A stretch of DNA of 64,000 nucleotides from Prostheceraeus crozeri. Lineage: Eukaryota > Platyhelminthes > Polycladida > Euryleptidae. The stretch covers positions 99,038 to 163,037 of the forward strand of contig CAJQUW010011301.1 in the NCBI GenBank assembly GCA_907163375.1. The letters run 5' to 3'. This document shows, piece by piece, positions 1-64,000 of the stretch. The notes beneath the pieces were generated by a model. That model was not told the DNA's origin, did no database searches, and saw only the letters and a program-made list of their open reading frames with translations. Position 1 is the stretch's first letter, and the number at the start of each line of letters is the position of its first letter. Both the position numbers and the translations under genes were made by a program.

Positions 1-1503
1 GGCTGAGGAGTACACAATTCTTCCAAAATTCATGCAAGCTAGAATATATGATTCTGGAAACTACATCAGTCATCACTGATAAGGTAGGCTTTGAACTACA
101 TGTACAAGCATTAGTTGACCGTAATCATTTTTTGATCGTTTAGAGAAAAGTTCGCAATATTTATGTCAGAAAACATACGGGAAAAACTCTCTTATTATGT
201 TATATTTACATCCTGTTAATGTTGTAATGATTGATTATGCAATTTATTCTAGAATGAATATCGTGGATGGTCGACATGGGTCTATTTAAATTAACAGGAT
301 GGCCGTCCGGTCTTCAAAATTTGCGGCTGAGGCCGGTTCCAACCCTGCTTCCCTCTCTTCGTAGCAAGACGATGACCACTCCAACGTCTTTAAACTATCT
401 TGGATATGCATTTCAATGCCGAAGGGAGTTACTTTGCCTAGACAGGGAAAAATTACAGTCGCTGAATATTTCTAAAATGTTGAACTGGCAGAAAAGCACG
501 GCAAAACGCAATTAGCCTGAGATACCGCATGTGATCTACAGCGCTATCAAGATGTCTTGTCTCACCAGATATGTGTAGGCCCCTCGGTCGAAACGCGATC
601 GTCCTGACCAGGTTCCTGTTGATGACCTCATTAAAAATAGTCAAATAATTTGTATGCATATTTTGTAGAATTTTATTTCACGTTTTAGCTTAAGGAACTA
701 ACATTAATTCTCTTACACATTTGGTAGATTTTAGATAGCGTAATCCCGCTGTGCTATTAGCTAGATCTGGTATTTTGATTGGAAACAGACCTGTCCTCTT
801 ATCATCTGAATGGGCAGACTGTTAAATAGGATCTTTTCAATATATGAGTGATAAACATAATTTTGAACAGAACGACTTACTCGCCAATTCATTACATATG
901 AGGAGAAGCGTTGTTTGTCCTTCTAGTAAGCATTTTTAAAACGTTTTAGACATTTTAGGATATAAAAATTTTCTTTTAAATCGTATTTTGTACCTATTGA
1001 AAATTAACTAGTCATTAGCTTGTTTTTTTTTAATTTTGTTACCTTGACGCACTTTGCTACGTTGAACCTATTTATGCTGTTGCTATTTAAGGCCGCTGTC
1101 GCACAGAAAGGCGACTTTCATCTTCCATTTAGGATTTCCCTTCAATTGCATGTAGAAAAGAAAACAACCTATCACACAGAAAAAGTCATCAGCCATAAGT
1201 CTCTTCCATCATGCTGTCACACAGGAAAAGTCACAAAGTGTCGTCCATCGGACATAAGGTATGAAATTATGCGGCTGATGAAGTTCATTTCCATCCATCA
1301 TCCATCAGACATCAGCCGCGAGATTGTTCTATAATTAGAACAACGTGAAGTGACGTCTGAGGGAAGATATAGGAAGCTGTGATTTGCAAAGAGAAGCAGC
1401 GTATCAGAAAGCAATTCCTTAAAAGTCCTTAAAGGAGTGCAGCTTAACATTCTCTAATTATTTTTTATTATTTCTTTACCTTACTAATTTTCTTTTTAGT
1501 AGC
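1..1503. other. Gene-free host DNA
   Basis: I see no convincing coding sequence here. Short open frames are not supported by any recognisable motif. Around 1100-1320 there are loosely repeated phrases containing 'cacacagaaaaagtcat' and 'cacacaggaaaagtcac' that look like local duplication. Confidence 0.5.
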
Positions 1504-2345
1504 ATGCTTGTCCTGCATTTTTGGGAAAATAAACTTGACGAAAATCAAACTAGAGAACAGGCAGGCTTTCGAAAGAATTACAGTGCCGTAGATCACATCC
1601 ATGTGCTAAATCAATTGGAAGAAAAATGCAAAAGTCACAACCTGCCGCTTTGCTCTATTTTCGTAGACTTCGAGAAGGCGTTCGACTAAGTGGAGACAAA
1701 TTCCATCCTAAAATCATTAATTGACCAAGAAATTGATTATCAGTATGTACTACTACTTAAGGACATCTACACAAACTGCATCTCAACAGCTACCTACAAT
1801 TTAACAAAGGAGTTCGAAAAGACGCCACGATTTCACCGAAACTCTTTACTGCTTGTCTGGAACAGATATTCCTATTCCATCTCATCAATTGGGAAAATCT
1901 GGGCCTGAATATCGACGGGGAATATCTAACCCACCTCAAGTTTGCAGACGACATCATACGCGTATTAACAGAAAGAGGATGGAAGGAGGCACAGTCGATG
2001 TTAAAGGACCTGCAATTAACAAGTGCAAAGGTTGGTTTAAAACTCAACATCTCAAAAACAAAAAGAATGAACAACAACAGCGTTTCACCTGGATGAGTCA
2101 GAGCGCAAGGTATCGAGATAGAAAGCGTTAATGAGTACATCTACCTTGGCTACAAAATTAGTCTTGCCGACAACAACCAAGCTAGTGAGATCAATAGTGG
2201 GATCCCATTGGGCTGGGCGGCCTTTGGAAGGATGAGTAGTATTGTGATAAGCAACTTGCCTATCTGCCTGAAAAGTAAAGTTTTTAATCAATGTGTGCTT
2301 CCGACGATGACATATGCGTCAGAGACATGGACGCTGACCCGGAGG
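1504..2345 (+). pseudogene. Non-LTR retrotransposon reverse transcriptase fragment
   Basis: Pieces of a LINE reverse transcriptase can be read in order across several frames. The first piece has the fingers motif EQAGFRKNYSAVDHIHVLNQ followed by FVDFEKAFD, which is RT motif A with its catalytic Asp. Further on come a degraded YADD-region piece (1920-2000), a piece reading GLKLNISKTK, then YIYLGYKIS, and finally a thumb-like piece VFNQCVLPTMTYASETWTL. This order and wording are typical of RTE/Jockey-like animal LINE ORF2. Stop codons (for example just after the FEKAFD motif, near 1687) and several frame changes show it is dead. No endonuclease domain or poly-A tail was identified, so this is probably a 5'- and 3'-truncated copy. 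Confidence 0.85.
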
Positions 2346-2483
2346 ATGACATTTGATATCTTTTTTGAATTTGAAAATTTCTATGTAGTTTCGGAATATA
2401 CATGTAGCACGGGGGCGCTAAACGTCCTCCTCAGCAGAACGCGTTTGTCAGAGCTCCCCAGTGGGCCTCATGTGATTCCATAA

Positions 2484-3330
2484 AATATTATGCCGTCATC
2501 ACGAGATCTTGAAATGAAAATTCAAGTGCAATCAGATGTAATTTTTTCACTGAGATTTTTTATAACTTAAGTGTTTCACATTTCCGGCTTTTCAAATTGA
2601 TCTTTACTCTATTAGAAATTCATGGATCTATTAACCAATGGTTGAACCTTGAGTCAAGATGGTTCTATTGACTACTGAAATAGATCCACGAATTGTGGTC
2701 AGAAGACCCTACGAAAGAAGATTATACGTTTTCTTTGATACAGTATTTTAATAGGAAAACGACAAAATTATTTAGTGAACATTGTCAGATAGTTGTCAGA
2801 TATCATTCAGTTTCATCATGATGTAGAGATTTTAAGATTCGCTGAATGCATAAAGAGATACAGTGCCAATAGGTTTTACCAAAACATTGCAGCTAAAGAA
2901 TCTGACGAGATTTTTCAATAACGACCTGAATTTCAAAAAACTTCATATCATGTGAATGGCTGCATATAGTAGTTTAAATTGGCAGAGCATAAGGGTTGTG
3001 TCTGGTCAGTTGTGGTCGGCAGACTTGAAAGTGTGAAGTTTTGGTCAATTCATTCACCGATACCTATACAGGCGGAACTACGGAATGGAGGAAATTAAGA
3101 TTATTATCATTTAATTAGGCTTGTGTTAAGCTTTCATATGATATATCTTTTCGAATTTCGACAACATTTGGTGCAGTTTCACTCAATTAGGACCTTTACC
3201 TGATTTTGCGCCTACTGTCGCGGTAACAATGCTTATAGCGGTCAAATGCAGACAACAATAACTTCCATCGCATTAAGACTGGCGTTTTCGAGTTTGGGTT
3301 TAAAAGAATGTTGGTGAGTAATGGGCAAAA
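2484..3330. other. Gene-free host DNA left of element L
   Basis: No gene is recognised. A small imperfect inverted repeat of 16 bp lies at 2617-2632 and 2679-2694 (15 of 16 positions pair). The last bases (3324-3330) adjoin the terminal repeat of element L and show no target-site duplication matching the other side at 21408. Confidence 0.5.
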
Positions 3331-3735
3331 GACCGTTCCAGGACACCATAAAATTCAAAAAAATAGTATCTTTAAAAACGACATAAATTCATGAATTTGA
3401 ACCCTTTTTCAGGTTTTTAAGACCTAAATACATGAATTTAGTCCATTCAAAAAGTACCATTTTTTCAAAAAATGGCAATTTTAAAAACGACACAAATTCA
3501 TGAATTTGAACCCTTTTTCAGGTTATGAAGACCTAAATTCATAAATTTGGGCGTTTTTAAAAATACCCAATTTTTCAAATTTTTCAAAGTCTCAAAATTT
3601 GAGAATTACAATTTTCTCGCTTAAATCATGACCGTTCCAGGACACCGAAAATCAGAAAAGTTAAGAATTTCAAATTCATGAATTTTATCCATCTTTTAGG
3701 TTTTTAAAATATAACATGTGACTAATAATATTTCT
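3331..3735. repeat. Left terminal inverted repeat of element L
   Basis: This pairs with about 20846-21407 on the opposite strand. It contains two copies of an iteron starting (at)gaccgttccaggacac, at the very tip (3331) and at 3628. Between them is a partly duplicated block with 'aaattcatgaatttgaaccc' (for example 3386 and 3495). The arms differ in length because the number of iteron units differs (two here, four at the right end). Confidence 0.85.
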
Positions 3736-3741
3736 TTAAAA

Positions 3742-4456
3742 ATGGAAGAAACAAAAATGGAAGAAACCGCAAGAATATATCCTTCGTTATCATATGAACG
3801 TAGTTCTACTTTAATGGACATTGAAAAGATTAACATTGAAAAAATGAATAAAGAAAAACACAAAGATAGAGTTAGGTATATGAAAGATAAGGAATCTCAA
3901 TTATTATTAAGATTAGAGCATTATAAAAAAATAAGAAAGAGATAGACTAAAGTTAAGAATGTAACACAAGGAATTGGCATATTCTTAACAATAAGTTTAG
4001 GTGCTTTAACAATTGTTATATCTTCAGGTGTTTTAGTAATTCCAGTAGTTGCTACAGCTTTAACAGGTACGGGTGTTTTTGCATCTTCACTTGTTACAAT
4101 GTTAGATAAATCTTTAATAACTAAGAAACGAAAATCATTAAAAACTAAGCATTTACATATTAAAGAAGTCTATGATAAACTACATTACTACTTTCAAAGA
4201 GTATGTGATGATAATGTTATTACGTTAGATGAGATTGAAAAATTTGATCAAATAGCTAATGAAGTAAATCAAATATCATTTCATTTAAAGACCGAAAAAG
4301 TTGATGATAAGAATAAACAGGGTGGCAAAAATTTCTAGTGATGGTAAAACTTTTACTGGTGGTAAAATTTCTAATGAAGAAAATGATAAAATTTTTTTAG
4401 AAGAGCTAAAAACTTTAAGCGAAAATTTAAGCAAAACTTTATTAAACAAAACTTAA
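3742..4456 (+). pseudogene. Conserved Polinton membrane protein (broken)
   Basis: Chosen start: ATG at 3742, preceded by a run of A as for most genes here. The N-terminal ~65 residues are charged and helical. Next comes a stretch with two hydrophobic segments (about 3975-4090), then a basic stretch (KKRKSLKTK) and a helical tail. Proteins of this build, with a hydrophobic core followed by a short helical domain, are common in animal Polintons, but I know no function. An in-frame TAG at 3943-3945 separates the N-terminal part from the rest. A frame change near 4318-4335 separates a C-terminal tail ending at 4456. Both lesions are also present in copy R, so they predate the divergence of the two copies or are real gene boundaries. 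Confidence 0.6.
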
Positions 4457-4495
4457 AACGAGAAAACTTTAAACGAGAAAACTTTAAACGAAAAG

Positions 4496-5427
4496 ATGTC
4501 AAACAACAAAGCAATAAAAAAATAATTTGTTCAGTAAAATGTTATTGCTGCATTCCAATGTTACCACAAAATTCAAATATTATATTTTAAAAATGGATAA
4601 AATTAGAGCTGATAATTTTAAAAGAATAAAACAATTAGAAGAGTTAATAAAACAAAGAAATATTATGAAAGAAAATCATCTTCAACATAGAATGATAAAA
4701 GCTGGTATTCAATCTGATATGTTTGAAAAAATGCAGCAAACCGAGCAAGTAAAAACTGATTTTGAAAAAACTATGAAACCATTTAAAACTCTTGAAAAAG
4801 AAAGTACAAATAATGATAAACAAATTGATATAACAGATCCAGAGCACAAAACTATATTAGATGACTATGGATTACTAGAATCAAACATTAATAAGAAATT
4901 ACCAAAATCTATGCAATTTGAACATTCTATTTCATTTATAGATGGAAAAAACAATACCTAGATTTTATCTCGGACAAAAAGAAATATTTCCACAACCTTT
5001 TCGAGGTATAATTTTTTCACCAGATAAATCTCCTTTTAATTTAGATAGAAATTTTGTTAATCTTTTAAGAGGAGCAGATTTAAATAATTATGCTGTAGAA
5101 GATCTCATAAAATATAAAGCTATGTTAGACAGAGTTGGTGCAGTAAAATCTCTTAGACGTTATAAACAATTAGAAAATTTATTATCAACGGGAGTTAAAG
5201 AAGGGAAAGGCTTATCTGAAAAACAGAAAACAGAAACAGAAACAACCATATTTTTACCAGATGATCCACAAGAATTACTAAATAGATTAAATATTTTAAT
5301 ATCTGCGATAAAAGAAGGTCATAATTCTAGTTTCAATGAAATTCATGCTATATTGAAAAGACTGTTAGAAAAGAAGATTCTAAATGAAGAGGATTATAAA
5401 AGTGTAGCTGAAATAAGTTGTTTCTAA
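4496..5427 (+). pseudogene. Unknown ~300-aa Polinton protein (frameshifted)
   Basis: I do not recognise the family. The N-terminal half is lysine- and glutamate-rich and probably coiled coil. The C-terminal half contains PRFYLGQKEIFPQPFRGIIF and a helical region including LKRLLEKKILNEEDYKSVAEI. It sits directly upstream of the minor capsid gene, so a structural or assembly role is possible but inferred. Copy L carries an extra A in the run at about 4516-4523, which disconnects the ATG at 4496, and another in the run at about 4946-4951, which splits the body. Copy R is intact at both places and is instead broken elsewhere, so comparing the copies shows one original reading frame. A tandem ~20-bp unit just upstream (4456-4495) is present once more here than in R. 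Confidence 0.65.
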
Positions 5428-5506
5428 TTTTTATCTATGATTTTTATCTATGATTTTCATCTACGATTTTTATCTATAATATTTATTCAAAAGTTTTAAC
5501 TAAAAA

Positions 5507-6294
5507 ATGTGTTCAGCAGATTTAGACAAAATTAATAATCATTTAGAAAATCTAACAGAGATTTTGGGTTCATCAAAATTTAGTACGACGTTAAAAATTA
5601 TAACAACTACTTCATCACACACTTGTAATTTAGAACCCATTCTACATTTGGAACAAAATAAAAATTATCAAATTGCATTGACTAGTTTCTCTACATTTAA
5701 CACTATTCAAAACGTTATCAAAGATGTGAATGATCAATTTAGATATTCTACTGATAAAGCAAAACATGGAAAATACTAACTTTTCTTCCTGGTTCTTACG
5801 AAGTTGAATCAATATCAAATGAAATTAAGAGACATTTAGGTATACCATTTAAAGATAAGAAACAATTACATTTTGCAGTTGAACCGGCAGTTAATAAATT
5901 TTCTCTTACTTTAGACGAAAATCATCAAGTTGATTTTAATCATGATAGATCATTGTCAAAGCTATTAGGATTTAATAAACAAACTTATAGTCAAGGTTAT
6001 CATTTAGGTGAGAAGATTCCAAAAATAACTGAAATAAATTCAATTGTTGTACATTGTGACATTATTGAAGGAGGATATATAAATGGTAAATTATCAAATT
6101 TAATATTCAGTTTTCCAGCTTTTACTGTACCCATTGGTTATAGACTAAATGTAATTCCACAAACATTAATATATTTTCCTATTACAAGAAAAACTATTAA
6201 CAACATTGGCATTAGAATCACTGATGAGAAAGGACAAGAAATAAATTTTGGAGGTGAAGAGATTATGATAGATCTTTTGGTTCGGGAGGTATAA
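5507..6294 (+). pseudogene. Minor (penton) capsid protein, frameshifted copy
   Basis: This is the Polinton minor capsid protein, a single-jelly-roll penton subunit that would occupy the vertices. The supporting wording is in the second half: INSIVVHCDIIEGGYINGK, then SFPAFTVPIGY, then a run ending with FGGEEIMIDLLV, a pattern shared by Polinton penton proteins. In this copy one base is missing around 5759-5763 relative to R, so the frame breaks after about 85 codons and the rest resumes in another frame up to 6294. The intact reference is the R gene at 42723-43511. The next gene, the packaging ATPase, follows after 86 bp. Confidence 0.8.
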
Positions 6295-6380
6295 ACTCCC
6301 ACGCGAAGCTAGAGAAGTTAAATTTTCTTCTTCTTCTTTAAAAATAAAAATAAAATAAAAATAAATTTTTTTAAAAAAAA

Positions 6381-7127
6381 ATGAGTGAAGTACCCCCATT
6401 AAATAAAAAGAAACTTAAATTTAATCATCATCCAAATTTATCTAATAAAGTTTTGTCAGTTATTTGCGGAAGATCAGGTTGTGGAAAAACGTATCTATTA
6501 TTTAAAATTTTAACGACTCCAAATTTTTTGGATTATAACAATCTTATAATTTATACAACAACAGCAGAACAACCCGTCTATCAATTTTTAAAATATGGAT
6601 TTGAAAATAATCTTAAAAAAACAGCAATTGCTTCATTATTCAAAGAATATGAAAAATCTGAAGATGAAGAAGAAATAAGTTCGTGGTGTGAAGAAGCAAC
6701 AAAAAATAATCAGTTAGTAGAATCTAATAAAAATAAGCATATAAAGATACAATTAATAGATGATAGTGGTAATATGCAAGATCCTAGTAAACTAGATAAA
6801 ACAATGAAACATTGTGTAATTTTTGATGATTGTGTTAATGATAGAAATCAGTCAGTTCAGAGAAATTATTTCACAAGAGGTAGACATAATAACTGTAGTG
6901 TATTTTATTTAACACAAAGTATGTATTCATTAGACGGAAGTGTTATTAGAAAGAATGCAAATATATTTATACTATTTGAAATAAATGCAAGAAACTTAAG
7001 TGATTTGTTAAGAGATTTATGCGTAAGAAATAAAGATGAATTTAAACAATCGTGTAACAATGCTTGGTCAAAAGATTATGGCTTCATTACAATTAATATT
7101 GATAAAAAATTCATGAAAGAGTTATAG
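6381..7127 (+). CDS. FtsK/HerA-type genome-packaging ATPase
   Basis: This P-loop ATPase of the FtsK-HerA (A32-like) class would pump the element's DNA into capsids. Walker A is GRSGCGKT at about residues 30-37. Walker B is VIFDDC at about residues 145-150, and the later CSVFYLTQS is a typical sensor/Gln motif. The length of 248 aa is normal for Polinton ATPases. It starts at the ATG after a long A run. Near the C-terminus the run of A at about 7106-7111 is one base shorter than in R. This shifts the frame and ends the protein at 7127, about a dozen residues early with an altered tail. The core is intact, so it is the better of the two ATPase copies. Confidence 0.93.
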   Translation: MSEVPPLNKKKLKFNHHPNLSNKVLSVICGRSGCGKTYLLFKILTTPNFLDYNNLIIYTTTAEQPVYQFLKYGFENNLKKTAIASLFKEYEKSEDEEEISSWCEEATKNNQLVESNKNKHIKIQLIDDSGNMQDPSKLDKTMKHCVIFDDCVNDRNQSVQRNYFTRGRHNNCSVFYLTQSMYSLDGSVIRKNANIFILFEINARNLSDLLRDLCVRNKDEFKQSCNNAWSKDYGFITINIDKKFMKEL

Positions 7128-9789
7128 AAAATATTTTCGCGGAGTGATAAAAATATACAAATATAGTGTTATAATATTTTTTTATTCTATGTATATATCA
7201 AATTTGTCTATCTTAGAAATTAGAAAATTAAAAAGGGTCAGTAGTTATTCCATCAGGTAAAATTTTTCTTTTATCATCAAATGGATCTAATGCTAATTTA
7301 TGTTCTTCTTTTAAATACATTTTATGTTTTTTTGAATTAAGTCTATAATTACATGCTGTTTTTATTTCATTATTAAATAATACATTTTTATAATCTTGAA
7401 ATGTTATTTGATTAGCCACTGATGCCTTTGAAATTCCTTTTAATGTTTTATGTGTTTTAATATTATTAGTTGTATCATAACAGTAACATTTAGATTTTAA
7501 AAATATAGCTTCTGTTATGAAATATTCATTTCCTTCTAATTCATCTTTTACTTTACATAAATCAGAAGGATGAATGATATCTTTTTTTTATTAATTTCTT
7601 CATCAAGTGTAGAATTATACGGTATTGTTAATTCTAAGAAAATAGAATCGGTATCTGTAAAGTGTAATTTATAGTTTTTGCCATAAGCAGGTGCTAAATA
7701 ATCATATATAAATCTATACATAAATAGTTTAGCTAATTCTAATATAGTGAATCCTATAAAATTAAACTTATCATGTTTTACGCTGATTCGACGTAAATGT
7801 ACAGCACATAGTTCATCACTAAATCTAGTAGTTCTTTTATATGTAGGTTTCCTTGTTAAATTTTGAAACCTATCTTTATCATAAACTATTTCAATATTTT
7901 GTCTATTACGCACATTTTCTAAAGTCTTACCATAAAATGCATTATTCATTAATTTGAAGAACACGTTTCCAAAATCATCTTTATTTCTTTTAGCTATTTT
8001 ACGTTTTTCAATATTGAACTCTATATAATCTTTTAACCACCTAGATTTTTGATAAAATAGTTTTCGATGTATTTTGGTGAGAATCATTCCATGATCTAAA
8101 TACCAATCTAGCATTCTTCCTTCAACAACATACTTTCCTTTATTGCTTTGTGTTAACATAAGTTTTTTTGTTGGTCTGTATTTCTTAGGAATTATAGATT
8201 TTTGATAATCTGAAAAATCTTCTATATTGGGAATTTTGTTTTCGGGACAGAAAGGAAAATATTTTGTTTTATCTTTTATTTCATCAGGGTATACTAAATC
8301 AACTTCATATATATAACCATGATTATAATTTCCATCATATGTTTTTTGATAATCTAGAATATTACACCATGACATTTCACCTGTTGGTAATTCTTGTATC
8401 ATGCAAGAAGAATATAAGCTATTAAAATCATAATATAACAAATAGTTTTCTCTCATGATTTCATCAACTGCTGTTTGACTATCTTCATTTGATATAAGTC
8501 CTTCTATATTTTGATTAAACAATTTTATAAACTGATCACTTTCTTCTGGAGATAAAGGTTTCATTATTCCATAATCATCAGAATTTACTTTTTTATTGTA
8601 ACACTGTACATAACGATTACCTAAAACTGATGAAACTCCACCTCTAATTCCAGATTCAAAAAATAATAATTTATCATATGTATTTTCTTTATAATGTTTA
8701 AGTTTAACATTCGTATGTTTTAATCCTGCTAACCATGTTAAACCTGGTGTAGAATAACAATAACATGGATCTATTCCGTAATATCCTAAACACATGTCAC
8801 GAAAGTTTTCAAAAAGATCAGCAAGGATTAATACATCTATCTGTAGATATTTCATTGTATAATCATACATTGTTTTACAATTTAACTCTCTCCAATTTTT
8901 TTCAGCTTCTGCATAGTCTTCTTCAGATAATTGTGATTGTTTTAATGTTGATTTAAATTTATTTATTGGAGGAAGTTGTTTTTCTTCCATAATTTTATTC
9001 ACAGAATTAAAATCAGTCTTCGACTGTGAACCACAGGTTTTATCTCCAGTTATATCAGTCTTCGACTGTGAACCACAGGTTAAATATTCATACGGAAATA
9101 TGCCTTTTAAAGGTTTTAAATTATATTTATTTAATATTTTACATTGTTCAGATTTCAAAGTTTTTCCCATAACATCTAATGAATAAGGAGTAAAAAATCT
9201 AAATGCATCTAAAATTCTAATACAACCTAATTGCATTGAAAAATATTCTTCTTCTGTTTTACATAGTACATTTATTTGTTGTTGTTGGAATTTTTCAGAT
9301 GAAAATAAATCTTTCATTACTAGATGGAAATCATATTTAGAACCATTATAGAAATATAGAGGAACAAAGTTATATTTAAATTTATTAGCATTAAGATTAC
9401 AAGAATTATGTTTTGCACCTCTATATAATCCATTTAGATGATCATGATCTTTTACTTTATCAATATATCTACCTCTGCCATTTTTATAATTTTTTGTAAA
9501 TTCTTTTCCACAGTAATAACATTTTGTTTCATTAATAAAATTTAATTTTTCTTTTTCTGTTAATGGCATCATTGGAATATTTGTTTCAAGCAATTGTGAA
9601 AAGCGACCTTGTAATTCTTCTACTTTCTTTGTAAACATTTCTGAACTATCTTCACCATAGTATTGATAATATTCTGATTTAAATAATTTAGGATAATTTG
9701 AATGAATGTACATTCCCCAACATAATGGTTTTTGTTCAAATAAATATTTTTCTTTACTTTGTTCAGCTGCACTTTTTTCATAATTAAAA

Positions 9790-9816
9790 ACCGAAGGTTC
9801 TAGGGCTTGGCCCGTA
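9790..9816 (+). repeat. GC-rich mini-insertion, inverted relative to the gene
   Basis: The sequence around aaggttctagggcttggccc lies in the polymerase gene. It is read in the opposite orientation to its relatives at 9844, 11415 and 12544, but still leaves the frame open. Confidence 0.55.
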
Positions 9817-9843
9817 CCATTTTCAGAATTATAATTTTCAGAA

Positions 9844-9873
9844 TCGGGTGAAGCCCTGGAACTTTCCGTTCGA
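9844..9873 (-). repeat. GC-rich mini-insertion in polymerase gene
   Basis: On the minus strand it contains gttccagggcttcacccga and encodes SSRASPD. It lies 27 bp from the inverted unit at 9790-9816, forming a head-to-head pair in the poorly conserved linker between the second zinc finger/Exo I block and the downstream endonuclease-like motif. Confidence 0.55.
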
Positions 9874-11414
9874 TTTTGTATCATATTAATATTATATGCT
9901 TCAAAATCACAATAAATAGTAAAGGGTACTTTATTTTTAAAATACCATTTATTATATTCTAAATAATCATCTTTAGGAAAAGTATTTTCAACTGCTTCGT
10001 TTTGTTGACAATTCTCCAAATGTCTATTCATTTCTTCTAAAGTTCTAAAACTTGTCATACATTGAAGACAAGGAAAATTTGTATTATCTGAAGTTTTTGT
10101 AAATATAGAAACATCTTTACACAATATAAAATGACCCTGATAATATAATATATTCGCTTGTGCTGGTTGTTTTGTTTGTTTTAATTTTTCAAATTTATCT
10201 TTATATATTTCATGTGTTAAATCAATTTGTCTTTGTAAATCGTTTTCAGTCTGTTGATAATTTTGATTTAATATTTGTAACTGATAACTATATTCTTTAT
10301 CATATTGTTCTTTATATTGTTGTAGACATTTTTTTAAACATTCATTTATTTTTTGATTGGTTTCATTTTCTTCATTATTTTCTTCATTTAATTTTTGAAT
10401 TGTTTCTATCTTATTTTGATATTTATGGCCATATTCTTGTACTAATATTTTTGTTTGTTGTTGATAATCTGTTTTACATTTTTGTAAACTTTCATTTAAA
10501 TTTTGTAATTTTTGTTGATATTCTAAAGATAAAGATGAATATTTGTAATTATAATCATCATTACGTCCTCTATAATTATTATGATTAATCATTATTGGTG
10601 ATAGTGTTTTAACAATTTGAAATTTTTCAGTACATATTATATTTCCTTGGTAAAAAATATTATGATGCATGTAATTTCCTCTATCATTATATACTATTTC
10701 TGATTGACATAAATTTTTATTATTCAAATAAAATTTTTTTGAATCTGGGTAAAGTGGAGTAATTTTACCAATAGAAACATAATTCACATTTAATTCAAAA
10801 ACATTTACTTCTATTAAATTTTTATTCTTTTTATGAAACTTTATTAACCTATTATAATCATATGGAAATTCATCTAAGCCATCAGAGAGATCAAATTCAT
10901 TTATGTATTCTTCTTTATTGTAATGACTTAGTCTTTCTTTGTGATATTCTGCGGGATGTAAATGTGCTATAATACTCCACAGAAAACAATAATCATCTTC
11001 ATTTTTTATGTTGATTATTTGTGGTGAACTGAAAGGCAAAGGAACATAACTACCACCAGTATTATTTTTATATTTATCAATTACTATTTTCTTAGATAGT
11101 ATTTTAACAAATCTCCAACCAGATTCACGTAACTGGGCTTCAATTATACAATTTTCTAATTTAAGTATCATCGATTCAAATATGGGTTGTATATCATTTA
11201 CATTATGAATTTCTTGTGAATTTGTAAAATGTCCTTGTATTATTTCTTCAGGAATTCCATCAGGTCCATTTTTTGTATAAAGTACTTCTAAATTCATATA
11301 ACATTTGAAAGATTTCTTAAATATATTATAAAAGTTTGTTAATACATTATAAAAAGTTTCATCGGTTTCATTATGTTCAACAGATTCATTAATTAAATAT
11401 TTTATATCTGTTAC

Positions 11415-11445
11415 TGGCGAAGCCCTAGAACCTTCGGTTCGTTCC
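11415..11445 (-). repeat. GC-rich mini-insertion near polymerase N-terminus
   Basis: On the minus strand it contains ccgaaggttctagggcttcg and encodes RTEGSRASP in a variable region before the coiled coil. It is followed by extra copies of cggttcgtt. Confidence 0.55.
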
Positions 11446-11906
11446 GCTTCATCGGTTCGTTCAGCTTTATCAAATTCATCAGTATCGCTAAATAAATATC
11501 TTCCATCTGGTAGGGTCTCATCTTCACTATTAAAAACTTTTTTATATTCCGAATGTGAATAATCATCAAACATTTTTTTAACTTTTATATCAGTAGGCAA
11601 TGTTTCTAGATAGTTTTTATAACTATTTCATTTTAATATATTTCCTTCATCAACTCGTTCTACATTTTGTAAATGCAATTTACTATTTAAAAGAGATTGA
11701 TAACTTCTTTTTGTTTGCAACCTTTTTTACATAAGTTACAATAAAACTTGGTATTTTCCATTTTTTTATTTTTTAAAGAAAAAATTTGTGTTTTAATTTT
11801 AGATATAAACATTCTAATATCAAGGACTTGAGTGTTATTTTATATTATTATATATTTCACGTTCCTAAGTTATTTTATTTTCTTTATCACATTAAGTTTT
11901 ATCATA

Positions 11907-13304
11907 TTAAGTTTCATCATATAACGTTTTATCAAAAGATAATTTATATTTATTTTCACTAACTATTGATTCTTCATCATCATCATCAATTGATTCTTCA
12001 TCATCATCATAAATTGTTTCTTCAACATCATAAATTACACTTTTTGGGATTGGATACCATTCTCTTATTGGAATATCTAACTCTAAATTACATTTTTTAT
12101 CTGATAATAATCTAATAGAGAAAAATATTGGTCTTTGATCTCTTTTGGAAAATTTAATAACACCACCATAATCTGAATCACTTTTAGTTTTTATTAAAGA
12201 TGATAAAATTTTAAATTGATTAGATGTAAATCCTAATTTAAATTTTGTAGACCCGACACATAGTTGTCGAACAGTATCTTCAACTATACCATCATTATTA
12301 TTTTCAATTGTAAGAAAATGAAATTTAGATAAATTTTGATTATATGTAGTATTAATATCATGTACATCAGTATGAGATATAAATTTTTCTTCACTTAAAT
12401 TTTTATAATTACCAATCTTTTTATAATCTTTGTTACCATCTACACCTTTTTCAGATGTTTCAGAATCATCGTCTATGTTATCATCATCTATATTATTATC
12501 ATCTATATTATTATCATCATTATTATCATAAGATTCTTTAAGATCGGGCAAAGCCCTAGAACCTTCGGTTCGTTTATTATGATTATGGACATTGTTAATA
12601 GTATAAGGTGTTGTCCACATACAAATTTTCTCTTGTTGAGCTAAACCATTTATATAAGATTTTAATAAATTAATATTTAAATTTGAATATAATCCTATAT
12701 ATGTATCATCATCATATCTTTGGGGCATTTCTAATGTTTCTTGTTTATAAATTGTATCTCTATAATATACTTTACATAATAATTCTTCGTTATGTTTTTT
12801 ACTCTCGATATGAATGTTATATTGATTTTGTTCATCAACAAATAATCTAATTTTTTCTTTCGAAAAAGATTTTAATTTTTTAACTAATTCTTTAATATTG
12901 ATATAATTGATAATTTTATTTTCTATCCACTCAGTATTACTAATCGGTAAAACTGCTCTAATGAATCCGTAAACATTATTATGTCCTATTATAACCATAT
13001 TTTCTTTATTTAATTCCACATAAGCTACATCATTATATTTGCTTACAATATCCATAAATTTAATAAATGGATCACCTGGAAATAAACAATAATTAGTTTC
13101 TATAGAAGGTAAACCTTTAGTCTGTTCTCTAAATATTTCGGCTTGTAATTGAAATAAAATATTAACATCTATACATGGATTTGTAATAGTATTATTATTA
13201 TTATTATTATCAAAACATTTATTTTCAAATCCCGTTGATCTCGTCGAATAAGAAGAACAGGATGATGCGGACGAATATAATTTTTTTCAATTTGGATTTT
13301 CCAT
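11907..13304 (-). CDS. Unknown acidic minus-strand protein with an early in-frame stop
   Basis: I do not recognise this family. One frame is open from the ATG at 13304 to 11907 (465 codons) except for a TGA at codon 6 (13287-13289). The next in-frame ATG is at 13055 and would give 382 aa. The strongly readable sequence between 13286 and 13055 (for example LFQLQAEIFREQTKGLPSIE) argues that the upstream part is coding. The middle is a low-complexity Asp/Asn stretch holding one of the GC-rich mini-insertions. The two flanking halves look beta-rich; a clamp-like or DNA-binding role is only a guess. It lies between the polymerase slot and the fibre-like gene. The TGA is present in R too. Confidence 0.6.
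12544..12574 (-). repeat. GC-rich mini-insertion in unknown minus-strand gene
   Basis: It contains ccgaaggttctagggctttg on the minus strand and encodes RTEGSRALPDL next to the Asp/Asn-rich tract. R has the same unit at 49182-49211. Confidence 0.6.
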
Positions 13305-13392
13305 TTTTTTTATTTTTATTAGAAAAAATTTTATTTTTTATTTTTATTAGAAAAAATTTTATTTTTATTAGAAAAAATTTTATTTTTTTATT
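13300..13392. repeat. AT-rich tandem repeat between divergent genes
   Basis: About four units related to 'tttttattagaaaaaatttt' separate the divergent starts of the unknown minus-strand gene and the fibre-like gene. Copy R has a different unit number (49950-50046). This is the natural place for a bidirectional promoter, but no motif proves it. Confidence 0.6.
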
Positions 13393-13400
13393 GTTAAAAA

Positions 13401-14288
13401 ATGATGTTACCAAATGTTGGTGGAGGTGCATATATCCCGAATAATCGTGAATTAGAAATAGAGATAGAAAATTATATCATGAAAACTGGAGACGTTTTAT
13501 CTGGTCCATTGCATCTTTCTATTCTTCCGCAACAAAATACAGAGTTGACAAATAAACAGTATGTTGATACACAAATCAATGACTTAAAGGAAAAATATAT
13601 AAACGATGTTTTGGTTCCACTGATGAACGAATTAAAGTTGCTTAAACTTAATGACAAATCATTAAACGAAAAATTATTAAAACTTGATAAAAAGGATAGA
13701 GAGCTACAAGCAGATATAGCAAAACTTTTTAAAAAGATTTCTGAACAATCAAAAATTTTAATATTACTTTCTATAAATTTAAAATCTGCAGTCATTAAAA
13801 ATAAACAGCAGATAGAAATGTTAAAAGAACAATTAGAAGATGAAATAGAAAAACTACCTGAAAGAATTAAAAAAAATTTAAAGCAGTTACAAACTACATT
13901 CCAAAAAAGTGTTGATGAATTGAGTTCTAAAATTACTCAACAAATGAAAAAGATGAATAGAATAATAAATGAAGTAAACTCACTTAATGAAAAAGTTGAT
14001 AAAATGAAAACTCTTAAAATCAATTTAGAAAATGAATTAAAGAAAAATTTACAAGAAAACTCTAAAGAAAATAAAGAACAGTTAGATTCTGTTAAAAGAC
14101 AATTAGATGTTCTTAAAGTTAAGTTAAATGCTCTTAAAACGGCGTTGAAGATTAATCAGCAGAAAATGCAAGTTAATAGAAGAGAAATTAAAGTACATCA
14201 CACGCTGCTTGACGCAATAGATAAAGTGCAACAGGCAATTAATAAAGTTACCTCGAAGTTGTTGTCCATTCACAAACGTAAATCTTAG
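13401..14288 (+). CDS. Fibre-like long coiled-coil protein
   Basis: This is an intact 295-aa frame. Residues 27-56 contain MKTGDVLSGPLHL followed shortly by NTELTNKQYVD. The spacing and wording match the 'GDxxxGPLxL...A..KxYVD' collar repeat of phage tail fibres and other viral attachment fibres. Residues ~57-290 are an almost uninterrupted Lys/Glu/Leu/Asn heptad-rich coiled coil, a plausible trimeric shaft. No C-terminal knob is visible, so the receptor-binding tip may be elsewhere or lost. Within a capsid-bearing Polinton, a vertex spike mounted on the penton is the attractive reading; this is inference. A purely structural tether is the alternative. In R the same gene has a premature stop. 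Confidence 0.6.
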   Translation: MMLPNVGGGAYIPNNRELEIEIENYIMKTGDVLSGPLHLSILPQQNTELTNKQYVDTQINDLKEKYINDVLVPLMNELKLLKLNDKSLNEKLLKLDKKDRELQADIAKLFKKISEQSKILILLSINLKSAVIKNKQQIEMLKEQLEDEIEKLPERIKKNLKQLQTTFQKSVDELSSKITQQMKKMNRIINEVNSLNEKVDKMKTLKINLENELKKNLQENSKENKEQLDSVKRQLDVLKVKLNALKTALKINQQKMQVNRREIKVHHTLLDAIDKVQQAINKVTSKLLSIHKRKS

Positions 14289-14299
14289 CGTAAATATTA

Positions 14300-14366
14300 A
14301 ACGGACCAAAGGTCCTGTGGTTACTAACCAATCGGAGCGAAGCTCCTCGAGGTTTTAGCCGATCGT
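14300..14366. promoter_or_regulatory. GC-rich intergenic hairpins
   Basis: Within AT-rich DNA lie two short perfect stems: ggaccaaaggtcc (starting about 14302) and ggagcgaagctcc (starting about 14333). The reverse complement of the first occurs just after the pX-like gene (17153-17165). A terminator or processing role for the fibre-like transcript is possible. The same block is conserved in R at 50957-51023. Confidence 0.4.
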
Positions 14367-14404
14367 AAATATTTTTTCCCAAAAGTCAAATTTAATCCTA
14401 AAAA

Positions 14405-14956
14405 ATGCCTATAATTTATAAACACAATCTTAAACAATTTGCTTCAAATCAAAGAATTGCTCATGAACCACGTATGAATCCTGTTTATCATTATGATAAT
14501 AGAGAAACAGTTCACACGGAAGGAGCTGGGATCTTCTCTGGTATTGGAAGTATCGTTAACTTAATTAAAAATAATAAAGATTTGATTACATCTGCTGCAA
14601 AGGGAGCAGCTGCTATAGGTAGTACAGCTAGTGCAATATCAAATGCTGTCAAGTCTCAAAACGAATTAAAACAACTAGAAGCTATTCGTAAACTTAGGAA
14701 TGATTCCGAAGAACTAAAAAATTTAAAAAAACTTTCAGAGGAAACAAAAAATAAAATTGCTAACATTGCTGTTGGGGAAACCTTGAGGAGTGGAGCTCCG
14801 TCTGATAGTAAACATAAGAAGAAATCAGGCGTAGCCATAAAACGTTCAATTGAACCTACGGTTCGTTCAATTGAAGAAATAAGAGGAAATGGTGTGAGCA
14901 GCAACCTTCGGTTTAACCAGCAAAGCTGTAGCGGAGCTGGTCTAGCAAAATTCTAA
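14405..14956 (+). CDS. Small Gly/Ala-rich virion-type protein
   Basis: This is a 183-aa open frame with its start after an A run. Residues ~38-80 (GAGIFSGIGSIVNLIKNNKD followed by an Ala/Gly-rich helix) could be membrane-active, like the lytic segment of adenovirus protein VI, but the likeness is of composition and position only. The remainder is a charged helix (residues 80-120) and a low-complexity tail. The tail carries an L-only stretch (14825-14876) with a palindrome-rich insert. R has a different, shorter tail here (175 aa in total). It lies immediately upstream of the major capsid gene, consistent with a capsid-associated role. Confidence 0.5.
   Translation: MPIIYKHNLKQFASNQRIAHEPRMNPVYHYDNRETVHTEGAGIFSGIGSIVNLIKNNKDLITSAAKGAAAIGSTASAISNAVKSQNELKQLEAIRKLRNDSEELKNLKKLSEETKNKIANIAVGETLRSGAPSDSKHKKKSGVAIKRSIEPTVRSIEEIRGNGVSSNLRFNQQSCSGAGLAKF
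14825..14876. repeat. In-frame palindromic insert present only in copy L
   Basis: Relative to R this stretch replaces a short AT-rich segment. It contains nested inverted repeats (cgttcaattgaacc, and gaacctacggttc) and stays in frame. It resembles the other mini-insertions in this element in sitting in a linker and being rich in ggttcg/cgaacc. Confidence 0.45.
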
Positions 14957-14964
14957 AATTATGT

Positions 14965-15063
14965 TTTTTAGTAAAATTTTTTTTAGTAAAATTTTTTTAG
15001 GAAAAATTTTCTTAGCAAAATTTTTTTAGTAAAATTATTTTAGTAAAATTATTTTAGCAGAAT
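14965..15063. repeat. AT-rich tandem repeat upstream of major capsid gene
   Basis: About six units related to 'ttttagtaaaatttt' fill the gap before the capsid gene. R has only two to three units (51583-51618), so the array changes length. It may contain the capsid promoter. Confidence 0.6.
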
Positions 15064-15111
15064 TTTTTCTGTGTGTGAGAAAAACAAAAAGTCAAATTAT
15101 TTTTTATAAAA

Positions 15112-16446
15112 ATGTCTTCGCTTATCGAAAATAAATTTAGATTAGACGATCCTCCGTTCGTCAGTTGCAATCAAAAAAAGAATGACTATATAAGAATTGC
15201 TATGAATCCCGGATCTTCCAGTAGAGTAAATACTGGAGGTGATTTAATTTTTGAAGTTGATAATCAGCAGAGTTATATATATCTACCTGATTCATTTTTA
15301 CACTGTGAATATTCTTTGTATAGTGATGCCAATTTTACAACACCATTACCAGATACCGATAATATTGCATTAGAGAATAATTTTTTTCCAAGACTATTTA
15401 CACAAATGCGTTTAGATGTTGCAACTCAAAATATAGAAACAAAAAGTGATTCTCCAGGTGTAATTGATACAATGCTTAAGTTTGTAATAATTGGTGAAAA
15501 TAATAAAAAGTATGAAATCGAAGGCTGGTTTCCTGATACTAATGATGGTATAATTGTTGATGACTTAACTCACGCTGGAACGGATGCAGCAGGAATTGCG
15601 AAAGATGTAGAAAATATTGCAAAACATTTAAATAAAACAAACAATAGTGCATATAAAGAAAGACGTGAATTTAACAAGAAAAGTAAACAGACAGTTAATT
15701 GGTCATTGTCTTCATTATTCGGATATTTAGATTATGACAAAATATCATATCAATTAAAATTTAAATTATTAATTCATCGTACAGCAAATAATAAATTAAT
15801 CTTTTTTGGTAAGACTGGAAAAAAAGCATATTTAAAAATTGATAGACTTGAATGGTGGATTAAGCATATTACTCCTAGTTTAGAGATTGAAACAGCTATT
15901 GCAAAAAGATTAAATACTAACAAACCAATTCCAGTAAATTTTCTAAAGCGGATAGCTAGTTCAGTAACTTTTTCCGAAAAAAGATTTAACTGGCATTTTA
16001 CTAGAACTGCGAATACTCCAAGATATTTATTAATAACTTTTCAAAGAAATAATTCTCCAAGTTTTGATAAGAACAATAATCTCTTCCATATTAATACAAT
16101 TCGAAGTTTACAAGTTTCATTAAATCAAACCCGATATCCAATTGATCCATTAAGATTCGATGATACCAATAATCAATTTATGGAAGGATATGATTCTTAT
16201 CGAAATCTTTGTATAGAATTTGGAGTTGAACCACAATTAACTCCTGGAGATTGGAGACATTTATATCCTGTTTTCTGTTTCGATTTAAGTGCACAATCTG
16301 AAAATATTATCAAGACTGGCTGTGATGTAACAATTAATATTGAAAAAAAAGATTCCACAACTTCATTGATGGCTTATGGTTTATTGCTAGAAGATGTAAA
16401 ATATTCTATTGAAATTCTTAATGGAAAGATGGTAAGGATAAGTTAA
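15112..16446 (+). CDS. Major capsid protein (double-jelly-roll type)
   Basis: This is an intact 444-aa frame. The central region TPSLEIETAIAKRL and, especially, the C-terminal pattern PGDWRHLYPVFCFDLSAQ followed by a strand-rich end are hallmarks of Polinton hexon-like major capsid proteins, which form trimers making up the icosahedral shell. The N-terminus contains a charged strand reading DPPFVSCNQKKNDYIRIAMN. Length is in the usual Polinton range, slightly short. It follows the small Gly/Ala-rich protein and precedes the pX-like protein, as expected for a virion block. The R homologue has an early stop and a frameshift, so this is the intact version. Confidence 0.85.
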   Translation: MSSLIENKFRLDDPPFVSCNQKKNDYIRIAMNPGSSSRVNTGGDLIFEVDNQQSYIYLPDSFLHCEYSLYSDANFTTPLPDTDNIALENNFFPRLFTQMRLDVATQNIETKSDSPGVIDTMLKFVIIGENNKKYEIEGWFPDTNDGIIVDDLTHAGTDAAGIAKDVENIAKHLNKTNNSAYKERREFNKKSKQTVNWSLSSLFGYLDYDKISYQLKFKLLIHRTANNKLIFFGKTGKKAYLKIDRLEWWIKHITPSLEIETAIAKRLNTNKPIPVNFLKRIASSVTFSEKRFNWHFTRTANTPRYLLITFQRNNSPSFDKNNNLFHINTIRSLQVSLNQTRYPIDPLRFDDTNNQFMEGYDSYRNLCIEFGVEPQLTPGDWRHLYPVFCFDLSAQSENIIKTGCDVTINIEKKDSTTSLMAYGLLLEDVKYSIEILNGKMVRIS

Positions 16447-16615
16447 TTAAATTTTTTTCATAACTAGAATAGATTAAAATTTTTTGGTAACTTGAAATTT
16501 TTTAATAACTAGAATAGATTAAAATTTTTTGGTAACTTAAAATTTTTTGGTAACTTGAAATTTTTTCATAACTAGAATAGATTAAAATTTTTCCTAACTT
16601 AAAATTTTTTTATTA
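16446..16615. repeat. AT-rich tandem repeat downstream of major capsid gene
   Basis: Units related to 'ataactagaatagattaaaa' and 'ttttttggtaacttaaaa' alternate here. R carries a longer version (53008-53250). These could be transcription termination or promoter sequences; only the length variation is directly visible. Confidence 0.6.
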
Positions 16616-16618
16616 AAA

Positions 16619-17143
16619 ATGTCGCAAGCGAAAAGTAATAATAATAAAACTGTTGAATTAAAATAAGGTAATATTGTTGACAAAAATACCCCTAAAACTA
16701 TTACGATTAATAAAAAAAAGTACTACATAAGTAAACCAATGATAGAGAATATTCAATTACAAGAGGAAAAGAATGGCGGGATTCTCCCATTAATTCCACT
16801 AATAATAGGTGGCATAGCAGCTGCAGGAAGTGTTGCAGGCGGGACAGCTGGTATTGTCCAAGCAGTAAATAAAAATATATCAGAGAAGGCAGCATTAGAA
16901 GAACAAAAACGTCATAACAGAGAGTTAGAGAAAGTTGCTAGGGGTGAAGGGACATCGGAGATGTCTTCCAGGGCTTCGCCCGAAGGAAAAGGAGCAGTAG
17001 ATAATTTTATTAGTAGATTAAAATTAGTTGATGAAGGAAAACGAGTTCTTAAAAATATTCTCCACAATGTTGATGATTTAATTGAAATTAAAGAAACTAA
17101 AGATGGTTCTGGAATATACCTAAGTCCTAGTATGATTCGGTAA
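16619..17143 (+). CDS. pX-like small hydrophobic virion protein, early in-frame stop
   Basis: Starting from the ATG at 16619 the frame is open apart from TAA at codon 16 (16664-16666). The usable downstream ATG is 16739 (134 aa). Residues 15-45 of that form are GILPLIPLIIGGIAAAGSVA and onward, a Gly/Ala/Ile-rich segment like adenovirus pX or other membrane-active virion peptides. It contains IIGG|I, which fits the (M/I/L)XGG-X cleavage rule of adenain-type proteases. A helical charged C-terminus follows. Relative to R this copy has a 14-residue in-frame GC-rich insertion (16948-16996). The TAA is shared with R. The pX label is inference from composition and position. Confidence 0.55.
16948..16996 (+). 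repeat. GC-rich mini-insertion present only in copy L
   Basis: The sequence gacatcggagatgtc (a 6-bp stem) is followed by ttccagggcttcgcccgaag, encoding SSRASPE. R has an uninterrupted, 42-nt-shorter sequence at the same place (53579-53595). This is the clearest presence/absence case, and the length difference keeps the frame. Confidence 0.75.
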
Positions 17144-17196
17144 TAACCTCAGGACCTTTGGTCCGATCCGGTAAAACATTTATTTTATCTTTTAAA

Positions 17197-18507
17197 ATGA
17201 ATTCTACAAATTCCGAAAATTTAATTAAATTAAAAATTGTTAATTTAGATTTATTGAAATACCTTTTAAACAAAAATAAAAACTCAAACTGTCAGCATAT
17301 TGGAGGTGACATACAAAAAACATTAGAAAACTTTCCTGGATTTATTTGGAGTAAATATTCGAAAGAAAAACATCTTCCTGGTCATTCATATACCGGTCCA
17401 GGAACTCGATTAGATATAAGACTAGATGAGAATAATAATCCGAAACCAGGTGAAGAACCGATAAATAGAGTAGATGCCGCAGCTTACAGGCATGATTTAG
17501 CTTATCGAAATCATGATCTAAGTTCTCGTCATGCAGCTGATAAGAAGAAGATTCAAGAATTAGATAGTATTCAGAATCCTACATTTAGAGAAAAAATTGA
17601 AAGAATGTTTGTTAAAAAAGCTTTACAAGCTAAAATATTATTCGGTCAGGGTTTAAATGAAACTAATAACTCTGAGAGCAACGCTCGAACCTACGCGTCC
17701 GAAATGTCGAATGACCCAAGCCGCTACGCGTCTGAAATCCACAAGGAATATAGAAGGCCTAAATATTTATTGAAAGTAAAAGTATTTAATAAAGATGATA
17801 TTTGGAGTGCTGATCTTATTCATATGCCGAATGAAAAAGATTATAAATACGCAATGACCGTTATAGATTTATATACACGATACGCTTGGGTAAAGCCTTT
17901 AAAAAATAAAAGTGGTCTATCAGTTAAATATGCGTTTGTAGAAATCTTTAAAGAAAGTAATAGATAGCCAAGGAAATTGTTTGTTGATAAAGGATCGGAA
18001 TTTTATAACCGAAATGTTCAGCCACCATTTGAAACTGTTTATTCAACTGAAAATGCAGGGAAGGCCGTAGTAATAGAAAGATTCAATCGGACGTTAAAAA
18101 ATAAATTATTCAAGAAATTTACTGAGCAAAGAAATCAGAAATGGTTGAAGATATTACCAGGAATTGTAGAAGAGTACAATAATAAAGTTCATTCTGGTAT
18201 TGAAGAAACTCCAAAGAATGCTTCTGACGACCCTGATTTAGTACGAAAGAAAATATTCGAGAATAATAATTTGAATGAGAGTAATCCGAAGAAACTTAAG
18301 CCGAAATTTAAAATTGGAGATAGAGTTAGAATATTTAAATATAAGAATAAATTTGAAAAAGGCTTTGTTGGCTATTGGACTAAAGAAATATTTGAAGTTT
18401 GCAAAATAAATCAAACTTATCCGATTACTTATGAAATTAAAGATTTAGATAATGAGGATATCAGAGGCCGTTTTTATCAAAATGAATTACAGAAAAGAGA
18501 GCTTTAG
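17197..18507 (+). pseudogene. PLA2-integrase fusion, nonsense-interrupted copy
   Basis: Chosen start: ATG at 17197, although the frame is open back to about 17158. The N-terminal domain resembles the phospholipase A2 of parvovirus VP1: LPGHSYTGPGT is the calcium loop, and AAAYRHDLAY holds the catalytic His-Asp pair. A linker with LFGQ|G fits the adenain cleavage rule (M/I/L)XGX-G. The rest is a retroviral-type (rve) integrase: first Asp in IWSADLI, second in FVDKGSEF, Glu in VIERFNR, then an SH3-like C-terminal domain (KFKIGDRVRIF). A TAG at 17965-17967 cuts the gene between the first and second catalytic Asp. R has a sense codon there. The second-Asp-to-Glu spacing is 29 residues, shorter than the usual ~35. 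Confidence 0.9.
17672..17745. repeat. GC-rich linker segment inside PLA2-integrase gene
   Basis: A GC-rich stretch in otherwise AT-rich coding sequence encodes the linker just before the integrase domain. It includes the near-repeats 'ctacgcgtccgaaatg' and 'ctacgcgtctgaaatc'. It is conserved in R (54267-54340). It looks like an older relative of the in-frame mini-insertions. Confidence 0.4.
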
Positions 18508-18518
18508 CTTCGCTTGAG

Positions 18519-18971
18519 TTATAGATTGTTTAACTCTAACATAATATCTAGAAATGGTACTCCTTTTTGTAATTTGTACAAAACGTATAAACATAATTGT
18601 CCACAATAGGTAGTGCCTGGTGTTTGAATTTGAAACGTATTGTATGTTCCCGTTCCAAGTAATTCTTTTACTTCATTTGTAGGGGGCAAACCGTATGAAT
18701 CAAAATAATAGTTCTGCTGATGATTTTTAACGCCTGCTGACCAATGTACACCTTTTTCATCTGACGTATGAAGATTTGTTATGAAATTTACAGTTTGAAC
18801 TTTGTTCCGGGAACTGAAGGTTCCTGTTGGCTTATTTTTTAGGAATTGTAATTCGTCTCTCATTAGAACATGAAAATTCTTTATTCCTAATCGATTAGCG
18901 ATTTTCTTTAGGTCGAAATTCGTTGTCGTTTGTGTTCCATATAATTTCAAAAACTCATTTATGTTACTCAT
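18519..18971 (-). CDS. Adenain-type cysteine protease
   Basis: This is an intact 150-aa frame, convergent with the integrase gene. The catalytic triad is visible in the adenain order: His76 in KGVHWSAG, Asp91 in YYFDSYG and Cys123 in TYCGQLCLYVL. The enzyme would mature virion precursors after (M/I/L)XGG-X or (M/I/L)XGX-G motifs. Such motifs occur in the pX-like protein and in the PLA2-integrase linker of this element. At 150 aa it is shorter than adenovirus protease (about 200 aa) but complete through the Cys motif. L and R proteins are nearly identical, and both copies are open. Confidence 0.94.
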   Translation of the reverse strand: MSNINEFLKLYGTQTTTNFDLKKIANRLGIKNFHVLMRDELQFLKNKPTGTFSSRNKVQTVNFITNLHTSDEKGVHWSAGVKNHQQNYYFDSYGLPPTNEVKELLGTGTYNTFQIQTPGTTYCGQLCLYVLYKLQKGVPFLDIMLELNNL

Positions 18972-19008
18972 TTTATAATAAAAAAATTTCTTAAGGGACC
19001 CCTAGAAG

Positions 19009-19182
19009 TCAGAAGGGGGGGTATTGATTTAAAACTGTTCTCTAATGATGTCTTTCCTTACTACTTAGTCAGAAGGGGCATTGATTTAAAACATTTTTAT
19101 AATGATGACTTTCCTTACTACTTGGGGGGGTATTGATTTAAAACTGTTCTCTAATGATGTCTTTCCTTACTACTTATTCGAT
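19009..19182. repeat. Three-unit tandem repeat after the protease gene
   Basis: Three ~58-bp units share 'gtattgatttaaaactgttc' (the middle one degenerate), then ctttccttactactt, joined by G-rich spacers. The array is conserved in R (55613-55778) with small differences in the G runs. It separates the protease gene from a protease remnant, so it may mark the duplication event. Confidence 0.7.
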
Positions 19183-19277
19183 TTTGAAATGATTTAATTT
19201 AATCTAAATTTAAACGTTACATTGTTGCATTGTATTAGTAGAGTTAGTGTTTCGCACATCTTTTATCAATAGTAATT

Positions 19278-19396
19278 CATTACTCATCAATATGTGAAAA
19301 TTCTTTATTCCCAATTGCTTAGCAATCTCATTTAAATCGAAATTTGATGTGGTTTTGTTTGCCGTATATTTTTAGAAAGTCTCTGATGTTTCTCAT
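19278..19396 (-). pseudogene. Remnant of a second adenain-type protease gene
   Basis: Read from the ATG at 19396 on the minus strand, this begins MRNIRDFLKIYG and, after a one-base slip, continues with matches to NFDLNEIAKQLGIKNFHILM. It aligns with the first ~40 residues of the intact protease (MSNINEFLKLYG ... IANRLGIKNFHVLM). Only the N-terminal quarter is present, without any catalytic residue. Divergence from the intact gene is far greater than L-R divergence, and R carries the same fragment. The duplication is therefore old. Confidence 0.75.
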
Positions 19397-19524
19397 TTTT
19401 ATAGACGATAAAATGTTTCTATTATATTCCCGTAAATGAGAAATTAAAAACAACACATGGATATTTCAATTTGGTTACATCCACTTTGCATACATTCAAT
19501 TTGAATACATTGAAATACATGTAA

Positions 19525-19740
19525 ATTTGTCCACGCTGTGGACGCGTTCTAATTGGTTGAAACACTCTATTGCATTTACATGTGCAACAGGAAATAACAT
19601 TGCATATAAAACAGGAAATAGCATTGCATATAAAACAGACGGATTCAAGTTTTCTAAACAATAGGATTTCTGTCCACGGGTGGACAAGGTTTCATTGGTT
19701 GAAACACTCTATTGTATTTACATTGCATATAAAACAGAGG
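19525..19740 (+). promoter_or_regulatory. Repeated CCAAT/TATA-like region
   Basis: Two similar blocks each hold a gtccac...gtggac inverted repeat (19530 and 19672 regions), then attggttgaaacactctatt (a reversed CCAAT box; about 19552 and 19695), then one to three copies of gcatataaaacag (TATA-like; about 19603, 19626 and 19725). The spacing is what a pair of RNA polymerase II promoters would show. No plus-strand gene is recognised downstream, so its target is unknown. The whole block is conserved in R (56128-56341). Confidence 0.35.
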
Positions 19741-20073
19741 GGTTTCAAGAATGATAAATTTTCTTCACAGCGCGTCTAATGTCAACGCGTTGATTTGATT
19801 AGTTGAATGGCGCAGTATTTTAGCTGAATGGCGCACCATTATTCAAGAGAATATAATGAAATGGCATAGGTCTAACAATAAAAATAAAGTGTCTTGCGGC
19901 CGTATCGCAATAACAATAGCGGAGTTTAACATCCAAATTCCATTGAATATGTCAGCGCGGTATTATCGCTAAATGACGCACCATTGTTTGGGAGAAGAAT
20001 GGAATCATTTGGAATGACACATAATTGCTTTACACAATGAAGTCAATCTTCCGATAACAATAGGTCGTGACTT

Positions 20074-20427
20074 TTAAAGTACAAGAGAAACAGACACCCA
20101 ACAAAGCGTAGGAAATTTGTCTGCTAATTTACCTAATTTCATAACAAATGAAACTTCGGTGCGTGAATAATTGATATGATTTTGCTTCAAGAGACTATAA
20201 AAATAAGACTTGTCATTATCACAAACAGAGAGCAGATAGTGCTTACCGATAAAAATTTTACACATAACACTGAGTGAATTGTTTCTTCTTTCATGCAACA
20301 AGAATTTGTGTAAGTTTACAATTGTATTATTCTCTCCACCATTTGGCTCTATGAAATCACTCAAAGTATCTGTAAATTCATGCCTCTCAAGATATATTCC
20401 TCTTGAATTCCTCCCGTAATTTTTTCA
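20074..20427 (-). CDS. Hypothetical ORF in the accessory region
   Basis: A frame open from about 20424 to 20074 encodes around 117 residues with natural-looking composition (for example NLHKFLLHERRNNSLSVMCK). It lacks an upstream ATG; the first in-frame Met is internal. A short overlapping frame from the ATG at 20479 encodes 30 charged residues. The R copy encodes the same 96 C-terminal residues, and one difference I checked is synonymous (tgt/tgc for Cys at about 20220). No family is recognised. It may be the end of a captured gene or simply chance. Confidence 0.3.
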
Positions 20428-20845
20428 TCCTCCCTGGCAACGATTGTTTTCTTCTATCTTCAAATTGATCTTGTCTCATTTTGAGAAATATATGACGAGA
20501 GCGTTTTGACACAACCTTCACTGACAAGAAACACTGTTAAATTAAATAAGTCTTCAGCACAATTGTTTGAAATAGCCATATCGATTATTGTTGTTGTCTA
20601 TTATTTCACGGCATTGCAGCCGGAGTAGGATTTGCTGGTTATATATTCCACGTCTTACAAATGTCTAAGTGGGTGTAGCAGCTGTTTGTTCTTTCATACA
20701 TTGTTTCCTTTCAAATGTTTGAGTTGGAGGACACAGCTCCTTACACTGAAATGCCTTTTATTCATAAATGCGAGAAGCAGATGTTCTCTACAATTGAATG
20801 ACAATTGTAAAAGTACCTAAACTTATTGTTAAGAATATGTCAATT

Positions 20846-21407
20846 ACTTCAAATATTTTTAGTCACATGATATATTTTAAAAACCTGAAAATGGATTTAA
20901 AAGACGTTTTTAAAAATACTAATTTTCGGTGTCCTGTAACGGTCATGATTTTGGCGGGGGTGAAAATTGTAATTCTCAAATTTTGAGATTCTTAACTTTT
21001 ATGATTTTTTCAGTGTCCTGCAACGGTCATGATTTTCAAGGTAAAAAATGTAATTCTCAAATTTGAGATTCTTATCTTTTATGATTTTTTCGGTGTCCTG
21101 AAACGGTCATGATTTAAGCGAGAAAATTGTAATTCTCAAATTTTGAGATTTTGAAAAATTTGAAAAATTGGGTATTTTTAAAAACGCCCAAATTTATGAA
21201 TTTAGGTCTTCATAAACTGAAAAAGGGTTCAAATTCATGAATTTATGTCGTTTTTAAAAATGCCATTTTTTGAAAAAATGGTACTTTTTGAATGGACTAA
21301 ATTCATGTATTTAGGTCTTAAAAACCTGAAAAAGGGTTCAAATTCATGAATTTATGTCGTTTTTAAAGGTACTATTTTTTTGAATTTTATAGTGTCCTGG
21401 AACGGTC
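20846..21407. repeat. Right terminal inverted repeat of element L
   Basis: This is the reverse complement of 3331-3735 with extra iteron units. Iterons (gtgtcct.naacggtcat) lie at about 20929, 21013, 21092 and 21391, roughly 80 bp apart except the last. The terminal one ends the element at 21407. The inner boundary is the shared block 'tatattttaaaaacctgaaa'. Confidence 0.85.
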
Positions 21408-21991
21408 ATCAGCTCCAAGAATATGTAATTTTTATCAAGATCGGCTCATCCGTTCGATGGCAAACTTCAAAGTTATCCTATTCCTACACTCAGTCATTTG
21501 GTGAGTCATCATTTCCCTCGGTTGAGGTCAAAGAAGATTTCGAATCTCCGATCTGCAGATGGGGCCGCCTGCCCGCCTATCTACCATGCACCACTTCACA
21601 AGCAATAGCAATTCTTCACAAACAATGACAATAGCTGTAGCTGCTGACTCTTGCGTCCGATACGGGGATCGACAAGATTTTTACAATGTAATCAATGATG
21701 GCAGTATTCAGGAGGACAGACGAATGAGGACTGCCGACATAAAATAATCAGCTATGAAGCAGCAAACTTCAAATCACTAATTACTTCATTTAATTAACCA
21801 AGCCATACTGTTGCCTAAACCTAGTGTCTCGACTGGTCTAGAGAATATATTTAATAATCAATCAACTATGAACTCACGCATAAACTCTATGAGAATATGT
21901 AACAGATGAAAGAGCTTTTCGTGTTGTGCAACGATGAAACGGACTGTAGTATTCACAATCAGTACTCCGTTGCAGGGTCATGGGGAAATTG
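21408..21991. other. Gene-free host DNA right of element L
   Basis: Nothing coding is recognised. The first bases do not duplicate the left flank of element L. Confidence 0.45.
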
Positions 21992-22805
21992 CAGGCTTGC
22001 CGTTGGGATTGTGATCCGAATTGGGATCCCAATAGCTATTGAGATTGGGTTGGGATTGGGCTACCAAAAATCCACCCCAATCCCAATAAATCCCAATAGA
22101 TCCCAATAAGCCCTGTCCCAACAAATATACATGTAATCGTTTACATCAGTCAGTGCGCTACAAATATTTTCAGGTTGTACTGAGCAGTTCGTCTTGCTGT
22201 GTCTTCAGTCTGACCTTGCCTCTCTCGAATTCGAGCATTGGGAACTCTATGAATAGTGTGATTCACACAAATTGACACAGTCCGCTTTAGACCTACTCTA
22301 TGACTTTAACTTCCCTAGTTGCTAAGAATAATTGCTGAATTCGTAGGCCTTCTTGTGCTCGTGCTTTGCGCGTGCGTATGAGGCATTGATTGAAACGGGT
22401 AATAGCATGACGCTGTAACAGTGTTACACTGCGCAGGAACAATGGTTTCAAAAAAAGCCCGTGTGGCGAGCTGTTTATTAATACCGCATTATCCGATATA
22501 GGCTTGATTGATACCAAGTGTGTTTGTAGCTCGTACATACATATCAGGTATACACGTAGGCCCCTATAAGCTCTTCTGTGAAGGCAGTCTGTCGGTGCAA
22601 AATATAGCCATATAGTAGGCCTATTATACATAATTGTGTAAAATCAATTAAAGCTACTATTAAGACAAGTACAGTCCGTGGCCTTCGTCAATTCTAAAAG
22701 TGACACATGTGGTAGGTCTAAGCCGTAAGCCCGATTCACGTTCGTTTTTAGCCATAAAGCAGGCTATTGGGATTGGGCTGGAAATTCATCCCAACGGCAA
22801 GCCTG
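21992..22805. mobile_element. Non-autonomous hAT-like element (MITE)
   Basis: Perfect 18-bp terminal inverted repeats (caggcttgccgttgggat) lie at 21992-22009 and 22788-22805. The flanks ggaaattg (21984-21991) and gaaaattg (22806-22813) match at 7 of 8 positions. CAGG termini with an 8-bp target duplication are characteristic of hAT elements. Internal sequence next to the left end contains many short attggga/tcccaat repeats (22012-22108). No transposase is recognised in the 814 bp. Confidence 0.7.
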
Positions 22806-25800
22806 GAAAATTGTGAATGAGGTCAGTGATCTACCTGCTTACAATTATGATAAATCAAACATGGTCATCATTTGTCAAAAAGCAGGTTTTCTCTTAAATT
22901 TTGTCACTATTTCTTCATTGAATCATTTTCTCATATTACCTGATTTATTTTCTGTCAATATGTTCCTGATGCTCTAAAATATCAGCATCTTGAAAATTAC
23001 GTTGATCGGAACTGTGCATCAGGAGTTGGAATGATTTTATTAAAAAATTTCCTGTAATTTTGTAATTTTCCTGGCGCAGCGACTTGCGGAATTCCACTCA
23101 ACTAGATTAATCGAGAAAACTGTGATCATTACAGCTTTTTAAGCTTCCCTGCGTTAGCAATCAGAAACGAAGAGCTAGAAATGTTCCCTGTGGGGCAACG
23201 GATTTTAAACGAATGAAATAAATACCCGTCATTTATTAGTATTAGCCTCAAAGGCTTTGAATGTTTGATAATTTGCGCATGAACAAGCACGAGACAAGTG
23301 AAGCCTCCATCAGTTGGAAATCACTGATTGAATAATGAAGAAGATGATGCAAGATTTGCAGCAGCATTGGCTGAAGTAAGCACACATGTAACATCAATGT
23401 GAGTAGTAACTCTGAATTACTTAATCATCTTAATCATCATGCGTTTAAAGATAGATTTTTTATGGCAAATGGCAGTAAATTGAGGTGTAATTTGAGGCTA
23501 TCAATGTTCGATAGGTGTAAGGAAACTTCCTGCAAACACGAACCATCTTGGTGATGTAACTGGACGCTCCAGTGCATCACCAGAATGGCCATGTTTGCAG
23601 TTGAGTTGTGGTTTCAATTCCTACACTCTAAACTATAAGCAGCGACTTGCCATACAATTTATCAGCCAAATCAGTATTCTGACTGATGTTCCGCACTATC
23701 AGAAAAATTTTCTGCTCATCAGACAATTTTTGTCTCATCGCGCTGACTAATTTCTATTATTACGTTTAATGCATATCATGCTACTTATGACTAGTACATA
23801 AACTTTTACCAAAATTGGATGGTATCCGTGATGATTTTCAATTATATGAATATACAATGCTTTAAATAAGCATTCCTTCCTTAGAACTAGACATGATGCC
23901 ATATTTTAATTCATTTTTTACAATGTTCTTTAAAGTTTTCAAAGGTACATACATGTATATTTCCCTAAAGTCGTAATTAACCAAGCGAAAGATAACTGAC
24001 AAGGCATCAGAATGATTCTGATAAGCTTTTAGTACGAGTGAATGGGACAGAGTGAGAACGGATAGGAGTGACTAGTTAAAATTCGCTGGTGTTGGATCGT
24101 TTCAGAGACATTGTTTTACACATGGACAGCACAAACTGATATTTTGTCTGTCTCTCTGTCCAGAACAGTCACCTTTGGCTACTCATTGCATCATATTGTC
24201 TGTTGCGATTGTCTGATCATTATTGCTGATAAATTGTGTGGTATTTGGCTGGTTGAGGTTTACAGTATAGAGGTCTATAACTTCTATTAGTATCATCTAC
24301 AACTTCTACGAGTTCGAATAATATTATCATTTATTGTACTGTCATCACTATATAATCGATCACATGAGCTAGTAAATTTTCGTTTAAGCAGCACGATTAG
24401 TATGAATCATGTTCCCAAATTTGATGCTCAGCCTGAGGTAGGGCTGTTTTGTCACATGCTGAACAGACTAACATTTGGCTCATGAAATTGTTGTTCAGGA
24501 AGCATATACATGCACATGCATCTAAATAATTTACGGATTCTGGAGCACGACCTTCAAGTTTTCATCTTTATTTGAATAATTAATTATGTTTCTATAGATT
24601 TACAATTTCTTCACATTTTCTCATTCTTTATATTTCATATTTCGTCATATTGTACTGTATCTTCAATTATTCTTGACCACATGCGCTGTCATAACAACGG
24701 CAAAGATGCATGTAAAGATTGCAGTTTTCAGTGGTTGACAATGGTTTTTGGTACCGGTACCTTATCTGTTTATTTGTGAAGACTCATGATTATTGTCATT
24801 TCTCTTTAAATTTATAATCATTTTGATAAAATAACGTTTAATAAATCGCCTCATGGCACGAACACGCAAACTATTATGTTCCAACTATTATGCGCCTAGC
24901 AGAGTAGCTGACATTACCATCAACAAACAGCTATTGTCCGTTATCCGAATGTTTTGCATATTCAACTTTGTATCGGATTGAATCGGATTTGGATGCAAAG
25001 GCAATAGAAATATGGTCATAGTTTGCATATATAGTTTGCACATCATCCTAATGCCTGTAACTCTAAACACGTTGCTTAAAACATTTGTTTTTATGTGGTG
25101 ATAGAAAATGCCGCTAGGTATGTGCAGTTTATTTTTCAAGCCCCTTTTTGTACAATGTGAAGTTCAACAATTCCGGAAGCATCATCCTCCCATTGCTTGT
25201 TGGCTGGGTTGGAAATGATGCACATGTAAATGATGATGGCACAAGTACTTATGACATTTACAAAATTCAAGTTCTTTTTTGTAGCCGAAGGTGTTGCAAT
25301 AAAGTAGTTGAAACAGAATTTATGTGTCCATAATGATCGTATTTTTGTGTCTACTATTTTGTGATATTTTTTTAAAAAATTTTCCCTCCTGTTTTTCCTT
25401 TCTTTTTTCTTTTTGATAATTTTATATTTTCATCATTTACAAACTTTTTACAATTGTATTCCATTTTTCCTTGCATATTTCAATACTATAATTTCACTCA
25501 GTTATATCATTATATTATTTCATCGAATTAGCAGTATTATTTTCATATATTCTTAGCATGGTGTTGAATCTGATTTAATTACTTAACTTTGACTTTGATT
25601 TACGCATCTTGTGCTTCCGTTACTTTTCGTGTTTGACCTTCACTTCACTGTTCGACCTGTGATATTGTGACGTAGCTATACTATTTTCCTCTGTATCGTG
25701 TGTGCGATGAGTATTTGCCATGACCGTCTTTGCAACTGTCCACCTTATGATTTCATGAATTTCCGTGTACGCTTAGAGAATAGAGACCCAATTATTACCA

Positions 25801-26796
25801 AAATTGCGCAATAGAGAACCGCCGAGCATTTTGTGTCGTTTAAATTTTACACTTGTTCTTGAAGGGCGGTGGCAGGCATATAGTACATGCATTTACAGCT
25901 ACAAGTATGATTAAGGTTTTGGTAATGTGCTCTCTAAGAATTGGTGAAGGCAACTTCAAGAACTTGCGTTGACCTGATCCTCATCTTGAAGTGTGCAGTA
26001 TAATCAAATCACAAGCATGGAATATTTCATCTCTAGTTATTCCATGGTTGATCTTCACATATCCTGCATGTTTTCGTGACAAGTTACATGTTTTGTTTTA
26101 TCATATGACTTGCTTGCTTGTCGTCCATTTCCTTGTAAAAACTATAATGTCTGTCTCCCAAGTACGACAGACGATGAGAGATGTTCAGCTGAATGACATG
26201 ATGATAGTATAAGTTGAATAGCAAACAATTTAGTGTTGACCTTCCAAATGCATTGCTAGAAATTGAATGAAGCGATTTCTTGGGATCAATATCTGATATT
26301 TCCCGAACTCTAAACGTATCGAAGTGGAATCGTAATGCAATAATCTTCAATCATCTGAATAAATCTCCAATGAACAAGATTCAAGGGAATAATAGCATTT
26401 CCATCATTCGAATAGCAGACGAATATTGATGATCGTCATTAAAGAAATAATTGGGACTGGTAATTATGTCAAACTGTTGAAGGCAGGTGGTTTGCTACGA
26501 TTTGGTATTGCAGTGCTGATAGTTGACAAACATCAGATAAATTCAACGCAAGAGTATATGACCTTCATTTGCATATATATTGAAGCTTATTTGATATCTC
26601 ATGTATTCAACATTGCAATCACATTTCCTTATTTTCTCAAATAATTACATACGATAAAAGAGGTACTGATGAAAACTGCTAGATATTAGAATATTGGCTA
26701 GAAAAACCATTGATTGTACTCTCAAGCAATGACTTTCATTATCTCATGCGTAGAGGATGATTCTGTTCAGCCCGCCGATAATGAAACAGGCGGTAT
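22806..26796. other. Gene-free host DNA
   Basis: Almost 4 kb without a recognisable gene, RNA gene or long repeat. It is AT-rich with many stops in all frames, and short open frames lack support. Confidence 0.45.
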
Positions 26797-27800
26797 TCAA
26801 AGATAGTTGAGAATCAAATTGTATTGCAAAAACTTGCAAAAATGTATTGTTAACAAAATTGAAACTTGTTTTGTACTAAACCAGCCACAAAAGTTGTTCA
26901 AAATGAAACCTGTGTGCTGATAAGCGCGTCTTGTAGTAGGCTTGTCAATGAAATTCAAAACTGCTGCAATTCTATCTCTCACCTCAAGAGTGGATTCTGG
27001 TTTTGGAAATTTGTAGATCTGATCCTGTGCGCATTCCCATAACGAAAAATGGCTCATCGCAAGGTCAGGACTTCAAGATGGCCAATTCCGATGGCCGGTT
27101 CTACCTATCCATTGATCTTGAAGATTTTCGTTCAGCTGTATTCTTGTTCAGGAGCTCCGTCTTGCTGGTAGATCAATGCCTGTTTTCTCCGAATAAAAAG
27201 GAGTCACTGTTTCTTGAAGATCACATTATTTTTCAGCCGTCACTGTCCCATCGATGACTTCATGCACGATGCCATAGTCAAAAGCAATCATCGCCCGAAA
27301 ACCAACTGGAGATTTCAGAGGCTTTACGCAAGTCACATGAGGGCTTTTCCGTCGCACAATAAAAATTACTGTACAGATTGACTTGGCCATTTAAATGAAA
27401 AGTTGCTGCATCAGTAAAGGCAAACTTTCGATACCAGCCAAGATTTTCGTTGATCATCTGTAAAACAGTGTGCCAGAAATCCAACCAAAGTTCAAAATCC
27501 ACCTCCCTCAACTTAACTGGTGAACTCGACTAAATGTGAAAGGTTTTATTTTATTCTTGCATAAAAATTTTTGCACCGAGATCTGCGACGTGCCGAGCTG
27601 CGCCGCAACTTTCCGATATGAAGTAGGGAGCCTATATGGATTGTCTCCAAACACTTCAAAAATTTCTGCTTATTTTCATCAGATAGTCAACTCTTAACAG
27701 GACCACCGGAATGTTTCATCGGCAACACACTGAGTTTGGTTGAAACTCCTTCTCCAATCTTGAATGGTTCTCACAGTTGGTGACTCTTTCTTCTCAGTGT
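26797..27800 (-). pseudogene. Degenerate mariner-like transposase
   Basis: Read on the minus strand in order, with several frame changes and stops, are: an HTH segment (RTIQDWRRSFNQTQ, about 27745-27790), a second HTH-like segment (YRKVAAQLGTSQISVQKFL, about 27560-27630), then the catalytic region with FTDAATFHLNGQVN (about 27380-27420). C-terminal pieces follow (DQIYKFPKPESTLEVRDRI, about 26960-27030). This wording matches the animal mariner-like/DUF4817-type DDE transposases. No terminal repeats were found, so element limits are unknown. Confidence 0.75.
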
Positions 27801-28111
27801 TTTTCATTGAAAGCTCTTCTTGTTGCTTCGAAATTATCAAATGCAATAGAACCTGATGCACCATAAGCGACATCTTCGTAACTGAAGTCAGGATTCAACT
27901 TGCATCGATAAAAATCAAATTTGTTCGGAATTGTGAAGGAATGCTTAACTGACCATTTGATGCATGTACCAATGGTAACGAAATCGAATTCTAAATACAT
28001 ACATGAATAAGTTGAACTTGATAAACATCGATATTTTGCTTAGATGTCGACTTACCACCGGTCATCACCGTATTCCCTATTGCTCGACAGAGCAACGATT
28101 GAACTCATTCT

Positions 28112-28114
<3 letters not shown>

Positions 28115-28191
<77 letters not shown>
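28115..28191. repeat. (TA)n microsatellite
   Basis: About 38 uninterrupted TA units. The short open frame reading Tyr-Ile repeats across it is an artefact. Confidence 0.98.
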
Positions 28192-28197
<6 letters not shown>

Positions 28198-28495
28198 TAT
28201 CCACGTCATGAACGCAGAATATTCACTCTACGATAACAGCTGTTGTGTCCTACACGATGGTGCCGAAATTGACCTTGTCATACACAAGCCTTCTTTGGCA
28301 TGATTCTTCATGCAATACTTTACTTTTGAGTTTGTATTTGTGTCTTTATGTGATTTTCATTTATTGAGAATAGACGCCTACTTATTATTATCATTATATC
28401 AGCACCGGTGGGTTGAGCTGAATCACCCTGTATAGTGTGTTCTGAGGTAAACATAGCAACCACCTGTTGCATGTTGCATTTCCCTAATAAAGATA

Positions 28496-29213
28496 TAGTC
28501 CGGGAGCTAGCACGAAGTTGTGCTGGGAACGAGGTAGTACATAAAACTTTCACATAGCATAGTACACCTCTAACCTACTGCAAAACTTCGCGTCTGCCGG
28601 ATCAGATCATTTGCTTTTCAGAAATAGAGAGGATAATAGAATTCTATGTATTTCCAGTGGTAAAATTGTGACATTTAAGGTGTTAACTCCATTTTTTCGA
28701 ATTTTTGCTCATAAAAGTTACACAAATTGGTATTTTGTTGAACTGGTTATTATAGAAATCATCTACAGATCATAATCTTTCAAATAAGTTATCATTCAGT
28801 GACAGAGGATGAAGTAAAGTGTACAAACAGACACTTTTCGTTAAAGTATATCAACAATTTTCCTGAAATTTCTGTTAAAATTTGCAGTTACACCAACGAA
28901 AAGTGTCTGTTTGTACACTTTACTTCATCCTCTGTCATGATCTGTAGATGATTTCTATAATAACCAGTTCAACAAAATACCAATTCGTGTAACTTTTTGA
29001 TCAAAAATTCGAAAAAATGGAGTTAACACCTTAAATGTCACAATTTTACCACTGGAAATACATAGGATTCTGTTATCCTCTCTATTTCTGAAAAGCAAAT
29101 GATCTGATCCGGAAGACGCCAAGTTTTGCAGTAGGTTAGAGGTGTACTATGCTATGTGAAAGTTTTATGTACTACCTCGTTCCCTGCACAACTTCACGCT
29201 AGCTTCCGGACTA
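28496..29213. mobile_element. Foldback element / long-hairpin MITE
   Basis: The left arm (28496-28841) and right arm (28896-29213) are near-perfect inverted repeats around a ~54-bp centre. Tips read tagtccgg...ccggacta, so a TA target duplication typical of Tc1/mariner-type MITEs is possible. The left arm has a ~25-bp insertion relative to the right (near 28779-28800). No coding capacity. Confidence 0.85.
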
Positions 29214-32200
29214 ATAGGCTCTGTAATTTCAATTTAACCCAACCACTCCTACTCAAATTCATGTTTCAGAGACAATTTGCAGGCGGTTGGACGGAAGGTT
29301 TCCGTCAAAAAATCATCAATAAATCAGCAATGAGTCTAAATGCATAAATCCACAGAATTAAATATTTTGTTTATCTGCTTCGGTTTGCTAAAAGTGTGAT
29401 TAATACGAAATTGACGCACATCGAGGAACCTATTAAGTGGGCAAAGAGGAATTCCTTATACCTCACAGAGATAGGAAAAAGTCGTGCGTCGCTTGCGGAT
29501 TAATGTGAGTTCCACCGAAGTGCTTCGATTGCCAAAATTCCTTCAGATTCGAAGAATTCAGATCATTGCGCACAAGTTTTCTCCATAATGGTGGCCCTTC
29601 CGATCATTATTAAAAAAAGTAGCAGGCGTACGAAAATTAGTCCACTTGATGATTTCACATCCTCCCCTCGGCATTGCTGACTGTATATTGCATACATTGA
29701 ATCGAAGCCAGTCATCGATGTGTGTCTTGGTGTGTGCATAGTGATATCACAGCACGCACGCATCTCTCACCAGCTCTGGTGTCCTCTGCTGACAGCTAAT
29801 TCTTTGCCATTTCCAATAGCAAGCGATACACGAATTATCCATTCGAGAAGGAGCAAGTTGTCTAATTCTGTGATGTGCCATTTGAATATTAAGGTTACAT
29901 ACAATTCTTCCTTTCTAGGAAACCGAAGCGCGCAGATGAATCAAATTCTGTGCATAAATCGCTGCATTGTCAAGTGCAAAAGATCGCTTTTTGACAACCA
30001 ATGAACTGCGCGAAGTGTTATATTGTCTATGAAATTCGGGATTCCGACTTAGCTTTTCTTAGTTTAGCTTGTCTTCTAAATAGCTTCAAGGAAACTGGCA
30101 TTTCGATGTGCATTTTGGGGAAATTTTGGGATACATCATGGTTTTCAGATTTCATTCTCATGCCACCTCAGTTATACTTGTTCTTGTACATTTCTTCCAG
30201 CTTGTTGGATTTCAGAAAGGTTCGAATGCTTTTCAGTATTATCCCATTCAACACATGTAGCACTGCATGAATTCTCAGCATGCCAGCCGCATGTGTGGTA
30301 CATTGCGTGCCTGGGTTTGAGTGTTCAGATAGAAGGGCCGAGACTCGACTCGGCGGGTACCTGCCAACACTACGGTTTTCATTTGTTTAAATATTTTATT
30401 TCTATGGATGTTTTAAAAAATTGATATTCCCATAGCTTTGAGAGCGCATGAGCATTTCTTTACAGTCCTTGATGAGCGCTTTACAGTCCTTGGTCAACTT
30501 TGTAGTCTCCGCGGTTAACACTTTGCAGTTGGTGAACTTTTGTGCTGCAAATCATATTTATGTCGAATGATTTTCTTTTCTCTATGTATTATTTTTATTG
30601 TAATTACGTTGAATATCCTTGACAGGTGCCTGAATCTGGTATTTGAAACATAGGAGGATTTCAATGTATTCAATTGAATCACATCGACTATGATGCACAG
30701 TCAAAAATATCAAGTTGGCAAGCGATTTATTGTTAGCACAATTATTAGCATTACCGATATTTTAGTGTTCTGTTCGGTAGCTGACAATATTCGAAAAAAT
30801 TGACTCCTTCGATCATCGTATTTTTGCTACTGTTATTTTCTTTATTATAATTTCTGAGGTTCTTTTCATTTTTAAGTCGCTATTTTGGTTACTTTGTAGA
30901 ATGCAGCATGTAGAATGTAGGTATAATTCTGATCAAATTTATACTCAAAAAGTCTTCTTTTGCTGTGCTTGGTAGTCTATGTCTATTCCTATGGATAGAA
31001 ATATTATACATTTCTAAGTATGGCCATAGACTTCCAAATGTCATGGTATGGCCGACAATTTGGACGCTAAGGTATCTAACATATTCCAGATGGAAATACA
31101 TACATAGAAATAAATTACCCTCACTCGATTAAAAAGTCATTTTTCAGTACTCTGAGCGATATCACTCCTCGCACCGAAGAGTTGACATTTTAATCTTCGT
31201 GGAAATAATTATCAGATGCTGTTCAGGATTGGCATTGTGATTACCAATGCATCTTTATATCAGTTCATATCTAAGATCCTTATAGCCTGAATTCACCGAA
31301 GGGATCATTTGTCAAGTGGCTATGTGCGATCTCGCTAAAGGGTGGATTCTAGCTCGCATGGCGTAATAGACCCCGATGGGGAAGGGCTCTGCCACGCCTT
31401 CGATCCCATCAATCCTTCATGTTTTAAGACCTTCAAACATTTGAAGAAGATCATATATCAGATGAACCATTGGGGGTGAGTTCCAGCCCCAACTAAGAAG
31501 TTCAGATTGAGTAAAGAATGGACTAGTGGGAAATTACACAAATCCTGTCAACTTTTGGATCAAAAGTAGCCGTAGGATAGTCAAGAAGCTTGACAAGTTA
31601 CGACCCTTTGCCCACTTGAGGGTCAAGCTACAATGTTGAATATACAGTGTATATTCATTATGTAAGACTCTTTATGGGAATATTCAAGCTTCAGTTGATC
31701 TCGCTCTCAGACAAATATTCTGCTGGCGTCCGGACTAATTTGCCATGTCGCTTCATCGCTATGGTACATTAAGATTATATCATGTCTGTATAATATCCAT
31801 GAAGCGACGCAATTGATCTCTATAATATACCCCATTAAAAATGATGATGCTTTGTAAAAAATTAAAATTGTTTTTCTCTTGATGTCTAGCAAGGTTCTGT
31901 TTCTCCTCGAAATCATTCATATGTTCTCAAACATTTCTCGGAGTCTTTAACAAGCCTAGGTTTACGAAACAATTACGAACTTTTGTAGCGCTTTTTAATG
32001 AGGAAGTCAGTTTCGTAAGACTGCTAGAAATATCAAATTATCCTGTTATATGATTTTAAGGATATGACTGGAGATAGGCAGATAAGGAACATGAATGTTA
32101 AAGGGTGATTACGGATCGGATGTCGATGAGATAATATGTTGACGAGAATCCCACAGTTCATTACACGCGAAATGTCGGTACGATAGATCAGATTTTTATT

Positions 32201-33281
32201 TTTGATACACACTCTTATTTTTAATCAGATGTGAAATCTGATTCCGCCATGTTGAAAAATTATTGTATAATATGACTTCATAGGGAGAATCTTCGAAATT
32301 CTTTTACTTGCGGTAGAATTATAGAAAATTTTTTCATTCCTGAGCATAGAGTAGGGATATGTAAGTAGGGTGTCGACTCAAAAAAAGCATCTGTATACAG
32401 TGAAAATTTTTATATCAAAAGATTTAGTTTTTTGCGGAGATTACGTTCCCGTGGTCCAAAAGATTATTTGAGCAATTTTAAAAAAGTCAAAATTTTGCCA
32501 ATTTACATACTACCGAGATGACGCACCCGTGTAAGTAGTATAAAACAAGTTGGATATCAAAAAGAATGAATGAATATTTGCTAATAAGCATCCTAACCAA
32601 GCGGAAATTAAGCTGATTATCAAGGGAATTTCATGATCCGTATTATAATGGAAGTCTTCATGAAAAAGTCACGATATTATTCATGCTTTCTTAGCTGAAA
32701 TTTCAAGTTTTTAATTCAATTTTCACCGGCATGATTTTATGATTCACTATATTCATGTTTCATTTCTCAGTCTGCGAGTGCACTCAGCACATGGCTGACA
32801 AAAACAGTTGCTGGTGGCTTTTACAATACTTTTCATACTGACAGAGCAGGAATTGTGCGTTCTGCGACGCTCCAGGTAGCATCGCCCCTGAGCTCCTTGT
32901 TCCTGTGTAGTGTGCATTTGCAGAAATCCGAGAGAGATTGCAGTTTATTTCAGGTCCGGAGAAATACCAATGAAACGACTCGTTATCCATTTATTGACCC
33001 GAGTTACAATGCAAGGTTTGATAAGAGAATAGGCAAGTTTTTCGAGCTGCCATTTGGTTGATCATTGCCATTTGCAACATTAATGAAAATCGCTGCATTC
33101 GTCGCTGCCATAGAAAAAATTGTTATAATGTGGCAACATGTGTGAATTTAGAGATTGGAAAAAATACCCATCACTATTAAGTTGCCATCTCCTCTGTCCA
33201 AATGAAAATGCAAAGCCAGCGTGGACAAAACTTTGTCAAATTAATAAGATGGAAAAAAAGACAAACATAAAAAGCTTTAAG
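29214..33281. other. Gene-free host DNA
   Basis: No recognisable gene or repeat in about 4 kb. Open frames here are short and unsupported. Confidence 0.45.
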
Positions 33282-33283
33282 TA

Positions 33284-35033
33284 CGTGGTGTGATCCAAAA
33301 TGTCTCGGACTAGCTTAGTTGCAGTTATTCCATAATAACGAATACTGTCCAGCTGTTTATTTAGGTTTCTAAGGCACAAGAAATATTGTTGTAGAAACAT
33401 GTTTAGTTCATTTTATATTTTTTACTAATTTATTAAACTTATTACTCGAATTTCAGTTTTTTTCTAAGTTTATCACTTGAAAATCATGAACATATTACCA
33501 GTAAAAATTTCGCCATATTCTTCAGGAGAAAGTATCAGAAGAGAAGACCTTTAACTCTAAAAAAATTAACTTTATTTTTCTTTTTCCCATAAATGACCCG
33601 TTTACTCGTACATTTGTCACTTTCTTCCAGCGACTTTGCAATTCCCTCGTGAAAAAAATTAGAAAAGCCTCGTGAAAAAAATCAGGTGATAAGGAATCGA
33701 AAAACTGATTGACAGAAGTTTTAATTCATTTGATGAGTCAATGAAGTGTTTTCGCATGTGTTTTTAAGGAATCTGAAGAGATAGAAATCACTCGGGGCGA
33801 TGTCAGGTGAGAAAGGATGATGGTCCAAAAGATGGAACCCGTTCTTTGCTATTGCATTGGTCGTTTCGTGACTGGTGTGTATTAGAGCATCGTCGTGTAG
33901 CAGAAATTAAGGAATGTTTTGTGGCTTTCTAATATTCTTCCTGACATCAGACAACAGGTGTGAATGGTACTTACTGTCTATTCGAATAGTTCTGTCAGCA
34001 AAGTCAACAAGTTGAATCCCTGAGGCATTCCAAAACACGGTCAGTATCAATGATCGACGATGCGTCGTTCCAGATCGCATCCTCAATGGTACGGACTCGC
34101 CGGGTTTCTGCCACTCTGCAGATTCTCGTTTAATGTGTGGTAGATACAGAGATAAAGGAGTTTCATCTTCTGGTAGAATATAGCACAATAACTGCCCCCC
34201 CCCCATAACTTTCGTGCAGATCCAAATTCGACTGTGCCGCTTGAACTCTGTTTTGTTTCACTTCGGGCGAGAGAAACTTCGGCACAGTACGGGAGAACAA
34301 TTTTCAATAACCAAGCTCTTTAACCATGTCATAACAAGAGGAATAACAAATCCGTAGTTGCTTTGATATTTCACATGCGGTTATTCTCCTGTGCGTCAAT
34401 ATCGGTTCATCACATTCCGTAATTTTATCATCCGGTATCTCTTGTGGCCTAGCAACGAGAGTAATCCTGCTCTACAGACTGTCTCCCTCTTTTGAATTCG
34501 CTGATCCAAAAGTACACCGTTGTTCGTGATAGTGCATTGCTACCATAAGCGAGGTTCAATTCACCCAAAATGTCACTACTAGTGAATTCGCCGATCATGG
34601 GAAATCGTACTGCACTTCGGTATTCGATAGCAAAAGCGGTGGAAGTATTCATCATGATGACTGCATAATAAAGGAACAAGCGATTGAGGTCTTGCTGAAA
34701 GTATGACATCAATAATCACTTAATCACGTGACAGATGAAGAATGTGAGACGTCACAAACAAATGCCCTTTGAATGTATAGGCGAAATCAATTTCACTTAG
34801 AAAGTTGGATAAACTGAATACTGGTAGACTGGTTAGATAAACAGATAAAGTTAGAAAAATACTGAAATTCGAGTAATAAGTTTAATAAATCAGTAAAAAT
34901 ATAAAATGTACGAAAAAGCTTCTACAAACATATCTTTTGTGCCTTAGAGACCTAAATAAACAGCTGGAACAGTATTCGTTATCAAGGAATAGCTTCAGTT
35001 AAGCTAATCCGGGACATTTTGGATCACACCACG
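33284..35033 (-). mobile_element. Mariner-like element with long terminal repeats
   Basis: The tips cgtggtgtgatccaaaatgt (33284) and its reverse complement ending at 35033 are flanked by TA on both sides (33282-33283 and 35034-35035). The inverted repeats continue, imperfectly, for about 175 bp (to ~33460 and from ~34862), unusually long for mariner. It encloses a decayed transposase on the minus strand. Confidence 0.88.
33780..34712 (-). pseudogene. Mariner transposase (decayed)
   Basis: The N-terminal HTH part is at 34449-34712 (LAYGSNALSRTTVYFWISEF, then KRGRQSVEQD). The central part at 33907-34206 has ILTVFWNASGIQLVDF. The C-terminal catalytic part, around 33780-33900, reads LHDDALIHTS and then SPDIAPSDFY, the classic mariner HDNA...HTS / SPDLAPSDY pattern. 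Frame changes and stops between the parts mean no protein can be made. A run of C at about 34196-34204 interrupts the middle. Confidence 0.88.
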
Positions 35034-35035
35034 TA

Positions 35036-35949
35036 TGTAGGTTAAGTCTGAACAGAAGCGGAAATAATGAATACATGGGTGGCAAAAAGATGACAGCTTT
35101 CGTAGTGCATGGGTTCAGTATCTAAATAAGTTCGCACTCAATTATAATTTATTAAGTGCCATATCTAACTTATTCTGAAAAGTCCAGGGGAAAGGAAAGT
35201 CAATTCAACCATGCATCATTCGTAATTGGCCAATACATCTCAAATTAACAGAATAAAGAAATCTGCCGATGACGAATTCCATATTCCATCTCATGCCATG
35301 GTCGAAGAGGACAAGTTATACGTGTAGCTGATTGCGTAGTGAGATTCACCGAATCTCAATTGTTTGGTTACATCATCTGCATAGTGTGCTATGCATGCCA
35401 TGATATAGGGTAGGGGCCTAAATGCAAATACGAAATGGGATTGAAATTTTGTTCATCGAATCAGCATATTATGTTACATGACAATATTCATTCTTTGATA
35501 ATGTATGTATAGTTCAAAAAACCTATGTTGCTCTGAGTACTGAAAAGGCATTGAGCCGCTACTATGGGGTCGGTAATACTGCGCAGAGTATTCGCAAATA
35601 GATATCTAATTTTCCTAAAATACTTATATTGTAATGAAAATTGTTTGTACTGTTACAAACGGCATCTATTTCTTGAAGCACAACTGGTATCATCTGTTAT
35701 CTGATTTAACCCCGATCATTGCCTGATGATCAATCTGAAAGTTGATGTTTCAAATTTGAAAAGTCTCTGCCACTGTTTTTATCCACTTGTAATTCAAAAT
35801 AAAAGTTGAAGGTAAAACTATTTACAAAGGCAGACGTTTCGTGATTCTGTCACAGCCTCAGTGCCAGTAAAATCAGAAAGTGACGGAAGCACAAATGTGA
35901 AGTGAATCTTAAATACTAATCGATTCGATCGCTTAGTCGCGGGCATCCG
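35036..35949. other. Gene-free host DNA
   Basis: No coding sequence recognised between the mariner element and the Penelope-like fragment. Confidence 0.45.
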
Positions 35950-36430
35950 TCAACCAACCAGCTCTTGTTTCCTGTTCAGACCTGGATTCGTAGTCCTAGT
36001 GTACCTAGCTTCAGTAATGCGGCTTTCAATAGGTGAATTGTGCTTGTTAAGAATCATGAGGTTGAAATCTCTAATAGTCATGTTACGCCGATGAAAATAT
36101 TTCGCATGTTCAGAAAGGGCACTGTTATTATTACCAGCTTTTAAACTACTTGTATGATCTTTTAGACATCCAAGAAAAGGACGACTAGTATGACCGATGT
36201 ACTCTTGTTGACAGAATTGGCAAGTAAATTGATACACTACGTGACGATCATCACATGCATAGTTAATACCATTAAGACTATTGCATAAGTCACAATTTTT
36301 GTACTTACGAGACCTATTTTTATTCAGGTTACTCACTGTTTTGTTAGGTTTGCTAACTAAGGTTACCGGTAGATCATGTTTATTAATAAGGGAATTAATT
36401 TTTTTAATTAATATTTCAACCTCATGATTC
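35950..36430 (-). pseudogene. Penelope-like element GIY-YIG endonuclease fragment
   Basis: The 128-aa frame from 36336 has a Cys pair (NCDLCNS) followed by VVYQFTCQFCQQEYIGHTSR, then HTSSLKAGNNNSALSEHAKY. This is the GIY-YIG nuclease that ends Penelope-like retroelement polyproteins. In-frame homology continues upstream to about 36430. No reverse transcriptase is seen beyond that, so it is a 5'-truncated insertion, the common form for these elements. It ends with a stop at 35950. Confidence 0.75.
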
Positions 36431-37846
36431 TAAGCAAGCACAATTCTCCTTATTTCGATTCATATACCTACAGAAAGATCTTATTTACATTTTAGAGTCA
36501 ATATCTAGTTAATCTATTGGCCATAAAGTAACGGAAAACACTTCTGAAAAATTTTTAAGTCATGCAATATAATTTCATTAACTTGAATTGAGTAAACATG
36601 AAAATGAAGTAAGCTAAAACAAACTTATAATGAAGCTTGTAACTAAGCTTGTTTCATGTGGATTGTCCTTTTCTTGTGTCCTCCATCAGCTTCAAATTAC
36701 CAAATCGGAGAACGAGACATACCAATGTTCTCACCTACGAATCGCACCGTGGTCTTCTGATTCGGAAGCATGACTTTATTCTTCGAACAATCAAGATGCT
36801 CGGCTGCATTTCTGACATCGACTTATTTGACTTCAATCATGCAAGATTCAAGCGCATCATAAAGACACGTTTTACATGATGCGGATGTTGTTTTTAAAAT
36901 TCATTCCTCTGACTATATTATTTTCATTTCAACTTCAATTTTTTAAAAAGTGACTGTAACTGGCGAAAGCTGTAGCCATTTTATCGAAATAAAGAAATAA
37001 AGAAAGCTTATACTTCACTCTAAATTATCATTATCTTAAAATGTAAATTATAATTTTTAAGTTTTGTACAATTCTGATTTACTCATAACTTTCTTGAAAG
37101 CGCTTCAATTTTAAGGACAAGAATTTACTGTAAATTACAATTTACAGCAAGTATTACAAAAACCTTGATATATGATTTTAAAGATATGATAAAGTATGAT
37201 AATTTTCGAAACACTGGAATAGCAATATTTGTTACTACAACACATGTGGGATATTTCTTCCTAAAACGATTCGACATCTGTGATATCACTTGATAACAGT
37301 CTAGGGCCAAACTTTGAAGTGACTTTTACTTAATATTTAGACGGTTTTAGTCGCTGAAATTTTGACACACGACTCGGATAAGCATTAGCATAACTTTTAT
37401 CCAAAAAACGAAAATGGCAAAAAAGTTCACATAATAGTTATTACCGCCGTCCAAAAAATGAACATATGCGATTTGTCGCGACAGCGATGAATAGCTGCAT
37501 TCATGGATGAAAGAACATACATGTATTAATTCAAATTTCATTTATACTTTGTCAATGGTCAAGTGATCTCAATTTATCAATATACCAAATTTTGAAACAA
37601 TTTAACAAAAACTCTTATTTTAAAAAGAACATTCAAATAAATTCGTGTTTTATGTTCTCCGGAGCCAAATTTGACAAAATTAAGATTGCTCATCAGAAGT
37701 ACATGTACTTAGAAACAGGGAGTCACAAAAACTGGAGTCGTCAGCTGTAAAAAAGTCTCTATGCAGCTCCGCTAGACCCCGTGTAAAAGTTAGGTTGACA
37801 GTTAGTTGCTTTCAGCATGACAATTAGCATTTTCCCTTCATGTTAA
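36431..37846. other. Gene-free host DNA
   Basis: Short open frames only; none carries a recognisable motif. Confidence 0.4.
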
Positions 37847-37962
37847 TTACTTTATCAAGCTGATATGAGATCGCTTTTCCGAAGAAAAGTACAATTTTTC
37901 TCTTTGGTTTATGAAAGCCGTACAGAAATATGAACCACATGAGATAAAATCAGAGAAAGAAA

Positions 37963-38334
37963 GGTTCATGCCCAGAGCACTCTTCATGAGATGATAACAC
38001 TCGGAGATGAGCTGCATGTCTCCGTACTCAATGCCGTTGTGAACCATCTTCACGAAAGGCCCGGAAGCAACGGAGCCAACCTAATCACAGCATGGCTCCT
38101 CATGCACCTTGGCAGCGATGCTTTGGAAGATAAGCTTGATGTGTGGCCAAGCTTTAGGATCGCCTCCGGGCATCAGACTGGGACCGGACCGCGCGCGCGC
38201 CTTCTTCCTCACCACTAACTCCACTGCCTACTAACAATGATCCTTTCTCCTCAACTCTTTCGTACGTCTGTTACTATGCTGTGAGTGTATTCAGAGTTGC
38301 CTCCATCAGTGATGATATCTCCAGCTTCCAACAT
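37963..38334 (-). pseudogene. 6-phosphogluconate dehydrogenase fragment
   Basis: Read on the minus strand: LEAGDIITDGGNSEYTHSI, then after a frame change [26 protein letters not shown], and [20 protein letters not shown]. These are highly conserved 6-phosphogluconate dehydrogenase segments in correct order, without introns between them. A TAG replaces the conserved Trp codon in EPCCD-W-VG, and there is at least one frameshift near 38240, so this is not functional. Its 5' edge abuts a short TA repeat (38347-38363). Where homology stops (about 37963) the match continues instead on the other strand at 38555. Loss of introns suggests a processed pseudogene. Confidence 0.85.
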
Positions 38335-38475
38335 GAAGAGTTAATCATATATATATATATAGGTAAAAAGTAAAATACAAATGCTATAAAGTATGTAAAT
38401 AATACTACAAAAGAAAAACAACTTTTATCAGCTGCCGATCGATTTCAGCCGTTTCTGGCTTGTCAAGGCAATCAG

Positions 38476-38476
<1 letters not shown>

Positions 38477-38552
<76 letters not shown>
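38477..38552. repeat. (TA)n microsatellite
   Basis: About 38 TA units, directly next to the inverted continuation of the 6-phosphogluconate dehydrogenase fragment. Confidence 0.97.
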
Positions 38553-38553
<1 letters not shown>

Positions 38554-38605
38554 TCTGGGCATGAACCACGATCAAATGGCTGAGACTTTCAAAGAAAGAA
38601 AGCGT
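38552..38605 (+). pseudogene. Inverted continuation of the 6-phosphogluconate dehydrogenase fragment
   Basis: On the plus strand this reads ALGMNHDQMAETFKE, the piece that should follow the LISECYHLM segment of the minus-strand fragment. The overlap tgctctgggcatgaac occurs in both pieces, in opposite orientation. Homology fades after about 38605. Confidence 0.65.
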
Positions 38606-40561
38606 CCATTATGGCGACAGATTGTTAAGAACAACCCACATTTAGCGATAGTCCTCATTTTATCTGAATGCAATGCGATTGCTGTGAGCTCCATGGATTT
38701 CAAATAAATGCCTCGAGGGAAAATGTCAGCAAAATAGTAAATTCTGGTGATAATTCTGTAGAATCGTTCTAATCTGGTCAAAATGCGTCTGTCAAATACC
38801 GATGATAATGGATGGTGCATTCAATAATTATCATCAAATTTGACGATAAAAATGCTTTTAAAGATTAATATCTTAAGAAAGAAAGAATATTCCTGCATCA
38901 GGACAAATGTGTCTCAAATCCAAGAATTCCTGAAATACTCAGAATTAAGATTGCCATATTTTCCCGAGAATATAGCCCACAGGTTATGTCTTTTTGTATT
39001 TTAAGTGAAGGTTCTGCTTGAAGGCGTGTTTCATGAATGGATTATATTTCCTGTGATTTAATTGTCACAATCTTTTAATAATAAGCAGGAGTTCCCGATG
39101 AAGCGCAACAATGATGATTTTCATCAATTTCCATCAGAATTGATATTGATTCAGGTACAGTAATGAGGCAATTATTCTTACTTTGATAATATATTTTGAG
39201 ATATAGGATTTGAGACATGGATAATATTGAGCACCAATATTCGGAATGACTTATTCAAGACACGGAGAATAAGCGAGCACATAATTCTTGCGAAATTCAC
39301 TTTTGTAAGAGTATAATATTCCGGAAACTCTGTTTGAGATCGAGTATGACTTAAAATTAGACGTACCTATACGTAAATAATTGTCTATGGATTAGGACTT
39401 TATCAGCATTGACATGCCTTCACTGTCATGAAGCCAACTATGAAAACTTCTTAGCACTCATTACAAAGAACCTAGCTTAAACTGAAGTCATATACCTCGA
39501 GCAAAAACAGTCGTGAATTCAATATTAAATAGCATTATTGCCTAAATGTACTTCCCAATAGTTGTGTCTTTGAACATTATCCCTACAAAGCGGATAAGTA
39601 ACAAAAATTAATAAATTTTCTTCATGACCTGTAACGGTTATTCAAAGTACATCAACTGCTTAACTTTCAGAAATATTGTACACTTCTGCCAGTCGATTTT
39701 AACTGACTAGACAATTAATGTCGTCAATCGTCGACATAAAGCCTAATTACGTAGAATGATCGGCTTGCTGGTCTTCAAAAGTTATGACCGGGGTCAGTCC
39801 GTCGGCCGCCTCCAATCCGTATGGTATGTTGATTATCTACAGGATCAGGAACTTATATTTAGGCCAACTCGTAGCCGCATGTTTTGGCTCTCATATCTTC
39901 TGCTATGCTGTCTGGCAAGCCAAGCCTTACATATATGGCAGCAAGATTACCACATGATCGAAATAGAGGCTTTAGACACCGACGCATCGGGCATTTAGCA
40001 ATGATAATAAGATAAAAATCTAGCGTCTTTAGAAATGAGGAACTACTTTGAAATCGATCCCATGGAAGAGAAGTATGTCGCCTGATGTGTCTACGTCCTA
40101 CGAGTGTAAACTATTCTTTTAGTTTGCATGGTCGATGCAATTAACAAGAATCTTGAACTTGTCATTCTATTTCACTTTACATCGCTTCAGTGTTTGAAAT
40201 TGGCATGTTACCACGCCCATGTTGCTGGTATGTTGGTCTGGTATGCCATGCATGGACCAGGGTGTGCCAGGAGAGGCGGTTTCATTTTCAAAATTTCCCA
40301 TTATATTTCTTGACGGTTTCTGATGTATTTATGCATGAAAGTTTTGAAAATCATAGTTTAAAAATAATATGATCAGCCCTTTTCTAGAAAATGACGAAAA
40401 TTCAAAATGGCGGACAGGAAAACCGAAACTGCATTCTGGGGCTGAAATATAGATATTGCCAACCATTTCGTCAACAGCTTCCTATATAATTTGGTCCACT
40501 TTTCAATCATCACCGTTAGAATATCACACCGATAGATCGCATCATACTTGAAGTAATGATT
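38606..40561. other. Gene-free host DNA left of element R
   Basis: No recognised genes. The last bases supply the target duplication of element R. Confidence 0.45.
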
Positions 40562-40567
40562 AACGAA
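40562..40567. repeat. Left target-site duplication of element R
   Basis: The 6-bp sequence aacgaa is repeated exactly at 58058-58063. Six-base duplications are the Polinton signature. Confidence 0.9.
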
Positions 40568-40995
40568 AGTAGTATATAGTGTGACATCCGGCGCGACGCT
40601 TCGCTTCGCTTGCGCCGGATGTCACACTTTTGCGGGTTTTTCAAAAAAATCAAAATTTCAAAAATTTCAAAAATTTAGGTAGACTTCAAATTTCACGTGG
40701 CCGAAGACCTAAATTCACAAATTTGGGCGTTTTTAAAAATACCCAATTTTTCAAATTTTACAAAATCTCAAAATTTGAGAATTACAATTTTCACCCCTGT
40801 TAAAATCATGACCGTTCCAGGACACCGAAAAAATCAGAAAAGTTAAGAATCTCAAATTTGAGAATTACAATTTTTACCTTGAAAATCATGACCGTTCCAG
40901 GACACCGAAAATCATAAAAGTTGAGAATTTCAAATTCATGAATTTTATCCATCTTTTAGGTTTTTAAAATATAACATGTGACTAATAATATTTCT
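40568..40995. repeat. Left terminal inverted repeat of element R
   Basis: This pairs with about 57447-58057. It consists of a 10-bp tip, a hairpin (40578-40628), an AT-rich section, then two iterons (atgaccgttccaggacacc) at 40808 and 40888. Only the part inward of about 40706 matches element L; the outer ~140 bp are different. Confidence 0.9.
40578..40628. repeat. Terminal hairpin with pentamer loop, left end of R
   Basis: The arms agtgtgacatccggcgc (40578-40594) and its perfect complement (40612-40628) enclose a 17-nt loop made of gcttc pentamers. The right end has the same arms and a 32-nt loop. Confidence 0.9.
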
Positions 40996-41001
40996 TTAAA
41001 A

Positions 41002-41712
41002 ATGGAAGAAACAAAAATGGAAGAAACCGCAAGAATATATCCTTCGTTATCATATGAACGTAGTTCTACTTTAATGGACATTGAAAAGATTAACATTGAA
41101 AAATGAATAAAGAAAAACACAAAGATAGAGTTAGGTATATGAAAGATAAGGAATCTCAATTATTATTAAGATTAGAGCATTATAAAAAATTAAGAAAGAG
41201 ATAGACTAAAGTTAAGAATGTAACACAAGGAATTGGCATATTCTTAACAATAAGTTTAGGTGCTTTAACAATTGTTATATCTTCAGGTGTTTCAGTAATT
41301 CCAGTAGTTGCTACAGCTTTAACAGGTACGGGTGTTTTTGCAACTTCACTTGTTACAATGTTAGATAAATCTTTAATAACTAAGAAACGAAAATCATTAA
41401 AAACTAAGCATTTACATATTAAAGAAGTCTATGATAAACTACACTACTACTTTCAAAGAGTATGTGATGATAATGTTATTACGTTAGATGAGATTGAAAA
41501 ATTTGATCAAATAGCTAATGAAGTAAATCAAACCTTTCAATTACAGTCCGAAAAAGTTGATGATAAGAATAAACAGGATGGCAAAAATTTCTAGTGATGG
41601 TAAAACTTTTACTGGTGGTAAAATTTCTAATGAAGAAAATGATAAAATTTTTTTAGAAGAGCTAAAAACTTTAAGCGAAAATTTAAGCAAAACTTTATTA
41701 AACAAAACTTAA
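41002..41712 (+). pseudogene. Conserved Polinton membrane protein (broken, copy R)
   Basis: Homologue of the L gene at 3742-4456 with the same N-terminal charged helix, hydrophobic pair and helical tail. It shares the in-frame TAG (41203-41205) and the C-terminal frame change before 41595. It has an additional private one-base loss in the A run at about 41099-41103. Function unknown. Confidence 0.6.
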
Positions 41713-41736
41713 AACGAGAAAACTTTAAACGAAAAG

Positions 41737-42665
41737 ATGTCAAACAACAAAGCAATAAAAAATAATTTGTTCAGTAAAATGTTATTGCTGTATTCCAATG
41801 TTACCACAAAATTCAAATATTATATTTTAAAAATGGATAAAATTAGAGCTGATAACTTTAAAAGAATAAAACAATTAGAAGAGTTAATAAAACAAAGAAA
41901 TATTATGAAAGAAAATCATCTTCAACATAGAATGATAAAAGCTGGTATTCAATCTGATATGTTTGAAAAAATGCAGCAAACCGAGCAAATAAAAACTGAT
42001 TTTGAAAAAAAACTATGAAACCATTTAAAACTCTTGAAAAAGAACTTACAAATAATGATAAACAAATTGATATAACAGATCCAGAGCACAAAACTATATT
42101 AGATGACTATGGATTACTAGAATCAAACATTAATAAGAAATTACCAAAATCTATGCAATTTGAACATTCTATTTCATTTATAGATGGAAAAACAATACCT
42201 AGATTTTATCTCGGTCAAAAAGAAATATTTCCACGACCTTTTCGAGGTTTAATTTTTTCACCAGATAAATCTCATTTTAATTTAGATAGAAATTTTGTTA
42301 ATCTTTTAAGAGGAGCAGATTTAAATAATTATGCTGTAGAAGATCTCATAAAATATAAAGCTATGTTAGACAGAGTTGGTGCAGTAAAATCTCTTAGACG
42401 TTATAAACAATTAGAAAATTTATTATCATCGGGAGTTAAAGTAGGGAAAGGTTTATCTGAAAAACAGAAAACAGAAACAATTATATTTTTACCAGATGAT
42501 CCACAAGAATTACTAAATAGATTAAATATTTTAATATCTGCAATAAAAGAAGGACATAATTCTAGTTTCAATGAAATTCATGCTATATTGAAAAGACTGT
42601 TAGAAAAGAAGATTCTAAATGAAGAGGATTATAAAAGTGTAGCTGAAATATGTTGTTGTTTTTAA
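41737..42665 (+). pseudogene. Unknown ~300-aa Polinton protein (copy R)
   Basis: Here the ATG at 41737 is in frame with the coiled-coil half, unlike in L. An A-run expansion (about 42006-42013, two bases longer than L) breaks the frame, and the C-terminal half resumes at 42015. The L copy is intact at that place, so the two lesions are private to each copy. Family unrecognised. Confidence 0.65.
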
Positions 42666-42722
42666 TTTTTTATAAAAAAAATATTTCATAAAAAAATATT
42701 TATTTAATTTTTTAGTTTAAAA

Positions 42723-43511
42723 ATGTGTTCAGCAGATTTAGACAAAATTAATAATCATTTAGAAAATCTAACAGAGATTTTGGGTTCATCAAAATTTAGT
42801 ACGACGTTAAAAATTATAACAACTACTTCATCACACACTTGTAATTTAGAACCCATTCTACATTTGGAGCAAAATAAAAATTATCAAATTGCATTGACTA
42901 GTTTCTCTACATTTAACACTATACAAAACGTTATCAAAGATGTGAATGATCAATTTAGATATTCTACTGATAAAGGTAAAACATGGAAAATACTAACTTT
43001 TCTTCCTGGTTCTTACGAAGTTGAATCAATATCAAATGAAATTAAGAGACATTTAGGTATACCATTTAAAGATAAGAAACAATTACATTTTGCAGTTGAA
43101 CCGGCAGTTAATAAATTTTCTCTTACTTTAGACGAAAATCATCAAGTTGATTTTAATCATGATAGATCATTGTCAAAGCTATTAGGATTTAATAAACAAA
43201 CTTATAGTCAAGGTTATCATTTAGGTGAGAAGATTCCAAAAATAACTGAAATAAATTCAATTGTTGTACATTGTGACATTATTGAAGGAGGATATATAAA
43301 TGGTAAATTATCAAATTTAATATTCAGTTTTCCAGCTTTTACTGTACCCATTGGTTATAGACTAAATGTAATTCCACAAACATTAATATATTTCCCTATT
43401 ACAAGAAAAACTATTAACAACATTAACATGAGAATCACTGATGAAAAAGGACAAGAAATAAATTTTGGAGGTGAAGAAATTATGATAGATCTTTTGGTTC
43501 GGGAGGTATAA
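42723..43511 (+). CDS. Minor (penton) capsid protein
   Basis: This is the intact 262-aa version of the Polinton minor capsid protein, a single jelly roll expected at the capsid vertices. Motifs in order are FSTFNTIQNV (about residues 62-71), LSKLLGFNKQTY in the middle, IVVHCDIIEGGYINGK, FSFPAFTVPIGYRL and the C-terminal NFGGEEIMIDLLV. The start follows an A-rich leader. It is separated by 86 bp from the ATPase gene, which it precedes in both copies. The upstream 57-bp gap differs in sequence from L, an unusual local divergence. Confidence 0.82.
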   Translation: MCSADLDKINNHLENLTEILGSSKFSTTLKIITTTSSHTCNLEPILHLEQNKNYQIALTSFSTFNTIQNVIKDVNDQFRYSTDKGKTWKILTFLPGSYEVESISNEIKRHLGIPFKDKKQLHFAVEPAVNKFSLTLDENHQVDFNHDRSLSKLLGFNKQTYSQGYHLGEKIPKITEINSIVVHCDIIEGGYINGKLSNLIFSFPAFTVPIGYRLNVIPQTLIYFPITRKTINNINMRITDEKGQEINFGGEEIMIDLLVREV

Positions 43512-43597
43512 ACTCCCACGCGAAGCTAGAGAAGTTAAATTTTCTTCTTCTTCTTTAAAAATAAAAATAAAATAAAAATAAATTTTTTTTTAAAAAA

Positions 43598-44363
43598 ATG
43601 AGTGAAGTACCCCCATTAAATAAAAAGAAACTTAAATTTAATCATCATCCAAATTTATCTAATAAAGTTTTGTCAGTTATTTGCGGAAGATCAGGTTGTG
43701 GAAAAACGTATCTATTATTTAAAATTTTAACGACTCCAAATTTTTTGGATTATAACAATCTTATAATTTATACAACAACAGCAGAACAACCCGTCTATCA
43801 ATTTTTAAAATATGGATTTGAAAATAATCTTAAAAAAACAGCAATTGCTTCATTATTCAAAGAATATGAAAAATCTGAAGATGAAGAAGAAATAAGTTCG
43901 TGGTGTGAAGAAGCAACAAAAAATAATCAGTTAGTAGAATCTAATAAAAATAAGCATATAAAGATACAATTAATAGATGATAGTGGTAATATGCAAGATC
44001 CTAGTAAACTAGATAAAACAATGAAACATCGTGTAATTTTTGATGATTGTGTTAATGATGGAAATCAGTCAGTTCAGAGAAATTATTTCACAAGAGGTAG
44101 ACATAATAACTGTAGTGTATTTTATTTAACACAAAGTATGTATTCATTAGACGGAAGTGTTATTAGAAAGAATGCAAATATATTTATACTATGAAATAAA
44201 TGCAAGAAACTTAAGTGATTTGTTAAGAGATTTATGCGTAAGAAATAAAGATGAATTTAAACAATCGTGTAACAATGCTTGGTCAAAAGATTATGGCTTC
44301 ATTACAATTAATATTGATAAAAAAATTCATGAAAGAGTTATAGAAAATATTTTCGAGGAGTGA
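43598..44363 (+). pseudogene. Packaging ATPase with 2-nt deletion (copy R)
   Basis: Identical in design to the L ATPase: Walker A GRSGCGKT and Walker B VIFDDC are present, and CSVFYLTQS follows. Two bases are missing at about 44190-44194 relative to L, after the sequence encoding NANIFIL, so the last ~55 codons are in another frame. That C-terminal part is itself longer than in L (it ends IENIFEE), showing the original terminus. The homology between L and R stops right after this gene, at about 44364. Confidence 0.92.
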
Positions 44364-44396
44364 TCGAACGGAGTGACCGAACGGAGTGACCGAATA
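44364..44396. repeat. Short direct repeat at the polymerase-cassette border
   Basis: Two to three copies of cgaacggagtgac follow the ATPase stop, exactly where L-R homology ends. L has only a single related gcggagtga before it diverges. Confidence 0.6.
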
Positions 44397-44439
44397 ATTT
44401 TTTCTTATAAATTTTTTGTTAATAAAAATAAAAAAAAAT

Positions 44440-44769
44440 ATGTTGAATGATTATAAGATAGAGCATGTACCAGTTTTAAAAGATTATCGTCATCCTACAA
44501 ATCCTGTAAATTCGAAGAAAGAAGCTAGATTTTATTATCATCATAAATACGTAGCGCTCGTTACAGATTATAAAACAAAACATGGTATTAAACCGTGTGT
44601 TAAAACAAAAGACTTTCCACTTTGTTTAAGAAGTTTCCGAGTATTTTTGGCGTATAATAATTTATGGTGGTTGGTTAAGAAAGAACATTTAACAGCACAT
44701 GAATTAGAAACATTACATCATTTACATATTCCTGTGTATATGCAAAAACGGAACCGAGGTTCTATGTAA
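44440..44769 (+). CDS. Unknown 109-aa protein beside polymerase, R only
   Basis: Start at the ATG after an A run. The protein is basic and His/Tyr-rich: it contains EARFYYHHKYVALVTDYK, CVKTKDFPLCLRSFRVF and, near the end, LTAHELETLHHLHIPVYM. No family is recognised. It lies 25 bp upstream of the polymerase on the same strand and is absent from L, so it travels with this polymerase. A terminal-protein or polymerase-partner role is a reasonable but untested idea. Confidence 0.55.
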   Translation: MLNDYKIEHVPVLKDYRHPTNPVNSKKEARFYYHHKYVALVTDYKTKHGIKPCVKTKDFPLCLRSFRVFLAYNNLWWLVKKEHLTAHELETLHHLHIPVYMQKRNRGSM

Positions 44770-44794
44770 AAATTCATTTTTTCTTTTAAAAAAT

Positions 44795-47700
44795 ATGAAT
44801 CGTGAAATGTCTCTCGGACAAACGTCTAGGATTGATGAATTAATCAAGAAACAAACTGCTGAGTTTGATGCGCAAATTAAACATAGTAAACGTAGTAAAC
44901 GTATTAAAAAACAGAAACGTACTAGGCGTAGTATTAGACGTAATACTAAAAAACAGAAACGTGGAACAAAAGAAATATTAGAAACTCCTATTAGTGATAT
45001 CTTTTTTGATGATAGAATTAAGGATGAACTTGGTGATGATTTATGTAATTTATTTAATCCAAATGAAATTAAATATGAAAATGTATCTTTTATTAATGTA
45101 GTAAATGATATGCGGAAACTTTTAGCAAATGGTAAAATTATTAATTTACTTGGAAAAGTTGTTAAAGATCAGGAAAATATAATTCAAAATTTTTACGTAA
45201 CCTATAATAAAAAATCATTTGAAACATGGTTTTCGAATCTGGATGAGAAATCCGATGCTAACGAATGGATTTTTACAGGTAATATTAAATATGAAGATTT
45301 TGGAATGAAGTTAGTACAAAGATCGCATAGAGGGGCAGGGATTAATATGAAATATAGAATCAAAAAATATTTCGGTGAATATTGTTATATTCCTTCTGAA
45401 GATTTTTGTTTTATTAAATGTTATAATGTTTTACGAGGTTTTAATGAAGAACAAGGAGAAATGATGAAAGAAATGTTTAATAATTTTTTATATAAAGAGA
45501 AAGCCACATCTAGAACAGGAGTAATGTCAAACTGCAAATTTTCTCAATTCAATAAATATTTTGGAGAATGTGTTCAATATTATAGTCCTGCCAATTGTCA
45601 TTTAAATCCTAGAGGAATTGAAACGTTTCATAATTATGTTTATTACAATTATTTTCACGCAGGTTCAACAATTGGTCACTATTGTTTAATTAATAAATCT
45701 CATAAATTAAAAGCTATTAGAGAAATTGAAAATAATTTCAAACCCATATATAAAACAGTTACTGATGAAAATCTAACAACGCGTCCATATAAAATCATAA
45801 CAAAGAAAAAAATTGACTATGGTTCAACATATATTTGGGATCTCGAAACTTTTCCTGATCCTAACTGTTCAACAGCTCATCCTATTCCTTATGCTGTAGG
45901 AGCTATTAATTTTAATAAATTTATATGTTGTTTACCGAAACAAAGATTGAAAGAATTAGAAACACGTTTGTTAAGTGATATGATTAAAATTAAACGATCA
46001 AAAGATGAAGATGAAATTAAAAAACTTAAAAAACAGATTAATGAGTATAATAATTTAACTGAATTAGAATTTAATAAACTTCAAAATTGTGTGAAAATAT
46101 TTACGAGAACTGAGGATGATGAATGTCCGATCGGGGGAAACCCAGAGGACGTATGTCCGATCCATCAATTTTTTAAAACTCTTGAAAAATTTAATTATTC
46201 GAGAGTAACTTTAATAGCTCACAATTCATCAGGTTTTGATTCCTATTTTCCGATAAAAGCTAATTTTAAATTATCTAAACCGCCTCTTAAAACTTCAAGA
46301 GGAATATTGACTGCTTCATTACAAAATCCTTATACAACTGAATGTGTTAGTAGATACATCCAAAAATCTTTTAGATTTAAAAACAATATGAAAAAAGATT
46401 CACCTTCAGGTAAATTAGCACTTCAAACTATTATAATGAAATGTAGTTATCAACATGTAAAAACAAGTCTTTCTAAATGGTGTGAGAATTTTAAAATTCC
46501 TACGAATGTGTGCAAATTAAATTATGAAATTGGAGACATAACACATGAAAATTATAAAGAAAAAGAAATTGAATGGAGACCATATTTAGTTAACGATATT
46601 CTTTCTTTAGCTTTTTGTATCTACAAATATAATAATGTTATGCAAGATTTAGTTGGTGAAGATATAACTACTAATTTGACATCCTCTGCTTTAACATTTA
46701 ACGGTTGGATGAAAAGCGTACAAAATGACAATATAAATATTCATTCTCATATAGATTTATGGGCTAGAAATTATATTAGAAAATCTGTTAAAGGTGGAAG
46801 AGTTTCAGCAAATATAAGAAAATACATATCGCCATTTTGTAGCATCTTGTTACCAATATTAAAACAGTATTTACCTGGTCGCTGCGCTGGGGGGACTTTG
46901 TCCCTTGGTCGCTACGCTGGTGGGGCTTTGTCCCCTGGAAGTAATTTAATAGATTTAATGAAACAGTATCGAGATTTAGGAGATAAAACTGAAATTTGTA
47001 AGAAAATTTCAAATCAACTACTTGAACAAAAAAATGAATTTCTAATGGTTTTTGATGCAACATCTTTATATCCATCAGCTATGTATGATGAAAATTCAGA
47101 ATACCCTAAAGCTGAATCAGCTAGAAAATTTCGTCAAGAAGAAGAGCGGGAAATAGTATATAAATTTAATACTCAAACATTTAGACCTAAAACTGGAATA
47201 TTTACAGTTGTGTTTCAATATCCGAATGATATGTTTTTTCAACCAGTTCCTATTAAAGATAAAGTTAAAAATCAAAATAATAATTCTCATGTAAAAGTAA
47301 TCAGGTTTAGAAATGGTATATGTTATGATGTATTAACTTCTGTAGACATACAAGAAATTGTTAGATGTGGGGGAAAAATCTTACATATTACTGATGGTAT
47401 AATTTATGAAAAAAATTATCAAGTTTCACCATTTCGAAATTATATTGAAAAACTTTTTAATTTGAGAAAAAGATATAAAACAGAAGGAAATACTGTAGGT
47501 GATGAGTTAATTAAATTATTGATGAATTCGCTATATGGCAAAACTGTGCAAAAAGATATAACCACTAAATATCATTTATGGAATGAGAATACATTGAGAA
47601 AAAATTTCACTCAAGAAGTAAAAGATTATGAAAAATTAAATGATGAACAATATTTAGCGAAAGTAGAAATGGAAGATGATGAATTTCTCAAAACTAATAT

Positions 47701-48328
47701 TGTAAAAGATGGGAAGACGTCATTCATGCCATCACACTTAGGTTCTTTCATTCTTTCTCACTCTAGAAGAATCATGAATAACTTTATTTTAGAAATTAAT
47801 GGTTTCAAAGAAAAATACATTCATTATACAGATACTGATTCAATATATATTTCCAATGAGCTCTTTAATAAATTAGACGCTGCTGGATATGTTGGAGGAG
47901 AATTGTGTCAAGGGAAAAATGATTATGGAAATGGTGAAATTATTTTTGCAATGTTTATTGCACCTAAAGTAAAATACTGTATTACTGTAGATGAACAAGG
48001 GAGACTTAGTGAAAAGAAAACATTCAAAGGTTATTCACAAAACAAAGTAAAAGTAGAAGATTTTCTAAAATTATATTCGGGGAAAACATTATCGACTACA
48101 GTTAATAAACCATGGAAACGATCTTTAGAAACTGGAATTAGTATTCCTGATAAAAATAATAATACTGAAGAAAAAAAATTTTCTGGTCAAATAAATATTC
48201 TTAAACGTCAAGCACCTGATGAAAATGAAATTATGTTACCTTATAACGGAGAAGATATTCAAGCTGAAATATTTCAAACAATCATCTGTGAGAGTAATTT
48301 AAGTGATGATGATGACACGTGGGAATAA
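44795..48328 (+). CDS. Protein-primed family B DNA polymerase, type 2
   Basis: An intact 1,177-aa polymerase for protein-primed replication of the linear element. The first ~60 residues are very basic (KKQKRTRRSIRRNTKKQKR), a likely nuclear signal. Proofreading motifs: Exo I IWDLETF at about 348, Exo II HNSSGFDSYF at about 478, Exo III YLVNDILSLAF at about 598. Polymerase motifs: A FDATSLYPSAM at about 754, B LLMNSLYGKT at about 908, C YTDTDSIY at about 1012. Unlike the L polymerase it has no visible zinc fingers or endonuclease VII-like insert and keeps the canonical SLYP. A GC-rich repeat (46876-46940) adds about 22 residues before motif A. Confidence 0.97.
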   Translation: MNREMSLGQTSRIDELIKKQTAEFDAQIKHSKRSKRIKKQKRTRRSIRRNTKKQKRGTKEILETPISDIFFDDRIKDELGDDLCNLFNPNEIKYENVSFINVVNDMRKLLANGKIINLLGKVVKDQENIIQNFYVTYNKKSFETWFSNLDEKSDANEWIFTGNIKYEDFGMKLVQRSHRGAGINMKYRIKKYFGEYCYIPSEDFCFIKCYNVLRGFNEEQGEMMKEMFNNFLYKEKATSRTGVMSNCKFSQFNKYFGECVQYYSPANCHLNPRGIETFHNYVYYNYFHAGSTIGHYCLINKSHKLKAIREIENNFKPIYKTVTDENLTTRPYKIITKKKIDYGSTYIWDLETFPDPNCSTAHPIPYAVGAINFNKFICCLPKQRLKELETRLLSDMIKIKRSKDEDEIKKLKKQINEYNNLTELEFNKLQNCVKIFTRTEDDECPIGGNPEDVCPIHQFFKTLEKFNYSRVTLIAHNSSGFDSYFPIKANFKLSKPPLKTSRGILTASLQNPYTTECVSRYIQKSFRFKNNMKKDSPSGKLALQTIIMKCSYQHVKTSLSKWCENFKIPTNVCKLNYEIGDITHENYKEKEIEWRPYLVNDILSLAFCIYKYNNVMQDLVGEDITTNLTSSALTFNGWMKSVQNDNINIHSHIDLWARNYIRKSVKGGRVSANIRKYISPFCSILLPILKQYLPGRCAGGTLSLGRYAGGALSPGSNLIDLMKQYRDLGDKTEICKKISNQLLEQKNEFLMVFDATSLYPSAMYDENSEYPKAESARKFRQEEEREIVYKFNTQTFRPKTGIFTVVFQYPNDMFFQPVPIKDKVKNQNNNSHVKVIRFRNGICYDVLTSVDIQEIVRCGGKILHITDGIIYEKNYQVSPFRNYIEKLFNLRKRYKTEGNTVGDELIKLLMNSLYGKTVQKDITTKYHLWNENTLRKNFTQEVKDYEKLNDEQYLAKVEMEDDEFLKTNIVKDGKTSFMPSHLGSFILSHSRRIMNNFILEINGFKEKYIHYTDTDSIYISNELFNKLDAAGYVGGELCQGKNDYGNGEIIFAMFIAPKVKYCITVDEQGRLSEKKTFKGYSQNKVKVEDFLKLYSGKTLSTTVNKPWKRSLETGISIPDKNNNTEEKKFSGQINILKRQAPDENEIMLPYNGEDIQAEIFQTIICESNLSDDDDTWE
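46876..46940. repeat. GC-rich direct repeat inside polymerase gene
   Basis: Two near copies of a ~33-bp unit containing ggtcgctacgctggtggggc encode GRCAGGTLSL and GRYAGGALSP. This is far more GC-rich than its surroundings and in frame. Confidence 0.7.
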
Positions 48329-48337
48329 TAATTTTTT

Positions 48338-48565
48338 TATTACATCTAAAAATTTTATAACATCTAAAAATCTTATAACATCTAAAAATTTATAACATCT
48401 AAAAAATTTATAACATCTAAAAAATTTATAACACATCTAAAAAATTTATAACACATCTAAAAAATTTATAACACATCTAAAAAATTTATAACACATCTAA
48501 AAAATTTATAACATCTAAAAAATTTATTACATCTAAAAACTTATTACATCTAAAAATTTTATTAC
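48338..48565. repeat. AT-rich tandem array after polymerase type 2
   Basis: About a dozen units related to acatctaaaaaatttataac lie between the convergent polymerase and unknown gene. They end near where L-R homology resumes (about 48600). Likely a 3' transcript region. Confidence 0.8.
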
Positions 48566-48619
48566 ATATGAAAATATATTTATCGAATATTTTGGTATTT
48601 TCTATTAAGTTTTATCATA

Positions 48620-49947
48620 TTAAGTTTCATCATATAATGTTTTATGAAAAGATAATTTAAATTTATTTTCACTAACTATTGATTCTTCATCATCATCATC
48701 ATAAATTACACTTTTTGGTATAGGATGCCATTCCCTGATAGGATACCATTCTCTTATTGGAATATCTAACTCTAAATTACATCTTTTATCTGATAATAAT
48801 ATACTAGAGAAAAATATTGGTCTTTGATCTCTTTTGGAAAATTTAATAACACCACTATAATCTGAATCACTTTTAGTTTTTATTAAAGATGTTAAAATTT
48901 TAAATTGATTAGATGTAAATCCTAATTTAAATTTTGTAGACCCGACACATAGCTGTCTAACAGTATCTTCAACTATACCATCATTATTATTTTCAATTGT
49001 AAGAAAATGAAATTTAGATAAATTTTTATAATTACTAATATTTTTATAATCTTTTTTACCATTTACACCTTTTTCAGATTTTTCAGAATCATCATCTATA
49101 TTATTATCATCTATATTATTATCATCTATATTATTATCATCATTATTATTATCATCATTATTATCATAAGATTCTGTAAGATCGGGCAAAGCCCTAGAAC
49201 CTTCAGTTCGTTTGTTATGATTATGATTATGGACATTGTTAATAGTATAAGGTGTAGTCCACATATAAATTTTCTCTTGTTGAGCTAAGCCATTTATGTA
49301 AGATTTTAACAAATTAATATTTAAGTTTGAATATAATCCTATATATGTATCATCATCATATCTTTGGGGCATTTCTAATGTTTCTTGTTTATAAATTGTA
49401 TCTCTATAATATACTTGACATAATAATTCTTCGTTATGTTTTTTACTCTCGATATGAATGTTATATTGATTTTGTTCATCAACAAATAATCTAATTTTTT
49501 CTTTCGAAAAAGATTTAATTTTTTAACTAATTCTTTAATATTGATATAATTGATAATTTTATTTTCTATCCAATCAGTATTACTAATCGGTAAAACTGCT
49601 CTAATGAATCCGTAAACATTATTATGTCCTATTATAACCATATTTTCTTTATTTAATTCCACATAAGCTACATCATTATATTTGCTTACAATATCCATAA
49701 ATTTAATAAATGGATCACCTGAGAAAATGCAATAATTAGTTTCTATAGAAGGTAAACCTTTAGTCTGTTCTCTAAATATTTCGGCTTGTAATTGAAATAA
49801 AATATTAACATCTATACATGGATTATTATTATTATTATCAAAACATTTATTATCAAAACATTTATTATCAAATCCCGTTGATCTCGTCGAATAAGAAGAA
49901 CAGGATGATGCGGGCGAATATAATTTTTTTCAATTTGGATTTTCCAT
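48620..49947 (-). pseudogene. Unknown acidic minus-strand protein (copy R)
   Basis: Homologue of 11907-13304. It shares the TGA at codon 6 from the ATG at 49947. It has a private one-base deletion at about 49515 that separates the N-terminal part (to 49375) from the rest. The Asp/Asn-rich tract and adjacent GC-rich insertion are shared, but the tract length and nearby residues differ, and a duplicated IREWYPIREWHPIP occurs near the end. Confidence 0.55.
49182..49211 (-). repeat. GC-rich mini-insertion in unknown minus-strand gene
   Basis: Same unit and position as L 12544-12574, encoding RTEGSRALPDL, with one base change. Confidence 0.6.
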
Positions 49948-49949
49948 TT

Positions 49950-50046
49950 TTTCATTTTTATTAGAAAAAATTTTATTTTTTATTTTTATTAGAAAAAATT
50001 TTATTAGAAAAAATTTTATTTTTATTAGAAAAAATTTTATTTTTTT
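49950..50046. repeat. AT-rich tandem repeat between divergent genes (copy R)
   Basis: The ttattagaaaaaattttatt units number one more than in L. They lie between the divergent unknown and fibre-like genes. Confidence 0.6.
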
Positions 50047-50057
50047 ATTGTTAAAAA

Positions 50058-50945
50058 ATGATGTTACCAAATGTTGGTGGAGGTGCATATATCCCGAATA
50101 ATCGTGAATTAGAAATAGAGATAGAAAATTATATCATGAAAACTGGAGACGTTTTATCTGGTCCATTGCATCTTTCTATTCTTCCGCAACAAAATACAGA
50201 GTTAACAAATAAACAATATGTTGATACACAAATCAATGACTTAAAAGAAAAATATATAAACGATGTTTTGGTTCCACTGATGAATGAATTAAAGTTGCTA
50301 AAACTTAATGACAAATCATTAAACGAAAAATTATTAAAACTTAATAAAAAGGATGGAGAGCTAGAAGCAGATATAGCAAAACTTTTTAAAAAGATTTCAG
50401 AACAATCAAAAATTTTAATATTACTTTCTTTAAATTTAAAATCTGCAGTCATTAAAAATAAACATCAGATAAAAATGTTAAAAGAACAATTAGAAGATGA
50501 AATAGAAAAACTACCTGAAAGAATTTAAAAAAATTTAAAGCAGTTACAAACTACATTCCAAAAAAGTGTTGATGAATTAAGTTCTAAAATTACTCAACAA
50601 ATGAAAAAGATGAATAGAATAATAAATGAAGTAAACTCACTTAATGAAAAAGTTTATAAAATGAAAACTCTTAAAATCAATTTAGAAAATGAATTAAAGA
50701 AAAATTTACAAGAAAACTCTAAAGAAAATAAAGAACAGTTAGATTCTGTTAAAAGACAATTAGATGTTCTTAAAATTAAGTTAAATGCTCTTAAAACGGC
50801 GTTGAAGATTAATCAGCAGAAAATGCAAGTTAATAGAAGAGAAATTAAAGTACATCACACGCTGCTTGACGCAATAGATAAAGTGCAACAGGCAATTAAT
50901 AAAGTTATCTCGAAGTTGTTGTCCATTCACAAACGTAAATCTTAG
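50058..50945 (+). pseudogene. Fibre-like coiled-coil protein with premature stop (copy R)
   Basis: Same start and same collar motif (MKTGDVLSGPLHL ... NKQYVD) as the L gene, but a substitution creates TAA at 50526-50528, about halfway along the coiled coil. The remaining frame is open to 50945. The intact form is L 13401-14288. Confidence 0.65.
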
Positions 50946-51061
50946 CGTAAATATTAAACGGACCAAAGGTCCTGTGGTTACTAACCAATCGGAGCGAAGC
51001 TCCTCGAGGTTTTAGCCGATCGTAAATATTTTTTTCCAAAAGTCAAATTTAATCCTAAAAA

Positions 51062-51589
51062 ATGCCTATAATTTATAAACACAATCTTAAACAATTTGCT
51101 TCAAATCAAAGAATTGCTCATGAACCACGTATGAATCCTGTTTATCATTATGATAATAGAGAAACAGTTCACACGGAAGGAGCTGGGATCTTCTCTGGTA
51201 TTGGAAGTATCGTTAACTTAATTAAAAATAATAAAGATTTGATTACATCTGCTGCAAAAGGAGCAGCTGCTATAGGTAGTACAGCTAGTGCAATATCAAA
51301 TGCTGTCAAGTCTCAAAACGAATTAAAACAACTAGAAGCTATTCGTAAACTTAGGAATGATTCCGAAGAACTAAAAAATTTAAAAAAACTTTCAGAGGAA
51401 ACAAAAAACAAAATTGCTAACATTGCTGTTGGGGAAACCTTGAGGAGTGGAGCTCCGTCTGATAGTAAACATAATGAAAATAAAAATAATAAAAAAACAA
51501 TTGAAGAAATAAGAGGTAATGGCGTGAGCAGCAACCTTCGGTTTAACCAGCAAAGCTGTAGCGGAACTGGTCTAGCAAAATTTTTTTAG
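51062..51589 (+). CDS. Small Gly/Ala-rich virion-type protein (copy R)
   Basis: 175 aa, identical to the L protein (14405-14956) over the first ~140 residues, including the Gly/Ala-rich helix after EGAGIFSGIG. The tail lacks the palindromic L insert and instead reads HNENKNNKKTIEEIRG. An intact capsid-associated candidate; function inferred only from position and composition. Confidence 0.5.
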   Translation: MPIIYKHNLKQFASNQRIAHEPRMNPVYHYDNRETVHTEGAGIFSGIGSIVNLIKNNKDLITSAAKGAAAIGSTASAISNAVKSQNELKQLEAIRKLRNDSEELKNLKKLSEETKNKIANIAVGETLRSGAPSDSKHNENKNNKKTIEEIRGNGVSSNLRFNQQSCSGTGLAKFF

Positions 51590-51671
51590 TAAAATTATTT
51601 TAGTAAAATTATTTTAGCAGATTTTTTTCTGTGTGTGAGAAAAACAAAAAGTCAAATTATTTTTTATAAAA

Positions 51672-53007
51672 ATGTCTTCGCTTATCGAAAATAAATTTAG
51701 ATGAGACGATCCTCCGTTCGTCAGTTGCAATCAAAAAAAGAATGACTATATAAGAATTGCTATGAAATCCCGGATCTTCCAGTAGAGTAAATACTGGAGG
51801 TGATTTAATTTTTGAAGTTGATAATCAGCAGAGTTATATATATCTACCTGATTCATTTTTACACTGTGAATATTCTTTGTATAGTGATGCCAATTTTACA
51901 ACACCATTACCAGATACCGATAATATTGCACTAGAGAATAATTTCTTTCCAAGATTATTTACACAAATGCGTTTAGATGTTGCAACTCAAAATATAGAAA
52001 CAATAAGTGATTCTCCAGGTGTAATTGATACAATGCTTAGATTTGTAATAATTGGTGAAAATAATAAAAAGTATGAAATCGAAGGTTGGTTTCCTGATAC
52101 TAATGATGGTATAATTGTTGATGATTTAACTCACGCTGGAACAGATGCAGCAGGAATTGCGAAAGATGTAGAAAATATTGCAAAACATTTAAATAAAACA
52201 AACAATAGTGCATATAAAGAAAGACGTGAATTTAACAAGAAAAGTAAACAGACAGTAAATTGGTCATTGTCTCCATTATTCGGATATTTAGATTATGACA
52301 AAATATCATATCAATTAAAATTTAAATTAATAATTCATGGTACAGAAAATAATGAATTAATCTTTTTTGGTAAGACTGGAAAAAAAGCATATTTAAAAAT
52401 TGATAGACTTGAATGGTGGATTAAGCATATTACTCCTAGTTTAGAGATTGAAACAGCTATTACAAAAAGATTAAATACTAACAAACCAATTCCAGTAAAT
52501 TTTCTAAAGCGTACTGCTAGTTCAGTAAATTTTTCCGAACAAAGATTTAACTGGCATTTTACTAGAACTTCGAATACTCCAAGATATTTATTACTAACAT
52601 TTCAAAGAAATAATTCTCCAAGTTTTGATAAGAACAATAATCTCTTCCATATTAATACAATTCGAAGTTTACAAGTTTCATTAAATCAAACCCGATATCC
52701 AATTGATCCATTAAGATTCGATGATACCAATAATCAATTTATGGAAGGATATGATTCTTATCGAAATCTTTGTATAGAATTTGGAGTTGAACCACAATTA
52801 ACTCCTGGAGATTGGAGACATTTATATCCTGTTTTCTGTTTCGATTTAAGTGCACAATCAGAAGATATTATTAAGACTGGCTGTGATGTAACAATTAATA
52901 TTGAAAAAAAAACCACAACTTCATTGATGGCAACTTATGGTTTATTGCTAGAAGATGTAAAATATTCTATTGAAATTCTTAATGGAAAGATGGTAAGGAT
53001 AAGTTAA
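51672..53007 (+). pseudogene. Major capsid protein with early breaks (copy R)
   Basis: From the ATG at 51672 the 11th codon is TGA (51702-51704; L has TTA). An extra A follows near 51765. Downstream the frame is open, including the C-terminal PGDWRHLYPVFCFDLSAQ block, to 53007. The first usable Met after the breaks is at 51877, which would remove about 70 residues including the first strands. The intact form is L 15112-16446. Confidence 0.85.
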
Positions 53008-53250
53008 TTAAATTTTTTTCATAACTAGAATAGATTAAAAATTCTTAACTTAAAATTTTTCATAACTAGAATAGATTAAAATTTTTTGGTAACTTAAAAT
53101 TTTTTGGTAACTTGAAATTTTTTAATAACTAGAATAGATTAAAATTTTTTGGTAACTTAAAATTTTTTGGTAACTTGAAATTTTTTGATAACTTAAAATT
53201 TATTCATAACTAGAATAGATTAAAAATTTTCGTAACTTAAATTTTTTTTA
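53008..53250. repeat. AT-rich tandem repeat after major capsid gene (copy R)
   Basis: Expanded version of the L array at 16446-16615, with more units of the aatagattaaaa and ggtaacttaaaatttttt types. Confidence 0.65.
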
Positions 53251-53256
53251 TTAAAA

Positions 53257-53738
53257 ATGTCGCAAGCGAAAAGTAGTAATAATAAAACTGTTGAATTAAA
53301 ATAACGTAATATTGTTGACAAAAATACCCTAAAACTATTACGATTAATAAAAAAAAGTATTACATAAGTAAACCAATGATAGAGAATATTCAATTACAAG
53401 AAGAAAAGAATGGCGGGATTCTCCCATTAATTCCACTAATAATAGGAGGCATAGCAGCAGCAGGAAGTGTTGCAGGTGGGACAGCTGGTATTGTCCAAGC
53501 AGTAAATAAAAATAAATCAGAGAAGGCAGCATTAGAAGAACAAAAACGTCATAACAGAGAGTTAGAGAAAGTTGCTAGGGGTGACGGAATAGTAGATAAT
53601 TTTATTAGTAAATTAAAATTAGTTGATGAAGGAAAACGAGTTCTCAAAAATATTCTCCACAATGTTGATGATTTAATTGAAATTAAAGAAACTAAAGATG
53701 GTTCTGGAATATATCTAAGTCCTAGTATGATTCGGTAA
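53257..53738 (+). CDS. pX-like small hydrophobic virion protein (copy R)
   Basis: From the upstream ATG (53257) there is a TAA at codon 16, as in L, and additionally a one-base loss near 53325. The usable frame starts at 53376 (120 aa). It has the same Gly/Ala/Ile-rich segment with IIGG|I, a fit to adenain-type cleavage. The 14-residue GC-rich insertion of L is absent. Confidence 0.55.
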
Positions 53739-53752
53739 TAACCTCAGGACCT

Positions 53753-55108
53753 TTGGTCCGATCCGGTAAAACATTTATTTTATCTTTTAAAATTAATTCT
53801 ACAAATTCCGAAAATTTAATTAAATTAAAAATTGTTAATTTAGATTTATTGAATTATCTATTAAACAAAAATAAAAACTCAAACTGTCAGCATATTGGAG
53901 GTGACATACAAAAAACATTAGAAAACTTTCCTGGATTTATTTGGAGTAAATATTCAAAAGAAAAACATCTTCCTGGTCATTCATATACCGGTCCAGGAAC
54001 TCGATTAGATATAAGACTAGATGAGAATAATAATCCGAAACCAGGTGAAAAACCGATAAATAGAGTAGATGCCGCAGCTTACAGGCATGATTTAGCTTAT
54101 CGAAATCATGATCTAAGTTCTCGACATGCAGCTGATAAGAAGATGATTCAAGAATTAGATAGTATTCAAAATCCTACATTTATAGAAAAAATTGAAAGAA
54201 TGTTTGTTAAGAAAGCTTTACAAGCTAAAATATTATTCGGTCAGGGTTTAAATGAAACTAATAACTCTGAGAGCAACGCTCGAACCTACGCGTCCGAAAT
54301 GTCGAATGACCCAAGCCGCTACGCGTCTGAAATCCACAAGGAATATAGAAGGCCTAAATATTTATTGAAAGTAAAAGTATTTAATAAAGATGATATTTGG
54401 AGTGCTGATCTTATTCATATGCCGAATGAAAAAGATTATAAATACGCAATGACCGTTATAGATTTATATACACGATACGCTTGGGTAAAGCCTTTAAAAA
54501 ATAAAAGTGGTCTATCAGTTAAATATGCGTTTGAAGAAATCTTTAAAGAAAGTAAGAGAAAGCCAAAAAAATTGTTTGTTGATAAAGGGTCGGAATTTTA
54601 TAACAGAAATGTTCAGCCACCATTTGAAACTGTTTATTCAACTGAAAACGCTGGAAAAGCTGTAGTGATAGAAAGATTCAATCGGACGTTAAAAAATAAA
54701 TTATTCAAGAAATTTACTGAGCAGAGAAATCAGAAATGGTTGAAGATATTGCCCGGAATGGTAGAGCAGTACAATAATAAAGTTCATTCAGGTATTGAAG
54801 AAACTCCAAAGAATGCTTCTGACGACCCTGATTTAATACGAAAGAAAATATTCGAGAATAATAATTTGAATGAGAGTAATCCGAATTTGCAGAAACTTAA
54901 GCCGAAATTTAAAATTGGAGATAGAGTTAGAATATTTAAATATAAGAATAAATTTGAAAAAGGCTTCGTTGACTATTGGACTAAAGAAATATTTGAAGTT
55001 TGCAAAATAAATCAAACTTATCCGATTACTTATGAAATTAAAGATTTAGATAATGAGGATATCAGAGGCCGTTTTTATCAAAATGAATTACAGAAAACAG
55101 AGCTTTAG
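53753..55108 (+). CDS. PLA2-integrase fusion, open copy without ATG
   Basis: One open frame of 451 codons. The codon equivalent to the L start ATG is ATT here (53792-53794), so translation would need a non-ATG codon or a downstream Met. Residues 72-115: PLA2-like domain with YTGPGT (78-83) and catalytic His112-Asp113. Residues 161-165: LFGQ|G, an adenain-type site. Residues ~205-330: rve integrase core with Asp219, Asp277 and Glu307. C-terminal ~60 residues: SH3-like domain. The enzyme would insert the linear element, giving the 6-bp duplication seen at its ends. The Asp277-Glu307 spacing of 29 intervening residues is short for the D,D-35-E family. Confidence 0.92.
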   Translation: MVRSGKTFILSFKINSTNSENLIKLKIVNLDLLNYLLNKNKNSNCQHIGGDIQKTLENFPGFIWSKYSKEKHLPGHSYTGPGTRLDIRLDENNNPKPGEKPINRVDAAAYRHDLAYRNHDLSSRHAADKKMIQELDSIQNPTFIEKIERMFVKKALQAKILFGQGLNETNNSESNARTYASEMSNDPSRYASEIHKEYRRPKYLLKVKVFNKDDIWSADLIHMPNEKDYKYAMTVIDLYTRYAWVKPLKNKSGLSVKYAFEEIFKESKRKPKKLFVDKGSEFYNRNVQPPFETVYSTENAGKAVVIERFNRTLKNKLFKKFTEQRNQKWLKILPGMVEQYNNKVHSGIEETPKNASDDPDLIRKKIFENNNLNESNPNLQKLKPKFKIGDRVRIFKYKNKFEKGFVDYWTKEIFEVCKINQTYPITYEIKDLDNEDIRGRFYQNELQKTEL

Positions 55109-55119
55109 CTTCGCTTGAG

Positions 55120-55572
55120 TTATAGATTGTTTAACTCTAACATAATATCTAGAAATGGTACTCCTTTTTGTAATTTGTACAAAACGTATAAACATAATTG
55201 TCCACAATAGGTAGTGCCTGGTGTTTGAATTTGAAACGTATTGTATGTTCCCGTTCCAAGTAATTCTTTTACTTCATTTGTAGGGGGCAAACCGTATGAA
55301 TCAAAATAATAGTTCTGCTGATGATTTTTAACGCCTGCTGACCAATGTACACCTTTTTCATCTGACGTATGAAGATTTGTTATGAAATTTACAGTTTGAA
55401 CTTTGTTCCGTGAACTGAAGGTTCCTGTTGGCCTATTTTTTAGGAATTGTAATTCGTCTCTCATTAGAACATGAAAATTCTTTATTCCTAATCGATTAGC
55501 GATTTTCTTTAGGTCGAAATTCGTTGTCGTTTGTGTTCCATATAATTTCAAAAACTCATTTATGTTGCTCAT
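55120..55572 (-). CDS. Adenain-type cysteine protease (copy R)
   Basis: Intact 150-aa frame with His76, Asp91 and Cys123 in the adenain arrangement (GVHW, YFDSYG, YCGQLC). Differs from the L protein by about one residue (Arg for Lys at 47). Convergent with the integrase gene, whose stop is 11 bp away. Confidence 0.94.
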   Translation of the reverse strand: MSNINEFLKLYGTQTTTNFDLKKIANRLGIKNFHVLMRDELQFLKNRPTGTFSSRNKVQTVNFITNLHTSDEKGVHWSAGVKNHQQNYYFDSYGLPPTNEVKELLGTGTYNTFQIQTPGTTYCGQLCLYVLYKLQKGVPFLDIMLELNNL

Positions 55573-55612
55573 TTTATAATAAAAAAAATTTCTTAAGGGA
55601 CCCCTAGAAGTC

Positions 55613-55778
55613 AGAAGGGGGGTATTGATTTAAAACTGTTCTCTAATGATGTCTTTCCTTACTACTTAGTCAGAAGGGGTATTGATTTAAAACATTTTTA
55701 TAATGATGACTTTCCTTACTACTTGGGGGGTATTGATTTAAAACTGTTCTCTAATGATGTCTCTCCTTACTACTTATT
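55613..55778. repeat. Three-unit tandem repeat after the protease gene (copy R)
   Basis: Same structure as L 19009-19182, with shorter G runs. Confidence 0.7.
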
Positions 55779-55878
55779 CGATTTTGAAATGATTTAATTT
55801 AATCTAAATTTAAACGTTACATTGTTGCATTGTATTAGTAGAGTTAGTGTTTCGCACATCTTTTATCAATAGTAATTC

Positions 55879-55997
55879 ATTTACTCATCAATATGTGAAA
55901 ATTCTTTATTCCCAATTGCTTAGCAATCTCATTTAAATCGAAATTTGATGTGGTTTTGTTTGCCGTATATTTTTAGAAAGTCTCTAATGTTTCTCAT
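55879..55997 (-). pseudogene. Remnant of a second protease gene (copy R)
   Basis: Same fragment as L 19278-19396, starting MRNIRDFLKIYG and carrying the same frame slip. Confidence 0.72.
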
Positions 55998-56127
55998 TTT
56001 TATAGAAGATACAATGTTTCTATTATATTCCCGTAAATGAGAAATTAAAAACAACACATGGATATTTCAATTTGGTTACATCCACTTTGCATACATTCAA
56101 TTTGAATACATTGAAATACATGTAAAT

Positions 56128-56341
56128 TTGTCCACGCTGTGGACGCGTTCTAATTGGTTGAAACACTCTATTGCATTTACATGTGCAACAGGAAATAACA
56201 TTGCATATAAAACAGGAAATAGCATTGCATATAAAACAGACAGATACAAGTTTTCTAAACAATAGGATTTCTGTCCACGGGTGGACAAGGTTTCATTGGT
56301 TGAAACACTCTATTGTATTTACATTGCATATAAAACAGAGG
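56128..56341 (+). promoter_or_regulatory. Repeated CCAAT/TATA-like region (copy R)
   Basis: Same paired arrangement of gtccac inverted repeats, attggttgaaac and gcatataaaacag as L 19525-19740, almost unchanged. Confidence 0.35.
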
Positions 56342-56674
56342 GGTTTCAAGAATGATAAATTTTCTTCACAGCGCGTCTAATGTCAACGCGTTGATTTGAT
56401 TAGTTGAATGGCGCAGTATTTTAGCTGAATGGCGCACCATTATTCAAGAGAATATAATGAAATGGCATAGGTCTAACAATAAAAATAAAGTGTCTTGCGG
56501 CCGTATCGCAATAACAATAGCGGAGTTTAACATCCAAATTCCATTGAATATGTCAGCGCGGTATTATCGCTAAATGACGCACCATTGTTTGGGAGAAGAA
56601 TGGAATCATATGGAATGACACATAATTGCTTTACACAATGAAGTCAATCTTCCGATAACATTAGGTCGTGACTT

Positions 56675-57028
56675 TTAAAGTACAAGAGAAACAGACACCC
56701 AACAAAGCGTAGGAAATTTGTCTGCTAATTTACCTAATTTCATAACAAATGAAACTTCGGTGCGTGAATAATTGATATGATTTTGCTTCAAGAGACTATA
56801 AAAATAAGACTTGTCATTATCGCAAACAGAGAGCAGATAGTGCTTACCGATAAAAATTTTACACATAACACTGAGTGAATTGTTTCTTCTTTCATGCAAC
56901 AAGAATTTGTGTAAGTTTACAATTGTATTATTCTCTCCACCATTTGGCTCTATGAAATCACTCAAAGTATCTGTAAATTCATGCCTCTCAAGATATATTC
57001 CTCTTGAATTCCTCCCGTAATTTTTTCA
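56675..57028 (-). CDS. Hypothetical ORF in the accessory region (copy R)
   Basis: Same frame as L 20074-20427, encoding the same C-terminal 96 residues. No family recognised. Confidence 0.3.
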
Positions 57029-57446
57029 TCCTCCCTGGCAACGATTGTTTTCTTCTATCTTCAAATTGATCTTGTCTCATTTTGAGAAATATATGACGAG
57101 AGCGTTTTGACACAACCTTCACTGACAAGAAACACTGTTAAATTAAATAAGTCTTCAGCGCAATTGTTTGAAATAGCCATATCGATTATTGTTGTTGTGT
57201 ATTATTTCACGGCATTGCAGCCGGAGTAGGATTTGCTGGTTATATATTCCACGTCTTACAAATGACTAAGTGGGTGTAGCAGCTGTTTGTTCTTTCATAC
57301 ATTGTTTCCTTTCAAATGTTTGAGTTGGAGGACACAGCTCCTTACACTGAAATGCATTTTATTCATAAATGCGAGAAGCAGATGTTCTCTACAATTGAAT
57401 GACAATTGTAAAAGTACCTAAACTTATTGTTAAGAATATGTCAATT

Positions 57447-58057
57447 CCTTCAAATATTTTTAGTCACATGATATATTTTAAAAACCTGAAAAATGGATTT
57501 AAAAGACGTTTTTAAAAATACCAATTTTCAGTGTCCTAGAACGGTCATGATTTTGGCGGGGGTGAAAATTGTAATTCTCAAATTTTGAGATTCTTAACTT
57601 TATGATTTTTTCGGTGTCCGGTTTTACATGACCTGGAACGGTCATGATTTAAGCGATGAAAATTGTAATTCTCAAATTTGAGATTCTTAACTTTTCTGAT
57701 TTTTTCGGTGTCCTGGAACGGTCATGATTTGAGCAATGAAAAATATCATAATCACAAATTTGAAATTCTCAACTTTTATGATTTTTGGTGTCCTGGAACG
57801 GTCATGATTTTAAGGGTGAAAATTGTAATTCTCAAATTTTGAGATTTTGAAAAATTTGAAAAATTGGGTATTTTTAAAAACGCCCAAATTTATGAAATTA
57901 GGTCTTCGGCCACGTGAAATTTGAAGTCTACCTAAATTTTTGAAATTTTTGAAATTTTGATTTTTTTGAAAAACCCGCAAAAGTGTGACATCCGGCGCAA
58001 GCGAAGCGAAGCAAAGCGAAGCGAAGCGTCGCGCCGGATGTCACACTATATACTACT
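57447..58057. repeat. Right terminal inverted repeat of element R
   Basis: Contains four iterons (about 57531, 57613 partly scrambled, 57708, 57787), an AT-rich section and the terminal hairpin. Outermost 17 bases complement 40568-40584. Confidence 0.9.
57982..58047. repeat. Terminal hairpin with expanded pentamer loop, right end of R
   Basis: Same 17-bp arms as at 40578-40628, but the loop (57999-58030) is 32 nt of gcgaa-type pentamers instead of 17 nt. Confidence 0.9.
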
Positions 58058-58063
58058 AACGAA
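58058..58063. repeat. Right target-site duplication of element R
   Basis: aacgaa, identical to 40562-40567. Confidence 0.9.
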
Positions 58064-59875
58064 AATATGAACTTTTATTTGTATAAAAATATTCACGTGC
58101 CGACTGTTGTAAACCCTTACCGCAGCCAACAAATGATCGGTATAATTGCCATTTTCGAAATTTTTGATCTTAGTTTTAACCAAAATGAGTCCAAATCTGC
58201 GTGGAGTGATTCGCTGGTTTGCTCACTGAACTTTCCCATGCCTGCAGACGTCATCTTGCAAAACGCTGGCACATGATGAATAATACAATGAAGTTTTGGA
58301 GAAAGATGGATGGATGTTCAATGCATCAAGATCATTTCGAAAATTTACAATATGTTCAGACAAGTATTGGTCCACAAAATTTCCAAAATAACTTGTAACA
58401 ATTCTCTCAAGATGTCTTGTCGACGTTCTTTGAGAGTTGACGCACATTATTGCCAATAAATGTGCCTCCATGCCAATGGAGAAGCCAGGGGGAGGCCATG
58501 GTGCCATGGCTCCCCTTTGGGTGACCAGATAATGCCGGATTTCTCCGTCATACGACTATGATCATGGTGAACAGTTTAATCCGACAGACTGCTTCTTATT
58601 TTCTTCTAATTCTAGATAATTCAAAATAATTTATTGTGTGACATCAGCAAACCAATGTTTCCACTACTCTGCAGAATGTGTCAATGACTGCACAGTGCAC
58701 AGTGCATGTCAGAAATTGATATTAAACATCACGTGTGTGCGTGTGATGTGAATCTGGCTTTTTTGTTGTTGAGGGGGAACTCCTCAGATGGAAACTTTAC
58801 TGTCAGCTCCAAAAATTTGTGACGGGCCAAATTCAATTTTGGAAGTTTTATATGAGGCAAAGGCAATGCAAGCATTTCCCAATCTGACTATTCTTCTCCA
58901 AATAGTGGCCACATTACTCGTTACAACAGCAAATAAATGAAAGATCTTATAGCGCTTTCAAGTATCTAAAAAAATATCTTCGCTAAACAATAAAAGAAAT
59001 CCGTTTCAATGCACTAGCCTTATTGTCTGCTCACTGAGACATGATGTTAAATCGTGAAAGAGTGATCAACGAAATCGCAAAACTAAGTCGCCGTTTGAAA
59101 TTCATTTAACAATTTTGTACTGAAGTTGCTATTGTTTAATGTACATACTTATGCAATTAAATAGATGAATTATTTTTTGTATAATTAAAGATTAAATGAG
59201 TGTGATGGAGGCCTAAAATGTATTGTTATGCTGGTGATATAATAGTGACCTCCCATACTATAAAATAATATCGGCGGTTAAATTCCTATTTAAACATTCA
59301 AATCTATATTTAGGTGGGAGTTTTTTTTTCATTAACCTTTTTATGTAAAATAGTATCCATTTCTCCATTCTATAGTATATTTTCTACGACTGATTATAAT
59401 TTTCAATCAATATTTTACGCATACTTATAAATCACCAGTTTTGTCTTAGTAAGTTTCTCGTTAAAATAATGATGACACCTATAACCATTACGTCCATGCT
59501 CTCATTGCCAACATTGTATGCACGTATACAATGCATGTAAAATTGACAACATTAAAATATGCACACTTTTTAAAGCCAAAAATGACAATCAATTGGTGTT
59601 AAATATGTCATATAGGCCTACATCTACTAAGACCGCACATTGGTACCTGTTATTGACCTTGCTATTTTTTATCATTGAAAAATAGTTAGGCCCTAGATGG
59701 ATGGTTAGTCCTGCTGTGTAGTCTAATAGACTTTTCATATTCACATCATTCAACAAAATCTAGTCACTCTCTGAAAGAAGAATTTTGATAAAAACTCAAT
59801 CCCAGTTTCAGTTTTGTGTTCGGTTCATAAGTTAAGGCTTTGGGCATCCATAATATCCAATAAGGAAGGCTTGCA
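58064..59875. other. Gene-free host DNA right of element R
   Basis: No recognisable gene. A 94-codon minus-strand open frame at 58223-58507 lacks any motif I know. Confidence 0.4.
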
Positions 59876-60465
59876 CTACTGTCCATGATATAGAATTTTA
59901 TGCACACACGACGAAATTAACCATTGAGTGGCAATGTTATGTAAAATTTCCTCCAGAATATTGAACAACTTAGAAGCTGATCCTATGAGGAGATGCATTT
60001 CTGGAGGCGGCAATGTCTTTAAAACAAGTTCATTACCATCTCCATGGATAATGGAGGGATAAATTGGATTACCGTAGTTTTTGCCTTTCGATTTCGCTTC
60101 AGATGAATCATAACAGTTCCAAATAAGCATGATAGATTGTCTTCTGTGCGGGTAACTCCACTGTTCATGAGATCGCTTTTGTGCACGTCACACCATGGAC
60201 ATGGATGTGAGCTGCCACTACTCAACAGCCCAAGTAACATGTTACATATCTTCATATCGGCTGAAATATTGAATATTGAATTTAATTTGTCTAAACCGAC
60301 AGCGTGTGATATATACCTCAAGTTCGGATAATTTTCTGGTGTGTCGGGTGTAATGGCGATGATGAAGATACGGTTGACGCCATAGCTTCTATTTACATTT
60401 GATGAGGTGGTAGCTGCAAATGATGTCATTGTTTCATCTCGAATAACTTGCAGATTGATCTTCAT
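59876..60465 (-). pseudogene. Transposon-associated hypothetical protein fragment
   Basis: The minus-strand frame from 60465 includes IFIIAITPDTPENYPNLRY, then NISADMKICNMLLGLLSSGS and HPCPWCDVHK. This resembles a repetitive family of uncharacterised, probably transposon-borne proteins in invertebrate genomes that share an ADLK...LLG...HPC.WC signature. I cannot name the transposon class. The frame breaks near 60130, and a continuation in another frame runs to 59876. Confidence 0.45.
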
Positions 60466-61299
60466 GAATCTTTAACCTCCGGCGATTCCAAATTTGATGG
60501 TATGATCATAATCTATCTCAGTCCTCAAAAACATATTATCAGCAAACACTTCTACAATGAACAGCTGGCCTTTTTATCCTTTCATCTCGAGAGTCAATAA
60601 GATCAACATCAACAGTTTATGAAAAATATGATCTTTTGCTGTACGTGCAGTTCAACTGAATTCCTTTTCGTAGATTCCCGAATGGTCTTTGTCAGGCTTG
60701 ACGTTTGTCGATACCTGAGATTCAGGTCTTGCTGCGTATTTCAGAAAAATTTAAGCTGATATCTCGGAAAGTTTATGCTGATACAAACAGAACAATGATT
60801 CGCTATCTGAAGATCAACACCCGGATTTCAAATAAAGTTTAGAACTAATTGTAGATGCAGAAACTTTTTGAAGATCATATGGAGATGAAATGAAATAAGA
60901 TCTCCAATATATGAAAAAGTCTTTTTTTAACAATATTGAGACTTTCCTGTGCATATCTGAGAAAGACGACGAGAGCAAACTTTCATCTTAGAAGGAGAAG
61001 ACATAGGTATGCCGGGTGATGACGTACGACATGCTAACTTAGACTCATATAATTTCTTCTTGCAATTTGAAAGTAGTACATTCACAAACTGTATTTTGAC
61101 GAGTGCTAGTTTGGAATGGATAGCGAATGTTATCGCGATCATAAATCTAGGTAAGTTTTCAAATTCAAAAGCCGAAACATTCTTTCGACACGACGAAGAT
61201 ATTACGCATGGGAATGTTCCATCAACAGTGCTGTAATATGGAAAAATATGCGATTTGATAAGTTCAGCCATGGTTATGAAGATGTTGCGAATGTCATTT

Positions 61300-61745
61300 T
61301 TACCAAAGCAGATAACGCAAATAGATTTTGGCGAATCTGTACATATACCACCGCTTTGAATTAATCTTGATGTGGACTTTAGCTGTAAAACTGTCCATCT
61401 GATCAATGCCACCCATACATTTATTGTATTCTGAAATGCATGATGGCATGGGAACTGAAATGTTTGATTTATTTTTTCTGTCATATCGGTCTGCCGTTCC
61501 TTCTTCGACATTACAGTTGTGGTCAACAGTGTGACAGCGATTGTCGTACCATCTGATGCACATTGTTGTTTTGTTATGAGCGCAGTCGAATGAGCCCCGT
61601 CCAATTGTTGACAATTCCTTCTCTGTTTTTAGATAGGCACCTGCTTCTTTTATTCTATTGGTCCTGACGGATCCAAAATAGAAAATACCTCTTTTCAAAA
61701 GTTCTTGAACTAAAGCTTCCGTTGTGAACAAATTGTCTGCGAAGA
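61300..61745 (-). pseudogene. piggyBac-type transposase fragment
   Basis: From about 61745 downward: ADNLFTTEALVQELLKRGIF, then SVRTNRIKEAG, a core with CIRWYDNRCHTVDH, and EYNKCMGGIDQMDSF. This is the order and wording of the later part of piggyBac (DDE_Tnp_1_7) transposases; the MGGIDQMD block carries the last catalytic Asp. Upstream domains are not found and the frame ends at 61300, so it is a truncated remnant. Confidence 0.85.
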
Positions 61746-64000
61746 CTTATCATAGTTTCCTACCATTTGTCACAACAGTAGATATGTAACAGGTGTCACA
61801 GCATAGTGCACAGGGATAGGTAGGTTATGCAACTACGATATACATGGTTCGAATCTGACTGCACATGAAAATTTTGATTCGAAACATTTTATAAATAGTA
61901 TGTAGTTACAATTTTTTCATCAGGAGATATACGGAACTAAATTACGGATCAGTTCATAAATGAAAAGTATTATTTTCCTGATATAACAAGAAGTGCTCCT
62001 TTCTACCACCGTAACCCAATGGGTCACAGGTGCCCAACCTGTATTTAGCTACCTCTCCTAAGGTGAGTATTTGCTGAATTGATGTCTTACTTGACATATG
62101 CATACTCGTACTTAGGAACATTGTCCATACACATGCTGATTTTAGTTTGAAACAATGGCATACAACGTAGAAAAACTCAACTTACTTTGGAGGCTGTGCG
62201 GAAAATGAACCAATCATTGATGCACGCTATAATCGAAACTATTTAAATGGAATAAATTAAAAGTTCATTCAAAATTCTCTGAAAATATATTAACTAATTG
62301 ATCTTTTGCAAGAGTATTTGAATAGAAATTTACCTTCATCAATCGTGAAAAGATCTATTCACAGATCTAGTCTATGGTAAAGCAGGACAAGAGCCATAGA
62401 AAAACTAACAATACTATAGAAGGTACTAGAATGGAAATTGCATGAAAATTATAGCACACGCCGGGGGAACTTAATTGGGGCAAAAAGGAAATTTTGCGAA
62501 CTGGCTTTCTTGTTTTCTGGTTGGCATTTTAAATTATCAAGTCAATTTGTGATCTGGATTGTTGCCCGTTGTCCAAAGATCATGTGCACAAAAGCAATCG
62601 TGAATCTACAAAATAGTGCAGCGACAAGATGACAAAGGAAGCAATCCTTTAAAACGTTCTGTATGTTCATCATTTTGAAATATCGCTCCTATAATCGATC
62701 AAGAGTATAATCATACACATATGCAACTTGTATACATGTACATGTATACTTGTAATGTCGATTTACAGAGTATGCATTGCTCCAGCTTGGAATCAGATGC
62801 CAAGAAATCTTACAGCATTCTTTTACTTTGAAGGGGTCCCCTGTTCAATATATTTGAACAATTTTCAAAACCTTTTCATGCTTTCGAATATGAGCCTTCA
62901 AAAGATTATTGCACTATATCACGTAAGTCATTCAATGATTAATTGAAAAGTTCCATCGACATTTTATTTATCTGAGAATGATTGTAGGTAAAAAAGCTTT
63001 CAGTGTGTTTATTCCAGAAAAGCGCTAGGCTTTTTAACCGCTTGACAGAAAAACTATCCTATAATTAGAACTTTTATCTGTGAATTCTTCAGATGTTCTT
63101 ACAAACAGCACACCGACCACTTCCAATTATGACTCTGTGAACCAAATTTCAATTCGTATTCCAGTGTTGAAAAATTGGAAAATAGTTGTCAATGACTGGT
63201 ACAAATAGACACAGCATATTAATCCATGGAATAGTAGGCTATTTCAAATAGAACAATGCCACCATCTCACTTAAAATTCTCTTCATGAAACTCCTGCAAT
63301 TTGCTGTCAACAACTTCCACAACCAACTTAGCAAATAGTTTGACTATGATATGTGTTGTAGATCGAATACGATCTACAAACCATAGACTTTTCCATGTGT
63401 TATCATTGTGCAAAGGCAAGATATCAAACTTCCATTCTAGTGTACTTTTATCTAGTTCTATATGACAAGAGTACTGATAATAGTCATAGATTACGTTCCT
63501 CTCCATGCATTGGAGTTAATATTATTTCCCGCGCGGAAAATAATCTGCTTTGCAGGTCAAATAAAGCGATGAAATATCTACAATACCTGCACGGAGACAA
63601 AAAAGAGCTATTATTGCCCAACCAGTTTCTGCCAACTCGGCTTCTGCTACATAGCTTTCAAGACACTACTATGCAGTGCTGGTTCGTCCATTAGGATAGG
63701 AGGAGTGCAGTCCCACCTAGCAAATGTTTATTCTTCACAAATTTTGAATCCTGAATAAACAACCGCTATTATAGTTCAACAGATGGGGAAGTTCTAGCTA
63801 AATTTAAGAAATTTGACAAGCAAGTGACTTGAAAAAATGGGAAATTACCTGGGCGGGATTTCGTTGGTGTCATGCAGGGGTAATTGTCCAAGAATCAATT
63901 AACATTTATTGTACTTCATTTTGCATCTCAGCAGTATCATCCTGCTCACATTATGCAAATTGCCATCCAGTTGGTCGTTCTTTCTCAGGCAGATGAAGAA
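61746..64000. other. Gene-free host DNA
   Basis: No recognisable gene, RNA gene or element. Open frames are short and unsupported. Confidence 0.4.

What the first reader, a model, noticed from the sequence alone, without database searches (positions are those of the whole stretch)
7149..11880. Polymerase cassette swap between two sister Polintons
L and R are near-identical from the membrane-protein gene to the accessory region. However, the DNA between the ATPase stop (L ~7148, R ~44364) and the end of the unknown minus-strand gene (L ~11885, R ~48600) is unrelated. L has a minus-strand PolB with zinc fingers and an endonuclease VII-like insert. R has a plus-strand PolB with canonical SLYP and no such insert, plus a 109-aa ORF. 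Clean borders at gene ends suggest modular replacement of the replicase in an otherwise fixed capsid/integrase backbone. Two deeply different PolB lineages are known among animal adintoviruses/Polintons; whether these are those two is inference.
Basis: partly seen in the sequence, partly recalled or inferred. Interest (0 to 1): 0.88.

Follow-up and report, generated by a model that had tools for sequence, protein, structure and literature searches.

The report
Polintons that trade DNA polymerases
In one two-billion-base genome, virus-like Polinton elements share almost the same body but carry one of two very different DNA-copying enzymes, and each enzyme mostly keeps its own kind of DNA ends while the rest is partly reshuffled, as if the copying enzyme and its starting point travel as a pair.

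Summary
Two integrated Polintons (L 3317-21407, R 40568-58057) share a near-identical backbone (92-97%, gaps counted) but hold unrelated polymerase cassettes (L 7149-11890, minus strand; R 44365-48603, plus strand). The two family-B polymerases fall in separate deep clades. Chimeric assembly is very unlikely: the 2.05-Gb assembly lists at least 34 L-type and 39 R-type polymerase copies, and 28 of 28 loci examined have the same flanking genes. Exchange is recurrent: window R is itself a recombinant, its R-type tract ending inside the neighbouring minus-strand gene, with L-like sequence beyond. New here: the outermost terminal-repeat tips also come in two unrelated kinds and track the polymerase. 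Picked by polymerase, 18 of 18 L-type and 20 of 20 R-type left ends that were found match, and 18 of 19 right ends. Picked by tip, 23 of 26 resolved match. Backbone just inside the left tip is not significantly differentiated (Fst 0.04; 0.23-0.32 elsewhere). Two insertions with perfect target duplications have one end of each kind. Best reading: a replication module (polymerase plus cognate end) moving through a shared capsid/integrase backbone. Polymerase mixing among adintoviruses is already reported; end-matching and hybrid-ended insertions did not turn up in the searches made.

The parts
3317..21407 (+). Polinton L (L-type polymerase); left end AGTAATGGGCAAAAGACC; right end lacks the last 14 bp seen in other copies
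40568..58057 (+). Polinton R (R-type polymerase); ends AGTAGT...ACTACT; 6-bp target duplication AACGAA at 40562-40567 and 58058-58063
3317..3526 (+). L-type terminal tip (outer part of left terminal repeat)
40568..40702 (+). R-type terminal tip with a strong hairpin (DNA fold z -5.5)
6381..7127 (+). packaging ATPase of L (Pox_A32-like, E 1.7e-5), left border gene
43598..44194 (+). ATPase ORF of R (198 aa; DNA homology to the L gene runs on to 44364)
7149..11890 (.). L polymerase cassette, non-homologous to R
7548..11600 (-). L-type family B polymerase with zinc finger and Endonuclease VII-like domain; frame changes near 7581, homology goes on to 7231 in another frame
44365..48603 (.). R polymerase cassette, non-homologous to L
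44416..44769 (+). small ORF of the R cassette (109 aa from ATG), no Pfam match
44795..48328 (+). R-type family B polymerase, open over its whole length
11907..13055 (-). minus-strand gene of L, right border gene, no Pfam match; window R's crossover maps between 12395 and 12473 in L coordinates
48620..49698 (-). same gene in R (ORFs 48620-49372 and 49375-49698); crossover between about 49018 and 49096
15112..16446 (+). double jelly-roll major capsid protein of L (PF21738 E 3.6e-18); R copy 51877-53007 (E 1.4e-17)
53753..55108 (+). rve integrase ORF of R with an N-terminal phospholipase A2-like domain; split into two ORFs in L (17158-17967, 17977-18507)

Best explanation
L and R are two members of one recombining Polinton (adintovirus-like) population in a eukaryotic genome. 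They share capsid, ATPase and integrase genes but carry one of two anciently diverged polymerases of the protein-primed type. The polymerase cassette is exchanged by ordinary homologous recombination through the conserved genes beside it, because flanking homology makes any cassette in that slot replaceable. A protein-primed polymerase starts at the DNA ends, so the recombinants that persist mostly keep the polymerase with its own terminal tip, while the intervening backbone is partly reshuffled. Shown: unrelated cassettes in one slot, two populations, mosaic flanks, tip-polymerase association, hybrid-ended insertions. Inferred: that the tips act as type-specific replication origins and that selection for a working polymerase-end pair causes the association.
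Against: The match is not absolute: C8294 and C3877 (L-type) have an R tip at the right end, C3337 (L-type) has an R right tip, and C7390 (R-type) has an L tip at the left end. Copies share ancestry, so Fisher values overstate independence. The backbone differs partly between types in four of five blocks (Fst 0.23-0.32, at most 1 of 1000 permutations as high), so leftover lineage structure may contribute. In phi29 the parental terminal protein, not the end sequence, is the major origin signal (PMC4974454), so sequence-specific tips are not a given. Terminal-protein domains were not shown directly here.
Confidence: 0.64

Rival explanations
1. Two old lineages, each with its own polymerase and ends, hybridised; the tip-polymerase association is leftover ancestry plus copying between the two terminal repeats of one element, with no selection for a match.
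For: Four of five backbone blocks keep partial differentiation (Fst 0.23-0.32); mismatched elements exist.
Against: The region just inside the left tip, lying between tip and polymerase, is not significantly differentiated (Fst 0.04, 124 of 1000 permutations as high), yet left tips in the polymerase-first sample match in 38 of 38 found; recombinants with L-like flanks (window R, L021/L050) keep R tips.
Confidence: 0.28
2. Chimeric assembly: one polymerase cassette was joined into the wrong element.
For: Two near-identical elements 19 kb apart are prone to misassembly; reads were not available.
Against: 28 of 28 loci examined, nearly all on different contigs, show one or the other cassette in the same slot.
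Confidence: 0.02
3. The cassette is itself mobile (an endonuclease-driven homing unit), moved by the Endonuclease VII-like domain of the L polymerase.
For: The domain is matched in 26 of 34 L-type proteins scanned; homing endonuclease inserts in Polinton polymerases are discussed in PMC11071308 (passages).
Against: No R-type protein scanned has it (0 of 35), yet the R cassette entered an L-like backbone; its tract ends inside shared sequence as in ordinary recombination.
Confidence: 0.06

Closest known systems
Adintoviruses with mixed Alpha/Beta hexon and polymerase pairings (preprint PMC11071296, passages)
   Same: Polymerase class and capsid class are paired in different ways (AB and BA as well as AA and BB) in animal viruses with rve integrase.
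   Different: There the mixing is reported between deep clades of separate isolates; here both polymerases sit in a near-identical backbone within one genome, with crossovers and end types mapped.
Polintons/Mavericks of vertebrates (PMC8097293, passages)
   Same: Protein-primed polymerase, integrase, ATPase, capsid genes, terminal repeats, 6-bp target duplications; the (AGT)2//(ACT)2 end motif equals the R tip.
   Different: The passages read describe conserved architecture; two polymerase types in one slot were not mentioned in them.
DNA polymerase swapping in Caudoviricetes phages (PMC11348598; listing and abstract start only)
   Same: Replacement of the replicative polymerase in an otherwise conserved virus.
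   Different: Tailed phages; the terminal-origin question of protein-primed linear genomes does not arise in the same form (inference).
phi29 protein-primed replication (PMC4974454, passages)
   Same: Both polymerases here match phi29 polymerase best in fold; initiation there is type-specific between phi29 and Nf.
   Different: phi29 is a phage with a separate terminal protein (recalled), and its parental terminal protein is the main origin signal.

Membership tests
Polinton/Maverick | family B protein-primed-type DNA polymerase | tested here: met
Polinton/Maverick | retrovirus-like (rve) integrase | tested here: met
   R 53753-55108, PF00665 E 1.7e-9; L copy split over two ORFs
Polinton/Maverick | double jelly-roll major capsid protein | tested here: met
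   PF21738 E 3.6e-18 and 1.4e-17
Polinton/Maverick | A32/FtsK-type packaging ATPase | tested here: met
   L: Pox_A32 E 1.7e-5, above cut-off; R ORF E 2.3e-4, just below cut-off
Polinton/Maverick | terminal inverted repeats with 6-bp target duplications | tested here: met
   R type: perfect in 9 of 9 with both flanks readable; L type: 5 of 7 perfect, one 5/6, window L none; two hybrid-ended L-type elements perfect
Polinton/Maverick | adenain/Ulp1-type cysteine protease | tested here: inconclusive
   ORF 18519-18971 resembles it by recalled motif only; no Pfam match
Adintovirus | polymerase with N-terminal OTU-like domain | tested here: inconclusive
   conserved Cys-containing N-terminal stretches in both families but no domain assignment; N-terminal parts barely covered by the fold look-ups
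Adintovirus | hexon reciprocally recognisable by BLASTp with reference adintoviruses | not tested
   no reference hexon was compared
Adintovirus | integrase with C-terminal chromodomain | tested here: inconclusive
   Pfam scan of the R integrase ORF lists rve and phospholipase A2-like only, E up to 0.1
Alpha or Beta adintovirus polymerase class | placement with the Mayetiola or Terrapene reference polymerase | tested here: inconclusive
   structure look-up puts bidnavirus/adintovirus proteins nearer L (16-22% identity) than R (12-14%); no tree with the references

The most novel reading that the evidence does not exclude
Polintons have a detachable replicon: polymerase (with its terminal-protein part) and genome tips form a co-adapted module held together by epistasis although separated by kilobases of recombining backbone, and single-crossover hybrids with unlike ends can still integrate. 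One host genome thus records dozens or more of natural tests of polymerase-origin specificity.
Probability: 0.5. Interest if true: 0.85.

Novelty: new variant of a known kind. Interest (0 to 1): 0.73.

Why it matters
Replicase replacement shaped the evolution of Polintons, adenoviruses, bidnaviruses and virophages, but is normally inferred from deep trees. Here it is caught at population scale, with crossovers visible. If tip and polymerase are co-selected, the many integrated copies become a data set for which ends a protein-primed polymerase accepts, and could explain why end motifs differ between close Polintons. Hybrid-ended insertions with perfect target duplications suggest that the shared integrase accepts either tip (both start AGTA).

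Tried and rejected
Recent sweep of the R cassette: R-type polymerase diversity looked low (0.65% among 20 copies) beside its flanks (2.3-3.2%), but 10 copies picked by tip had 2.4% in 44870-45240 against 0.75% for 19 polymerase-picked ones (10 of the 12 left-tip loci were used). The low value came from picking loci by polymerase score; claim dropped.

Perfect tip-polymerase linkage: true for the polymerase-first left ends found, but broken by four elements; reported as strong, not absolute.

Relatives elsewhere: single-protein scans of viral contigs found none, the capsid alignment none; the L-type alignment found one contig (L001) with an L-type polymerase and an rve integrase but no match to the window's capsid protein, the R-type alignment two weak ones. 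Contig lengths of capsid hits were compared by eye with those listed for polymerase hits to link them; none seen to match. Sequence comparison with PDB found no polymerase (profiles: zinc fingers for L, nothing for R). The careful polymerase tree did not finish; the quick one is reported, on 20, 18 and 12 chosen rows of the listed relatives plus the two window proteins.

Ends not found: 3 of 21 L-type and 1 of 21 R-type left ends, and 2 of 10 L-type right ends. Left ends of C3337, C7278 and C9260 and the right end of C7390 were not found in the stretches fetched. L-tip-first: 5 of 12 probes unresolved. R-tip-first: 20 of the 40 listed tips asked for, one stretch did not exist. L014 was dropped from the site table; C4620 and C12815 have no core locus. 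The R panel that defined informative sites left out window R, L021 and L026, which were scored afterwards.

Full report
Observation. The window holds two Polintons in the same orientation, 19 kb apart. BLASTN of the window against itself aligns L 3590-7148 with R 40850-44364 (96.6%) and L 11891-21150 with R 48604-57767 (two pieces, 92.2% and 95.6% with gaps counted). The stretches between, L 7149-11890 and R 44365-48603, share no meaningful DNA similarity. Homology ends at the ATPase stop codon and resumes at the end of the minus-strand gene.

A whole-genome view. The window lies in a 2.05-Gb assembly of 14,165 contigs. At least 34 places match the L polymerase (94-100% identity, 12 of 34 without internal stop) and at least 39 the R polymerase (98-100%, 38 of 39 without internal stop). 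These lists are capped and ranked by polymerase score, so the numbers and the apparent intactness are biased. 8 of 8 L-type and 20 of 20 R-type loci examined, the window's two included, carry the same ATPase on one side and the same minus-strand gene on the other. One slot, two polymerases, many copies: not an assembly accident.

Recombination. Trees of the two flanks (28 copies) do not separate the types. Window R pairs with window L in the left-flank tree (95/88) and lies, with L021, in a group with the L-type copies in the right-flank tree (91/95); the wider left-flank grouping is weak (50/93). At sites that distinguish the two panels (75% majority), window R is L-like at 4 of 4 sites in the left flank, the last at 7022. 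In the right flank it is R-like at 3 of 5 SNPs and at a 66-bp deletion up to L-coordinate 12395, then L-like at all 23 columns from 12473 to 12984. L021 shows the same pattern; L018, L022 and L023 are mosaic in another way. So an R-type cassette with some flank moved into an L-like backbone, with one crossover inside the minus-strand gene (R about 49018-49096) and the other between 7022 and the cassette edge.

The ends. The outermost part of the terminal repeat differs: L starts AGTAATGGGCAAAAGACC, R starts AGTAGTATATAGTGTG with a hairpin (DNA fold z -5.5 against -2.9 for L). Both kinds integrate with 6-bp target duplications: R type perfect in 9 of 9 elements with both flanks readable; L type 5 perfect and one 5/6 of 7 with L tips at both ends, window L having lost 14 bp at its right end. 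The R end motif is the (AGT)2//(ACT)2 known from vertebrate Mavericks (PMC8097293, passages).

Association. Picked by polymerase: left ends, 18 of 18 L-type with an L tip and 20 of 20 R-type with an R tip among those found, 21 and 21 probed (five of the R tips are cut by the stretch fetched). Right ends: 7 of 8 found L-type (10 probed) with L tips and 11 of 11 R-type with R tips (three R-type ends rest on partial matches). Picked by tip: of 19 R-tip elements 17 hold an R-type and 2 an L-type cassette; of 12 L-tip elements 7 were resolved, 6 L-type and 1 R-type. Fisher p is 3e-11 (left), 1.6e-4 (right) and 8e-4 (tip-first), but copies are related and these are not independent events.

Backbone contrast. 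Fst between polymerase types is 0.04 just inside the left tip (124 of 1000 permutations as high), 0.31 in the ATPase, 0.32 in both parts of the minus-strand gene and 0.23 in the capsid gene (0, 0, 0 and 1 of 1000 permutations as high), against complete difference at the cassette and, in the same elements, at the left tip. Plain linkage cannot easily keep the left tip tied to the polymerase while the sequence next to the tip mixes; but the other blocks show that the two types are not one fully mixed pool.

Hybrids. C8294 and C3877 have an L-type cassette, an L tip on the left, an R tip on the right and perfect duplications (GATGCC, TGCGAT). They look like single-crossover products caught by integration. 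C3337 (L-type, R right tip) and C7390 (R-type, L left tip) are further mismatches with one end seen.

Mechanism. In protein-primed replication the ends are the origins, and for phi29 and Nf initiation occurred only when polymerase and terminal-protein DNA came from the same phage, the parental terminal protein being the main signal (PMC4974454, passages). In Polintons the terminal protein is reported as an N-terminal part of the polymerase (PMC11071308, passages), so a polymerase swap would change it too. I therefore read the pattern as recurrent homologous exchange of a polymerase cassette in a shared backbone, filtered by the need for a matching end. That the tips are origins here, and that selection is the cause, are inferences.

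Known work. The preprint PMC11071296 (passages) defines Alpha and Beta adintovirus polymerase and hexon clades and reports AB and BA pairings, so polymerase mixing as such is known. Searches for polymerase swapping, recombination, mosaic structure, terminal repeats and coevolution in Polintons, Mavericks and adintoviruses (listings, with passages of four papers read) showed no title or abstract start about matched polymerase and ends or hybrid-ended insertions. Several key papers are not held, so this is a weak absence.

Noticed in passing
window 53753-55108: One ORF carries a phospholipase A2-like domain (PF08398, E 1.3e-8) upstream of the rve integrase domain; in L the same region is split into two ORFs.
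   Followed up: partly
window 3317-21407: The right end of element L lacks the terminal 14 bp present in other L-type copies and has no target duplication.
   Followed up: yes
window 44356-44395: The R ATPase stop codon runs into a 13-bp tandem repeat (about three units) that L lacks.
   Followed up: no
window 18834-18974 and 19258-19399: Part of the protease-like minus-strand ORF has a 75% identical second copy nearby; R shows the same (55435-55575 and 55858-56000).
   Followed up: no
protein P0065 (1208 aa, relative of the L polymerase): A polymerase relative that also carries a double jelly-roll capsid domain (PF21738, E 2.3e-20) at residues 79-263: a fusion or a join.
   Followed up: no
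window 28496-29213: A large inverted repeat (arms 220 nt, 95% complementary) in the host DNA between the elements; a DDE transposase fragment lies at 61300-61731 and a weak GIY-YIG ORF at 35950-36336.
   Followed up: no
G000:C5338 (L103, L113, L118, L119): An R-type element with R tips that is about 4 kb shorter than expected between the capsid gene and the start of the polymerase; what is missing was not determined.
   Followed up: partly
L001 (IMG/VR contig): A 17.4-kb viral contig with an L-type polymerase next to an rve integrase but no match to the window's capsid protein; a 477-aa ORF there looks capsid-like by recall.
   Followed up: no
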